From Sabellastarte sp. h YS-2021 (taxonomy: Eukaryota > Annelida > Polychaeta > Sabellida > Sabellidae): DNA of 64,000 nt. This document shows positions 1 to 64,000 of the stretch, one piece after another. The notes beneath the pieces are model-generated. The model saw only the letters and a program-made list of their open reading frames with translations. It was not told the origin of the DNA and ran no database searches. The DNA is taken from positions 5,828,001-5,892,000 of the forward strand of contig OZ024935.1 in assembly GCA_964017235.1 (NCBI GenBank), in the 5' to 3' direction. Each line of letters opens with the position of its first letter. Positions within the stretch are counted from its first letter, which is position 1. The position numbers were made by a program, and so were the translations under genes.

Positions 1-172
1 TGCGACAGGTAGTTTACAGGTAGAGGAAACCAGGGCATACTGCACTGTAAACCACCGGGCATAGGCAAGTAACTACCAACTTTCCAACATGAAGTGCCCA
101 GCCCGAGATTCAAACCGGTGGCCTCAGAGGTTGGAGGCGAGAACTCTACCCGCCACACCACCGAGCCCCCAC
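1..172 (-). repeat. SINE family 1 copy, cut by window edge
   Basis: Divergent copy of the tRNA-derived SINE that recurs across the window. On the minus strand family members start with a tRNA-like head: box A resembles TGGCAGAGTGG and box B resembles GGTTCGATCCC. They end in GTAAAACCCC followed by AAATA repeats. Here the head lies near 100-172 and the 3' part is lost at the window edge. It precedes the zinc-finger/SGNH element. Confidence 0.8.
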
Positions 173-179
173 AATTATC

Positions 180-531
180 ACTAGAGAAAAACCCCAAATT
201 ATACCAATATGGTCCTATGACTGGCCACGAAGCCCACAAAACAAGACACTGGCTATATAGTAAGAACTTTAGCATACCAGACATTAGGAGATCCAAAGGC
301 AAATGTGACACTTTTAATATTGCAGAAACTGGTAACCACATACTGAATGAATGCAGGTATTTACAAGAACTAAGAGAATATGTCAAAAGAAAACACAACA
401 TAAATAACTTAATGACTCTGGCTAACAACAGAGCAACAAATACAACAAATCCTCATATACCAGAAAATATACCTATAAAATACATAAAACAAAAGAAAAA
501 AACACAGCACATCACCCATAGAACAATTTAA
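180..531 (+). pseudogene. LINE-type C-terminal zinc finger fragment, copy 1
   Basis: The translation carries a block typical of the tail of RNase H-bearing LINE polyproteins: a TGHxxHKT stretch, then a finger-like C...ETGNHILNEC motif, then a basic helix. The expected second Cys of the finger is Phe here. A clearly homologous peptide (NPQLYQYGLLTGHNMHKT; ETGSHIINEC) lies at 3,590-3,840, also just upstream of an SGNH-like stretch, so the two pieces probably belong to one element. The upstream part of the open frame (94-180) is SINE sequence. Function beyond the motif match is not known. Confidence 0.5.
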
Positions 532-569
532 CTCCTAGTCCCGGATGAACTCTAAACCCAATCAATAAC

Positions 570-1190
570 ATAAAGTACATCATTTCAGATTTGCGAAGAC
601 AGTTGCTGCAGACGGGGGATAGTATGATTAAACACATTCCTGACTGGCAATATACAAAGGACAATACACCACACCTTGTAACAACCGAGTGCTACAGGGG
701 GTGTACTACCAGCCGTCTAAAAAGCAAGATAGAAAGACAGGTTCTCTGAGTGACAGGTTATGACATCATAGTAGTACACATTGGGATGAACGACATGGTG
801 AATAGAAATACTATTATCATACACCAATAAGAATTAGTACAGGCCATTAAAATGAAGAACAATGTTGCACACATAGCCATAAGTCTGCCCTTAGCAAGGC
901 CAGTAGACTTCTAAACAACCTGGCCCGCACAGCTGGATATAAATAATAATGCCACATTCCAGGGAAGAGCAAACGGTTACACGCCATGGAAATCTTACAA
1001 GCCCTTTCTGGCCAAACAACGTGGTAATGAACCGCAACAAATCAGGGACATGGACCTGTACGCACGAGACGAGCTTCATCTATCGGACAAAGGCACAAAA
1101 AAGCTGTGGCAACAAATTAAACTGTGCTTAACTATGACAAACTTCGAGTACAACTCCAGTCTCACCTGCAGTCCAGCAGTATTAACCTAA
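570..1190 (+). pseudogene. SGNH/GDSL-hydrolase-like ORF, decayed, copy 1
   Basis: One frame reads through with only three stop codons (TGA 747, TAA 828, TAA 912). It shows all three SGNH hydrolase blocks in order: GDSMIKH (nucleophile Ser) near 620, DIIVVHIGMND (the GxND block) near 762, and DELHLSDKGTKKLW (the DxxH block) near 1,068. Esterase domains of this family are known in ORF1 of some CR1/L2 LINEs and in some Ngaro elements. Here the domain follows a LINE-type C-terminal finger in a different frame. It is a dead gene of a mobile element, not a host lipase as far as can be seen. Confidence 0.65.
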
Positions 1191-1262
1191 CTGGGCACAG
1201 GCTGGGACTTGAAACAACCCTACTCATAAAGCCTGATCAAAGTGACATTATATAAGGGATAT

Positions 1263-1983
1263 CTAATCTAATCTAATCTACTGCTTTGCAGGCACAATAT
1301 CTTCCCCACTAAGGGGAAGTTAGTGCGCTAGTTAACAAAAATCATTTCTTATAAGGAGAGTCGAGGGGCGTTCAAGGTCAGTATACCAGGTTTGTGGGTG
1401 GGACCAAGAGGGAAGGAGACTGAGTTGGGAAGCTAGAGTTAAAAAGGTGCGTTTTGAGGTGTTTCCTGAAAGATGCGACAGAGGGACTGTTTCTTATTTG
1501 GAAGGGGAGAGAGTTCCAAAGAACTGGGGCATAGTGACTAAAAGAATTTGAGAAGTGTTTAATTGATTTATGAACTCTGCGGTCAAAAGTGGGGGTATGA
1601 AGGAACTTGAGTTTAGGGGTACTTCGTCTAGTATTTCTAAAGGAAGTGTAGGGGTGGATTAGTTCTCTTAGGTAAACAGGCTGACCTTGGTTGAGGATTT
1701 TATATGTAATGAGGCCTATTTTGAATTGTACCCTATATCTAACTGGAAGCCAATGAAGTTTTTTCAGTTGAGGGGTGATGCGAGAAAATTTTGAGGAACG
1801 GGTGACAACCCTGCAGAGTGAGTTTTGAACTAGTTGCAATCTTCTTAGCTCAAAGTCTGTGAGTGATAGAAACAGGGAATTGCAGTAGTCCAATCTGCTG
1901 CTGACCAAGGCATTGGCTAAAAGAACTGATGTTTTAAGGTCTAGAAGGGGGCGTATTCTGTAGAGGTCTCTTGCATGAGCTCT
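1263..1983 (-). mobile_element. 5'-truncated L2/CR1-like LINE fragment
   Basis: The minus strand encodes about 200 residues (from about 1,985 down to 1,378) of the C-terminal part of an L2/CR1-type reverse transcriptase. Landmarks are LANALVSSRLDYCNSL, LKKLHWLPVRYRVQFK, APVLWNSLPFQIR and FRKHLKTHLF. The same blocks occur in the L2 at 54.1-55.5 kb. The reading frame is open to its stop. The 3' end carries a short ATTAG tandem repeat (plus strand 1,261-1,280). An 8-bp direct repeat, AGGGATAT, at 1,255-1,262 and 1,984-1,991 fits a target-site duplication. No RT catalytic motif remains. Confidence 0.75.
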
Positions 1984-1991
1984 AGGGATAT

Positions 1992-3480
1992 AGATAAAGA
2001 TGGTCATATAAGTTTAATGTAATATATATAAGATAATTTTGTCCAAGGAAACATACTAATATATGTCTTTAGGAGATAGTATATAGACTTTAAATAACAA
2101 TAAATATGGTTATTCTCTTTTTCAAATCAATAAATTGACAGATGTATGCTACTCTATATAATGTATTAAGATTTAGCTGTTAGCAGGGAAAATAAATAAG
2201 ATAGAATCTTAGCTAAGGAATAGGGAAAAGGGCAAAAAATCAAATAAAAAATAAAGGAAGTGCCCACTCACCATTACACATAATATGGAAAGAGAGGCAC
2301 TTGCCTAACATAAATCACCAGGCCTTCCTGAGATGAGAAAAGAACCGTGACCTATAGACAGGCCCTTATCTGAAATGGTGAAAACATAAAATGTGTGTAG
2401 GACACATAAATATCCGCATTGAGCATGCTCTTTGTGTACCAAGATCACAGTTACACCTAATTATCACTCTTTTAAAACCTGTAACATATCTTCAGCTAGA
2501 TAAACTGTGACTAAACAATTTACAACCATTACCACCCTCCATAAATGGCAGTGACACGCTTTTATAGCAATTGTAAAATCCTTAATACAATTTTCTCTAT
2601 TATCTATACACTTTTATTGTCTGTCCTATTCCTCAATGCCACAGCTAGTATGCAGCCTATCAGGTTTAAGGGGGGTAAAGTCTTCTTTGTAACTTTCCTC
2701 TACACTATCTGTATGAAAATGAACTGGGCATGTACACGTCCTGTCTTAGTAAACTTTTGGGGGTTTTGCAAATGTTTGGCAAAGGTGAAAAAATTATGGG
2801 TACAAAAACCATTTATAATTGAATGTTTTAAAAAGGTTTTATGTATATCATTATTAAACATTCAATAATAAATGTTAGAAAACATTTGTTTGTTGTTGCT
2901 TGTCACAACTTCTCAGTTGAGCCCAGGGTCTAATTGTAAATAGTGTCAACATTTAAGTCAATGTTCAACATGTGTCAACAGGGTGGCAGTGAACTATTTT
3001 CCCATCATTTTCTGAATGTTTAAATATAATGTAAAAATATTGGGTCTAACTTACAAGGCAAGAAATATGAATAAAAGAAACTTTGAACCCGCAATAGAAA
3101 ACTTAATAAAATAGAATGGGGGAAAATAGCACACAACATACTGGGAAGAACCCACCTAATATCTATGCACAACCCAGAATGGCCTAAAAGTTAAGATATT
3201 TAGACATACCAAATGACCCAAAGACAAAAAAAAACACTTGGGACAAAAAAAAACAAATGACTTCATAGTAAAAGATAAGCATGCCCAAATTTCTGGAAGG
3301 ATCAGTTCTAATAGACCTAAAAACGAGGCAGAAGGTCATCTGGCTAAAACAGTTAAAATGAAAATCCAAATGAAGATTACAATAAACTAGCAAGGTCAAC
3401 TTTAGGTCCAAACCCGAAACTAAAGGCAATAATGCAAGAGAAAAACAACCACATAGAGGAAACAAACTAACACACAAACC
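1992..3480. other. AT-rich stretch without recognised gene
   Basis: No convincing coding region or repeat boundary. A short stretch near 2,650-2,690 (a TATGCAGCCTATCAGGTTTAA-like motif) resembles one near 16,175-16,210 and may be a shared repeat remnant. The open frame at 2,545-2,868 has low-complexity composition and no recognisable domain. Confidence 0.4.
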
Positions 3481-3589
3481 CAATAAGATACATCAGAAAT
3501 TACATACAACACAATACAATAGTAAAACTCTCAGGAAGTGAAATCACAGAAACCCAATCCACCTTTTTCCAGAAACTTACTGCTGCAAA

Positions 3590-3840
3590 AACCCTCAACT
3601 CTACCAATATGGACTCTTAACAGGCCATAACATGCACAAAACGAGCAACTGGCTCTGTAACAAAAAGTTTAAAATACTGGTTGTTGAACAATCAAAAGGA
3701 AACTAATGCATGCAAAACACCAGAAACAGGAAGCCACATTATCAATGAATGTCGGGACACAAAGCTGCTAACAGAACAGATCAAGAAAAAACATATTACA
3801 AACCTAGACTCAACAGGCAAGATCCACACAATTAAGATCA
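3590..3840 (+). pseudogene. LINE-type C-terminal zinc finger fragment, copy 2
   Basis: Homologue of the fragment at 180-531. It has NPQLYQYGLLTGHNMHKT followed, after a frame change, by ETGSHIINEC and a lysine-rich helix. The coding stretch stops where the SINE begins at about 3,845. Its continuation resumes past the SINE and LINE at 9,720. Frameshifts show it is dead. Confidence 0.5.
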
Positions 3841-3844
3841 ATTC

Positions 3845-4028
3845 ATTTGGGGTTTTACGTCGCTTTCAACACTGTACAGGTCATATCACGACGGGTAGTT
3901 GGAAGGGCAGAGGAAACCAGTACATAGAGTTCGCTAGGGTTGTGTACTGTAAACTGCCGACCAACAGCAAGCAACTACCGGCTTTCCCACTTGAGCCCGT
4001 GCGGGGATCAAACCCCGGCCTCAGAGGT
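3845..4028 (-). repeat. SINE family 1, 3' part, interrupted by LINE
   Basis: Left part on the plus strand of a minus-oriented SINE. It runs from the GTAAAACCCC tail to within the box B region and breaks at CCCGGCCTCAGAGGT (4,014-4,028), which is repeated at 9,653-9,667 where the SINE resumes. A direct repeat ACACAATTAAGATCAA flanks the whole SINE (just before 3,845 and just after 9,706), marking the SINE's own insertion. Confidence 0.9.
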
Positions 4029-4371
4029 TAAGTTAAGTTAAAAATTTTTGGTGCTTGAACACCTTGGTGTCATACAGCACCATTAAAAGTAATAAGTACA
4101 TTAACTAAAAATATATACAACAACAATAAATACAAGTAAAATGGAGAACTATACAAAAACAATCAATAGAAATACAATACATTTTACTGGTGAAAAGACC
4201 TAAACAAAGTAAAAATAACATGGAAAATATAAAATATATCATAATACAATAGAATACAAATATGACTAGACTACACGAAATAGATATACATATATCACAG
4301 ACAAAACAAGAAAACTAGAAAACACACAATAACTTAACAAAAATTACGACAATACAAAATAAATTAGATTT

Positions 4372-7300
4372 CTAAAATTTATAAAATAATCCACATTCTT
4401 TTAAATAATTGCATATAACTTTAATGTTTCCATTTAGTAAGTCTTTCAAATTATTTATGTTTCTATAGTATTTAATTCTCGTGTCACGTAGGTCGATACA
4501 GTCTAGTAATATATGTTTGACTGTATCAGGACAATGACATGGAATGCACCAGGGCATATCTTCACCTTTCAACAGATAACTATGGGTGAAATAAGTGTGT
4601 CCTATACGGGCTCGTGTTATAACTGTTTCTTCCCTACGAGATAAATCCGTCCAAACATAAAAATCTCCAACAGTAGGGTTTATTTGGAATAGTTTATTAT
4701 CCGGACACGCATTCCAATGAGTTTGCCATTTCTGTTTAAAAACACTATTTACATTTACTTTCAAGTCTGTATAGGGGACTTTCAAGTCTAAAACATTAAA
4801 ATTCAATGCCTGTTTGGCAAGCTCATCTGCTTTTTCATTGCCTTTTATGCCTACGTGACTAGGAACCCAAGCTAAAACAACTGTCTTATTTACTGAACAA
4901 CAATCATTAAAAAGCTTTAAAATATCTTGAATAAAAGGATGATCACAGTTGTTGCCATCAAGAGCTTGAAGACTAGATAAAGAGTCACAAAATATGATAA
5001 AACGATCCTCATCACAATTTTTAACTATATTAAAAGCCATTTTCAGAGCCTGTAATTCAGCTGTGAATATACTAGCATTGCCAGGAAGTCTGACCTGGGC
5101 ACTGAGGTTATTAGATGTAGCAGCTGCAGCAACCCTTTTTTCTGTTTTCGATCCATCAGTATATATAGCCCTATGGTCAGAGTAATAGCTTTTTATCTCG
5201 GCAAATAGACTTTGAAACATACAATCGTCACCAAGATGTTTCTTTTGATGTGTGAGATATAAGTCTATGTGAGGTTTCTCTATAGTCCAGGGTGGGTCAT
5301 CTGGCAATGACACAGTCTGAATTAGATCCAGCTGAGGACAGACAGCAGACAAATCTTCCTCTACTCGATGCCCAAAAGATCTTATTGCAGATGGTTTCTT
5401 ATCATACAGATCATATAACTGAGGGTTAAAAACAACATCATAAGCTGGATTGTCAGGATTACTTCTCAATTTCAAAGCATATTGAACACATAACTTATCA
5501 AACCTGAGATATAAAGGAGGTTCATTTGCCTCTACATACAAGCTTTGCATTGGAGAAGTCCTGAAGGCTCCCAGGCATATTCTTAAGCCCTGGTTTTGAA
5601 TGGGTTCCAATTTCGTAAGATAAGACTTACGAGCAGAACTAAAAACAGCACAACCCTATTCCAGTCTAGAACGAACAAATGAACGATAAAGTCTCATTAA
5701 AACACTTCTATCTGCTCCCCAATCCATTTTGGCAACTACTTTCAGTAAGTTCATAGCTTTTTCACATTTCTGACGAATATAATCAATGTGTGCCTTAAAA
5801 TTCAGTTTACTGTCAAATATAACACCAAGGAACTTAGTTTGTGACACAACAGGGATTTGTGAGTTATATATTGTCAATGTAGGGTCTGGATGAAGTTTTC
5901 TTTTATTACAGAAATGCATGCAAACAGTTTTGGTTTTAGAAAATTTAAAACCATTTTCATCAGCCCATTTCTCTACTTTATTCAAACACAATTGAAGTTG
6001 CCTTTCTATTGAAGCCATATTTCTTGAAGAACAAGTGATTGAGAAATCATCACCAAAAAGAGACTTTTCAAAGCTAGCTGGAATCACATCAGCAATACTG
6101 TTAATCTTTAAAATAAATAACGTAACAGAGAGGATGCTGCCCTGGGGAACACCCATCTCTTGCCCATGTATATCTGAATAAACGGATCCTAAACGAACTC
6201 TAAAAACTCTGTTTGATAAGAAATTCTGAATAAACATGGGCATTTGCCCCCTTAGGCCTACTTTATGTAGATCTCTTATTACGCCATACTTCCATACTGT
6301 ATCGTAGGCTTTTTCTAAATCAAAAAATACAGAGACTACATGGTTGCCTTTTAAAAAGGAATCTCTAATAAAAGATTCAAGTCTTATTAATTGGTCTGTT
6401 GTAGTTCGACCTTTTCTAAAACCACTTTGATATTTTGTTAAAATATTATTTTTCTCAAGGAACCAAACTAATCTAGTATTAATCATTCTTTCCATGGTTT
6501 TGCATAAACAGCTCGTCAGAGATATGGGGCGGTAATTGGACGGGTTTTTTGGGTCTTTGCCTGGTTTAGAAATAGGTATTACAGTGGCCTCTTTCCAGCA
6601 TTCAGGAATTTCACCTTAAGCCCATATATCATTAAATACATCAAGTAACACCATAAGTGAGTCTCTTGGTAGATGTTTTAGCAGCTGATAATGGATCTCA
6701 TCTGGGCCAGTGGCTGTGTCATGAGACTTTTTCATAGCATCACATAGTTCTCTAATTGTAAATGGTACATTGTAGTTTTCAGAGTTGTCTGTGTCAAAAT
6801 CCAAGTGTTCTTTTTCAGTTTTCTCTTTATATTTTTGAAACTCTGTACGGTAATTGTTGCCGCTAGAATTCTTGTGGATTTCTTCGGCCAACCTATTTGC
6901 TATATCAACTCTTTCTGTTACTTTTGTCCCATCACAGGTTTTATATTCATTTATGTTATCTGATGTAGGATTTATACGGCATTTATCCATTGCATTTTGA
7001 CGAGCCTTAACAGCTTTTTTGCATTCACTGTTGAACCATGGTTTGTAGCTACCAGTGGACTGTCCAGTTGACTTTGGCACACATTTTGTTGCTATGTCAT
7101 TTAACTTATCTAAAAAAGCAGGAAACTTTTCTGTTATGTCAGTAAAATTATGCCTGTTAATATCCAGAGAACACTGAAGTTTGAATTTTGGCCAATCAGC
7201 CTTTTTAAGATTCCAACGAGGAACATTGTCCTTAGGCATACTCTTCACTATATCAATTAAAATAGGAAAATGGTCACTACCACACTGATCTGAATGGACC

Positions 7301-7914
7301 TGCCATGTAAAATCAAGAAAAACAGATGCAGAACATAAAGACAAATCTATTGAGGTGAATGAACCTGATGCAGGATGAAAGTAGGTAGGTGACTTATCAT
7401 TAAGTAAACAAATATCAGAGGATTCAAGAAGATGTTCCACCTTATAGCCTAAACTATTAGACGAGAAACAACCCCATAAATCACTATGTGCATTAAAATC
7501 TCCAATAAATAGAAAAGGTGCAGGTAACTGGTTGACTAGATTATCAAGATCACTTTGTGCAACATTAAAATGTGGTGGAATATATACATTACATACAGTT
7601 ATAGTTTTATGCAGAGATACTTTTACAGCAACTGCCTGCAGTTCTGTATCTAACTCAAGTACCTCATTGGGTATACCTTTCTTAACAAAAATAGAGCAGC
7701 CACCAGTGGCTCTCCCATCTACTTCAGACATACAAGTTTTAAAATAATGATCAAATCCTCTAATATTTACATTATCTGTTTCTTTAAAATGAGTTTCCTG
7801 CAATGCTAAAATGTAGGGTCTAAAATTGGAAATTAAATTTTTAATTTCTTCAAAATTTGGCCTAAAGCCACGACAGTTCCACTGTATTATACTTTTATTT
7901 TTGTTTGGTTCCAT
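4372..7914 (-). pseudogene. LINE ORF2: endonuclease-RT-RNase H, two stop codons
   Basis: A single frame of 1,181 codons including the terminal stop. It is broken only by TAA at 6,616-6,618 (between endonuclease and RT) and TAG at 5,656-5,658 (just after RT). ATG at 7,914 overlaps ORF1 by 20 nt. APE-type endonuclease blocks: QWNCRG, ALQETHF, FIGDFNAH, SDHFPI. RT blocks: VFFDLEKAYDTVW, MGVPQGS and FGDDFSI, all between 6,495 and 5,659. RNase H in the last segment has the DGSK, TAELQAL, CDSLSSLQAL and NEKADELA blocks (Asp, Glu, Asp, Asp present). A tail follows with a CxxC...H...C finger. Compared with decayed copies at 20 and 36 kb it lacks roughly 40-45 residues between the endonuclease and RT regions. 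Confidence 0.9.
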
Positions 7915-9124
7915 TATTTACACTTTTATTACCACTCCGCCCTTGTGAACTTGTGATTGGGGATTCTTCGACACTCATTTCACTGTCACTATCACTCAAA
8001 ACATCATATTTGTTGTATTGTTTAATAGGGTCATGAGATCCCTTATGTTGTTTCGTCAAATATACTTTGCTTTGACTTATTTTCAGTTTAATAGGGTCAT
8101 TTTGAGATGCACTTGTCTGACTTGATGAACTTGTTTTATTCACTTTAGTTGTCTGTTTTTCAACTGCATACTTTTTTGGTTGTTTTGTGCCTTCTGGCCA
8201 AGTCATTTCCGTTTGTGTTTCCACTGTTGCTGTTTTCACAACAGGTTTGGTTGTTGCAGCTGCCTGGGCATATGTTGTTTTCACAGAATTAAATATGTCC
8301 ATCTGTTTCTTCGCTTCTATGTATGAAATTCCTCTTTCTGTCTTGATTCTTTGAATTTCCTTTTCTTCTTTCCATTTTGGACATTCTTTATTATTTGATT
8401 CATGCTTACCTTGGCAATTGACACATTTTGCTTCATTCTTGCATTCTTGATGGTCTGTGTGATCTTCTTGCCCACATTTAGTGCAAACTTCATTCTTTCT
8501 GCAGTTGAATTTAGTATGACCAAACTTTTGACACTTGTAGCACCTCACAGGATTTGGGATAAATTGTGACACAGCCACCCTATAGTAACCCACCCTGATG
8601 TATTTAGGTAAGGTCTGGCTTTGAAATGTCAATATAAAGGTCCCTGTTGGTTTTCTTTGTCCATCTCTAAATACCGAAATCCTGTCTAGTTTGATGACAC
8701 CTTCAGTTTTCAGGCCCTCTAATATTTCGTCATCATTACAGTCTTTTATGTCTGGGCATCTAATGACCCCTTTCTTAGTGTTTAAACTGTAATGTGGTGA
8801 AACATCGATTGGGATAGCATTGTCCATTGTCAGATTCAATTTTGTAGTTTTTAGTAATTTCTGGCTCTGTGTTTCCTTGTCCACTTCCACCAAAATGCTT
8901 CCATTCCTTAACTTCTTTATGTTAAAGGGATCAGAACCAAGTATAGCAACAATGGCTTTGTTAACAGCAAATGGTGACAGTTTGTATAAGGGTCTTTCAT
9001 CATTTGTACCTTTAATAAGCAGGAAACGTGGCCATGAGCAAATCTGAGCAGAATCAAAGTCCGTAGTCGTAATATCAGGTCTAGATCTTTTCCTATCAAT
9101 CAGTAGAGAGTGTTGAGTTGCCAT
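7895..9124 (-). CDS. LINE ORF1, gag-like protein with CCHC knuckles
   Basis: Intact 409-codon ORF starting at ATG 9,124. The frame stays open upstream to about 9,178 but without an ATG. It should bind the element's RNA and form the RNP. After an N-terminal region with an RRM-like strand pattern (GTFILTFQSQTLPKYIRVGY), three zinc knuckles follow in series: CYKCQKFGHTKFNC, CTKCGQEDHTDHQEC and CVNCQGKHESNNKEC. A basic coiled stretch and a Ser/Thr/Gln-rich C-terminus complete it. It overlaps ORF2 by 20 nt, the usual tight ORF1/ORF2 arrangement. No defect is visible. Confidence 0.85.
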   Translation of the reverse strand: MATQHSLLIDRKRSRPDITTTDFDSAQICSWPRFLLIKGTNDERPLYKLSPFAVNKAIVAILGSDPFNIKKLRNGSILVEVDKETQSQKLLKTTKLNLTMDNAIPIDVSPHYSLNTKKGVIRCPDIKDCNDDEILEGLKTEGVIKLDRISVFRDGQRKPTGTFILTFQSQTLPKYIRVGYYRVAVSQFIPNPVRCYKCQKFGHTKFNCRKNEVCTKCGQEDHTDHQECKNEAKCVNCQGKHESNNKECPKWKEEKEIQRIKTERGISYIEAKKQMDIFNSVKTTYAQAAATTKPVVKTATVETQTEMTWPEGTKQPKKYAVEKQTTKVNKTSSSSQTSASQNDPIKLKISQSKVYLTKQHKGSHDPIKQYNKYDVLSDSDSEMSVEESPITSSQGRSGNKSVNNGTKQK

Positions 9125-9652
9125 AATGTAGTAAAGATTTTTCGTTGCCAATGCTCTCCACCCACCCTTCGAGCCCAATAAGGGGATATCATAATAGTGT
9201 GGAGCTGAGATATCAGAGATATCAGAGATACATTAGCAATATACTCAAAGAACACATAAAAAGTGAACCTTGATTGACCTGTTAAGCAGCCGCCTTCTAG
9301 ATACTCCAAACCAAAGCACAGACCAAACACCATCAGAATACAACAATCAAGTACAACAGTATAAACCACTACAAACAACAAGCCATCACTAATTTGGAGT
9401 ATTAGGGCTTGGCACTACCAGCCGATTGATTAAGCCAGGCCATCTTAACCTTCCGACTAAGTGAAATTGAGGCCAAAGCTGTGTATTGCCTCCTCAATGC
9501 CGCAACATAGTATTGGCTCAACAGCCAGGACCCTCTCTTCCACTGACACGGATCGCAACCCACGGCAAACAGGCTGCCCCCAATTAGTCGCCTCTTACGA
9601 CACGCAGGAGGATACGTTGGGCCTATTCTACATACCCGGACCCACAGGGGGA
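9125..9652 (-). other. 5' UTR of the I-like LINE
   Basis: Non-coding leader between the insertion point and the ORF1 ATG. It is richer in G+C than the surroundings near 9,460-9,650, as expected for an internal promoter region, though no specific promoter motif can be assigned by eye. Confidence 0.6.
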
Positions 9653-9706
9653 CCCGGCCTCAGAGGTGGGAGGCGAGAGTGTTACCACTCTGCCACCGTG
9701 GCCCCA
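9653..9706 (-). repeat. SINE family 1, 5' head, right of LINE
   Basis: Continuation of the SINE broken at 4,028. It holds box A (minus strand TGGCAGAGTGG) and the GGGGCCACGG start, then the flanking direct repeat ACACAATTAAGATCAA. Confidence 0.9.
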
Positions 9707-9719
9707 CACAATTAAGATC

Positions 9720-10385
9720 AAAACAAACATGAAATCCCAATTGGAACAATTTCAAGAGCAAAAAGACCTAACCTAAAAACGAATACAATATCCAAATCAG
9801 TCCTTTTAACAGCAGACCACATGATTAAGCATGTCCCAAGTTGGGAATATACCAGGCACAGTACTCTACGTGTACTCACCACTCAATAACATTGGGGTAG
9901 TACTTTTTTATTTACTTATTTGGGGTTTTACGTCACTTTCAACACTGTTCAGGTCATATCACGACGGGTAGTTCGAAGGGCAGAGGAAACCAGTACATAC
10001 ATTTGGTCAAGGTTCTGTACTGTAAACTGCTGACCAATGGCATGCAAACTACCAGCTTTCGCACTTGAGGCCATGCCGGGAATCGAACCCCGGCATCAGA
10101 GGTATGAGGCGAGAGTGTTAGCACTCTGCAACCGTGGCCCCTTATAGGGGTAGTACAGCAGCATGACCAATACAAACAATAACATTACATGCCAGAGACA
10201 CAAAACTGGTTTCTACATATAGAAATTCTAGAAACCTTTCTTATTAAAGCAATAAAATAATCAACTGCAACAACTGATAGATCCAGAGTTATTTGCACAA
10301 GATAGCCTGCACCTGTCAAAGGGACGAGACTATGGCAACAATTAAAGCTTTTCCTCACAATGATAGATTTTGAATGAGGAAATGT
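9720..10385 (+). pseudogene. SGNH-hydrolase-like ORF, decayed, copy 2
   Basis: Homologue of the ORF at 570-1,190. Block 1 reads TADHMIKHVPSWEYT near 9,815, where copy 1 has TGDSMIKHIPDWQYT, so the catalytic Ser is lost. The DxxH block reads DSLHLS near 10,300 and is followed, after a frameshift, by LWQQLKLFLTMIDFE. A second SINE (9,904-10,146) splits the gene. Together with 3,590-3,840 this rebuilds the same finger-then-SGNH order as copy 1. Confidence 0.6.
9904..10146 (-). repeat. SINE family 1 copy
   Basis: Full-length copy with tail GTAAAACCCC on the left and the tRNA-like head on the right. The direct repeat GGGGTAGTAC at 9,894-9,903 and 10,147-10,156 is its target-site duplication. It sits inside SGNH copy 2. 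Confidence 0.9.
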
Positions 10386-10399
10386 GCAAATTTTTCCTA

Positions 10400-11540
10400 T
10401 AAAGGAAACTGAATAATGGTAAATATCTTTTCAAAATGGTTGTAAAAGAAACTAAAAAAATGGAGCCTAAGGCATAATGTGGGTGTTCCACCACATGACC
10501 AACATTCCCCATTAAGGGCTTTTTGTAGTCAGTTTCAAAAATTTGCTTAGTGGGTCTTCTGCAAGGGTCAGTAGTTGCAAGTTGTGGCCGTGAGAGAAAT
10601 CTAACTTGTTTGATATTTCTTATGACTCAAAACGATCCTTGTTTCCTGCAGTTAACAAAATGTCCAGTCCCAGGCTTCCTCAGGCCTCCTCAGACCCACA
10701 TTTACACAGTTCTATGTTGTCCCAGACTTCCTGCAACCCTTAGTCCCAGACCTCCGTAGCTTAGTCCCAGGAGGCCTGTTTGTCAGTCCCCGACTCATTA
10801 TAAATCTTTGAAGGGAAATCGGAAAGTGAATCGGATTCATTAGTCCCAGGGAGCCTCAGACCGTCCCAGGCTGAGAAGATGACCCAAGAGGAGTTTGAGG
10901 GCCTCAAGGGGAGGATTTTAGAGATATTGAAACCATTAAGAGCAACCGTAGATGTCAACCACTACCTAGAAGATCAGCCACTATCACCACGGAGTCCCAG
11001 ATGGTTGGGATACCGCCAACTACCACTCTCAACAGGCATCTAGTTCCACCCAAGCAGCAGCTAGCAGCAGTTACGTCTTCTACACACCCAGCCCCATTGG
11101 CTTTGGAAACCCTCCATCAGTTCTCACAGTACAGGACGAGGGCAGTAGACAACTTAAGTGGAATACTAAGCCAGCTACTGGATCTGACATCAATACTGAT
11201 TGTTAAGCAGTTTCATCAGCAGTAGCAGTAGCTCTTCACGATCACCACCACAGCACCGCCTCAACAGCAGCAGCCTCTTCAGTAGCCATCTGGTCAAGGT
11301 GGGTCTTTGACCTGCCTAGACCCTTTTCAGGCCCACCCAAATGTTCCAAAAACAATTTATTCAGCTACATGTTGCTCATATTCCCCTCCCAAAACAAAAC
11401 AGTTCAGTACAAGCACTAATCACAAGAAAAAAAAGGACAACACCTACACCACCCCAAGCATGAAAGAAGTACCCCATGGTAATACATATAACAACAGAAG
11501 GCCACATAGAAAAAAATAGTTAAATAAACTCCCAATATGG
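10400..11540 (+). other. Coding-like, decayed stretch of unknown origin
   Basis: Between 10,640 and 11,300 the base composition and Ser/Pro/Gln-rich translations look like a decayed gag-type or low-complexity ORF. One open piece (about 10,812-11,042) contains MTQEEFEGLKGRILEILKPL and a later piece has QQLAAVTSSTHPAP. The frame changes repeatedly. I do not recognise the protein and cannot assign a family. Confidence 0.25.
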
Positions 11541-12260
11541 TCAATAATCTGCCCATTTATAACTTAAAATCCATGGGATAGCTTCAAATCTGTAACAAAA
11601 AAGTCCAACACTGACACCATCCCTAGAGTTAAAACATAGCCACCAACCAACAGACAAATCCAATACTAAACATAACCCCAACCAACAGACTGACGAAAAA
11701 ATTTGCAAGTATTGGTTGCAGTATTCTCATAACTCCTCACAACCAACAGACAGATAAACCCATACTGTAAAGATAACCATTACGGCGGTTATATTTTGTA
11801 AATTTTATGGAAGTAGAACGAAAAAATTTTATGTTCAGATTCGCCACAAATAAAAACTTTTAGTTTTGTTATTTGTTCAAAAACACAAGAAAAATGTAAC
11901 TGAAATTGGGCTGTAGATTTAAAAATGTATGCAATATTTATTCCATTTAGCCTGTTATGTTCGGCATTGGGTTTGTCTGTTTGTTGGGGGAATTATGTTG
12001 AGCACTTAACTTAATGACTACACTTAATGAATAATACTAGAAGTAGGACGCGCTGTTGATAGCTGTGACATCTGAATAGAAACAGGATAGCATACAAGAA
12101 CACACATTATCATGTGTAATGTCCACCCCATGAACCTTTTGCCAAAATTGTGCAGTAGTCTTACAAGACCCTGTTTCATTTGTAAAATATATCAATGATG
12201 CTTAAATATTTGTTGGCGTACATGTAAATTATTTCAGCTTCATGCCTTTTTGCATTGGTT
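11541..12260. other. AT-rich spacer
   Basis: No gene or repeat recognised. Two stretches mentioning ACCAACAGAC (11,640-11,760) look like a short degenerate repeat. Confidence 0.4.
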
Positions 12261-13640
12261 GGGTCGAAAATTTTGACGAAATCACTCTATCTTGCATGGT
12301 TAAGAAGATAGAAGCAAATTTCTGTTTTTCTATTTTTGGCAAAAATTTGAAAATTTAAAATGGCCGCCATTTTTGGGAAAAGGAAAATTTTTTGAAAATT
12401 ACCAGGAGTACATTATGGGTCGAAAATTTCAACGAAATAACTATTTTGCACGGTTAAGGCAAATATGTGTTTTTCCATTTTGGGCAAAAATTTGAAAATT
12501 CGAAATGGCCGCCATATGTGGGGAGGGGAAAATTTTTTGAAAATTGCAAAGAGTAGATTTCTTAGATACCCTGTGGGTCGACAAAATCACTCTATCTCGC
12601 ACGGTTAAGGGGATAGAAGCAATTTTGTGTTTTACCATTTTGGGGAAAAATTCGAAAATTCAAAATGGCTGCCATTTTTGGGGAGGGGAAAATTTTGTTA
12701 AAAATTGCCAACAGTACATTGGTCAGATACCCTGTTGCTTGATAATTTCGATGAAATCGCTCTATCTCGCACGGTTAAGGAGATAGAAGCAATTTTGTGT
12801 TTTACCATTTTTGGGAAAAATTCGAAAATTCAAAATGGCCGCCATTTTTGGGGAGGGGAAAATTTTTTGAAAATTGCCAACAGTACAATGCTGAGATACC
12901 CTGTAGGTCGAAAATTTTGACGAAATCACTATCTCGCACGGTTAAGGAGATAGAAGCAAATTTGTGTTTTGCCATTTTTGGCAAAAATTCGAAAATTCAA
13001 AATGTCCGCCATTTTTGAGAAGGGGAAAATTTTTTGAAAATTGCAAAGTGTACATTCCTTAGATACCCTGTGGGTCGAAAATTTTGACGAAATCGCTCTA
13101 TCTCGCACGGTTAAGGAGATAGAAGCAAATTTGTGTTTTGCCATTTTTGGCAAAAATTCGAAAATTCAAAATGGCCACCATTTTTGGGGAGGGAAAATTT
13201 TTTGAAAATTGCAAAGATTACATTCCTTAGATACCCTGTGGGTCGAAAATTTTGATGAAATCGCTCTATCTCGCATGGTTAAGGAGATGGAAGCAAATTT
13301 GTGTTTTGCCATTTTTGGCAAAAATTCGAAAATTCAAAATGGCCACCATTTTTGGGGAGGGGAAAATTTTTTTTAAATTGCCAAGAGTACAATGCTCAGA
13401 TACCCTGTGGGTGGAAAATTTTGACGAAATCGCTGTATCTCGCACGGTTAAGGAGATAGAGGCAAATTTTTGAAAATTCAAAATGGCCGCCATTTTTGGG
13501 GAGGGGAAAATTTTTTAAAAATTGCCAAGAGTACAATGCTTAGATACCCTGCGGGTCGAAAATTTCGACGAAATCGCTCTATCTCGCACCGTTTAGGAGA
13601 TATGAGCACATTTGCCTTTTTCAGTATTCAAAATAGCCAA
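12261..13640. repeat. Tandem satellite, nine monomers of about 144-170 bp
   Basis: The marker GGGTCGAAAATTTTGACGAA recurs at about 12,261, 12,417, 12,575, 12,735, 12,905, 13,072, 13,240, 13,409 and 13,553. Each monomer carries CTCGCACGGTTAAGGAGAT, a CCATTTTTGGCAAAAATTCG segment and an AAATGGCCGCCATTT near-palindrome. Later monomers (168 bp spacing) resemble each other more than the first two. The eighth interval is short, with a deletion. Short open frames on both strands are by-products of the repeat. Confidence 0.95.
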
Positions 13641-13683
13641 TTACTCATTTATTTAATTAATTACTCATCTATGAAGCAATTCC

Positions 13684-13965
13684 CCCCAAAAGCAATCCCA
13701 TACAAGCTATTGACCCAATGAACCTCCATACCAAATTTCAGAAAGCTAGGCTTAATAGCATTCCTTAAAATGTCTGGAAACCAAAGAGATACTCAAACAT
13801 AGCAAAGTAGCTATTACTCAGTTAGCTATAGAGCTATCATCACCAAAAGCAATCCCATACAAGCTATTAACCCAATAAACCTGCATGCCAAATTTGGTAA
13901 AGATAGGATAAGAACTGTTGCCTAAAATGTCTGGAAACCAAGTGGGACACAGGACGCCGGAAAAA
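13684..13965. repeat. Two tandem monomers of about 157 bp
   Basis: CAAAAGCAATCCCATACAAG recurs at about 13,687 and 13,844, followed each time by CCAAATTT and AAAATGTCTGGAAACCAA. The intervening AGTAGCTATTACTCAG segment resembles the satellite at 28.3-29.4 kb, so the two arrays may be related. Confidence 0.8.
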
Positions 13966-13975
13966 GCAAAAATAA

Positions 13976-14004
13976 TATGTCCACCCCCCAGTGGGGTGGA
14001 CATA
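13976..14004. other. Perfect 12-bp hairpin
   Basis: TATGTCCACCCC and GGGGTGGACATA pair around a 5-nt loop, directly after the satellite block. A hairpin next to a tandem-repeat core is reminiscent of Helentron-type termini, but the position could also be chance. Confidence 0.6.
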
Positions 14005-16110
14005 ATAAATAGTGCTACTCTTACACAAAGTCCCCCCCAACTGAGGCTTGTATCTTGGTCAGCCAATTGGTATAATTACATAGAGCTGAACTCACCATGC
14101 TAACAACCTGACCAGCATTTTGGTATAACTGGATACCTCAAGCCAGTCATTTTAATAAAGATTCACATTAATTGATATAATTGGTCTGTCTGAACCCCCT
14201 CCCCCCTAATCAGTTCACCCATTTGCTAATAAAAACACCAAGTGTCAGAAATTATCAGGGTAAACCCTTAAACATGCCCTGCTGAGAAAACACACTTTAT
14301 AATTAATCAGTCATTTGAATGTTAGTAAAACTTGCTATTTAAATGGTACAATGTCAAACTTAATTGGTATAATCCCCAATACACTTATACATGCTGATCA
14401 ATCCCACACAACAGACTGGCAAAAAGTGCCTATTCTCATCAATAAAATTCTTATTTATAAACTAATCTACATAACTCATCCACCATTATTTTCTACATAA
14501 CAATATGAACATTTTGAAATCAAACAACCTATATTATTTGACATTTAACAACTATTAACAACTATTCCCCAATCCACCTGCTGTAATTATAACACCTCTA
14601 TCAGCAAAATACCCCCACTCAATCCAACACCCCTTGTCAAAACTGCTCACTATAATTGGCATAATTAGAATGCCCGACACTGGCTAATCGGCATAATTCA
14701 TAATCTGCATAATCGGCACATCCCTCTTATTACTACTAAAATCATTTTGTATTTCTATTTTAATAATCTGAGACATGTTTTTAAAACTTTGTTATTCTCT
14801 TTTAATGCTCCAACTTACCAGAGCACACTTTAAAAGAATCTTAACTTACCTGTAACCTTTTTGTGAGAGAGCCAAAACACCTTTAAGAACTGCATTCTTA
14901 AATACTTACATAACATGGCTAAATGGTTTCAGATGTAATCTCCCAAGTGCAATTTTAACATTTTGGTTTCAGTAATTAATACACTGCACTTTTAGGTCCG
15001 TTGAACTGAAGACTTAATTGTACCCGAACATTCAAACGTAAAAAAATGAGCCCCAGACCAGTACTTGTTATTAGTTTCATTCTGTTTATCACATTGAAGT
15101 AGTTCTCTGAGTTTTTATGTAACCTGTTATATTAACGATTTTCATAAAATATGGTTAGGGACTGTGGCAGTGCTGCCTGTTCGTTATTAAGTATTAATTA
15201 GGTTGAGTAAAAAAAGGCTGGCTTTTTACTTGGTATGCGAGGGTAATGTGTCACAATTGTTAAGGTTTGTTTTGTACTTAAAGAGTCCAGTGATGTACTG
15301 TTGGTTATTTTATGTATTTGGATGGAAAGTTGGAACAAAATGTTTATATTAATGCTGTCAGTTGAAGTGAATGGTGGTGAAATCGTTGTTAATAATTATT
15401 GTAAGATTGATATATTCTGCGATTTAACCATTTTCTATTGTATATTTATAATCAGGGTAAATGGAAATGTGTTCACATATGCAGGGTTGAAGGGTTTGGT
15501 AGACTTATGTTTAAATTGTGGTGCTTTGACTATTGCTTAAACAACATGTTCTGCTGTTTTGTTGGTTTGTCTGAAGTATAAGTTTCCTTCTATTGCAAAG
15601 GTGTTTTGCTGGTATAATTTAGAGCTTAACTGCTTAAAGTATTTTTGGTTGTTATTGTGCTGGGCAGGTCTTAATTTAATTGCATAAATTTCATTGCAGG
15701 AGGCAGTTGATTGCCAAGTTTGGTACAGCATTGTGAGGAGACAGCATGGGTGTTGCAAGGAATGGGTAATGGTTTTAGAATGGAATGCAGTGTATTTTCA
15801 AATTTATACTTAACTTTAGGTTCCCGATGTGTATCTAGAATTTAAGAGTTACATAATTGACATTTTAGCATATTAATTCAGGTATTAAACAACATCTATG
15901 ATTTGATGGAATATAAATAATGGTTTAGGCTTAATTTTGACGTGAATATCTATTGATGTAAATATGATGTGGTGTAATGGCATTAGTATGTAGATTAATG
16001 CTATTGTAGATTAATGTTATTGTACCTTGTTAGGGTTTTGCTCTGGCATAAATAAAGTGAAGAAAGGTCCTTGGTGAACCTTTTCTCTACCACATTTAGA
16101 AACATTAAAA
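14005..16110. other. AT-rich stretch, nothing recognised
   Basis: No domain, splice-conserved exon or repeat boundary found. Short open frames lack recognisable content. Confidence 0.4.
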
Positions 16111-16113
16111 TAT

Positions 16114-16890
16114 TTGACACAATTTACTGTTTGGCTGTTATATTTTAATATGTGTCTTATTCCAAAGATCAGACATAGTATGCAACATATTAGGTTTAAG
16201 GGAATAGAAAGTGTCCAGAGTAATTTAAATCCTCACTGGCTCCATGAAGAGGAAATGGGCCTGTCCTACTACAGTGTCAAACAAGCCTACCAGCATCAGT
16301 GTGCAATTTACAATGGTTTTGATGAAGTAGCTGAATCCATCATGACCGTCAGTCCAGGTACTCACACTATCAAAACCTGTAAATGAATTGCCAAAGAGAA
16401 AATCTGCACTAAGAGGAAAGGCTGGATGTGAAGGAAGAAAGCTTGCCTGACTTCCTGTGGCTGAAGCTGGATCAATACAAGCCCTTCAAAAGAACACTCC
16501 TGGCAACAAATTGACGAATCCACCATACTGTGACCAGTAAGTACTGGGGGATGGGGACACTTGATAAAGGGCAGTACCACTTTGGAAAGATGTTAATGAA
16601 ACTTAGGCAGTATGGTCATCTCCCAGAAAGCAGGTCTTTGCCTACAGCGATTCAACATTTGACCGAACAACTGGAAGAGATTGGATTTCAAGTCCATGCA
16701 CTTCCTGGTGGATCTATTGGAGGAAGGAGGAAGATTGGCCTATTCATCCAGGAACATAAAGCTTCAGTAAAACCTGTGATTTTGGATATGTGGGGAAACA
16801 AGGACCTCCAATTCATCAAGCAGCATCCGGAATGTTTACATTCATGTGTGTCTTGCCAAAACATTTTTGCAAAGGCACAAAAAAGCTGAA
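16114..16890 (+). other. Unknown coding-like region in two frames
   Basis: A first open piece (to 16,386) includes NPHWLHEEEMGLSYYSVKQA and runs into a Cys/Lys-rich segment (16,375-16,510: TCK, ICTKRKGWM, RKKACLTSCG, SKEHSWQQIDEST) interrupted by three TGA codons. A second piece (16,530-16,889) is open for 119 codons, with balanced composition (LRQYGHLPESRSLPTAIQHL; a CVSCQ pair near the end). The Cys-rich part vaguely resembles CXC/TSO1-like domains seen in some transposon proteins. No family can be assigned. It is probably the remains of a mobile-element gene. Confidence 0.3.
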
Positions 16891-16959
16891 GTAATGGTGT
16901 CCCTACCCCTGCCAAGACTGTATGAACATCAGCAAATGTGGTCATACTACTGGCATTAT

Positions 16960-18205
16960 CTGAGTTTTAGTTTTGTTCACAAGTGCATAACCATATATCC
17001 TGGTTAGACATTCCAACAGCCTGAGCGAGGACTTAATGAATCCCGCACCACAGCAAGGACTCTCCCTCCTTCGACGTTCCTTGGTTGAGAAGATCAGAGC
17101 TACCTCACACTCAGATACCAAGACTACAACACACCCAGACTACCACCCAATGAGATGCCAAGACTACCACCCAACGACATGCCAAGACTACCATTCACCC
17201 AATATTTAAAAAATTCTCCCTATCTATGGAAATGTCATTGAACTGAGGAATGCAGCAGTGGTAATCCCTTATAAAGCTTACTGCAAAATCCTACTCTAGC
17301 TACTCGCACAAAACCACAGAAGAAAAAATAAAGTCACCAAAGCAAACCAAAGCAGTCACATGTAAAGGTCAGTAGAATGCATGTTGGAGGTGATCCAGAC
17401 TTTTATTTGCTCAATCACGACAGAAAGTAAGAGAGACAGCTCCTCAGGTCTGTTCATCCAGAGTCTACAAGGAGAGAGGACAGTTAAGGGTAAAGGTTCC
17501 TGTTGAAAGACGAGTATAAATTGAGTTTTATACCTGATGGTCATATTTTTTAGTTCAAATGGTGGTATCACTAAAATAAATGACTGCAGGTGTGATCGGA
17601 ACAAATGGGGAGTGAACAATGGTAATAAGAATTATAAAAGCAGACTAAACAGTAATTAAATGTTACAACAAATTACAAAAAGGAAAGGTCTTTCCAGCAT
17701 CATACATGGTCAATTAATAATCCACCTGCTGTTCTGATTCAATATACAGGTAAACCACATGGAACAATGTTGCCAATACTAGGGATTACCATCAAACTTG
17801 TCCTTGAATATTTATTGAGATGAAAGGAAGGCCACAAAATGACAATATCAGAATTTATCAAACTTAGTTGCAAAAGAGTGTGACAATGAGCTACAATCAG
17901 TACTAAAACTTAGAAACCTGAAACAAGTGTAAAACATCAAACATTTTATGCATAAAAAAACAAAAATTGTCACATGATGACTATTATAACCTAATGCTAG
18001 TGTCCCATGGCTGACAAGATTGCATGTTTGAAATAATGTTTCCTGGTCTTTCCAGCTTTTTGGTAATAAACCTGGCAGTTGAACGGGACGTAAAACCCCA
18101 ACTTTGACCTTTTTGGTAATAAACAAATTGTCCAAGAATTGAACAAGCTTTTACAGTTGGTTGAGTTTGAAAATATATATGCAGTTGTACTGTCATCAAG
18201 ACACA
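16960..18205. other. Stretch without recognised features
   Basis: A short ACCACCCAA-type degenerate repeat lies near 17,120-17,200. Otherwise nothing is recognised. Confidence 0.35.
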
Positions 18206-18208
18206 ACA

Positions 18209-18316
18209 TTTAACCTTGGTAATTTTTATTTAACCCAGATAGTATTCAACCTTGGTAATTTTTATCTAACCCAGATAGTATTCAACCTTGGTAATTTTTA
18301 TCTAACCCAGATAGTA
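18209..18316. repeat. 36-bp tandem repeat, three units
   Basis: Units at 18,209-18,244, 18,245-18,280 and 18,281-18,316 share AACCTTGGTAATTTTTAT and ACCCAGATAGTA and differ at few positions. The array lies just before the transposase-like exon at 18,336. Confidence 0.9.
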
Positions 18317-18324
18317 TTCACGCA

Positions 18325-19305
18325 TACTTTATTTCAGACCCAGTAATTCCACTTGGTTTTATGATCCTTGAAAGGAAATTTCAGTTTGTTGATGAGCGAT
18401 TTGGGGAACATCCGGTCACAAAAATTCCATATTTGAGAAATGGTAATGTGCCTGTAGCGGTTGATAAAGTAGTCAGCATTACAAATACAATAAAAAAGGT
18501 TTTACCTTAAGATACCAATTTTACATTGTTTGAAGTACATCAAACAGGGCTTCTAGTTTTAGTTTGTAAAACAACAGTTTACCTCTGATGAAAAGTTGAT
18601 AGACATGAGTAACCTTGATACCATTATGTCTTCAGAAAGTACTGAAATCTTTGAAACAGATTGTGACAATTTACCTGCAAATTAGAGTCAACCAGCTGTT
18701 GAAAACTTTGAAAAAAGATATAAACAACGACTTTCTCAAGCATTCTGCAAAGTGGATTTTAAAACAATATAATTTGTTTAACTCATGCTCAGGCATAACA
18801 AAAGTCTTCTGAAGGCATAAATAATGTCAATTAACGGCTAATGGAGTAGAAGAACCACCCCCATAAGATACCACTGTATTGTGTCTGCATTTCCTTCAAA
18901 GTAACTACTGGGTTGAAGCTTTAAAGGATTTTGGGACATAGGAAAATTTGCTTTAAAGAAAACTTTAATTATTTAATACATTCCCCAAGTGAGGTGGACT
19001 TTCGAAAGAATATTGACAGGTCAGATCTCAAAATTGAAAATTTTCAGGTGAGGATAAAATCAATATTTGATGAAAACATAAATCATTAAAATGACCAAAA
19101 TACAACTTGTGCCACAGGAGAAAGTGAGGATGGTAATACCAAGAATAACAAAAATGTTGAAAGTATGAATCTTACACAAACTGCCTTATCGTATGCATTT
19201 TGCAAAGATGAGTGGCTATATGGTAAGTGGAACAAAGAGAGATAAATATGCTCTGTCACAAATGAATGTTGTCAATGTCCAGCTACATGTACCTGTTATC
19301 ACAAT
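18325..19305 (+). pseudogene. MULE-like transposase remnant with SWIM motif, copy 1
   Basis: After a TATTTCAG acceptor-like site, about 58 codons are open (18,336-18,510) and contain PLGFMILERKFQFVDERF and KIPYLRNGNVPVAVDK, ending IKKVLP. This resembles the acidic-core region of MULE-type transposases. Decayed sequence follows with HSAKWILK and GINNV-type helices, then NECCQCPATCTCYH near 19,265-19,306. That is a CxC-x5-CxH motif typical of SWIM zinc fingers, which MULE transposases carry at the C-terminus. Many stops and frameshifts are present. A second copy lies at 24.6-26.1 kb. The family call rests on motif pattern only. Confidence 0.5.
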
Positions 19306-20645
19306 TTTGGCACAAACTGATGAAAACTAGAAAACTCAATGTATCACTACACTATAGCCTGAATACAAAGAAAGATACCCAAACATTGAAAAATGTAAAG
19401 ACTAAGAAATATTGGTTGGCCAGAAACATGAGGGAGTCATCTTACTGGACAGGATTACTTTATATGGCTAAAGGAAACAAACAGGGATTTTTATTTTGAC
19501 ATTTCAGACCTTACCCAAAATATATCAGGATGCGTTGCTGCTGGGTGGCAGTGTCACAATTTATCACTAATCCAGTGAAATGTTGCAATTTCAAAAGTTC
19601 GGTCATACAAAATTCAACTACAGGAAGAATGAGGTTTGCTATAATGTAGACAATTTATTTACTTATTTATTTGGGTTTTACATCAGTTTCAACACTGTAC
19701 AGGTCATATCATAACGCTCAGTTGGAAGGGCAGAGGAAACCAGTACATACAGTTGGTCAAGGTTCTGCACTGTAAACTGCCGACCAATGGCAAGCAACTA
19801 CCAGCTTTCCCACTTGAGGCAGGGCCAAGAACCAAAGCCCAGCCTAAGAGGTGGGAGGCGAGAGTGTTACCACTCTGCCACCGTGGCCCCCATTAAATAC
19901 TATAGCAACATCATGTGTACCAAAGTCAACTGGACAGGCCACTGATATCTTCAAACCAATGTTCAACAGTGAATGCAAAAAGGCTATAAAAGCACATCAA
20001 AATGCAATGGATAAATGTCATACAAATCCATTGTCAGTTAACATTAATGAACATAAAATCTCCAGTGCTTGTAAACTAATTAAAGAAAATAAGAGATCAT
20101 GACATAATTATGCCAAATTATGCCAAAACTAAATATAAAGACACCAGCAAACAGCATTGGGAAAATATGTGGCAAACTCAGTAACACCACAATTAACCAT
20201 TAGGAAAATAAAGAAGGGACAAAAGTAACACAAAGAGCAGACATACCAAATATGTTAGGCAAAGAAATTCGCAACAATTACAAATTTTTAAAAAATGTCA
20301 AGAAGAGGCCGAAATAGAACACTTGGATTTTACAATGAAAAACTGTGACAGTTACAATCTGTAACTTGCTATTGCAGAATTGTGATGCTCTGAAGAAGTC
20401 TCATGACACAGATACTGATAGACCAGATGAACTCCATTATCAGCTCTTGAAACATCTACCAAGAGACTTATGGTGTTACTTGATATCTTTAATGACATAT
20501 TAGCTTCAAGCTGATAGTACTGAATGTTGAAAAGAGGCCACTGATGCATATTCCTAAGCCATGCAAAGAGTGAAAAAACATCCAATTGTCGTTCCATATT
20601 TCTGATGAGCTGTTTATGCAAAACCATAAAAAAATGCAACTATAT
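19306..20645 (+). mobile_element. Decayed I-like LINE fragment with internal deletion, copy 1
   Basis: Plus-strand relative of the LINE at 4-9.6 kb. It contains gag pieces (VSLHYSLNTKKD; AVSQFITNPVKCC), then jumps to the endonuclease/RT linker (CVPKSTGQATDIFKPMFNSE; AHQNAMDKCHTNPLS) and early RT, ending near 20,645. The gag zinc knuckles and endonuclease domain are missing. It retains a linker segment, absent from the 4-9.6 kb copy, between NINEHK and GTKVT. A SINE sits at the deletion region. Confidence 0.75.
19652..19890 (-). repeat. SINE family 1 copy in LINE fragment
   Basis: Full-length. The right flank ATTAAATACTATA equals the target duplication of the SINE at 36,126-36,364, so both LINE fragments carry the same ancestral insertion. 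The left duplication has been deleted here. Confidence 0.9.
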
Positions 20646-22195
20646 AAAGGTGTGAGAGTTGAGTTCCTTCTCACTGCATTTTGTTCCAAAGTTGGAACTG
20701 TTTAAGTACTTCACTGTTTTCATCACACATGTAAGTATTGTATGTAGTTGGGTTTAGACAAGTGTTTTATTTTAAATTTTTTTTATTTATTTTGTTTTGC
20801 AGCATATAAAAAATTCTGCCACTGTCCAGTATTTGATAACGTGTTGTATTCAATTTATGGGTTTTAAATTTTATAAATATTTTGCCACTGTCTAGTAATT
20901 CATGCACAAGTTAACTTCCATATCAGCACAATTCGCCTAGTTTTAAAAGGTGTGTAGTAAATGGTTGCACAAGTTAGAGAGCTGTACAAATTTGAATTTT
21001 AAATTAAATATTATATATTTCATCATCAGAACGGGGAGCACACAACACACATTCATGATGTCCCACCAAAACACCACTCCAAAGGGCCACTTTAGGACTG
21101 AATGGGAACATGAGTATTATGTGTCCATTTTGGGTATATCATTAATCTAAATTTTTTAAATTATAAATGTGCATTATACCATTGGCAATGCATTAATTTA
21201 ATCAAATTTAATGATAAATATCTGGAACAATGCAATCAGTTATCAAAAAAGTAGTCAATCAGTAATGTATCAAAGATACTTTTACAGGTTTTGTGGTTTA
21301 AACTCCTTGATGCAAGGTTGACATTGTCTGCATTAATATTTTGAATTTGCGTTTATAGGATTCTTTGGGGACTTTTGGGGCATTGTATATCAATATTCAC
21401 CAATCAAAATGCGCAATTTATAGCATCACCAATAGGATTTCAGGATAACAACAGTACAGTTACTTGAAATTAGATAGTGGCTATTTTTTTGTTGTTGTTG
21501 ATGTAGCAGTGGCAAATATTACAATTGCTAATGAAGCAATAGGAGTTAATTGGGCATATTAATACTAACATACAAACACTTGCTGGTTCAGCATTAGGAG
21601 TTGAGCGTATACACATTTAGTGGCCAAATGTGTTTCTGGTGTGAGAAAGACTAAGGATAAAGCCATTGGGTTTTAATTTAACAAGGCACAGTTTTCCACC
21701 AGATAAAGCACAGAATTAGTGCCTCACTACCCAATCCTTTATTTTTTATTCATTATAGTTTATGCTATTGATGGCTTTAGTGGTGGTTTAAAGTATAGAG
21801 TTGTATTACACTATGCTTTCCCTTTTCTGATGGCTTATGGGTATAAATAGTGGTGCAAACTTGGTGTTGGGTTTATTATCAAGCAAAAAAATAATGGATA
21901 CACAAAGAAAAAGTTCTTCAGGCAAAACAAAGCTTTGCCCTAATGACTTGAAAATGGGTAAGTTTTCATTAAGAATATAACAGATGAGTAAAAGTTTATT
22001 TATGTTATATTTGTTTCTTAGGAAATATTAAAGTTGTAATACAATTTGGATATTTTTTTTAGAATAGTGGAGATCATCTGTTCAATCCTCAGGAATCTGG
22101 ATACTCATCCCACGGATCGTATTAGTGGGGAGTTAGAGAGAGCTTTGTTAGTGAGCTACAGAATGATGGATGAGCCTGTGAAAAGGCAACTTTTG
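20646..22195 (+). pseudogene. Spliced gene-like unit A, 5' part
   Basis: First of several related units. Candidate exons with consensus splice sites: a coiled-coil exon from 21,510 (WQILQLLMKQ then a stop), a start exon with ATG 21,894 (MDTQRKSSSGKTKL) ending at donor GGGTAAGT 21,958, and an exon from 22,063-22,068 to 22,195 (VEIICSILRNLDTHPTDRIS) ending at GTAAGT. The ATG, donor and acceptor positions are conserved in units B (30.0-31.2 kb) and C (34.1-35.5 kb), which suggests real exons of a duplicated gene or a DNA-transposon gene. The protein is not recognised. Confidence 0.4.
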
Positions 22196-22398
22196 GTAAG
22201 TAGTTTTTGATGTAACAATGTGTTGGCTATGACGTATTCGAATAATGTATATATTTCATTGAGCATATATACAGTGTAGTTTTTAATGAGAGTTCATTAG
22301 AAATTTGTCAGAATGTTAATCAAGGTATTGTCAGTCTTCAGGGTTTTGGTCATTACAAGGGGTTTGATGTGGTAAAATGAAAAATGCTTTTGCCTAGA

Positions 22399-22588
22399 TT
22401 TATTTATTTTATTTATTTGGGGTTTTACGTCACTTTCAACACTGTACAGGTCACATCATGACGGGTAGTTGGAAGGGCAGAGGAAACCAGTACATACAGT
22501 TCGCTAGGGTTCTGTACTGTAAACTGCCGACCAACGGCAAGCAACTACCAGTTTCCCACTTAAGGCCATGACGGGGATCGAACCCACA
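22399..22588 (-). repeat. SINE family 1 copy, 5'-truncated
   Basis: It carries the tail and box B (GGGATCGAACCC) but lacks box A and the head. Its target duplication TTTGCCTAGA is at 22,389-22,398 and 22,589-22,598. Confidence 0.9.
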
Positions 22589-22622
22589 TTTGCCTAGAAG
22601 AAAATGTAAAACTTTTTTGTAG

Positions 22623-22896
22623 AGATATAAATGACAGAGACTTGTTCAAATATGGGGATGCCATAAGAGAAATTGAATTGAAGAATAGTATGGTTGGATT
22701 ACAATGGATCACTGAAACTTTTGGCAAATTGGAAAGAGTGAGATTTGTAGAAAGTAATGTTTTGGATTGTAATAGATTTTACTTTATGAGGGTTATTGGA
22801 GTGTGCAGTGACAGAAGTTGTATTGATATGAATGGGTTAAAATCAAAAGGGGTGACATCTAAAAGTGTACAGAAGGTGTTTTGGGTATTGCAGTAG
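22623..22896 (+). CDS. Candidate exon of unit A, unknown protein
   Basis: An acceptor-like TTTTTTGTAG is followed by a 90-codon open stretch ending at TAG 22,894. It contains DLFKYGDAIREIELKNSMVG and RVRFVESNVLDCNRFYFM. It lies on the same strand as, and just downstream of, the exon ending at 22,195, with only a SINE in the intervening intron-like sequence. Composition is protein-like and uninterrupted. No family is recognised. A second open piece (ATG 22,956) follows. Confidence 0.4.
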
Positions 22897-22955
22897 CTAG
22901 ACAGTAGTAGCTGTAGTAGCTGATTAAAAGATATCTAAGGATTAGGAAGGAAAGA

Positions 22956-23102
22956 ATGGCTGAAATGAGTAGAACTTTTGGATTCGATGTTAATGAAAAT
23001 GAAGAACGAGAGGCCCACAGGCAAGCTGAAGAGAATAAAATTCAAACAAGAAGATCCCATACAAATGAAATAGAAGCCCTGAACAACACAGATACAATTT
23101 AA
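22956..23102 (+). CDS. Small open frame, unknown, possible terminal exon
   Basis: ATG to TAA, 48 codons, highly charged and Glu/Asn-rich (MSRTFGFDVNENEEREAHRQ), likely helical. An AATAAA-type signal occurs near 23,340. It could be the end of unit A or an independent remnant. Confidence 0.3.
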   Translation: MAEMSRTFGFDVNENEEREAHRQAEENKIQTRRSHTNEIEALNNTDTI

Positions 23103-23497
23103 GACTCACTGCCTGGAGGGCTGACAGAATGAAGCAGCTGAGACTTGAAACTAATGTATAAAATGTTGTTGTGACTGTAGTTTGTAGTGACTTTGGTTTT
23201 ATTGTTTTTCCATGTGTGTAGGTGTGATTGGTGGTGGTAAATATTATTTTTCATAGATTTAGTATTTTAAAAGAAAATTAGACTCTATCTTCTTTTGTGT
23301 ATTTGTTTGTGTATAGTTGTGTGTATATATATTTTGAATAATAAATGAGGTAAATAAACTAAACTTGATTTTGTTGGTATTGTAACATATATAGGGTTGT
23401 TTGGTTTCAAGATGTTTGTCTGAACTCACAGATTAAGACAGTTTTTGAAATTTTTAAAATCAGACTATCCATCAAAAATTCATGAGCATTTGAAAAT

Positions 23498-23655
23498 TAA
23501 AAGATTATGGTTCTGGGTTCTAACCCAATGTTAAATACCAAAGATTGTGTTTCCTTGTTTTACCCTTGTGTATATTCTTGAATAATTAGCCTTCAGTTCA
23601 AACCTAATGTGTAATATTAAGTGTGTGGTTCTGTGTTCTAACTCATGGCTTCTGC
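23498..23655. repeat. 126-bp repeat family, first locus
   Basis: It contains AGATTATGGTTCTGGGTTCT, the TGGGTTCTAACCCA inverted motif and TTTCCTTGTTTTACCCTTGT, ending CATGGCTTCT. The same unit recurs at 24,318-24,600. Confidence 0.8.
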
Positions 23656-23719
23656 TAAATGTTTTTGGAACACCAATACAAAGCGCTGTTTAAATAATAC
23701 ATCGATTATTAAATTATTT

Positions 23720-24260
23720 TATAGGACATCATACCAACCCCCAACAATAGGGGAGCTGCCCACTTCATTTTGTTCCAAAGTTGGAAGAGTTTCAGTATTT
23801 TACTGTCATTACAAAATACAGCAAAAAATGGCAACAAATATCTTTGTTTCTATGGAGAATTCAGTAACTCAGTAAGGGAATGTAAGTAGTCAGAATAGCA
23901 TTTCAGGATTGTTTGAAGCATGCTTAGACAATTTTTAAAATTCTATTGGCGATTTTAAAATACAACTGTCTAGTATTCCATGATGTGTCAGTTAAATGTC
24001 ATATCAGCATACTTGGTTTAAATTTTAAAAGGTATGTAGTACATGGGTGCACAGATTAAAAATAGTTGCTGAAATTGTGGTTTTTAAGTTTAAAAATATT
24101 ATTATCAGAATGGGGAGGTCACAACACAAACAACACCCATGCATGATGTGGTGCCATCGCCCCTACCAACACCACAAAGAAGAAGAGCTGTGTCACGAAT
24201 TAATGGGGAAATGGGCAATGTAAGAAGACAACTGAGCTTCTCAGAGTGTAGTGAGGTGAG
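23720..24260 (+). pseudogene. Unit A second copy (A2) with open exon
   Basis: 23,740-24,140 is similar to 20,650-21,085 (shared SFCSKVG reading and flanks). A clean exon lies at about 24,109-24,255 between an ATTATCAG acceptor and a GTGAGTGC donor, with no stop. It encodes NGEVTTQTTPMHDVVPSPLP and RRRAVSRINGEMGNVRRQLS. The matching stretch in unit A1 (21,029-21,085) is shorter and decayed. The protein is unknown, with a basic, Pro/Thr-rich segment. Confidence 0.4.
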
Positions 24261-24317
24261 TGCAAAATAAAAATATTAAATGTGTCTCTGATTTTGGGTT
24301 CTCATCCCATGCATACT

Positions 24318-24600
24318 GTTAAAGATTATGGTTCTGGGTTTTAACCACATGTTTAATATCGAAGATTTTGTTTCCTTGTTATACCCTTGTGTCTATTCCT
24401 GAATATTTTAGTCTTAGGTTCAAAACTAATTGGTAAAATTAAAAGATTATGGTTCTGGGTTCTAACCCAATGTTTAATACCAAAGATTGTGTTTCCTTGT
24501 TCTACCCTTGTGTATTCCTGAATATTTAGCTTTAAGTTCAAACCTAATGTTTAATATTAAATTTATGGTTCTGTATTTTAACCCATGGCTTCTAGCTTGG
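24318..24600. repeat. 126-bp tandem repeat, about 2.3 units
   Basis: AGATTATGGTTCTGGGTT recurs at about 24,322 and 24,446, each followed by TTTCCTTGTT, ACCCTTGTG and TTCAAA. It matches the locus at 23,498-23,655 and ends with the same CATGGCTTCT. Confidence 0.85.
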
Positions 24601-26065
24601 AAAACAACAGTTTACCTCGGATGCAAAGTTGATAGACATAGGTAACCTTGATACCATTATGTATTCAGAAAGTACTGAAATCTTTGAAACAAATTGTGAC
24701 AATTTAACTGCAAATTGGAGTCAACCAGCTGTTGAAAAAAACGATATAAAGAACAACTTTCTTAGGCATTCTGCAAAGTGGATTTTAAAGCAACTTAATT
24801 TGTTTAACCCATGCTCAGGCATAACAAATAGTTCTGAAGGAATACGTAATGTCATTTAACAGCTGAGGTAGGACGGCCCATAAGATACCACTGCATTGTG
24901 CCTGAGTTTCCTTCAAAATAACTACTTGGGTGAAGCTTTAAAGGGTTTTGTGACAAGGGAAAATTTGCTTTAAAGAAAACTTTAATTATTTAATACAATC
25001 TCCAAGTGAGGTGAACTTCACAAATAATATTGACAGGCCAGTTCTCAAAATTGAAAACTATCAGGCGAGGATAAAATCCACATTTGATGAAAACATAAAT
25101 CACTAAAATGACCAAAATCCACCTTGTGCCACAGGAGAAAGTGAGGATGATAATACTAAGAATAATAAAATGTTGAAAGTAGGAATCCGACACAAACTGC
25201 TTTATCGTACACATTTTGCAAAGATGAATAACTTTATGGTAAGTGGAACAAAGGGAGATAAATATGCAGTGTCACTCTTTCCAAATGAATGTTGTGAATG
25301 TCCAGCTACATATACCTGTTATCACAATACCAGCAGTGACGCTGTCAATAGGTAACAGCTTCAAACAATTTTACAAAGATTCCAATCTTTTGCAGACCCA
25401 GGGATTGTGTAGCAGTCAGAGAAACAACAGTAATGGTTTGTTTATTTGGGGTTTTACATCGCTTTCAACACTGTACAGGTCATATCACGACAGGTAGTTG
25501 GAAGGGCAGAGGAAACCAGTACATAGAGTTCGCTAGGGTTGTGTACTGTAAACTGCCGACCAACGGCAAGCAACTACCAGCTTTCCCACTTGAGCCTGTG
25601 CGGGATCGAACCCCAGCCTCAGAGGTGGGAGGCGAGAGTGTTACCACTTTGCCACCGTGGCCCCTAACAACAACAGTAATGGAGCCATAGCAAAGACCAG
25701 TGAGTTATAGAAACATTGATGTTCTATCAAAGTCCAGAAGACAACTATTCCATTCCATGAATCTGCACTGAGGCTATAACTCCCATTCAGATGGAGGAAT
25801 ATAAGCCAAGGATACTAAAAAGCCAAGACCTGTGTCTTGAATTTATAATATTAACTGTACTAACTAAATATTTGAACAAATGGCATGCTCAACACCTGAA
25901 AGAAGGCAAAGAGTTGTGTTGGTCCCATTCAGGCTTGACTTCAAACTCATTAAGGAATTCAGAAAGGAGACAGTCAAACAAATAGGTGGGATGTATTTAC
26001 TTCCTAATTTTGAACTCAACTTAAATTACAACTTGTAAAGCAACCCACACCACAGTCACATCCTG
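24590..26065 (+). pseudogene. MULE-like transposase remnant with SWIM motif, copy 2
   Basis: Collinear with 18,555-19,305. It shows CDNLTANWSQPAVE, HSAKWILKQLNLFNPCSGIT, a SEGIRNVI helix, and near 25,240-25,330 GTKGDKYAVSLFPNECCECP followed by TYTCYH, completing a CxC...CxH SWIM pattern. A SINE interrupts it at 25,437-25,668. Further coding-like text (LVPFRLDFKLIKEF, IGGMYFLILNST) continues to about 26,065. It is better preserved around the SWIM motif than copy 1 but full of stops. Confidence 0.5.
25437..25668 (-). repeat. SINE family 1 copy
   Basis: Full-length, flanked by the 14-bp duplication AACAACAGTAATGG (25,423-25,436 and 25,669-25,682). Among the least diverged copies here. Confidence 0.95.
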
Positions 26066-26074
26066 ACAAACAGT

Positions 26075-26420
26075 AAAGTAAAGTAAAGTTAAAATTTAAG
26101 GTGCTTTAACACATTAAACAGCACCAATAAAATCTATAAATTCCTTAACTGAACCATATATACAAACATGAACAAAAATATGAATAAAATACATGACTAG
26201 ACACACAGAATAGAATGTATGTATAACAAGATAAAATATAATTTAAATGTGAAACAGATTGTAACCTAAGTATTAGTGTAAAATAAAATACGTAAAAAAA
26301 CAAGAATACAAATATCACACAATAAACAACAATAAATTAACACAAAACACAGAATAAATTAATTCACTAAAATTTGAAGAATAGTCCACTTTCTTTCAAA
26401 AATGAAATGTTTTTCTTGGT
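26075..26420 (-). mobile_element. 5'-truncated I-like LINE, 3' end only
   Basis: On the minus strand the last codons read FLKESGLFFKF then stop, matching LKECGLFYKF at the end of the LINE at 4,372. The 3' UTR is collinear with 4,029-4,371 (shared AAGGTGCTTxAACAC and CAGCACCA). It ends in a TTTAC tandem tail where the other copy has TTAAC. Confidence 0.8.
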
Positions 26421-26559
26421 CTTTCTTGGCCATTTGTTAATTGTTTATTGTTATTTGTATATATACTTTTGCTTATTATTGTATATTTGCATATTAGTTA
26501 ATGTATTTATTAGTTTTTAACAGTGCAGCATAACACATAAGCATTTTTGCACTTTAACT

Positions 26560-27475
26560 TACTTACTCAATTGATTTAATCGATGTAACCATCTTTAAGG
26601 GCCCTGCCTTTCAAAACACAAACTACATGGACACAAAGGTCTTTTTCAAAACTACGGACACCAACCAGCTACTTCATAAAAAGCATACCACCCAAAACAC
26701 CCTTCTCCGGCATTATCAAGTCTCAAATCCTGAGATTTCACAGGATCTTCTCCAAGTGAGAGGACTTCAAATTTACCACGTGCACACTCTACTCAGCTCT
26801 AATCCCCAGGGGTTACTCCAAGAACTTCATAAGAAAAATCACCAGTGAAAATCTAAAAGGTCTTCAACCCCCTAACCAGTAGCAAATCAGATCACATGTT
26901 TGGATAGGTGCACTCTATGTGGGACCTATGTCAATCCTACATATAAAATCAAACGGCCAGGCAAGCAACCTCTCCCACCACTTCAAGGCTGCAACTCGAA
27001 GATCATTTATGCTTATTTTTCTGCATTTTTTGCCAAGGACTATACATGGGACAAACCTCTATACCTTTAAGACATAGGATTATTGAACATAGGTCAAACG
27101 TATCCACCAAACAGGACAAGAACTGCCCCTCAAAACTCTAAATATCACCAAAACTTTTTTACAAATTACCCCCTCAGAACAAATACCAATTATAATGAAT
27201 GCTCCATCACTAACAGAACAAAAAACAGATTAAAAAAACTACACACAATTGAACCTAGGGGAAAAACCTTACAAAAGACTGACCACCTCCCATGCCATTT
27301 GTTGCTCAATACACAGAAGCCACCTCAAACACAACCAACTTAGTAAAACAGTGTTACCAAAACAACTACCCCAACTCGTTTAAAGGGCCATTGGTTATTG
27401 CACATAGTAGGAATAGAAATTTTAATGACTACACTGTAGCCACTAAGGACTCCCAAACAAGAGGAGAGTGCCCGT
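26560..27475 (+). mobile_element. Decayed Penelope-like retroelement, RT end and GIY-YIG
   Basis: The reading LIDVTIFKGPAFQNTNYMD, FFKTTDTNQLLH, then (frame shifted) SYHPKHTFSGIIKSQILRFH matches the conserved C-terminal RT/linker pattern of Penelope-like elements. CTLCGTYVNPT and GLYMGQTSIPLRHRIIEHRS follow, the CCHH-plus-GIY-YIG endonuclease pattern. Frame changes and stops show decay. The 5' part of the RT is missing and the 3' boundary is uncertain. Confidence 0.65.
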
Positions 27476-27724
27476 GAACGGGCACTGTGTCAGCTGACTG
27501 AGTGTTTTTGATTTGTGAAGGTGATTAGAGGACAGAATAATTATCAGGAAAAGGGCTGTACAGAAATACAGTAAATGGTAACTGAACAGCAAGTTCGAAA
27601 GAAATTCCGAAGCTGACAGAAGAAAAGGATAAAAAAGTTGTGCCCTGTAAATGGTATTATGAAGGAAAATAACAAGGTAAGTGTAAAAAATAGGTTAAAA
27701 CATATTTAAAGAAATACTACAAAT

Positions 27725-28165
27725 GCAATATCCTCTTTCGACCTTGAAGGAGGGGTCCAAGGTCAAATCTAACCACACAAATACATTCCCAGCCCATGAT
27801 TTCCTATGGTTTACCATTCCAAACCTCTAGGACCAATTATAAATGAGTTATAAGCACTTTTAAGCTTGGCTGTCCTCATTTGACCTTGAAGGAGGGGTCC
27901 AAAGGTCAAATCTGACCATACCAAAAGATCCCGAGCCAATGATTTCCTATGGGATGGTTTACCATCCCAAATCTCTGTCACCAATAATAAGCGAGTTGTA
28001 GGCACTTTCAATTTTCGCTATCCTCATTTGACCTTGAAGGAGGGTTCCAAGGTCAAATCGGACCACACCAAAAGATTCCCACCCCATGATTTCCTACAGG
28101 TTGGTTTACCATCCCAAACCTCTAGGGTCAATAATAAGGGAGATAAGCACTTTTCATGACTGACA
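27725..28165. repeat. Tandem repeat, three monomers of about 145 bp
   Basis: TTTGACCTTGAAGGAGGGGT starts monomers at about 27,732, 27,874 and 28,022. Each continues with CCAAGGTCAAATC, GATTTCCTA and TTTACCATCCCAAA. Confidence 0.95.
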
Positions 28166-28269
28166 AAAAACACCTGTGGCGGCCATCTTGTTTCTCAAAA
28201 TGAGGCCAAAAATATTCCCAGACAACATTTTATGGTTATTAATATATACTGCAAACTTAAGAAAGCTAG

Positions 28270-29465
28270 CTATAATATTTTTTTTCATCAGAGCAGTAAT
28301 GGTGAAATCTCTCTCTACACACTGCGGCTATCCAGTGGATACAATAATTTACTCAACAGTGAGAACCTGAAAGTAGCTATTGCTCAGCTATGCCATGACA
28401 TAGAGGTCTGCAATTTCACTATGTTATAGCTGACCAAAAATTCTGTGAATAACATATTTAACAAATTACTCTAAATGTAATAGTTTTCAAGTTACAACTG
28501 ATTTACTCAACAGTGAGAACCTCAAAGGAACTATTACTCAGCTATACAATGAGCTACATGTCTGAAATTTAACTATGTTATAGCTAACCCAAAAGTAGGT
28601 GAACAACATATTTAAGCAAACTACTGTAAATGCAATAGTTTTCAAGCTACAACTGATTTACTCAATAGTGAGAACCTGAAAATAGCTATTGCTCCGCTAT
28701 GCCATGAGCTATAGGTCTGTAATTTCACTATGTTATAGCTGACCCAAAAGTAGGTGAACAATATATTTTAACAAAATACTCCAAATGCAATATTTTTCAA
28801 GTTATAGCTGATTTACTCAACAGTCAGTACCTGAGAATAGCTATTGCTCAGTTGTGCCATGAGCTATAGGTCTATAATTTTACTATGTTATAGCTGACCC
28901 AAAAGTAGCTGAATAACATATTTGCACAAATTTCTGTAAATGCAATAGTTTTCCAATTATAACTGATTTACTCAACAGTGAGAACTTCAAAGTAGCTATT
29001 ACTCAGCTATGAAAAGAGCCACAGGTCTGAAACTTCACTATGTTATAGCTGACCCCAAAATAGGTGAATAACATATTGAAACAAAATACTGTAAATGCAA
29101 TAGTTTTCAAGTTATAAGTGATTTACTCAACAGTGAAAACCTAAAAGTGGCTATTACTCAGCTATGCCATGAGCTACAGGTCTGAAATTTTACTATGTTA
29201 TAGCTGGCCCAAAAGTAGCTGAATAACATATTTATACGAAATTCTCTAAATGCAATAGTTTTTAAGTTACAAGTGATTTTACTCATGATGGAAGTTACTG
29301 AAAAGCCCAAAAGTAGCTATTACTCACTTAGCTATTGAGACAGACACCCAACTTACTCACCATATTGTAGCTATGAAAAAAGTAGCTGAACAACATATTT
29401 TCACAAAATGCTGTAAATGCAACACTTTTGAAGTTATAAGTGATTTAGTGCATGATTTCATGAAT
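28270..29465. repeat. Tandem satellite, seven monomers of 155 bp
   Basis: ACTCAACAGTGAGAACCT recurs at 28,351, 28,505, 28,660, 28,815, 28,970, 29,125 and, more diverged, 29,281. The spacing is very regular (154-156 bp). Monomers include AGTAGCTATTACTCAGCTAT, ACTATGTTATAGCTGACC and AAATGCAATAGTTTTCAA. No coding potential. Confidence 0.95.
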
Positions 29466-29794
29466 TTTAATGCATTAAAAATTATTAAAAAAATTTATTA
29501 AAAAAAAAGTAAGAGAGATCCAGGTCTCATACTCACACAAGAGAATCTACCTCTTGCCTAGTACATATATGCAAGATATGAGAGAAATCCCTGCAATAGT
29601 CACTGAGAAAATTGTGATAAAAAGTTGAAATGTTCACACTTTTGGTGGGGGTACCCCCCTTGTAATGTCTCTAGCAAACAGACGAACAGACAGATTTGAA
29701 TGCCTTGAACAATTTTTCATCCTCGATAGATAAGGTATCTTTTAAAAAAAAACAGCATGTCTCTAGGCCTTGTAGTTTTGGAGAAGAAGTTGTT

Positions 29795-29836
29795 CACGCG
29801 GACGCGGACGCGGACGCGTACGCCCACGCCGCAGAG
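29795..29836. repeat. GC-rich hexamer repeat GGACGC
   Basis: Four tandem GGACGC-like hexamers, then CGTACGCCCACGCCGC, in otherwise AT-rich DNA. On the minus strand this gives an artificial Val/Arg repeat peptide. Confidence 0.85.
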
Positions 29837-29989
29837 TGATGACATAATGTCAGCTGACTGACAAGTCAGCTGACATAAAAACATAAAAATAGGCAACACC
29901 TTTAACTACCCTAACAAAAACATTATGGGGTCCTAAACCCCTAACCTAAAAATAACGTTTAATTCATATTAATTTTGGTAGGCAAAAAA

Positions 29990-31250
29990 CACCCTAACAA
30001 AATTACACTAAAAATCTCGTCTTATCTCTTTTACAGACTTTTGCTAAATCCTTGGTGCAAAGCTGACAAAATTGTCCGGATTAATATTTACAATTTGAAA
30101 TTCCTGTTTTAATAGCATTTTTTTGGGGGGGACTAAAACATTTTATATTTAAATTTACCAGTCAAACTACATGATTAAAAGCATCGCCATTAGGATTTCA
30201 CAATAACAACAGTACAGTTATTTGAAATTAAATAGCAGCAAAAATTTTTATTTTTTTGCAGCGACAAATATTAGAATTGATAATTCAGCAAGAAGAGTTA
30301 ATCGAGCATATTAATACTAATGTGCTAACAGTTTGCTGTTCAGTATATTTATTTATTTGGGGTTTTACGTCACTTTCAACACTGTACAGGTCATATCACA
30401 ACGGGTAGTTGGAAGGGCAGAGGAAACCAGTACATATAGTTCGCTAGGGTTCTGTACTGTAAACTGCCGACTAACGGCAAGCAACTACCAGCTTTCCCAC
30501 TTACGGCCATGACGGGGATCGAACCCCGGCCGCAGAGGTGGGAGGCGAGAGTGATACCACTCTGCCACCGTGGCCCCTGCTGCTGTTCAGTATAAGGAAT
30601 TATTCAAGCATATAATCACTTGCATGTTAACTCTTGCTGGTTTAGCATAAGAAGTTAATTGAGCAGATAGATATTAAGTGGTAAAATGTGGGGGGAGAAG
30701 GACTAAGGTAAAGCCATGGGATTTTCATTCTCGTGCAACTGTCCTTTCAATTATTAATTAATAAAGCATACAGTTTTCCACCAGGCAGAAAAATCAGTAT
30801 CTCTCTGGTCAATTCTTTCTTTTGATTCCTTACAGATTATTGGGGTGCATATATTAGTAGTAATTTAAATAACAAACTTGTATTACAGTATGCTTTTCCT
30901 TTTCTGATGGCTTATGGGCATATATGGTGGTGCAAACTTGGTGCTGGGTTTATTATCAAGCTACTGGCATTTCAGTATAATGGACACAGAAAATAAACAT
31001 CAGGCGAAGCTAAACTTTGCTCAAAGAATATCAAAAATGAGTAAGTTTTCATTAAGAATATAAAAGATGAGCAAAAGTTAATTTATATGATTTTTGTTTC
31101 TTAGGAAACATTAAAGGTGTAATACAATTTGGATATTTCTTTTTCTAGAATAGCAGAAGTCCTTTGTTCAACACTGAGGGCCTTAGACCATAAACCCACA
31201 GAACATTGAGTGGAAGACTTAGCGATAGCATTATTACTAGTATTCAGTTG
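29990..31250 (+). pseudogene. Spliced gene-like unit B
   Basis: Collinear with unit A from about 21,300 to 22,200. The exon from 30,262 after TTTTTTGCAG is intact and reads RQILELIIQQEELIEHINTN, a likely coiled coil. The start exon has ATG 30,980 (MDTENKHQAKLNFAQRISKM) with donor GTAAGT at 31,041. The next exon starts after TTTTCTAG at 31,149 (EVLCSTLRALDHKPTEH) and then meets a stop where unit A reads on. A SINE lies after the first exon. Confidence 0.4.
30347..30580 (-). repeat. SINE family 1 copy
   Basis: Full-length, flanked by TGCTGTTCAGTAT at 30,334-30,346 and 30,581-30,593. Confidence 0.95.
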
Positions 31251-31935
31251 AACTAGACATTAACATTTGAATATGTATATTTTTTTACTATAATTTTGAT
31301 TATAAAGTATTCGAATACAGAAGATATCCAATATTAAATAGAGATAACTAGAGATTAAAATTTGAATATATATATTTTCATATAAATGATATGAATTTGT
31401 TTTTGCTTGTTTTTTTTCAGTTAGGTGAAACAAAATATTCGAAGACACTGACATAAAACTGACATAAAAGTAACATGAAATAAACGGAATTTTTAAGAAC
31501 TTTCTCAAACACACACACACAGAAGCAAAACACAAATAGAGATAACCAAGATATTTAGTGTATATGCCTAATCACATATTCAATAGCTTAGCAACATGCT
31601 ACATTATTAATTTTACACATCTTAACATATTGGTGTTAAGTGAAGAAAAGCATACACGAGTGTTAAAAAAATTAAAGCAACTTGAAAAGAAACCACAAAA
31701 GACAACAGGTGGACTACACTTCTGATTAATCATGCTTCAGCTACTAAAGTGGCTACTAAAGCAAACATAAAGAAAAAAGTGCCAACTTTACCAAAAACAC
31801 ACACCCCCCCCCCACCCCCCACCCCCACCCCCCAAGCCCAACAACAGAAGACTACCCGACTACAGTGATGAAGGATGTATCAGCTTTAACCTCACAGGCA
31901 AAACAAAGAAAAATATTTTTATTAGACTTGGAAAC
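31251..31935. other. AT-rich spacer with C-rich tract
   Basis: Nothing coding is recognised. A homopolymer-like run of C with a few A lies at about 31,803-31,833. Confidence 0.5.
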
Positions 31936-31937
31936 TA

Positions 31938-32328
31938 CCGGTGCCGCGCTCTGTAACGCCCATGGGCAATGTGACCAAATATTTGCAAAAGTTGGGGATG
32001 GGCGTTTACAACAATGAAAACCAGCCGGGCGTTTCGAAAAAAATAACCCGAATTTGGGGAGACCGCATTTTAGCACACACCGACTGGAAGTAAAATATGC
32101 GGTTGGTAAACAAATCTCGTTGCAATAAAAGGTGACATAACTGCTAAAATAAGGAAAATTCGTTGAAAATGGATATAAATTCAAATCAATAAAATCATAT
32201 TTCACCAATTATTGGGTTTATATGGAGAAAGTTTACCTCGAAACGACATTATAGTAATTTATGAGCGATAACGTAAGATTGGGGATGGGCGCTTTCAAAA
32301 AGATGAGCATTACAGAGCGCGGCAACGG
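31938..32328. mobile_element. MITE with 26-bp terminal inverted repeats, TA duplication
   Basis: The left end reads CCGGTGCCGCGCTCTGTAAC and the inverted right end CCGTTGCCGCGCTCTGTAAT; the 26-bp arms differ at three positions. The element is flanked by TA on both sides (31,936-31,937 and 32,329-32,330), as for Tc1/mariner-type insertions. Length is 391 bp with no transposase. A subterminal TTGGGGATGGGCG occurs near both ends in direct orientation. The 118-codon minus frame across it is incidental. Confidence 0.85.
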
Positions 32329-32330
32329 TA

Positions 32331-33356
32331 TTTTAAGCAAAACTGAAGGCTGGATATCTAAAAAGCAGACAAGAGACTGATTTTATTTTAGTCCACTAGA
32401 TCTGACAGTCCAACCCAACAGGCCTCGGGTGGTAACCTCACCAACAGCACTACAGGGAATAATACAGTAACAATTGAGAAAGACCACATTTATGGAGAGC
32501 TGTGGTCTTTGATTCTGTCAGACTGATGGCTTGAAAGAAGCGATAATATGATTGATACACATACACTTCAATTAACCTTCATAACCACAGAATACAACAG
32601 GCTTTGGCACTATCCTTATACCAAAAATCCCTTTGGTTCAGCTTTCGTCTTTTTCTACAGGATCGGTTACCTTCACCCAATGGCTCCAGATAACATACAC
32701 ACCAAGGGCACATAGCAATAATGGGGAAAGACCTAATGTTCAAGATGGCAGAACTTTGATTCAATTATGGCAACTTATAAAGTAATTGTAATATGAAATT
32801 GTAAAGAGGAAAATATCGCTGAATGACTTTCATATTTCAAGAAAATGCATTTATAGCTACGTTATGAATACACTTGGGTTAAGGATGGCTAGGCGTTTGG
32901 TGACCTCCACAAACACCATGCATAGAATTCAAGTTAAAAGGGGAGACCTTAATTGAACCCATGTACTTGGTATCCATTGACCCATGGTGACCTAATTAAT
33001 TCTACTTTGCACAGACATACAGAAGTAGTTCATTCTTTTTGTGGTGGTTGAACAGTAAACCAGCGTTTTTGCTATCTGCAATTATATTTAAATGGACCCG
33101 ATACAAAATAAACCTGAAATAAATGTAAATCACTTAAATTGGTAATGGCCATTCAATTCATTGCCTTTCACCAAAACAACTACAAACTGGTAATATTCAT
33201 GTTGTAGTATGCATAAAGAACATTAGAGATTCAAAGAATGGATTTATAGCTCACAAAAAGTACTTGTAAACAAGGAATAATGAGGAGAATATGTTTACTC
33301 TGAAAATTTACCACTAAAATTCAATAATAAAGTGCAAATGTGAATAGATTAAAATC
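32331..33356. other. Stretch without recognised features
   Basis: No repeat edge, domain or conserved exon could be found. Confidence 0.35.
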
Positions 33357-33369
33357 TATTGGTGATGTA

Positions 33370-33610
33370 TTTATTTATTTTTTATTTATTTGGGGTTTTA
33401 CGTCGCTTTCAATACTGTACAGGTCATATCACGACGGGTAGTTGAAAGGGCAGAGGAAACCAGTACATACAGTTCGCTAGGGTTCTGTACTGTAAACTGC
33501 CGACCAATGGCAAGCAACTACCAGCTTTCCCACTTGAGACCGTGTCAGGAACCGAAACCCGGCCTCAGAGGTGGGAGGCGAGAGTGTTACCACTCTGCCA
33601 CCGTGGCCCA
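33370..33610 (-). repeat. SINE family 1 copy
   Basis: Full-length, flanked by TATTGGTGATGTA (33,357-33,369 and 33,611-33,623). Confidence 0.95.
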
Positions 33611-33734
33611 TATTGGTGATGTAAGGTGTGTACATAATTGTAGAATATTTTGGAACATGCAACTTGAACTAGTAACAAAAAACTCTCATTATTAAAACTG
33701 TGTCATGGTTGTTAAGCAATCAATAAATCTCAGT

Positions 33735-33958
33735 TTATTTGGTGTTTTACGCCGCTTTCAACACTGTACAGGTCATATCACGACGGGTAGTTGGAAGGGC
33801 AGAGGAAACCAGTACATAGAGTTCGCTAGGGTTGTGTACTGTAAACTGCCGACCAACGGCAAGCAACTACCAGCTTTCCCACTTGAGCCCGTGTGGGGAT
33901 CGAACCCCGGCCTCAGAGGTGGGAGGCGAGAGTGTTACCACTCTGCCACCGTGGCCCC
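33735..33958 (-). repeat. SINE family 1 copy
   Basis: Full-length, flanked by TCAATAAATCTCAGT (33,720-33,734 and 33,959-33,973). It sits about 110 bp from the previous copy in the same orientation, with an independent target duplication. Confidence 0.95.
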
Positions 33959-34099
33959 TCAATAAATCTCAGTACCAAAAGCCAATCTGGTTATGGGAAA
34001 GTCGACTTGTGGACTGTTATTGTAAGGTTACATTTCACACAATCTCTTACAAATTATCTTATGAGGAGAGAGACATTAACTTAATTTTTGTGATTTTGT

Positions 34100-35466
34100 A
34101 GACAATTTTTTAAGAAACTCATGAACAAGAAAAACCAGTAAATAATAAATTGGAGTGCCTAATCACAGATGCCCATGATGAGCTGAAAAAACAGATGCTG
34201 AAGCAAGGCTGACTCAGGCGTTTCCCTGTTTCAATGTTCAAGACCATTATAAAATACAGTGCATTAAGTGACCGGGATCTGACCAGCCATTACCAGCATT
34301 CGTCCACTCTTGGTCAGACCTGGAGTTAAACATGGGGACAGACGTGTTACCTAACACTCCTTAAAACTTGAAAAACATCAACAGATACACTTTCTTCAGA
34401 GGGCTCAATCACAAAAAGCTGCAGGATAATATGGAAAGCTATCTTGTGCATCTGTGATGGGTACAAGGAGACTTCTTATACATTTAAAGTATATTTCCAT
34501 TTTATGATGGGTTATTTTTACAGTGATGTATTCTTAGTGCTCGGTTTACTTTCACATTTCAAAAAGAATGGAGAGTATGGATTCTACAGTAATTATGGCA
34601 GATAAAAGAAGTTTCACTAAGAAACAAAAAGATGAGTAAGTCTAAGAATATAAAAGTAAGTTTAAGAATATACAAGATGAGCATCAAATGATTTATGTGA
34701 TTCTGATATTTGAAAAATATAAAAAGTGTGACAAAATTTGGTTATGTCTTCTCTAGAAATTGCTGAAGTTCTCTGTTCGCCAATAAGATGTATAGACCAT
34801 AAATCTTCATGAAGATTGGTAGAGGAAATTGAAAGGTCATTGATAACTGATAATGATCACAACAAACAGGTTTCTGTAGCCAGTTAAAGACCTCTTTGTT
34901 TAAACTAGCAAGGGGCTATGGGGAAACAGAAGATTAAACCTTTGGCTTTCAAAATTGGGAAAAAATGGATTAAAATTATGTAAGCCAGAACATCTAACCT
35001 CCTTGTGTTGGCTTCTGGAAATACCCAATTTGAAAGCAGAAAGATGATCTCTCATATTAGGGTGACGAAAATAAGTCCCTTCTTAGGTGCAATGCAACAA
35101 TGTCTCATAACAATCTTGTGACCAAATGAGTCATAAAAGCATATCCATAAATCCCTTCTTATGTGCTATGACATATTGTTTCATAATCTCAGTGACCAAA
35201 ATGAGTCCTACATCTAGTCATGAAGCCCATTCTTAGTTTTTATTTGAAGAAATCTTTCCCTATTTTAAAAACTATGAGCAAATAAATCTTAAAATCAGTG
35301 GTAATATATGCTGAATATATACCAAAAAATATATTATTTTCTTTTACAGGATCCCATATCATCACCCAAAATTGGACTGAGTGACTGCATCAATGCTAGT
35401 GAGACTCTTGGTAGGATGTCCAGGGAATGGGAATGTCAGGCGGGTCCTGAACTTTGGAAGGAATGA
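34100..35466 (+). pseudogene. Spliced gene-like unit C
   Basis: An exon-like piece from 34,102 after TTTTGTAG reads QEQEKPVNNKLECLITDAHD and, past one stop, RRFPVSMFKTIIKYSALSDR. The start exon has ATG 34,568 (MESMDSTVIMADKRSFTKKQ) with donor GTAAGT at 34,636. The following exon from 34,757 after TCTCTAG reads IAEVLCSPIRCIDHKSS, with a stop inside. A further exon at 35,350-35,466 after TTTTACAG is open for 38 codons to TGA (DPISSPKIGLSDCINASETL). The exon order parallels units A and B. Confidence 0.4.
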
Positions 35467-35559
35467 CAGCGGGCAAGTCCCACCACATTGATTGGAGTAT
35501 AGTCAAATTGAAACACCAGACTTTTTCAATATTTTTGTGTTGCCTGGCGACAAAGAGTG

Positions 35560-36960
35560 AAAGTTGCAAAGTCATTTCTTAGACTTTCTTCACTTGGTGT
35601 AAGTAAGGCCATTGTGTCAATACTAGGATCAGATTCCCTTCAATATTAAGAAACTAAGGAATAGAAGTATTTAGTTGAAGTGGACGAAGAAACGAAAAGC
35701 AACCAACTGACAAAAACTAGCTAGAAAACTCAATGTATTACTACACTATAGCCTGAATACAAAGAAAGAAGTCTCTAGATACCCAAACATTGAAGAATGT
35801 ACAGACTAAGAAATATTGGAAGGCCAGAAACATGAGGCAGTCATGTTACTGGACAGGATTACTTTACTTAGAGATGGCCAAAGGATTTTTATTTTGACTT
35901 TTCAGACCTTACCAAAAATATATCAGGGTGTGTTGCTGCTGCGTGGCAGTGTTACAATTTATCCCCAATTCAGCGAAATGCTACAATGTCCAAAGTTTGA
36001 TCATACAAATTTCGACTACAGGAAGAATGAGGTTTGCAATAATGTGGATCTTCTTGATATTAAAGGGCATTCCTTCACTGATATCAGAAAAGTTCCCTCA
36101 ATTTTTAATTAAATTAAATACTATATTTACTTATTTATTTATTTAGGGTTTTACATCACTTTCAACATTGTACAGGTCATATCACGACGGATAGTTGGCA
36201 GGGCAGAGAAAACCAGTACATACAGTTGGTCAAGGTCCTGTACTGTAAACTGCCCATCAATGGCAAGCAACTTCCAGCTTTCCCACTTGAGCCAGGGCCG
36301 TGAACCGAACCCCGGCCTCAAGAGGTGGGCGGTGAGAGTGTTACCACTCTGCCACCGTGGCCCCAATTAAATACTATAGCAACAACATGTGTACCAAAGT
36401 CAACTGGACACTCCACTTGTATCTTCAAACCAATTGCCAACAGTGAATGCAAACAGGCTATAAAAGCACATCAAAATGCAATGGATAAATGTCATACAAA
36501 TCAATTGTCAATTAAAATTAATGAACATAAAATATCCAATGCTTGTAAACTAATTAAAGAAAATAGTAAGAGATAATGACATAAGTATGTCAAAAATAAA
36601 TATAAAGACACCAGCAAACAGGTATGGGAAATGATTAGGAAAATATGTGGCAAACTCAGTAACACCACAATTAACCATTTGGAAAATAAAGAAGGGACAA
36701 AAGTAACAAAGAGGAGACATACCAAATATGTTAGGCAAAGAAATTCGCAAGAATATCTGCAGCAACAATTACTATTTTTTTAAAAATATCAAGAAGAAGC
36801 TGAGATAGAACACTTGGATTATACAATGAACAACTGTGAAAGTTACAACCTGTAACTTGCTATTACAGAATTGGGATGCTCTGAAGAAGTCTCATGACAC
36901 AGATACTGGTAGACCTGACGAAATCCATAATCAGCTCTTGAAACATCTACGAAACATCTA
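35560..36960 (+). mobile_element. Decayed I-like LINE fragment with internal deletion, copy 2
   Basis: It shows gag pieces (KAIVSILGSD; LLDRITLLRDGQR; FDYRKNEVC), then directly the endonuclease-RT linker (DIKGHSFTDIRKV; CVPKSTGHST; AHQNAMDKCHTNQL) and early RT (LKKSHDTDTG-like), with frameshifts. It lacks the same gag-knuckle/endonuclease block as copy 1 at 19.3 kb and contains the same SINE. Confidence 0.75.
36126..36364 (-). repeat. SINE family 1 copy in LINE fragment
   Basis: Full-length with duplication AATTAAATACTATA (36,112-36,125 and 36,365-36,378). Same insertion as the SINE at 19,652-19,890. Confidence 0.95.
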
Positions 36961-36964
36961 CGGC

Positions 36965-37640
36965 GTTATGCGATCAAAGTGCTGAATCAATAATCCACTT
37001 ATTTTCTGAGTGTACTATCTCAAATACACTGTGGATCAATGTTATATGCTGGATTGAGAGTAGTATTTTAATAAAGCTCCATCTAGACAGGGTATCTAAA
37101 ACCATAGGATATCTCCAACAAGACACCCTTTTCTGGCCACTGAATTTTTTCTAACCATTACTAGATATTTTATTTTTACTTGTACTTCTCAAAATCAAGA
37201 TCCAAATATATATTGTCTTCACAATATAATAAAACGCAAATACTATGAACAGGAGATGCTCTCAAAGGTTAGTAATACAAATGAAAGGTTTAAAAGTAAT
37301 TGGTCGGTGTGGTGTAATGTTTTTGAGGATCTTTAAAAATTGTTTGCTATCAAATAGGTTAAATATTATTGTGAAAATCATTCATAACAATGTTTTGAGG
37401 ATATTTTGTAGCTGTAGATGTGAACATTTAGAAATGCGGAATAATATATCTTCTGATGATAACTGTAAAGATTAAACTGAAATGCAATAAAAATTATTAC
37501 AGTTATAACATGTAAAATAGTATAGCCATGTTTTTAATTAAATAGAAAACTTTTTATGTATATTTTGTACTTTTTTTGTTTTGTTGTGTTCTTCGTCTTT
37601 GAATTTGTCTTGTAAGTATAATGTAACTGTAAAAAGAATA
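36965..37640 (+). mobile_element. C-terminal fragment of an L1/Tx1-like LINE
   Basis: From about 36,970 the frame reads CDQSAESIIHLFSECTISNT with a following LW, a finger-type tail motif. It then gives FSKSRSKYI in a region that other frames read as NIYCLHNIIKRK and ERFKSNW. These are features of L1/Tx1-type ORF2 C-termini. The 3' part to about 37,640 is AT-rich and may be the 3' UTR. It abuts the I-like LINE fragment without an obvious duplication. Confidence 0.4.
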
Positions 37641-38116
37641 AAAAATATACATATATATTTTAAAAGAACTCCGCAAAATAGCCCATGCCATTTATGCTCT
37701 AAACTATGCCACTAGGCAAATGAGTGTCCACTGACGGAAAGGAAAGGAAGACCAAAGAAGTCAACTCAAAAGGACACCAAACAGTCTTTAAACTCAGACA
37801 AGGCACCACAGAAAGCAAGTACGCAAGACCCAGATAAAACCCTCGGTATGTTACGTGAGTATTCATAACATATAATTTTTGGCTTTTTGATTCCAGTATA
37901 ATGGAAAACATTGCAACTAATTTTGGGGCAAGTGCAATACTTTCAGGATGACTCCAAAGTATGGGAAGCTGCAGCTAAATGCATGAAAGTTTGTGGGGAA
38001 AACCACTGCCAGATACCCTAAAAAAGAAAGAAAACTCAACTACACTCACTTTAATCTGAAACCCTCTACATTTTACTATTTCTTGAGTTATTCTTTGCTT
38101 GGACAAGAACTTAGTG

Positions 38117-38286
38117 TCACAAATACAAAATTTGAGGTTCATGATGGGTATAACAAATGACATCACTGTCATATTTGCAAATACACACGCCTACAGGAAG
38201 ACACCTTGACCAAACATTTCCACCAAACTCACAAAAAGTTTAAACTTTCAAGGACAAATGCAATAACATATCGAACTGATGATTAA
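38117..38286 (+). pseudogene. C2H2 zinc-finger fragment
   Basis: The frame reads TKFEVHDGYNK, a TGA stop, then HHCHICKYTRLQEDTLTKHF and HQTHKKF. This contains a C-x2-C-x12-H-x4-H finger, and the frame ends at a TAA near 38,286. It is a single finger in isolation, probably a remnant of a gene or transposon protein. Confidence 0.4.
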
Positions 38287-38289
38287 AGT

Positions 38290-40900
38290 AAAATTTCCCA
38301 ACCTATAAATTTTCATATTTTCTTTCTGACATACCCTATTTGAATAATCTTGTTAAATTAACAATTTAATTGATAATAAGTTAAACACTGTGAGGACAAT
38401 ACACCATTTCTGATGTGATGTCCGAGTCAAAAGATGAGCATTGCTGATAGCTCCGAGGCAGTGTGTGGGGGTCCAACTGCCTCATCTGCTGATGAAACAA
38501 CAGATTCTTGCCATGAAGCTTAAGGATACCCTAAATGATCAATGCTACTACTTCAAAAGCCAACGTACACCAACTCATAGGATGTCATTGATGAAAAGAC
38601 TGATAATTCTGACCTACTGTGGATTCTGATAAGACCACAGGCACTTGACAGATCACATAACAACAAGAGCCATGTGACATTCCTGTGACCATTAAAGAGA
38701 GGATTTATACTGAGGAATGACAGAATGCTTTCCCAGCACCTTTGTTGCATGAACTCTGAAATGCTGAAGAGCTTTTAAAATTACAATCAAAAGAACAATT
38801 TAGACCGATACTGATTTATTAACGTTACTGTTAAAACTAGTCATAGGTTATTGGGTTGAGTTTTGTTAGCTGCTATTGTCTGGTAAAACAATTTTATCTG
38901 TTATTATCTGGTAATATCAAAACTTGTTTATACTCTAGTAACAAGGGAAAGTTTGGTATCAATGGGTGAATATATTTGTAAAATTCTGGTATTTTTGGTT
39001 GTATTAATGATCTGGTAGACAATGTTCTGTGTAGTTGGTTTTGTTAATTATGCATTAAACAAAAGTATTTTAGTATTCCTGGATATATTAACTACGTGTA
39101 AACCAGGGCTATAGGTTTGTTTGTGCATTTAACTGTTGGTAAATACATGGTATTAGATTAAGTGTTAATGTTTCATTTGTAAGTATTATACACATGATAA
39201 ATCTTTAGTATGAATACAGCTACATTGATGCTTATCTCATTGTTTATTTTGACTTGGTGAGCCACCTGCTCAACTGAGTAGTGTAAGAGGTTAAACATTT
39301 CTATTAATTTAGGTTAACAAATGAATCTGGGCAATGTTACGATCATAACTGAGGTAACTTATATATTTGGTTATGCTCAACAAATGTTCACTGGTAGCTT
39401 ACAGCTAGGAGTAAGTGTGGCTCAATGATGACCACACAGAGACCTACCCTGTAATCTTGTGATCGCGCCTGTTAGATTAAGTGGTCTATACACACACCTG
39501 TGTAACAGTCATACATGAATCCACCTATTTGCTTATCGGGAACATGTTAAGAGTAGGAACTGGATTGGCTCTTCAAGCCGGAAAGACCGAGTTTTGCACT
39601 GATCAATATAGATATGTGTATAGTGGTTTTATTAGTTCTACTATATCTGTACTATTGTTGATGGCTTAAGAATGAAACATTTTTATGTTTATTATAGATA
39701 ATCTTTTTGTTCTTCCTATCACTTTTACTATTTTATCACAACTGTTTTTTTTTTCATTCTCATACTAGTGGAGGAGATTTTTTACATACATTAGCTGTAT
39801 GTTTGTTCATGCGCTTTCTGATTCTCAAGTACTTTGTTACATGTTAAAAGTACTGCCCTAAATGGTTATACATAAAACAGGCTGATAACTGTCTTCACAT
39901 CACAAGCTTTTTTTTGTTCCCAGAAACACAAAAACAAGACAATGATAAAACAATTTCCATCTGTCTAAAATCCAATTAAGCTTGGAGACTTTTAAGGAGT
40001 GGTTCAAAATAAAGATGCCTTTCCCAGATGCAAAAAAGAACCTCATTAAGAGAACAAATCACAAGAGTATGGAAATTGAAAATGAAAGAAAAAAAACATT
40101 TCAACATTAAAATCAAAGAAAAGCTACCCAAAACAGAAACAAAATAAACAAAAGCCTAGGGAGGGGCCAAAAATCAACTTGCACAAATAATATTGCCATT
40201 TTGTGGTCCTGCCAAATTATGTACGCTAAGCCACAAAAAAAACATTAATGGATGTTGCAGAAAGTTCCTGTATATGTGATATTAATCTTAACATTATACA
40301 CAGCAATTTACAATGTTAGGGTTTGATGGACATCCTTTTCAGCAGTGAATTTTTATACACATGCATTACCATTAGCAAAGTCAAACTTAGGGTTTTGCGT
40401 CCTGTCAACAGGCAGATATCATATTACCATTATCAGGACTTAAACCCACCACCATAAGATTGAAGATCAATTGTCAGTTGCACATACGGCAAAAATAGAA
40501 AAAAAAACGAGAATAGGCTACATAAGTACATATATAACCTGCGACACTCCTCAATTTAGCACAAAACAGAATATATAGAATATCAATTGACTAAATATTT
40601 TTGATGGTAAAGAACATTTCAGAAGTTCGAATCACTCCTGTCAAATCATATTTTAAAGAAATCCATGTTGTTAATGAAGAAAGTATAAATAAGAATTTTG
40701 TGTCTGAAGTGTGTGCCAAATTATGCACGTAGTACATTAGTTTGCCTTCGATATGCTAATGCAATAAAAACAAAGATGTCTGGAACTCATGAATAATCAC
40801 GCATGCGCGGGAACTACAGAGCCGTTAGTTTACAAACAATAAGGTTGCTTCTGCTCAGCTACCCAAGTTCGTCTCCTACCTTAAAAGCTGAAAAGGGAAG
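38290..40900. other. Unannotated stretch before the Ngaro element
   Basis: Mostly AT-rich with no recognisable gene. Near 40,385-40,420 and again near 48,245-48,290 a motif beginning CTTAGGGTTTT with TCAAAC before it recurs, possibly an old repeat. Confidence 0.35.
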
Positions 40901-40907
40901 GCAATAT

Positions 40908-41108
40908 TGTACGACACGGCCTGTATAGGGGCCTGTCCAGTCAGTTTATGGTCGACCTTAATAGAATTTACTATTGCTGTTCTGGTTCGTAGTTCTCCAC
41001 CAATAGCAGGTCACTTCACGCTTCATGAAGCGTTTGAAACGATAGGGTCCATCATATTGGATTCTGCAATCGAAGGACATACAAGGTTATAGATAGAAGT
41101 TAAAATAG
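40908..41108 (+). repeat. Ngaro split repeat A1
   Basis: 201 bp, identical by eye to A2 at 46,340-46,540. It contains the 16-bp palindrome ACGCTTCATGAAGCGT (41,018-41,033). Being at the 5' end, it probably carries promoter sequence. The short open frame across it is not a gene. Confidence 0.95.
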
Positions 41109-41169
41109 TGAATGAAAAATCAAATTATTTTATGGTTTTAGTTGTTTTAGTTGGTTTTAAATCAAAAGA

Positions 41170-42447
41170 ATGCCTGCTTCTAGTAAGAAGTCACCATTAA
41201 CTACGACTAAGAAAAAGAAGGCAACTCCTGTACCAGGCAAGAATAAGAAGAATGGGGCTGTGAAGAAGGGCAAGAGTAAGGACTTGGTGAATAGCAAAGA
41301 CGGTTCGTACCTTAATGACGATAGTCAATCCATGTTAGCTTCTGTAGCAAGTCCGCCCCATACTGTAGCAGCGTCGTCAACTTCTGTAGATCACACAGTA
41401 CTGAGTGTGTTGGCCCGGCTGGAGCAGTCAAACTCGGAAGTTATGAAGCGGTTGGAAAGACTGGAGCGGAACAATACTATCACCTCAACCCCAGCATCAT
41501 CACCTCAGTCGGGACCTAGGGACAATGTGACCTTCAAATTACCACAGACCAAGGTCACATCGCCTGGCGCTCAGAAGTTGGGAGATCTCACTCCTCATGC
41601 GAGCCTACTTAATGCTTATAAGTGGCCAGCCAGGGAAGAAATGCCAGCACCAACTTCACTGCATCCTCAGTCACGGGACAGTAGATATCCTGGGAATTAT
41701 AAGCCACCAGCAGAGCAGGAGCAGAGGCGAGGCTACGACAAGGACGCGATTGTCCCCAGTTTGGAGCGGTTGAGGGCAATGCCTCACGTGGCGTCCACGG
41801 TTTCTGACCTTCTGGCCCAGTTTGAAACACAATCACACCATGATGTTCTGCAAGGTAAGGGCTTTCTACATAGGAAAAAATCTGGTAGATATAATATAAC
41901 AGATATGCCAGTGGGTAGACCTGAGGTGAGGTGGCCCAATGAGGGGTTTGTGTCCTCTTCAAACAGCAAGAAACCGGCATTTGATGAGATGAACCTGCAA
42001 CAGTGGGCGGTAGGTCAGCTCAATAATGCTTTGCAAATCGACGATAACACCTTGCTGCGACATGTGCTCAGGCAGATGATGTTGGCACTGAACGATTCCG
42101 TAGCCTTGCCGTGGCCAGCCGTGAGGGCCGCCTGGGCTGTCTCAATGACGGAGGTTGAGGAAGGTAGGCTTCAATGGCATGATACCACACAATGGGCCCT
42201 GAATCGTGTCAGTTCCTCTCAAATTGCAGTCATTAATAGTCAGAATGTGTCTTCCTTCGGACAGAAGAGTCGTATTTGCAAATTTTACAATGAGGGATCG
42301 TGCAGCAATGAAGGTAACCACGGTATCTACAGACATATCTGTTCCTTGTGTTCCAAGCAAGGTCGTACCTCATCACATCCAGAATTTAAATGTAGTTTTC
42401 GTGTGAACGTCAGATCACAAGAGGTCAAGGCAGTGTCAGCAAGGTAG
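41170..42447 (+). CDS. Ngaro ORF1, gag-like protein
   Basis: 425 codons from ATG 41,170 to TAG 42,445. The N-terminus is Lys-rich (KKSPLTTTKKKK), then comes a predicted coiled coil near residues 74-100 (LARLEQSNSEVMKRLERLER) and a conserved middle region. At residues 370-408 lies a Cys/His cluster (CKFYNEGSC ... HICSLC ... HPEFKC) of the kind found at the C-terminus of DIRS/Ngaro gag proteins. It is likely the structural RNA-binding protein. The stop is followed in the same frame by open sequence into ORF2. Confidence 0.85.
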   Translation: MPASSKKSPLTTTKKKKATPVPGKNKKNGAVKKGKSKDLVNSKDGSYLNDDSQSMLASVASPPHTVAASSTSVDHTVLSVLARLEQSNSEVMKRLERLERNNTITSTPASSPQSGPRDNVTFKLPQTKVTSPGAQKLGDLTPHASLLNAYKWPAREEMPAPTSLHPQSRDSRYPGNYKPPAEQEQRRGYDKDAIVPSLERLRAMPHVASTVSDLLAQFETQSHHDVLQGKGFLHRKKSGRYNITDMPVGRPEVRWPNEGFVSSSNSKKPAFDEMNLQQWAVGQLNNALQIDDNTLLRHVLRQMMLALNDSVALPWPAVRAAWAVSMTEVEEGRLQWHDTTQWALNRVSSSQIAVINSQNVSSFGQKSRICKFYNEGSCSNEGNHGIYRHICSLCSKQGRTSSHPEFKCSFRVNVRSQEVKAVSAR

Positions 42448-45195
42448 GAGCCAGCAGGATCACCTGGACAACCTGCAAGGACAAAACAGAGCTATGTGTA
42501 TAAAGTAACAGACAATAAAGTTAAATTAAATGAAGATAACAATAATGAACAATCAAGGACAAAACAGAGCTATGTGTATAGAGTTACAGACAATAAAGTT
42601 AAATTAAATGAAGATAACAATAATGAACAATTAAGTGGTGTTTATATGAACAGAATGCATTTAGTTAATAAGCAAGGGTGTAAAAATGATACTAATGCTT
42701 ATGATAATGGTTGTGAAAATATGTATTACGGTAATATGAACAATGCTAAATATTTACAGCATGATATATTGTCTGGGGCTGTCCAGGGGGGTGGCAGCAG
42801 TGATGGTCGGGCACCAGAGTTAAAAAAATTTCGGGTTTTCAATGCCTGGGGTGAATTGAAATTGTCGTTTGCTGCCATCTCCATGGACGGGCCATGGGAA
42901 GAACAAACAAAAGTGAGGGGGAATCAGATGGTAAACTTCGATAGTATACCATACACTGTGCTTCGCATTGTGAGTAACCATGGCGAACGCCACCGGCAGC
43001 TATTGCATATAGATGGAGAAGAGGGATCTGACCTCCAGGGTTTCTTCTGGTGGTTTCAGGAAAAGGGAGATATAAGATTACAAATTTTGCACAGGGATAT
43101 TGAACAGTACATGGAAGTCGTAGGAAGGGGTCACTTTTTAATACGAACTAATTCAAAATTCCAGTTTATCACAAAGGATTTGAAGCAGGAGGCAAAGCAA
43201 GCCTATTGGGAATATATGAGAGAAAAAATAGCTTGGGAGCGCCATGGTTGCTCGTATGTGAAATATATGCAGTATGTAATTGATGGTCTTATACATCAGA
43301 TGGAAAATATTAATGTACAAAGTGATGATGAAAGTATAAAGGTCGAATCACAACCATTGACTGATGGTATTGTCGAGGACAAGATGGGGACTTGTATTAG
43401 GGAACGCGTTCGGGTTAATCCGCGTAACAACTACGATCTGTCGGATTATAATATACTAACCAAGAAGGTGGGTCATCTGGCATTGGACAGTACAGATTTT
43501 CGATTCATCGGTCCGGATCGTTTGCCTGTAGCCATAGATTCGATAGATAAGTGCTTAAGAATAGGAACAATTATAAGGAATACAAACTTACCTAACTATC
43601 GCATGGCAAGAATTCCTTTGATATCAGGCCTGAATATCCCAGCTTGGGAGCGACAATTGCAGGGTTATCCAGATGACAGATTAATTCAATACATAAAATT
43701 TGGCTTCCCTCTGTCCCTGATATCTCCAGACAGGTTGCATAACCAAGAGGTATCCAATCATTTTTCGGCTCGACAGTATCCACAAGATATACAGAAGTAC
43801 TTGAACAAAGAAATTAGTTTGGGGGCCATGCTGGGTCCTGTTGATAGCGTGGATTCTAAAGATTTCCACTGTTCACCTTTAATGTCACGACCTAAGGATG
43901 GGGATAGTAGAAGGGTCATCATGGACCTCTCATTCCCCCAGGGTAATGCATTAAATGATCAGGTAACTAAAGAAAAATTTGATGGTACTCCTTTAGTACT
44001 GAAACTACCTTCTATTGATGACTTTGTTAAAGACATTGTTAGTATCAAGGAAGACCCAGTTATGTTTAAAATAGATGTGGCCCGAGCCTTCAGGAATCTA
44101 CCTGTAGACCCAGTCGATGCCCTTAAGTTGGGGATTAAGTGGGAGGGCAGTTATTATCTGGATAAGTCGGTCGCGTTCGGCTGGATCTTCGGGACAGCTT
44201 CGTTCCAATTATTATCAGACTCCATAGCTTACTTCATGAGAGATTATTGTAATCTTCACTGCTACATAGACGATTATGTAGCAGTTTTACCTAAAACTAA
44301 AGCAGACGTAGCTTTTGATAAATTATGTTCACTGTTGCAAGAGCTGGGCCTCCCCTTGAATATTGCGAAGCTCACCCCCCCCACCAAACGCCTCACATAT
44401 TTGGGCATTGACATTGATCTTGATAGTAACACAATGGCCATAAACGAAGAAAAATTACAGGATATTTATGCAGAGTGTGTTAAGGTCAGGGGTCAAAAAT
44501 ACCTGTCTAAAAACAAGTTCCAGGCGTTGATGGGGAAACTTTTATACATACAAAAGATAGTGAAACCGGCTCGAGTGTTTATTAATAGGATTTTGGCCAC
44601 ATTTAGGGAAGGTAGTCATAAACAAAAAATTTATTTAAACAAGGCCTTTCACGCAGATATAGACTGGTTTATTAAGTTTCTCCCTTCATTCAATGGGATC
44701 ACCTTCATTGAAAAGAACGCGGTCGATGACACCCAGTCACTATTCCTGGATGCATCCCTTACTGGGTTGGGGGCAGTCTGGAGAGATCGTGTATATGCGA
44801 CTCCAGTGAGGGACATACCAGGCTTTGTTCTAACAATCGTACATCTGGAGATGTTCAATGTCTTGTTGGCCTTGAGGGTTTGGGGTCAACACTGGCGTCA
44901 TTCAAGCGTCAAAATTTTTTGTGACAATCACAGCGTTGTCCAGGTGGTCAAAAATGGCAAGACTAGGGACCCTTTTCTGGCACTGTGCATAAGGAATATT
45001 TGGCTTCACACAGCAATATATGATGTTCATTTAATCATTGAACACATTGCTGGTAAAGAAAATAGGATTGCTGATACTTTATCTCGCATACATTCTAATA
45101 AATTGGTGGATGAAAATATATTGAAGCATTTAGTCAAAAATTATCATTGGGAACCGATTTTCCACTCTTATTTTGACTTGACCTTGCATATATAA
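42448..45195 (+). CDS. Ngaro ORF2, reverse transcriptase-RNase H
   Basis: Same frame as ORF1 and open from the codon after its TAG. The first in-frame ATG is 42,646; residue numbers below count from 42,496. Residues 1-50 are two 26-residue repeats. Residues about 108-270 form a Trp-rich domain I do not recognise. RT follows: KIDVARAFRNLPVDP with Asp527 and CYIDDYVAV with Asp592-Asp593, as in DIRS-type RTs. RNase H has FLDASLTGLGA (Asp752), HLEMFN (Glu785), FCDNHSV (Asp810) and RIADTLSR (Asp860). No methyltransferase domain follows. The enzyme would copy the element RNA into circular DNA. Confidence 0.9.
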   Translation, partial: EPAGSPGQPARTKQSYVYKVTDNKVKLNEDNNNEQSRTKQSYVYRVTDNKVKLNEDNNNEQLSGVYMNRMHLVNKQGCKNDTNAYDNGCENMYYGNMNNAKYLQHDILSGAVQGGGSSDGRAPELKKFRVFNAWGELKLSFAAISMDGPWEEQTKVRGNQMVNFDSIPYTVLRIVSNHGERHRQLLHIDGEEGSDLQGFFWWFQEKGDIRLQILHRDIEQYMEVVGRGHFLIRTNSKFQFITKDLKQEAKQAYWEYMREKIAWERHGCSYVKYMQYVIDGLIHQMENINVQSDDESIKVESQPLTDGIVEDKMGTCIRERVRVNPRNNYDLSDYNILTKKVGHLALDSTDFRFIGPDRLPVAIDSIDKCLRIGTIIRNTNLPNYRMARIPLISGLNIPAWERQLQGYPDDRLIQYIKFGFPLSLISPDRLHNQEVSNHFSARQYPQDIQKYLNKEISLGAMLGPVDSVDSKDFHCSPLMSRPKDGDSRRVIMDLSFPQGNALNDQVTKEKFDGTPLVLKLPSIDDFVKDIVSIKEDPVMFKIDVARAFRNLPVDPVDALKLGIKWEGSYYLDKSVAFGWIFGTASFQLLSDSIAYFMRDYCNLHCYIDDYVAVLPKTKADVAFDKLCSLLQELGLPLNIAKLTPPTKRLTYLGIDIDLDSNTMAINEEKLQDIYAECVKVRGQKYLSKNKFQALMGKLLYIQKIVKPARVFINRILATFREGSHKQKIYLNKAFHADIDWFIKFLPSFNGITFIEKNAVDDTQSLFLDASLTGLGAVWRDRVYATPVRDIPGFVLTIVHLEMFNVLLALRVWGQHWRHSSVKIFCDNHSVVQVVKNGKTRDPFLALCIRNIWLHTAIYDVHLIIEHIAGKENRIADTLSRIHSNKLVDENILKHLVKNYHWEPIFHSYFDLTLHI
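42480..42635 (+). repeat. 78-bp in-frame tandem duplication in ORF2
   Basis: Two copies of a 26-codon unit (TKQSYVYKVTDNKVKLNEDN core), differing at a few bases. They precede the first ATG of ORF2, so they are translated only if the ORF1 stop is bypassed or an upstream start is used. Confidence 0.9.
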
Positions 45196-46181
45196 TTGTA
45201 GATCGAAATCTGGGAGCTCCTTCCAATGCCTTGGCAGAAGCAGCAATTCACAGAATCAGGATAGCATACAGACCATCCACCAGGGCTTCTCATAGAGTCC
45301 ACTTCTCCACTTACCTGGCATTTGTGTTATTTATGGATTTACCCTTGGAATTCACAATTCACTCCATCATTACTTTTCTTGAATATCTGTTCATCAATCA
45401 GATTTCTTATAAGGTCATGTTAAATTACATGTCATCTTTAAGATTCATGGCAAAAAATTATCACTGGGACATAGCCCCTTTAGAGAGCCCCCTGGTGGGG
45501 GCGTATCTTAGGAGTATAAAAATTAACTTCACCTATTCCCCAACAGTCAGAGGTGTGTTTGATATTAATATGATGCATTCTATTTCGGCGGCTTGCGACA
45601 TTCTCTCAGACCCCCCCCTCTTCAGAGCTGCCTTTTTAATAGCTTTCTTTGCATTTCTGCGCATGTCAAACATTGCCCCCCATTCCAAGGCGGCTTTTGA
45701 TCCATACCGCCACATTCTCCGTCAGGACGTATTGTTCCTTCATCCAGGGGCCCATATTCTGTTGAAATGGACAAAAACCTTGCAAGATCGATCAGCCCAT
45801 CACTTTGTTCAGATTCCAAACCTTAAAAATCCCCGACTATGTCCTGTCAGGGCTATCAAGGAATTGATTGAGTCTAGACCCCTCCATCCTCAAGCTCCCT
45901 TATTCGTTCACAAAAATTCTCCTTATACCGTGGTTATAGACACCACCATCAGAGCGGCATTGAAAACCGTCCTTACCCATTTACACATTCCTATTAGAGG
46001 GCATGGGTTTCATTCCTTCAGAAGATCTGGAGCTACCATGGCATTTGATAATAATGTTCAGCTCCAACACATTATGGCCCACGGGTTATGGCGGAGCTCG
46101 GCGGTATGGCAGTATTTGCAAAACGCATCTGTGGCTCCCTCCATTATCCCTCTCACCTTTGCCAAGGTCATTTCATCTTAG
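45177..46181 (+). CDS. Ngaro ORF3, tyrosine recombinase
   Basis: Open frame from just after a TGA at 45,174, overlapping ORF2 by 19 nt in the -1 frame. The first in-frame ATG (45,333) would remove part of the N-terminal domain, so translation by frameshift or from a spliced transcript is possible. Counting from codon 45,231, catalytic residues are Arg144 (FLRMSN), probable Lys182 (WTKTLQ), His261 and Arg264 (HSFRRSG), His284 (AHGLW) and Tyr295 (VWQYL). The full R-K-H-R-H-Y set is present. It should integrate the circular element DNA. No defect seen. Confidence 0.9.
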   Translation, partial: LDLAYIIVDRNLGAPSNALAEAAIHRIRIAYRPSTRASHRVHFSTYLAFVLFMDLPLEFTIHSIITFLEYLFINQISYKVMLNYMSSLRFMAKNYHWDIAPLESPLVGAYLRSIKINFTYSPTVRGVFDINMMHSISAACDILSDPPLFRAAFLIAFFAFLRMSNIAPHSKAAFDPYRHILRQDVLFLHPGAHILLKWTKTLQDRSAHHFVQIPNLKNPRLCPVRAIKELIESRPLHPQAPLFVHKNSPYTVVIDTTIRAALKTVLTHLHIPIRGHGFHSFRRSGATMAFDNNVQLQHIMAHGLWRSSAVWQYLQNASVAPSIIPLTFAKVISS

Positions 46182-46196
46182 CTCGGATTGGCGCTG

Positions 46197-46341
46197 GGTG
46201 GTTTTTCAGATTTCATCCATAAAATCTGCAAACTTTATATTTTAAACATATACTAACATGTAAAATAAAATATGCCCAAACACTCAGCAGCTTACATTAT
46301 TCTGACCTTGTGGCTTTAATCTACGACCTCTAGAAACTGTG
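46197..46341 (+). repeat. Ngaro split repeat B1
   Basis: 145 bp, identical by eye to B2. It begins GGTGGTTTTTCAG and ends AAACTGTG. It overlaps A2 by two bases (TG), recreating the junction expected in the circular form. Confidence 0.95.
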
Positions 46342-46540
46342 TACGACACGGCCTGTATAGGGGCCTGTCCAGTCAGTTTATGGTCGACCTTAATAGAATT
46401 TACTATTGCTGTTCTGGTTCGTAGTTCTCCACCAATAGCAGGTCACTTCACGCTTCATGAAGCGTTTGAAACGATAGGGTCCATCATATTGGATTCTGCA
46501 ATCGAAGGACATACAAGGTTATAGATAGAAGTTAAAATAG
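46340..46540 (+). repeat. Ngaro split repeat A2
   Basis: Second copy of the 201-bp A repeat. It is followed by 193 bp of unique sequence before B2. Confidence 0.95.
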
Positions 46541-46733
46541 CCCTCCAGTCCCACCCCCACGTCCAGCAGGCTAAACGATTGTATTATGATGGGGTGCATG
46601 GGTTTGGGTACTAGTTGCCAAAATAAAATTAATTCTTTTATGTTCACTAGTTGTAACAGTTTTTATTATTTTATGTGATATCAGGTTCTTTTACACGAGT
46701 TGTATTCATTTTATCAGAGAGCATATTGTGATT

Positions 46734-46878
46734 GGTGGTTTTTCAGATTTCATCCATAAAATCTGCAAACTTTATATTTTAAACATATACTAACATGTAA
46801 AATAAAATATGCCCAAACACTCAGCAGCTTACATTATTCTGACCTTGTGGCTTTAATCTACGACCTCTAGAAACTGTG
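46734..46878 (+). repeat. Ngaro split repeat B2, 3' terminus
   Basis: Second copy of the 145-bp B repeat. The element ends at CTGTG and host sequence ATAATGAAAC follows. Confidence 0.95.
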
Positions 46879-48655
46879 ATAATGAAACAAGCGGAACAAG
46901 TGCTTTTACCTCTGATGTATTTACAGAGAAAGATAATTAATTGCTAATAGGTTTAAATGTTGTCAAAAATGCAATTGAGGAACTTGGATACTAGTAGGCC
47001 ACGAACTTGTGTAGCTGAGCAGTAGTTACACACTTGTACCACTGATTCATATTGTATGCATAAAAATATGAGGTCACGGAACACCACGGGGTTCCCTCAT
47101 ATTTTATTGATAGAAATGTAACTTGAACACCAAGCATTTGACGTTAAACAGCTATACTATGAAAAGACAGGATTTTAAAAAATACAATCAATACCCAGTG
47201 ATTATGCAAATGTGCTTTTAAAATAAATACACAGTAAATTTTTCATCAAATTTGGAATTTTACGCCCCGTTTAATACACGGTACGTTGGAACGTAATTAT
47301 AGTAAAATGTAAGATCAACGATATACTGTATACATAGTCTTAAATTAAGAAGAAAACAGTATTACATAAATTTAAAACTGGCCAAATAATTATTTTACAC
47401 AATACTCACGGTTTCTTAGCAGAAAACTTCTCCCGGCAATAAAATAAAAAGATTACTGTACAGTAAGTAACCTTAACTGTACTACTTCCGAAATTATAAC
47501 AAACCACAAGTAATTTAAATACCTTTCATTTCTCAAATATGAATGGAAGAAAGTCTGCTCCGGTCATTGTTTCAAACAACTTCTTGTCCTTCTGACGAAA
47601 ATCTTTGAAATGTGAGTCACACCTCTGAACTCCGTGCCTTATATTAAACCCCAAAAACAGAATTGCAAAGGGGACACCTGTTTAAATCACCCAGGACAAC
47701 CCAATATATATTGCTCACCTGGGAGGGAAATTAGCAAAGCACATACAAATTTATGCAACTTAGTTTATTATTGAAATGGCTTGGTTGGCGTGTTAAACAG
47801 AACGGCTCAAATTGTTTGACATCATGAAAAGTTACCCTCAAAGGACTGCAGATAGAGTTTCCAAGCCGATTAGATTCACAATAAACTGTCTTTTGAAGTG
47901 TAAACATATTGCTTTCTGTCCTGCGGACATAATCCGATTTATAAATATCATATTATTGGTGTCTTAATATATTGATTTTTTCTAAGAGCTTATACAATAT
48001 GTAGAAGAGTGGACTATTTTAAATATCCCGCGCGAGATATATACAGACTTTCTGAATACAATAATTATGGCACAGACAATATTATAATGGTTAGTTGACC
48101 CAATTAATGATGTCACAGTTTCTGGAGGGGGCAGTGTATTCATTTGTTTATTTCCCCGCGTTTGTCCGTTCAATTTAAAACTAAGTCCATAATACTGCAC
48201 TATTGACAATGCATTAAATTAAAACCTCCCCAAAGTTCAAACTTAGGGTTTTACATAACGTTCACAAGCCAGGGTAATATTACAAGAGGTCTTTAATATT
48301 GTTAACCTCTTGTTGGGGGGGTGGGTAGAGATGACCGCGTCTGTGACAACATGGCAGACTCACTGGTACCTAAATTAAACCTAATTACAATAATTTTCAA
48401 CCATTTAATTTTAAAGTATTATGCAGGTTTATCATACGTTTTATAGCAGCATTTTTTTTTTCTTTTTATATACATAGCTATGGAAACTTCTCATTAACAA
48501 AGCCAAAAACTTCTGATTTTGTAGTCTCTGGTAACAACGGAGGTTAAATCAGAATACTACACTGTACGAGTGCCCTATATCATACATGCCGTAGGTTGAT
48601 TTCTAACGAGCAAACCGACACTAGAGTCTGGGGTCAATTTCACAAAGGACTCTGG
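46879..48655. other. AT-rich stretch with one hairpin
   Basis: No gene recognised. At about 47,062-47,106 AAAATATGAGG pairs with CCTCATATTTT, with an inner GGAAC/GTTCC stem. Confidence 0.45.
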
Positions 48656-48659
48656 CTCT

Positions 48660-49281
48660 GGACCTGTTTTCACAAAGATTCTTAGAATTAACTTAAGTCA
48701 AAGAAAAATTCCAAGCTAAGAATTTTCTTATTCTTAGAATAAATACCTATTCACAATAAAATTATTTCATAAGAATAATTCTAAGAATAGAGATAAAAAT
48801 CTGAGAAAAATATTTAAAATTTTCGTGACCACAGATTTTGGCATATTTAACATAAATCGAGAATTTTTTTAAAAATCATATGTAGAGGCTGCATTTAATT
48901 ACAGTACACACAATGGACAATTTAATATGTCACACTCTGTTGTGGATAATGAGTTGCAATCAGTTTCTCCACTATAATCACCAAACGACTATTTTTCTAT
49001 GTTAAGTGTGCTATGTTCCAGTCTTAGATTTAAATCAAATTCTTAGTATATTCTAAGAATAAGAGTTTTGTGAATGGCAAATTCTTATTCTCAGAAACAT
49101 TCTAAGAAGAAAAACCATTCTTAGAAAAATTCTAAAAATAAGTGTATAATTCTAAGTATAAGAATCTTCATATAAAAAAATTCTTATTCTTAGAATGTTT
49201 TCTGAGAGAAAACGACAATTTTACGAAAAATTCCAAGAATAAGACTAATTCCAAGAATAAGAATCTTTGAGAATACAGACC
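48660..49281. mobile_element. Foldback/MITE-like element rich in TTCTAAGAAT
   Basis: The left end GGACCTGTTTTCACAAAGAT and the inverted right end GGTCTGTATTCTCAAAGATT are similar and both continue into CTTA..TTCTTAGAAT-type sequence. The interior repeats the palindromic TTCTAAGAA/TTCTTAGAAT motif many times. The roughly 620-bp unit has no coding capacity. No target duplication is certain. Confidence 0.6.
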
Positions 49282-49601
49282 AAGATCGGGCTCAAAATTA
49301 ATACTTTGTTGTCAATTTTTTGGGAATATTTATCGTTTCCTGTGTGGTTATAAAGAAAAGGGGACGTGGCTAGCTGTTATGTTAAATACACCAATTTGAA
49401 ATCCATTCAAGATTAAAAATTAACCAAGACCAAAATCTCAGATTTATATCTCAGACTTTGCGAAAAGTTTGGCTATATAATTTTTTATTGGCTTTTTTTG
49501 CCAGTTCTTGTGTATTTGTAAAAATTCATTTGCTTGTTACAATATTAAATAGTATAATGGAATTTTCATGACAATGGCAATCTGCAGGAGCCGAAGTCTT
49601 G

Positions 49602-49682
49602 AAAGGACTTAGCCAAGTCTTAGGCTTAACTTTTGTATACAAATATATCCAAATTAAGCCTAAGATTTGGTCAAGACCTTTT
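49602..49682. other. Long imperfect hairpin
   Basis: The arms AAAGGACTTAGCCAAGTCTT (49,602 on) and, inverted, AAAAGGTCTTGACCAAATCT (49,682 back) share the following AGGCTTAA. That gives about 28 bp per arm around a 24-nt loop. It is probably part of a small foldback element. Confidence 0.7.
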
Positions 49683-49689
49683 CTTCAAT

Positions 49690-50265
49690 GCATCCCCTGG
49701 TGTAAATAAAGTGATGTGAGTATAATTAGAGACGGATCCAAGAAGAATGCCAATCAGGAAGAATGCCCATCAGGAACTATGCCCACCGGAATAATGCCTA
49801 TCAGGAACTTCACCCGTCAGTAAATGCCCGTACACCATTGGAGACAGTGTTTTAAAAGCTTAAGTTCTGTCCAAGATTGCCTTCACATTTAACTTCACCG
49901 CCATGTTAACTACAACACAAACGAGAGTGTGTATGGCAATGCAAAATCCCTCAACCTCAGGCAAGTACTTAAAAAAGAAAGCTGAAAACAATTGTGGATT
50001 TTTTATCCGGATCAGGATCATCGTTCTGTATCTTCTGTGAAGATTTGCAATCGGTATTGGGAAGGACTAATCCACAGCTAGACCCCAGCTTGTCTGAAAC
50101 TATAACCACAACCTGATCTATAACTTTCCACTTATGGTAGCTGACCAACTAACACGTTGAATAACAATACCTTTGCCCTGAGATGAGGGTAACTACACTA
50201 TATCTAAACTAATGTAATAAGGACTTTTATAGTACTTAATCCCCATCATATGATAGACTATAATT
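49690..50265. other. Stretch without gene; short AATGCC repeat
   Basis: 49,745-49,835 repeats GAATGCCxATCAGGAA-like units several times. Nothing else is recognised. Confidence 0.5.
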
Positions 50266-50269
50266 TGAT

Positions 50270-50460
50270 TTGATTTATTTGGATCTAATGTCACCCTCAA
50301 AACATTGACATTGTTTGGATTATATCACGATGGACAGTTTTGAGGGCAAAGGAAACCGATACTTACATTAGCTGGTAAAAAATCTAATGTAAAAAATCTG
50401 ATGTAAACTACCGGGCATTGATAAACAAATACCAACTTGCCCACATAGCAACAGAAAAGA
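50270..50460 (-). repeat. Very divergent SINE family 1-like remnant
   Basis: It keeps the order TTTATTTGG, ATATCACGATGGACAG, GGAAACCGATAC and GTAAACTACCGGGCATTGAT of family 1, but lacks a recognisable head. Confidence 0.5.
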
Positions 50461-50931
50461 TATTAGTTCAAAATGTGTACTTGTAAATAGTGCAAATGGT
50501 GTAAATAGTACGCATCAATGTGTGGTATGATAAATTTGTAAGACACCCGATGGGCGATTTTCCACACCCCACACCGCACCCCTATTGTGAAAAAAAAAAC
50601 AGTGAATAGACTTATTAAAACAACTTTCTCCCATAGTGTCAGTTGTTCGGTTTGCACCACCAACCTCAGGCGTGGGAGGTGAGTATATAACATGCTACAC
50701 TGGGAGCTGCCACAAATCACTCTGAGGCTCAGCTATACATAAACACATATGAATTGAACAAGAGTTGCTCCATTTAGTTAGCCTTGGCACACCAGAGAGG
50801 CATGGGTAGGATGGCTAAGGTTGATGGGCTTTCACAATTAGGTAAATTTTGAGCTTTTTCACGAACATGGCCACAAGGATTGCATTGTGTATGTTTATAG
50901 TACACAGGTATGATGTGATAAGCGAATACTT

Positions 50932-51166
50932 GGGGGCCACCGTGGCACAGTGGTAACACACTCACCTGCCACCTCTGAGGTCGGAGGTTCAAACCCGGAC
51001 CTAAGTTGGGAAAGTTGGTAGTTGCTTATGGATGGTTAGCAATTTACAGTACAGAACCTTGACCAACTATATATACTGGTTTCCTCCGCCCACAACCTAT
51101 CCACCGTAATATGACCTGTACAGTGTTGAAAGCAACGTAAAACCCCAAATAAATAAATAAAAATAA
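50932..51166 (+). repeat. SINE family 1 copy, plus orientation
   Basis: Head with box A (TGGCACAGTGG) and box B (GGTTCAAACCC) on the plus strand; the tail is GTAAAACCCC plus AAATA repeats. It is the only plus-oriented family 1 copy in the window. Flanking duplication not clear. Confidence 0.9.
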
Positions 51167-51915
51167 GTTTTACTTCAGCTGTATAAAAAGCTTTTTGCCA
51201 ATTTCTTTGAAACACACAAGGCTGTTAATACACAGGGCTTTGTTTTCACAAGGCTTTATTTCTGCAAGACTCGGGTCTGCTTTTTTCAGTGAGAAAACTT
51301 GTCGGTATTGGATGGGTTTTCAGTGCAAAACGTTGACCGACTAGTATGGACTGCTTTCCCTCATCATCTCAACTATCCATTGTGGCCTGGCACTAAACAA
51401 TATCATTCCCTTGGAACCCAAAGATAAACCAAGGTGGGATTAATTTTTTACTAAAATCTTATCATGTTCTTTTTTGCACAATTAACATAAATATACAGTA
51501 AAATAATTCTCTTGATAAGAATGTAAAGTTCATTTATATGAAAGCATTAAAAGTCATGTAATATATGAAAGTCCATGTCATTCAAGCTTCAGGAAAATAT
51601 TACAGTTACTAATATCAAGATAAATAATTACTAAATTATTCAAAGTCCAACAAACTTAATTTTAGTTATATTTATCATTTGAACATCAATATACAGAGTA
51701 CTAAGTGATTCAAAGTGCAACAGGCTTCAATTTAATTATACTTGCAATAGTATAAGCCGTCATGTCGATATGACGTCAGCTCAGTCAGGAAAGAATAAAA
51801 CAGCTGAAGCAGAATTTAAAACAAGTGACCTCAGCAGGGTCAAGTCAGCTGAAGGTGAGTATGTGTGTGGAGAACACAAGGGTGAATGTAGCCTGGCCCT
51901 AAATAATATGTTGAG

Positions 51916-52477
51916 TTATTTATTTATTTGGGGTTTTACGTTGCTTTCAACACTGTACAGATCATATCACGACTGGTAGTTGGAAGGTCAGAGGAAACCA
52001 GTACATACAGTTGGTCAAGGTTCTGTACTGTGAACTGCCGACCAATGGCAAACAACTACCACTGTGGCCTAGCGGGTAACACACTTGTCTAGGAACTCAG
52101 AGGACGTGGGTTCAAATCCAGGTACAGGCAGATACATAGTGGCTCGGATGACCACTTAAAATGGCGGTCCTCTGTCATTGGGTCCTATCCCCAGTGGCAG
52201 GCTAAAGAACCTCAAGGACGTTGATAAATGGTCATCCTTGAGCCTCTATCTTCAAGTTAGGGGAATGTCAGTTACTTGTGAGTTGGGGCTGTACCTGTGC
52301 AGTCGGATTGGTTAAATAGCGCTTTGAGTCCTGTAGTATATGGAGATATTGCGCTGAGTATAAATACACAATACAGATACAGATACCAGCTTTCCCACTT
52401 GAGGCCAGGCCGGGAACCAATCCCCAGCCTCAGAAGTGGGAGGAGAGAGCATTACCAGCCTGTCACCATGGCCCCAT
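51916..52477 (-). repeat. SINE family 1 copy split by a family 2 SINE
   Basis: Tail part 51,916-52,061 and head part 52,384-52,477. Outer duplication AATAATATGTTGAG (51,902-51,915) and AATAATATATTGAG (52,478-52,491), one mismatch. Confidence 0.9.
52062..52383 (+). repeat. SINE family 2 copy, nested
   Basis: tRNA-derived: box A TGGCCTAGCGG and box B GGTTCAAATCC near the start. The body is a conserved 300-bp unit and the 3' end is TTGCGCTGAGTATAAATAC. It is inserted into the family 1 SINE with TACCA on both sides. The 3' end resembles that of the L2 LINE at 55.4 kb. Confidence 0.9.
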
Positions 52478-52589
52478 AATAATATATTGAGAGAAACATC
52501 AATAAATCCATTAAGTTAAGAGAAACAGTTTTTAAAATTCAAAATTTACACAGATTCAGGGAAGGATAACTGTACTTCCTAATATGTCA

Positions 52590-54085
52590 TAGATAGATAG
52601 ATAGGTTCTTTATTATACTCTTACCTGGTATTAGTACAATAAATAAATTAAACACAGTTTATACCAAATACATATTACAGACCCAGACAGCCAGGTTGGG
52701 CTTATGAGAGAGTCTCAATAAATTTATAGAAAAAAAACACTGACACAGTGTTACATAATGATTCATTGTATAACTGTTAAGCAGTGTATTGAACATTTAA
52801 ATATACCTGCATGTAGATAAGGTGTCATATAGCTGTAAAGCTATATTGGTACTGTTATTGTCATAATTAGCTTACACAAGACCATGAGTGTTTACCTTTG
52901 TCAACAGTAATTGTTACAACTCAAATCTAAGCCATTGATATCAAGTGCTAAAGAGAAACCACTCTGATTTTACAACAGTTTACATTCAAAGAAAAAAGAC
53001 TGTCCTCCTTAACAGCATTATAAAATTACAAAGTCTGTCCTGAAATTTATTAAGACACAAAGTTAAGAAATTAATATAAAATGCTGAAAAATATCTATAT
53101 GTTCTAGTTGACAATACATTTATACCCATCACCCAACAGGTTTGTCAACCTCAGCAACAATACACAATTACAAAATTTAACCTGAACTTTACAATAATAG
53201 CTCATACATGCTGATATTGTGATATATGACTTTATACTATGGAAATGATGGTTACTTCAAGGCGGATGTACTCTAGCCCAATAGTGATTGTCTTTGTTCA
53301 AATGTATCTTGAACATATTTTGCAAACTTGTATATCAATTTTTTACCCATTAACATCTGCCATTTTAGATCCCAACCCGAGGTTAAGAAGTTAATATCGA
53401 GTACAGAAAAGAAACTATGCCTTTCAAACAGTTTACATTCAAAGACAAAGTGATCTTCATCTTCAACTGCATTACAGAATTTGCAAAGTCTGTCCTGAGG
53501 TTTATGAAACAGTCCAAAACGTATTGTTTCTATATTTAAAGGCAATGTCCCACTCCTCAGGTGAGCAATTAAAGAGAGTTGACTCCTTAATGAGTTTGCT
53601 TCCACATATGGTTCCACAGCATATTCATATTTATAGGTGGCATACGTCCGCAGCTTACTTTGATTAGAAAGATTCATAGCCCAAATATTTTTGTGTTTGT
53701 CATATATTTTTCCTTCAACTAGTGATAGAGTAAATGCATGGTCTACTGAGACAGAGGATAAATTGTCTGGAATTTGAACCTCGCATTGATGCAAAATGCA
53801 GCAAACATAGTAGCTCCAAGTTTAAAGACCTGTTTAGTGAAACAATTTTTATCCATGCAAAGTGGACGACACTAGAGTGCAATAATCGCTGTGTGCCTTT
53901 GATCTAAGGGGGGTGTCCATCCTGTATCTCCAGAGATGGCAACAGTGGAGACAAAACAGTGTACCCCTGAAAAGGCCCTCAAAGCTCTATTTTGAATCAC
54001 TTGTGGTTTGTTGAAATTTGGGTAGCCACACACACCTGCACAGTAGTCCATTACTGGTACCACACAACTGTTATACAATTTGTTA
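52590..54085 (-). mobile_element. LINE of unassigned clade, 3' half
   Basis: Downstream half (minus strand) of the LINE split by the L2. Coding remnants: KLYNSCVVPVMDYCAGVCGY and VIQNRALRAFSGVH at about 54,078-53,880; then an open 173-codon piece at 53,794-53,273 with LRSQLSLIAHLRSGTLPLNI and the finger DRLCKFCNAVEDEDHFVFEC. The 3' UTR ends in a GATA-type tetranucleotide repeat near 52,591-52,605. A decayed second version of the finger region lies at 52,915-53,050. Confidence 0.7.
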
Positions 54086-54089
54086 CAGA

Positions 54090-55483
54090 TTTGACTGTTT
54101 TAGACATTCATTTATGACTGCACCTTGTGCCCTTGTAGATGATTCTGCCAATGTCCCTATTGTACATATAAATATAGCTCTCTCAGTGGACTCAGGAAAG
54201 GCAGTGGCCCTAACATTATTAGACCTATCTGCTGCGTTTGATACGATTGATCATTCTCTTTTACATGACTGCCTGCATGACTGGTTTGGTCTAGATGGTA
54301 CTGTTTTGTTGTGGATCAAATTGTATCTTTCAAACCGTAAACAAAAAATTAAAATAGGTGATAGTTTCTTTGAGGCGGTAATTCTCCCTTTCGGAGTCCC
54401 CCAATGCTCCGTATTGGGTCCTCTCCTTTTCACTCTTTACACTAGTCCCCTCAGTCAAGTTATTTCAAAATTCAATGTCACTCATCACCTATATGCCGAT
54501 GACACCCAGATCTATTTAGCAGTTGACTCCAGGAACTTTGATTCTAGCATGGAAGAGCTGACAGAGTGTCTCAAGTCAGTACAGGAGTGGATGGATGGCG
54601 TTAAACTAAAACTAAACCCAGAAAAAACCGAATTTATCATTATAGGTCAAAAAGCCACCAGAGAGTCGCTGGCACCAAATTTCCCTGTTCCACTCCTCCA
54701 AAATAATATCTCTCCGTCGGTGGAAGTAAAGAATCTGGGTGTTATTTTCGACTCAGATAACTCCTTTGACAAACATGTTGCGAAGGTTTGCCAAGCATGT
54801 TACTATCATCTTCGTGATTTGCGACGAATTCACAAATTCCTTAGTGTTGACACTGCAATACTTCTGGCAAATGCTATGGTCAGTAGTCGACTGGATTACT
54901 GTAATGCCTTACTTTATGGGGTAAGCAAGTCTAACATAGCTAAACTACAGAGAGTTCAGAATGCTCTCTGCCGCTTCATCTTCAGACTTGACAAAATGAG
55001 TCATGCTACACCCTTTTTGGAAAAACTTCACTGGCTTCCAATTCAAAATCGTATCCTCTTTAAGTACAATCTTCTGGTATTTAAGGCTATCAATCTTTCA
55101 CAGCCCCCGTATCTCTCAGCTTTAATAAGATCAAGCAGTCTCACTCGCGGCAACAGGTTATCTGTCTCCTCAACCCGCCCTAAGAAACTCATAGGCAGAC
55201 GTGGCTTCGCAGTAGCCGCACCAGCTGAATGGAACAAGCTGCCACAGACTGTCAGATCTCAGCAAACAATAAATGGTTTCAAAATCCAGCTAAAAACTCA
55301 CTTGTTTAGGCTGGCATACCCCCCCCCCCCCCCCCCCCCCCCCCACCTTAGTTATACCCTGGCGGGCGCTTTTGGATGTCGACCCATGCCTGTCCCTGGA
55401 TTTCCATTTTTGGACTTAAGCGCATTAGAGGATTAGTATCAATTTTGCGCTCTATAAATCCTACTATTATTATTATTATTATA
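54090..55483 (+). mobile_element. 5'-truncated L2-like LINE
   Basis: About 449 codons are open to TAG/TGA-type stop at 55,436. RT blocks: LLDLSAAFDTIDH, GVPQCSVLGPLLF (Gly of the usual PQGS is Cys here), LYADDTQIY. The L2/CR1 tail follows: LANAMVSSRLDYCNALLYGV, LEKLHWLPIQNRILFK, AAPAEWNKLPQTVR, QLKTHLFRLAYP. A run of 26 C (55,319-55,344) encodes Pro. The 3' end is TTGCGCTCTATAAATCCTAC then ATT repeats, typical of L2. The upstream part of ORF2 is missing. It is inserted antisense into another LINE. Confidence 0.85.
55319..55344 (+). repeat. Poly-C tract of 26
   Basis: Uninterrupted C run inside the L2 ORF, kept in frame as proline codons. Such runs are prone to length errors, so the frame downstream should be treated with care. 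Confidence 0.9.
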
Positions 55484-55486
55484 AAG

Positions 55487-56640
55487 TCTAGGAATTCATC
55501 AAGGACGCATCCAAGATATTTGTATTTATCTACTGTTTGTAACACAAATTCTCCAGAATAAAACTTAAAGTTACTTCTGGGTTCGTTCCATTGTCGAAAG
55601 TGTATTATATTGGTTTTATCATTATTCACCATCATTCTAAACTTCTTACACCAGCCATCCACACTATTCAACATTGTCTGTAAATTTTCTTCTGTTAGGG
55701 CAAGTAATACAATGTCATCAGCATAAAGAAAGATGGCAAGCTTTTCATCTCCAAGTGATACTCCCAGCCCCAGTTGGTTAATTGTAGAAGTGAGTTCATT
55801 AATGTACAGTGAAAATAACAATGGCGACAGAATATCTCCCTGTTTAACTCCTGCTTTGGTGTTGAACTACAAACCATATTTGTTATTTATTACTACTGAA
55901 CAGATGGTTTTATTGTAAATTGTTACTAAAGACTTATATAAGTTACCACATATTCCAAGTTTTAAACATTGATGCAACAAACAATTTCTGTCAACAGTGT
56001 CAAAGGCCTTTGTCATATCAATAAACCAACAAGATGTGCTCTTATTTAGTAGTTTTCTGTTCCTAATAACTGATGTAAATGTAAAACTATGATCAATACA
56101 GGCATGGTCTTTCCTAAATCCATTTTGCTCATCTGCAAGTCAATTAGTAGTTTCAAGGTAATAACTGAGTCTGTTATTCAGCAGTCATGTGAAGATTTTG
56201 TAAATATGTGATAAGACTAACTCCTCTGTACTTGCAAACATGGTTGAGTCCTTGTTCCTTTCTTTTGTAGTGGAGTTATAAGAGATTTAGACCATTCATC
56301 TGGTATAACACCTGCTATAAAGCATTTGTTGAAAAATTTAAGTAGCATGTCACGCAAAATTGGCAATTTTAAAATTTCGCTTGGTATGCTGTCATGTCCC
56401 ACTGACTTGCCACCTTTAGCTGACTTTTTAACACTGATAAGTTCATCCATTGTAAATTCACCATTGTTCACATCCTGAAGCATTTGTGGTTTCCATCTTT
56501 TCCTTGTTTCTAACAATGTCTTCACATAAAGTCTCATCAAACTCATTACCTTGGGCCTGTGGATTAAACAGAGATTCAAAATAGTCACTCATTGTCATAA
56601 ATGGACCTTGTTCATACAACAGTATATTACTTGAAACCTG
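55487..56640 (-). pseudogene. LINE of unassigned clade, RT region
   Basis: 5' side (minus strand) of the split LINE: MSDYFESLFNPQAQ near 56,600, MDELISVKKSAKGGKSVGHD, IPDEWSKSLITPLQKK, FRKDHACIDHSF, WFIDMTKAFDTVDRN, GVKQGDILSPLLFSLYINEL, FLYADDIVLL, and YKYLGCVLDEFLDF at the L2 junction. The catalytic YADD is intact, but several stops and frameshifts occur. Upstream parts are absent. The clade is unclear (RTE/jockey-like search hits would be expected). Confidence 0.75.
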
Positions 56641-56941
56641 TTCATATAACAGTAATTTACTCGAGGGTTTCAGATTTTATGACGAGATACAGCAAATAAT
56701 TCTACTAACATCTTCTAGTAGGTTACAAAGTTTTTAAAATAATAAAAAAAATTGATGAATTTGTAATGCCACTTATTCACAGTAAGTACGTTGCTCCGGG
56801 TATGACAACTATAAATATTCAATGTATATTAGCTAGTCTTTATGTCCTGGTATTTAGATCAAATTAAATTTATTGTTCACCATGAACTGTATATGACCTG
56901 CATAGAGGGTTATGTATATTTTTTGTATACAACATCTGTCA

Positions 56942-57221
56942 CTGTGGCCTAGTGGGCAATACACTCGCCTGGGAACACAGAGGACGTGGGTCAAACCCAG
57001 GTACAGACAGAGTGGCTCAGATGACCACTTAGAATGGATGCTGTCCCCAGTGGTAGGTTAAAGAATCTCAAGGACGTTGGTAAATGGTCATCCTTGAGCC
57101 TCTTTCTTTCAGTTGGGGGAATGTAACTCGAGTTTTGGGCTGTACTTGTACAGTTGGATGGGTCATACAGCGCTTTGTGCCCTGTAGTACATTGAGATAT
57201 TGCGCTGAGTTTTAATTCACA
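56942..57221 (+). repeat. SINE family 2 copy
   Basis: Box A TGGCCTAGTGG and box B region GGGTCAAACCC; 3' end TTGCGCTGAGTTTTAATTC. A possible 7-bp duplication ATACAAC lies at 56,927-56,933 and 57,222-57,228. Confidence 0.85.
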
Positions 57222-57239
57222 ATACAACTGTGCCTCCTT

Positions 57240-58205
57240 ACCATGGATAAGTTGTGTCAACAAGTGCTGACTTTTCTTTAATTTGTCGGAAACTATGCAA
57301 CCTACAAATGTGCATTATATATTAATAGAAATGAGTTTTACAGCACTTCTGCCTGTTTTTGTTGTATAAAATTACATGCAGAAATGACTGAGATCTGACG
57401 CCCCTGTAAAAATGACAGCTTTTTAACATTCTTCCTTTAAATAATGATTTATTTAACTAATAAATCGTACCAACTGATGGTTAAGTTAATAAAAGGGGAA
57501 AAAATGCTACATTAGACCCAAAGAGAGGATTTCCTTTCGTAAATCAATCAGCCCACTAGTTTAAGCCAAAAAAAAATCAGTTATTCAAAATTTATTCAGA
57601 GTTCAAGTCAAAAACTTTATTTTATATTGTATAATAAGGGATCCTTCATACACAACATCAGCCCAATGTCCAACACTTGAGTCACCCTCCCACCAGTTTT
57701 AAAGACTGGAAGCAAAATTTAGGTCTAATCCCAGTATCAGTCCATCCGAGAATGTCAACTGCGAAAAGGGGTCTCCTAGTCTTAAACTAATCTCAATGTA
57801 AAGGAAAAACTCCAATTGAAGCCTTGAGTCATTATTTATTACTAATCAGTCATTACATTTTAATTTTAATATATTTATGTAAACAATACAATACGATTCA
57901 ATTTTGATTGACAAATACAAAAAATATATATGCAAATGAAGATAACAATATTATGCGAGTAAGTAGCACAAATATTATATTGTTAATCTTCATGAGTGAT
58001 ACATTTTTTTCTGTAATTGTCTAATGAAGGGTGTTTTACTTTATTATCCACCATTTTATATGATTTATAAGTTAATTAAATCCATATTTAAACGTAGAAT
58101 GTGAAAAATGCTGTCATTCAGTACCACGACACCAGTGAATATAAATCCTCGATCTTTAACTTGCAATTTCTTCCCTATTTCCACATGTATTTTATTCAAC
58201 AAAAA
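57240..58205. other. AT-rich stretch, nothing recognised
   Basis: No coding or repeat feature could be supported. Confidence 0.35.
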
Positions 58206-58209
58206 AAGA

Positions 58210-58670
58210 AAAAATGTGGCGGGACGGGCGCCCACCCCCGTGTAAACCCCAACAGAGAGTTCAGCCCCCGGTCTCATCACCGTATTCCAATGGACCCATA
58301 AATCTGCCCTGCAAGGGTGCCTTATGGACAGGGACCCCCATGAAAGTAAGAGATTCCCTTGAATGAAGGCTTTGTGGACAGCGATCCATCCTATATGGCT
58401 GCATTATGGACCGGGACCCACCATTGCCACCATAAAGCTACATAGAGGGGCGAGTTTTACCACCTACTGCCCGCCCCGAAGCCACTGGGGTGACACGTCC
58501 CACAACCAGAGGGTACAGCCCCTGTCAGGCAAAGAGGCTGACGGCACCCCGGTACTCTACGGGCCAGAGGCGCCCGCTCTCAAGCGACCTAAAGGTGCGA
58601 ACCCCCTTATATATTGCACGGGCTGCCTCCCTGCTCACCCACCAACTGTGCAGATTTGAACCTGTGATCC
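58210..58670. other. GC-rich island of unknown nature
   Basis: Sharp rise in G+C in AT-rich surroundings, with CCGGGACC/GGACAGGGACC-like repeats (58,330-58,410). Open frames on the plus strand have no recognisable domain. A box B-like GGTTCAAATCTGC occurs on the minus strand near 58,655 but no box A is convincing. Confidence 0.4.
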
Positions 58671-59985
58671 CTCAGATTGTTCACAACAAGGAACCCAAAT
58701 CCAACCAACTTAATCCTGAGCAGGAGAGTGGACGTATCCTGGTTTATCTTTCCCTGAATCCTGAAAAACCCTGGTAACCTCTCAAAATTGCCTTGTTTTA
58801 CCAATTGACTTAACCCAAATTCTATAAAATCGAACCATAATCCCAATTTACTTATGCTGCCACCAGGTCATTATTCACGTTGACCAACCTATAGAATTGT
58901 CTTGAACTCATGGTATAGTGACCTAATCTGTAGAGTAGGAGAACGTGAATAAGATGACTTATTGTGATCTGAGTGCTCCAGGGACCAAGAATTCCAAGAT
59001 GTTACTCATTTCATCATTAAAGTACTAGCATTCATTTAACTGAGATGACCAAAATTCAAAGATGTATTAATTGGGTGAAGATGTGGACTACAGTGTCCTG
59101 AAGTCCGAAACTCTCAATATCAGGTGCTTTTAACTAATCCCAATATGACCAATTTGCTGTTGCTGTCATCATTCACTGTCATGATATGACCATTTGTCAT
59201 CAATCAGGCGCCATATAACCATGAGGGTGTGAGGTCCAATCCAGGTAAGTTATTAGTCAAGTTCCTGCCTGATGTTGCATAGGTCCTATGTTGTAAGATC
59301 GACAAGACCACAACTAGAAATGTAAAGTCAAAGTTCAAACCTTCATACAAGTCTACTTAAAGCAACAAAATAAAAACACCAGTATTGAAATTCATGATAT
59401 ATATAAATTGACAACAAAAAAACAAGGGAAAAATGTGTGTAAAAACAGAATATTGACAAGGGAAAGACTATAATCAAAAAGTTATGCAATTTTGAGAAAG
59501 TGTAGATGTATTAAATTTTATGAAAGTAAACACTCAAATTACACAAGTATGGAGTTAAAGATTATTTGAGAAATTAAATAGTTAGAGACTAAAGAAAGGC
59601 TAAATTTAGTTACAAACAAGAAATCCAATAACTAAAATTTTAAAAAGGGACTTAAGCGAGGCTAAATTTAGTTAAGAACCAGGACCTGAATAATTAAATT
59701 TATAAGAGACTTAAGCAAGGCTATTATATCCAAACACCAAAATTTAAGGAGTATTTACAATTAACATTTCGTAAAAGGGGTACCAAATTTTAATAGTTAA
59801 ATGAATTACAAAAAAATGACACTTCAATACCTGTAAACCCAACTTAAAGTGACAACACACATGACATTTATATAACAGGACATTTATAATGGAGCAATCA
59901 ATCAGTGCACACAACAGCCACCTTATGCAACACCATAAAAAAACACAAAAGCATCAGGCAGGAAATCAAAGCATAATAATTTATC
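58671..59985. other. Stretch without recognised gene
   Basis: 59,560-59,740 repeats a loose unit with AGACTTAAGCxAGGCTAAATTTAG. Otherwise nothing. Confidence 0.4.
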
Positions 59986-59989
59986 TGCC

Positions 59990-60313
59990 ACTGTGGCCTA
60001 GCGGGTAACACACTTGTCTAGGAACTCAGAGGATGTGGGTTCAATCCCAGGTACAGGCAGATACATAGTGGCTCGGATGACCACTTAAAATGGCGGTCCT
60101 CTGTCATTGGGTCCTATCCCTAGTGGCAGGTTAAAGAACCTCAAGGATGTTGATAAATGGTCATCCTTGAGCCTCTATCTTCCAGTTAGGGGAATGTGAG
60201 TTACTTGTGAGTTGGGGCTGTACCTGTACAGTCGGATTGGTTAAATAGCGCTTTGAGTCCTGTAGTATATGGAGATATTGCGCTGAGTATAAATACATAA
60301 TAATAATAATAAA
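59990..60313 (+). repeat. SINE family 2 copy
   Basis: Box A TGGCCTAGCGG and box B GGTTCAATCCC. Very similar to the copy at 52,062. 3' end TTGCGCTGAGTATAAATAC then ATA/AAT repeats. Confidence 0.9.
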
Positions 60314-60319
60314 ATTTAG

Positions 60320-62060
60320 AAGGTGCAAACTAAAAAGTGTGATGCAACGCTAATTTGAAGCACCAACTGGCTGTGTAAACACATGAAGTGAAACAATCAA
60401 AAGAATATTTTGAAGGAATAAACAGAAGTATTGACTTCAAGATAAAGATAAGATATTTAAATGTAAAGCCCAGGGCAAGACTAGTTATATTACACCAGAA
60501 TTAGATAGTATCAATAACAATTTGGACAGAAAAATAATACTGGAATTTAGAATTAATTTATTTAATATAATTAAAAGACCAAGGAGCCACTAGAAAGGCT
60601 AAAATTATACCAGGATAAAAAGAGGGAGAAAAAAAACAGTTTTGACAGCCAGTTGTGGAGCAGTAAGAATGAAAAGGGAAGATCAACAGAACCTTATCAA
60701 AATACACATGGCAGTAACACCATTAGCCAAACATATTAGAAAGATGCTTTACTCATTTTTAAATATTCACATATTAATTTATCAGAAATTCATTGCATAT
60801 AACTGCTTTTAAATATTTAAATATTTATATGTCAAAAATTTCTTACTTAGAACTAAGATCAATAGTTTAAATTACTTGTTTTTACCCTAGAAAAGTTACT
60901 TTTATCTTCAAAATGCCACAATGACAGGCACTTGTCTGCCTCAAAAATACTTTTAACTTTAAACAATACCCAGCAAAATAAGCAGGAGTTGTCTCCTGAA
61001 TTTACCAATTCAACCCCCAAATAAATCTGAACCATTTACTCAATATTTCCCCAACTACCATACCAGTAAGGGCCCAGCTCTCTGTTCTGGACCATGAGAC
61101 TGCGAGGGTCTCCCAGAAAGTGACTGAAAACCAGACCTTATCCAGGAGAGCTCCACCTCTACCCAAAGAGGAATGGATTGTGTGATTATGGATAATTATT
61201 ATGTAATAATGGACAAATAAATAAAACCCCACCAAACCTGATGAATAATGAACCCATGAATGAATAACATTTGGGCACTTGCACTCATCTATGGCTGCCC
61301 ATATTGGTAGCTAGCTACCGATCTCCATTACGATGACATCTGCTTAAACAAGCTACACATACCCCTTGGTTGTTATGGACCTGTGCAGAGGAGTGGGAAC
61401 TCTGTTTAAAACATTTTGAAGAGCCAAAATTCCTAACTGTTCCAGCCCACCCATGTAGGAGCCCCCCTCCCAAATTTGGTAGATATTTTCCCTAAATTAG
61501 ATCAAATCATACCTTTAAAATATGAATTCCCCACAAAATAACTACAATAATCCACACACACAAAAAAACAGGTCTTATTCCTCTGGAGTCCAGAACAAAA
61601 AAAGAGGCTGATCCCATGCCAGGAGCACATGTCCAGCTTCCTTATCTAGGGCTGTAATTGGACAGGATACCTCAGGCAAAGGTCACCCCATATTCTGTGG
61701 GAGGAGATTGGATATGGGAGATGTATGCTGCATTCACATGCTTATCTATTTGGAGCTAAATCTATTTTAATACAAGGCCTGGATTACCTCACTTTGTTTT
61801 ACATCCTGGAGGAAACATATGTGGGCCCACTTAGACCAAAATGGGAATTACTGGAAATCTTCTGCATTTTACACCTAATTATGCCACAAAATAGTACAAA
61901 ATAAACTGGAAAAGTCGGCAATTTCAGCCAAGAATTGACAGGAAAAGCTAATTAAAACTGGGAAGTTTAGACAGAAATACCGCTATTTAGTGGACAAACA
62001 ACCAGACAAATAAAATAAAATAAACAGGGTCCCTAACAGAAGTAAATAACGGCCATGATC
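60320..62060. other. Unannotated stretch, possibly including an LTR
   Basis: No coding region recognised. Its right edge is a candidate LTR start on the minus strand (see 62,063). Confidence 0.3.
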
Positions 62061-62062
62061 CG

Positions 62063-62086
62063 CGATCGTCACAATACCCCCTCCTA
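62063..62086 (-). other. Candidate polypurine tract and LTR edge
   Basis: On the minus strand AGGAGGGGGTATTG is followed by TGTGACGATCG. A purine run directly before TGTGACG is what is seen at the 3' LTR of Gypsy-type elements. No second LTR or pol ORF is visible in the window, so this is weak. Confidence 0.2.
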
Positions 62087-62089
62087 GGA

Positions 62090-64000
62090 GCAGGCATCCT
62101 CGATTGACCTAACTAGGTGAAACTTGAACAGGCAAAATGGGAAAGGTGACTATACTTTGCAGGCCATCCCACCAACCACAGATTATCCCAGAACAATACC
62201 CAATACCACACCAACACCAGTTGTATCATACTTAACCACCAAGTCTTTGTTACACCACACTTTTAATCAACCAAACAGAAACTTGCAGTTACCATCACCA
62301 GGCAATTAACATAAATCAAACAACAAAATGAACCCAACACTTCAAGTCACAATGACTTAAATAATTGATCTTAGTTCACAACTCACCCAAAAAAAACAAC
62401 CCATTTTGCCCCCCCCCCCCATACCCCCCATGAACAGTTGTGCCTTCCTACAATACTTTTACCCCATTAACAAGTGTACAGCTAACAGGCAATTGGACCC
62501 AATTTGGACAAGATACACAGCAAGTAGTACCCTAACCGCTTATAACATATTAACACCACAATTCAATATGCAACATAACACAAACACAAAAAAAACAATT
62601 TTAACACCACCACCAACTGTCCTTCTTGCCTTCAGGGAGCTGTTGAACAGACTTCTTCCTTCTGGGGGTGCTACAGGAAACAGGGTCCTGAGTTTAAATG
62701 TTCTTCATGGGTCACGATAGGAACTTCTTCTTGTGGCACACTTCTTGGGAACTTTACTTGTTCTTTAAAGTCCTTGGGGGAAGGTGACAGGGGGATAAAG
62801 TATACTATTCTCTGTTACTGTCCAGATTTCCCACTCAGTTCTCATAGTACACAGTCCACATGGGAATGTCACTGTTCATACCTCTTCACCACCATCCCTC
62901 TTCTCTGACAGACAGCCTGGGGATCCAGGGACAGCCTCAGTCACCACCTCGGGGTCTGTACCTGACTTCCAGCTTCCTTTAACAGTGTCCTTAGGTGCCA
63001 ACACACCATGCACAAAACTTGATTATCACTGCCTGTGTTTAGCCACCCACCACTGTAAGGTCTCCCATCACACGCCACTTGGCCTTGGAGTAACAGTTGT
63101 TTTTTTTCTCTGGGTGGTGTCTCATGATATTCTACACAGGGCTTTCAGGTGCCTCTGCCCATCTTGGCTGGTTTTTACACAGATTCCAGGAGGATGGCTC
63201 CCTACTACTGCACCCCATCACCACCAGGACAGTCTGTAACAGCAACCACAACAAGGATAACAGGAACAGTTCAAGGGTTAAGAATCTTATAACAGTACAG
63301 GTCTTCTCTCTGCCATCATCTGGAGGTGCTGGTCTTCTTGTTGATTGTGATGTTTCCTTATTAGTACTTTAATTATAGGTTTCCATATTGACTTTTTATT
63401 ACACTCAACAGAGATGAATTACAAAGTACACAAAAGTTAATCTCAACACACACTAGCAGTTAAATCTTTAAGAAGTTTACAAACAGGAAATCCAATTTAC
63501 CCAACATGAACCACAACAATTAACAAAGTTTCCATACTTTAAGTCTCTGTATACCTAACAATCACAATACCTCAATTAACAGTAAACACAATTCCACTCA
63601 ATGAAATATTGATAAGAAAAGTGAAGTAACAAAGAACACATACCATACCCAGTCCAACCCACAAACCTATTACTTTATAACCTCTATTCACCATGACATC
63701 CACATCTGGCCTCAAACCCAAAGCTCATAGTGAATCCTGCTCACTCCATTTGCTGAAATACACTGAACAGACAGGTTCGTAAAAACTGGCCACAGCTGGT
63801 GAAACATCCCTTGGATCGACTACTGAAAGGTATTCTTTCACACTTACAGTTCTTCCTCACCATAAACATGACCATGAACTTTATTATCAACAGAATAAAA
63901 ACCGGCCATGAACTAGCACCTGAAACAAAGTCATTAAATCTTCGACAACAAGAAAGGGGATTTAAAACAGCTGGTGTTAATCCACCACCTAAAAATACAA
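62090..64000. other. Stretch without recognised gene
   Basis: AC-rich to about 62,600, then mixed composition with a few open frames lacking domains. A C run lies at 62,410-62,420. Confidence 0.3.

Follow-up and report, generated by a model that had tools for sequence, protein, structure and literature searches.

A near-intact Ngaro-type retrotransposon with identical split direct repeats in a Sabellastarte contig

Ngaro elements have been described with the layout A1-[ORFs]-B1A2B2, the open reading frames being a Gag-like frame, a reverse transcriptase/RNase H (RT/RH) frame and a tyrosine recombinase (YR) frame (PMC8547959). According to PMC4157794, their internal repeats lie downstream of the recombinase and they have no methyltransferase. 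In a Xenopus Ngaro element the A repeats are 236 bp and the B repeats 152 bp in length, and both pairs are 100% identical (PMC9210276). The same source describes Xenopus Ngaro families in which the ORFs overlap; Ngaro and Viper elements are usually described as being without ORF overlaps (PMC3266345). Among molluscs, Ngaro elements have been reported at low copy number in bivalves and two gastropods (PMC10294476), as well as in an aplacophoran (PMC10810820).

An element of this layout is encountered in a window of 64 kb from the annelid Sabellastarte, the window being the whole stretch of DNA that was analysed. The element occupies positions 40908-46878 of the forward (+) strand, is 5,971 bp long and is arranged as A1-[ORF1, ORF2, ORF3]-B1A2B2. 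We hold with high confidence that it is best explained as one near-intact Ngaro-type retrotransposon that was inserted recently. The element is a further member of a known group of animal retrotransposons that use a tyrosine recombinase, and is ordinary in kind. In 1-kb windows, its G+C content is 39-46% compared with about 33-35% alongside. A preliminary description had called the element Ngaro-type; the order of the repeats, the RT/RNase H, the recombinase match and the lack of a detectable methyltransferase all agree with this name, which rests on architecture and domains.

The split direct repeats are present in the order expected for Ngaro. A1 (40908..41108, +) forms the 5' terminus and begins with TG, while B2 (46734..46878, +) forms the 3' terminus and ends with TG. 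The internal repeats are located downstream of the recombinase gene: the stop codon of ORF3 ends at 46181 and, 15 bases past it, B1 starts at 46197 (46197..46341, +), followed by A2 (46340..46540, +), which overlaps B1 by a TG. Alignment of the pairs, for which identity had been suggested earlier, gives 201/201 identical positions for A1 and A2 and 145/145 for B1 and B2, and neither pair can be extended by a single base on either side. With the TG at 46340-46341 common to B1 and A2, 344 distinct base pairs were compared and there are 0 mismatches. The starts of A1 and A2 are 5,432 bp apart, and those of B1 and B2 are 537 bp apart. Chance is no candidate for two identical repeat pairs of such length. 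None of the eight inverted pairs of at least 20 nt found in the repeat comparison joins the ends of the element as inverted terminal repeats. Of the other repeats in this comparison, a 78-bp tandem duplication in ORF2 and a 32-nt inverted pair in the flanks look real; the remaining short ones, none of them above 47 nt (at 70%), may be due to chance.

If the two ends of the element are closed into a circle, so that the TG ending B2 and the TG beginning A1 become one, the result is exactly the B1-A2 junction, and this bears out the suggestion that the termini fit a circular tyrosine-recombinase intermediate. Next to the element, the left flank has CAATAT as its last bases and the right flank ATAATG as its first. 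Beyond the terminal TGs, the two flanks share only a 2-bp AT when read by eye, as would occur by chance in 1 of 16 cases. For DIRS1-like elements, integration at a 3-bp junction without target duplication has been described (PMC3266345), and this model is here applied to TG. Following the published model, the transcript of the element would be reverse transcribed, and pairing with the internal B1-A2 segment would allow the copy to close into a DNA circle with the junction B-TG-A. The element's own tyrosine recombinase would then recombine the TG of the circle with a chromosomal TG, and integration would make no target duplication beyond this dinucleotide. The present copy most likely goes back to one insertion event, in which a DNA circle recombined at TG.

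The first of the three frames, ORF1 (41170..42447, +, from the ORF list), is Gag-like by position; it starts with ATG, encodes 425 aa and has its TAG stop at 42445. The C-terminal stretch, which begins at residue 373 of an open frame of 428 residues, is rich in Cys and His, and from its position we take it to be a Gag-like nucleic-acid-binding stretch. Searches of Pfam and PHROG with ORF1 gave nothing, and in NCBIfam no match came near the cut-off.

ORF2 (42448..45195, +), which carries the RT and RNase H, is open directly past the ORF1 stop and in the same frame, although the ORF list starts it only at GTG 42496 (end 45195). Pfam RVT_1 matches it at 2.6e-9 (37.5 bits against a curated cut-off of 29.6) and RVT_3 at 8.1e-5 (23 bits against a curated cut-off of 21.6). 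Counted from 42448, the RT motifs are D543 and YIDD at 606-609, and the RNase H motifs are D768, E801, D826 and D876. Sequence searches of the PDB with ORF2, and with its RT/RH part, gave 0 matches.

ORF3 (45177..46181, +), assigned to a tyrosine recombinase by PHROG match and motifs, has the same orientation as the RT/RNase H frame, and lies in the -1 frame relative to it. It matches two integrase families, phrog_1 (6.4e-9) and phrog_216 (5.4e-5), over residues 138-302, so that the presumed catalytic Tyr 313 lies outside the alignment. The recombinase motifs, counted from 45177, are R162, K200, H279-x-x-R282, H302 or W305, and Y313. The catalytic meaning of these residues (R, K, HxxR, H/W and Y), and that of the D/YIDD and D-E-D-D motifs of ORF2, is presumed here. 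Pfam and NCBIfam contain no integrase or recombinase match to ORF3, PDB sequence searches with ORF3 and with its catalytic part gave 0 matches, and structure prediction without an alignment was unusable (mean pLDDT 33.1).

The statement in the preliminary description that all three ORFs are open with complete catalytic residues holds for the RT, RNase H and recombinase motifs, all of which were located; in ORF2 and ORF3 the first in-frame ATG comes only well into the frame. The stronger statement, that the element is structurally intact, stands in part. No stops occur inside the three frames, but a single TAG divides the frame common to ORF1 and ORF2, and ORF3 is without an early ATG.

The border between ORF1 and ORF2 consists of this one in-frame TAG (42445), and the first ATG of ORF2 (42646) is 66 codons further on. 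Shortly past the TAG there is an in-frame tandem duplication of 78 bp, or 26 codons (42476..42631, +, from the repeat comparison), the copies of which are 97% identical. In 5,000 dinucleotide shuffles of the 120 non-redundant bases of this linker, one copy of the 78-bp duplicate being omitted, the openness of the linker had P = 0.027 in its own frame and 0.085 in any frame. This suggests that the linker is probably, though not surely, coding or formerly coding. A codon score in the linker also favours the ORF frame (0.091 against -0.186 and -0.787). However, this score is weak evidence, since at the end of ORF1 it does not single out the right frame (-0.021, -0.328, -0.003). The fold of the RNA past the TAG is no more stable than that of shuffled sequences (z = 0.87, with 165/200 shuffles at least as stable) and so no readthrough signal is seen.

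At the border between ORF2 and ORF3, the frames overlap by 19 nt including the ORF2 stop. The ORF list starts ORF3 at TTG 45231, and the first in-frame ATG is at 45333. No slippery heptamer of the form X XXY YYZ was found by eye in the overlap (45177-45192), and the RNA past the ORF2 stop folds no better than shuffles (z = 0.37, 124/200). A TTGTAG at 45196-45201, just past the ORF2 stop, could be a splice acceptor. A scan for bacterial promoters and terminators, which is ill-suited to an animal element, found nothing above shuffles. The products of ORF2 and ORF3 may be reached by readthrough, reinitiation or splicing, or the arrangement may reflect decay.

Decay has the most to say for itself among the alternatives, and it is compatible with the assignment to Ngaro. 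It supposes that the element is already dead, either because a nonsense mutation produced the TAG at 42445 in what had been a continuous Gag-Pol frame or because ORF3 is not expressible. ORF1 and ORF2 do share one frame, the linker between them is open at the P values given above, and RNA folding past the TAG offers no sign of readthrough. On the other hand, separate Gag-like and RT/RH ORFs have been reported for other Ngaro elements (PMC8547959, PMC9210276), so that a stop at this place may be normal, and no other frame damage is present in the element. We regard a dead element as doubtful but worth serious consideration.

It is also conceivable, if unlikely, that in this lineage the polymerase is produced fused to Gag, through readthrough of the single in-frame UAG, and that the recombinase comes next in the -1 frame. 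If true, a tyrosine-recombinase retrotransposon would here be expressed in the manner of a retrovirus. Within the open-access papers searched, none was found that treats Ngaro and readthrough together; PMC8226300, which was returned for DIRS, tyrosine recombinase and stop codon readthrough, is, as far as its available text goes, not about recoding of such elements. How the polymerase is expressed, given a TAG that separates the Gag-like from the RT part without a change of frame, is a small, testable question.

How long ago the element was inserted can be estimated from its repeats and its frames. The absence of mismatches in 344 bp places the pairwise divergence of the repeats below 0.87% (95%). 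When the repeats are combined with the 4,968 coding bases, in which no new stop has arisen, the element has diverged by less than about 0.33% per site since insertion (95%), a bound that assumes neutral substitution, no gene conversion, near-identical repeats at the time of insertion and a TAG that is original. Near-identical repeats at insertion are implied by the published model (PMC6681497). It had been suggested that the completeness of the element reflects recent activity. A recent insertion is indeed supported by the 0 mismatches between the repeats together with the absence of stops inside the three frames; the divergence bound speaks for recent insertion and not for present activity.

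The repeats might also be identical by gene conversion or by assembly collapse, in which case the insertion would be older and the element could still be filed under Ngaro. Repeat identity alone is compatible with conversion, over the 5,432 bp between the starts of A1 and A2 and the 537 bp between those of B1 and B2. The frames, however, are independently without further stops, and the chance of no new stop at 1% divergence is 0.103. This count assumes that the TAG at the ORF1/ORF2 border was there from the start, and the argument is weaker if the TAG is a mutation. An older insertion with homogenised or collapsed repeats is very unlikely in our judgement.

No methyltransferase is seen in the element, since ORF2 ends just 35 residues past the RNase H motif IADTLSR and a scan of the three forward frames for [DNS]PP[YFWT] gave no match; the domain is also absent from the Pfam results for ORF1-3. 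Hardly any credence can be given to the reading that the element is PAT-like and resembles Ngaro only through loss of the methyltransferase. PMC4157794 proposes such a methyltransferase-loss lineage in C. briggsae and has split repeats arising more than once. It also describes an echinoderm form of Pat1 whose internal repeats are placed otherwise than those of the nematode form, so that placement alone does not speak against the echinoderm form. However, the internal repeats here lie downstream of the recombinase, as in Ngaro and Viper and unlike the nematode form of Pat1, and the Pfam and motif scans gave no trace of a methyltransferase, although this is not decisive.

The near-intact Ngaro-type element is enclosed by the two arms of a 32-nt inverted repeat (88%), which lie outside it at 40848..40879 (+) on the left and 46994..47025 (-) on the right, as found by repeat comparison. 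With up to 3 mismatches allowed, the core of this repeat occurs only in those two places in the window, and 0 times in 100 shuffles. On the simplest reading, the element may have been inserted between the arms of a short palindromic repeat, possibly a MITE-like target. A MITE is not confirmed, since the window has no further copy of the core.

The remainder of the window had been described as an otherwise decayed landscape, and this fits a LINE-like element split over several ORFs (4372-9178) and RT fragments (54018-55821). The former, on the minus strand, has its endonuclease, RT and RNase H parts distributed over three different ORFs, preceded by an ORF with a zinc-knuckle match below the Pfam cut-off; inverted-repeat matches suggest that pieces at about 19515-20632 and 36367-36870 are related to it. 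The latter consist of two ORFs on opposite strands with RVT_1 matches of 2.8e-21 and 3.4e-12. Two stretches, 18557-19153 and 24590-25170, are repeated at 89-93% (repeat families D9 and D18). Tandem arrays resembling satellites are located at 12260-13614 (period about 169 bp), 27729-28154 (about 148 bp) and 28340-29285 (about 155 bp). In addition, a dispersed, SINE-like repeat of about 238 bp has 10 copies within 3838-52156 (for example, 30348-30585). It appears to resemble repeats of molluscs, but ARAGORN and Rfam found nothing in the 64-kb window.

Second copies of the Ngaro-type element were searched for in the masked 64-kb window. A tblastn search with the three ORFs (E<=1) returned no rows, and blastn returned six short rows, the best being 41 bp at 83% (E 0.002), which were taken as chance. 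In collections of viral and prokaryote contigs, two scans for relatives matched 14 and 4 stretches, 0 of which were confirmed by tblastn, and one scan had no pattern match; such scans, with single-protein queries, detect close relatives only, and records near the window's genome were possibly left out. As a young full-length copy, the element is an aid to annotating the family in its host. It is also a test case for the circular-intermediate model, under which both the junction and the empty site can be predicted exactly. Nothing here alters existing knowledge of Ngaro elements.

Similarity to other tyrosine-recombinase retrotransposons is partial. DIRS1-like elements have the recombinase and a short junction overlap, which is 3 bp compared with TG in the present element, but they are described with inverted terminal repeats, internal complementary regions and a methyltransferase (PMC3266345), none of which was found here. 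PAT-like elements share the split direct repeats, RT/RH and YR, but carry a methyltransferase, and none was found in this element. VIPER of kinetoplastids has A1...B1A2B2 repeats and no methyltransferase, as in the present element; VIPER/TATE have been reported in kinetoplastids (PMC6681497), whereas this element resides in animal DNA. Within Ngaro, amphibian elements have an ORF for an SGNH hydrolase, whereas here there is no long ORF past ORF3 and no Pfam SGNH match in ORF1-3. The element further differs from other Ngaro elements in that ORF1 and ORF2 share a frame and are separated by a single stop, and in the short -1 overlap of ORF2 and ORF3, although the Xenopus ORFs are reported to overlap too. 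With Ngaro it has in common the A1-[ORFs]-B1A2B2 layout, the order Gag-like, RT-RH, YR, and the lack of a methyltransferase. Its size is like that of Cafeteria Ngaro types 1-4, which are about 6 kb (PMC8547959), and in the length and identity of its repeats it is close to Ngaro elements of the DIRS order such as DIRS-53_XT of Xenopus tropicalis (PMC9210276).
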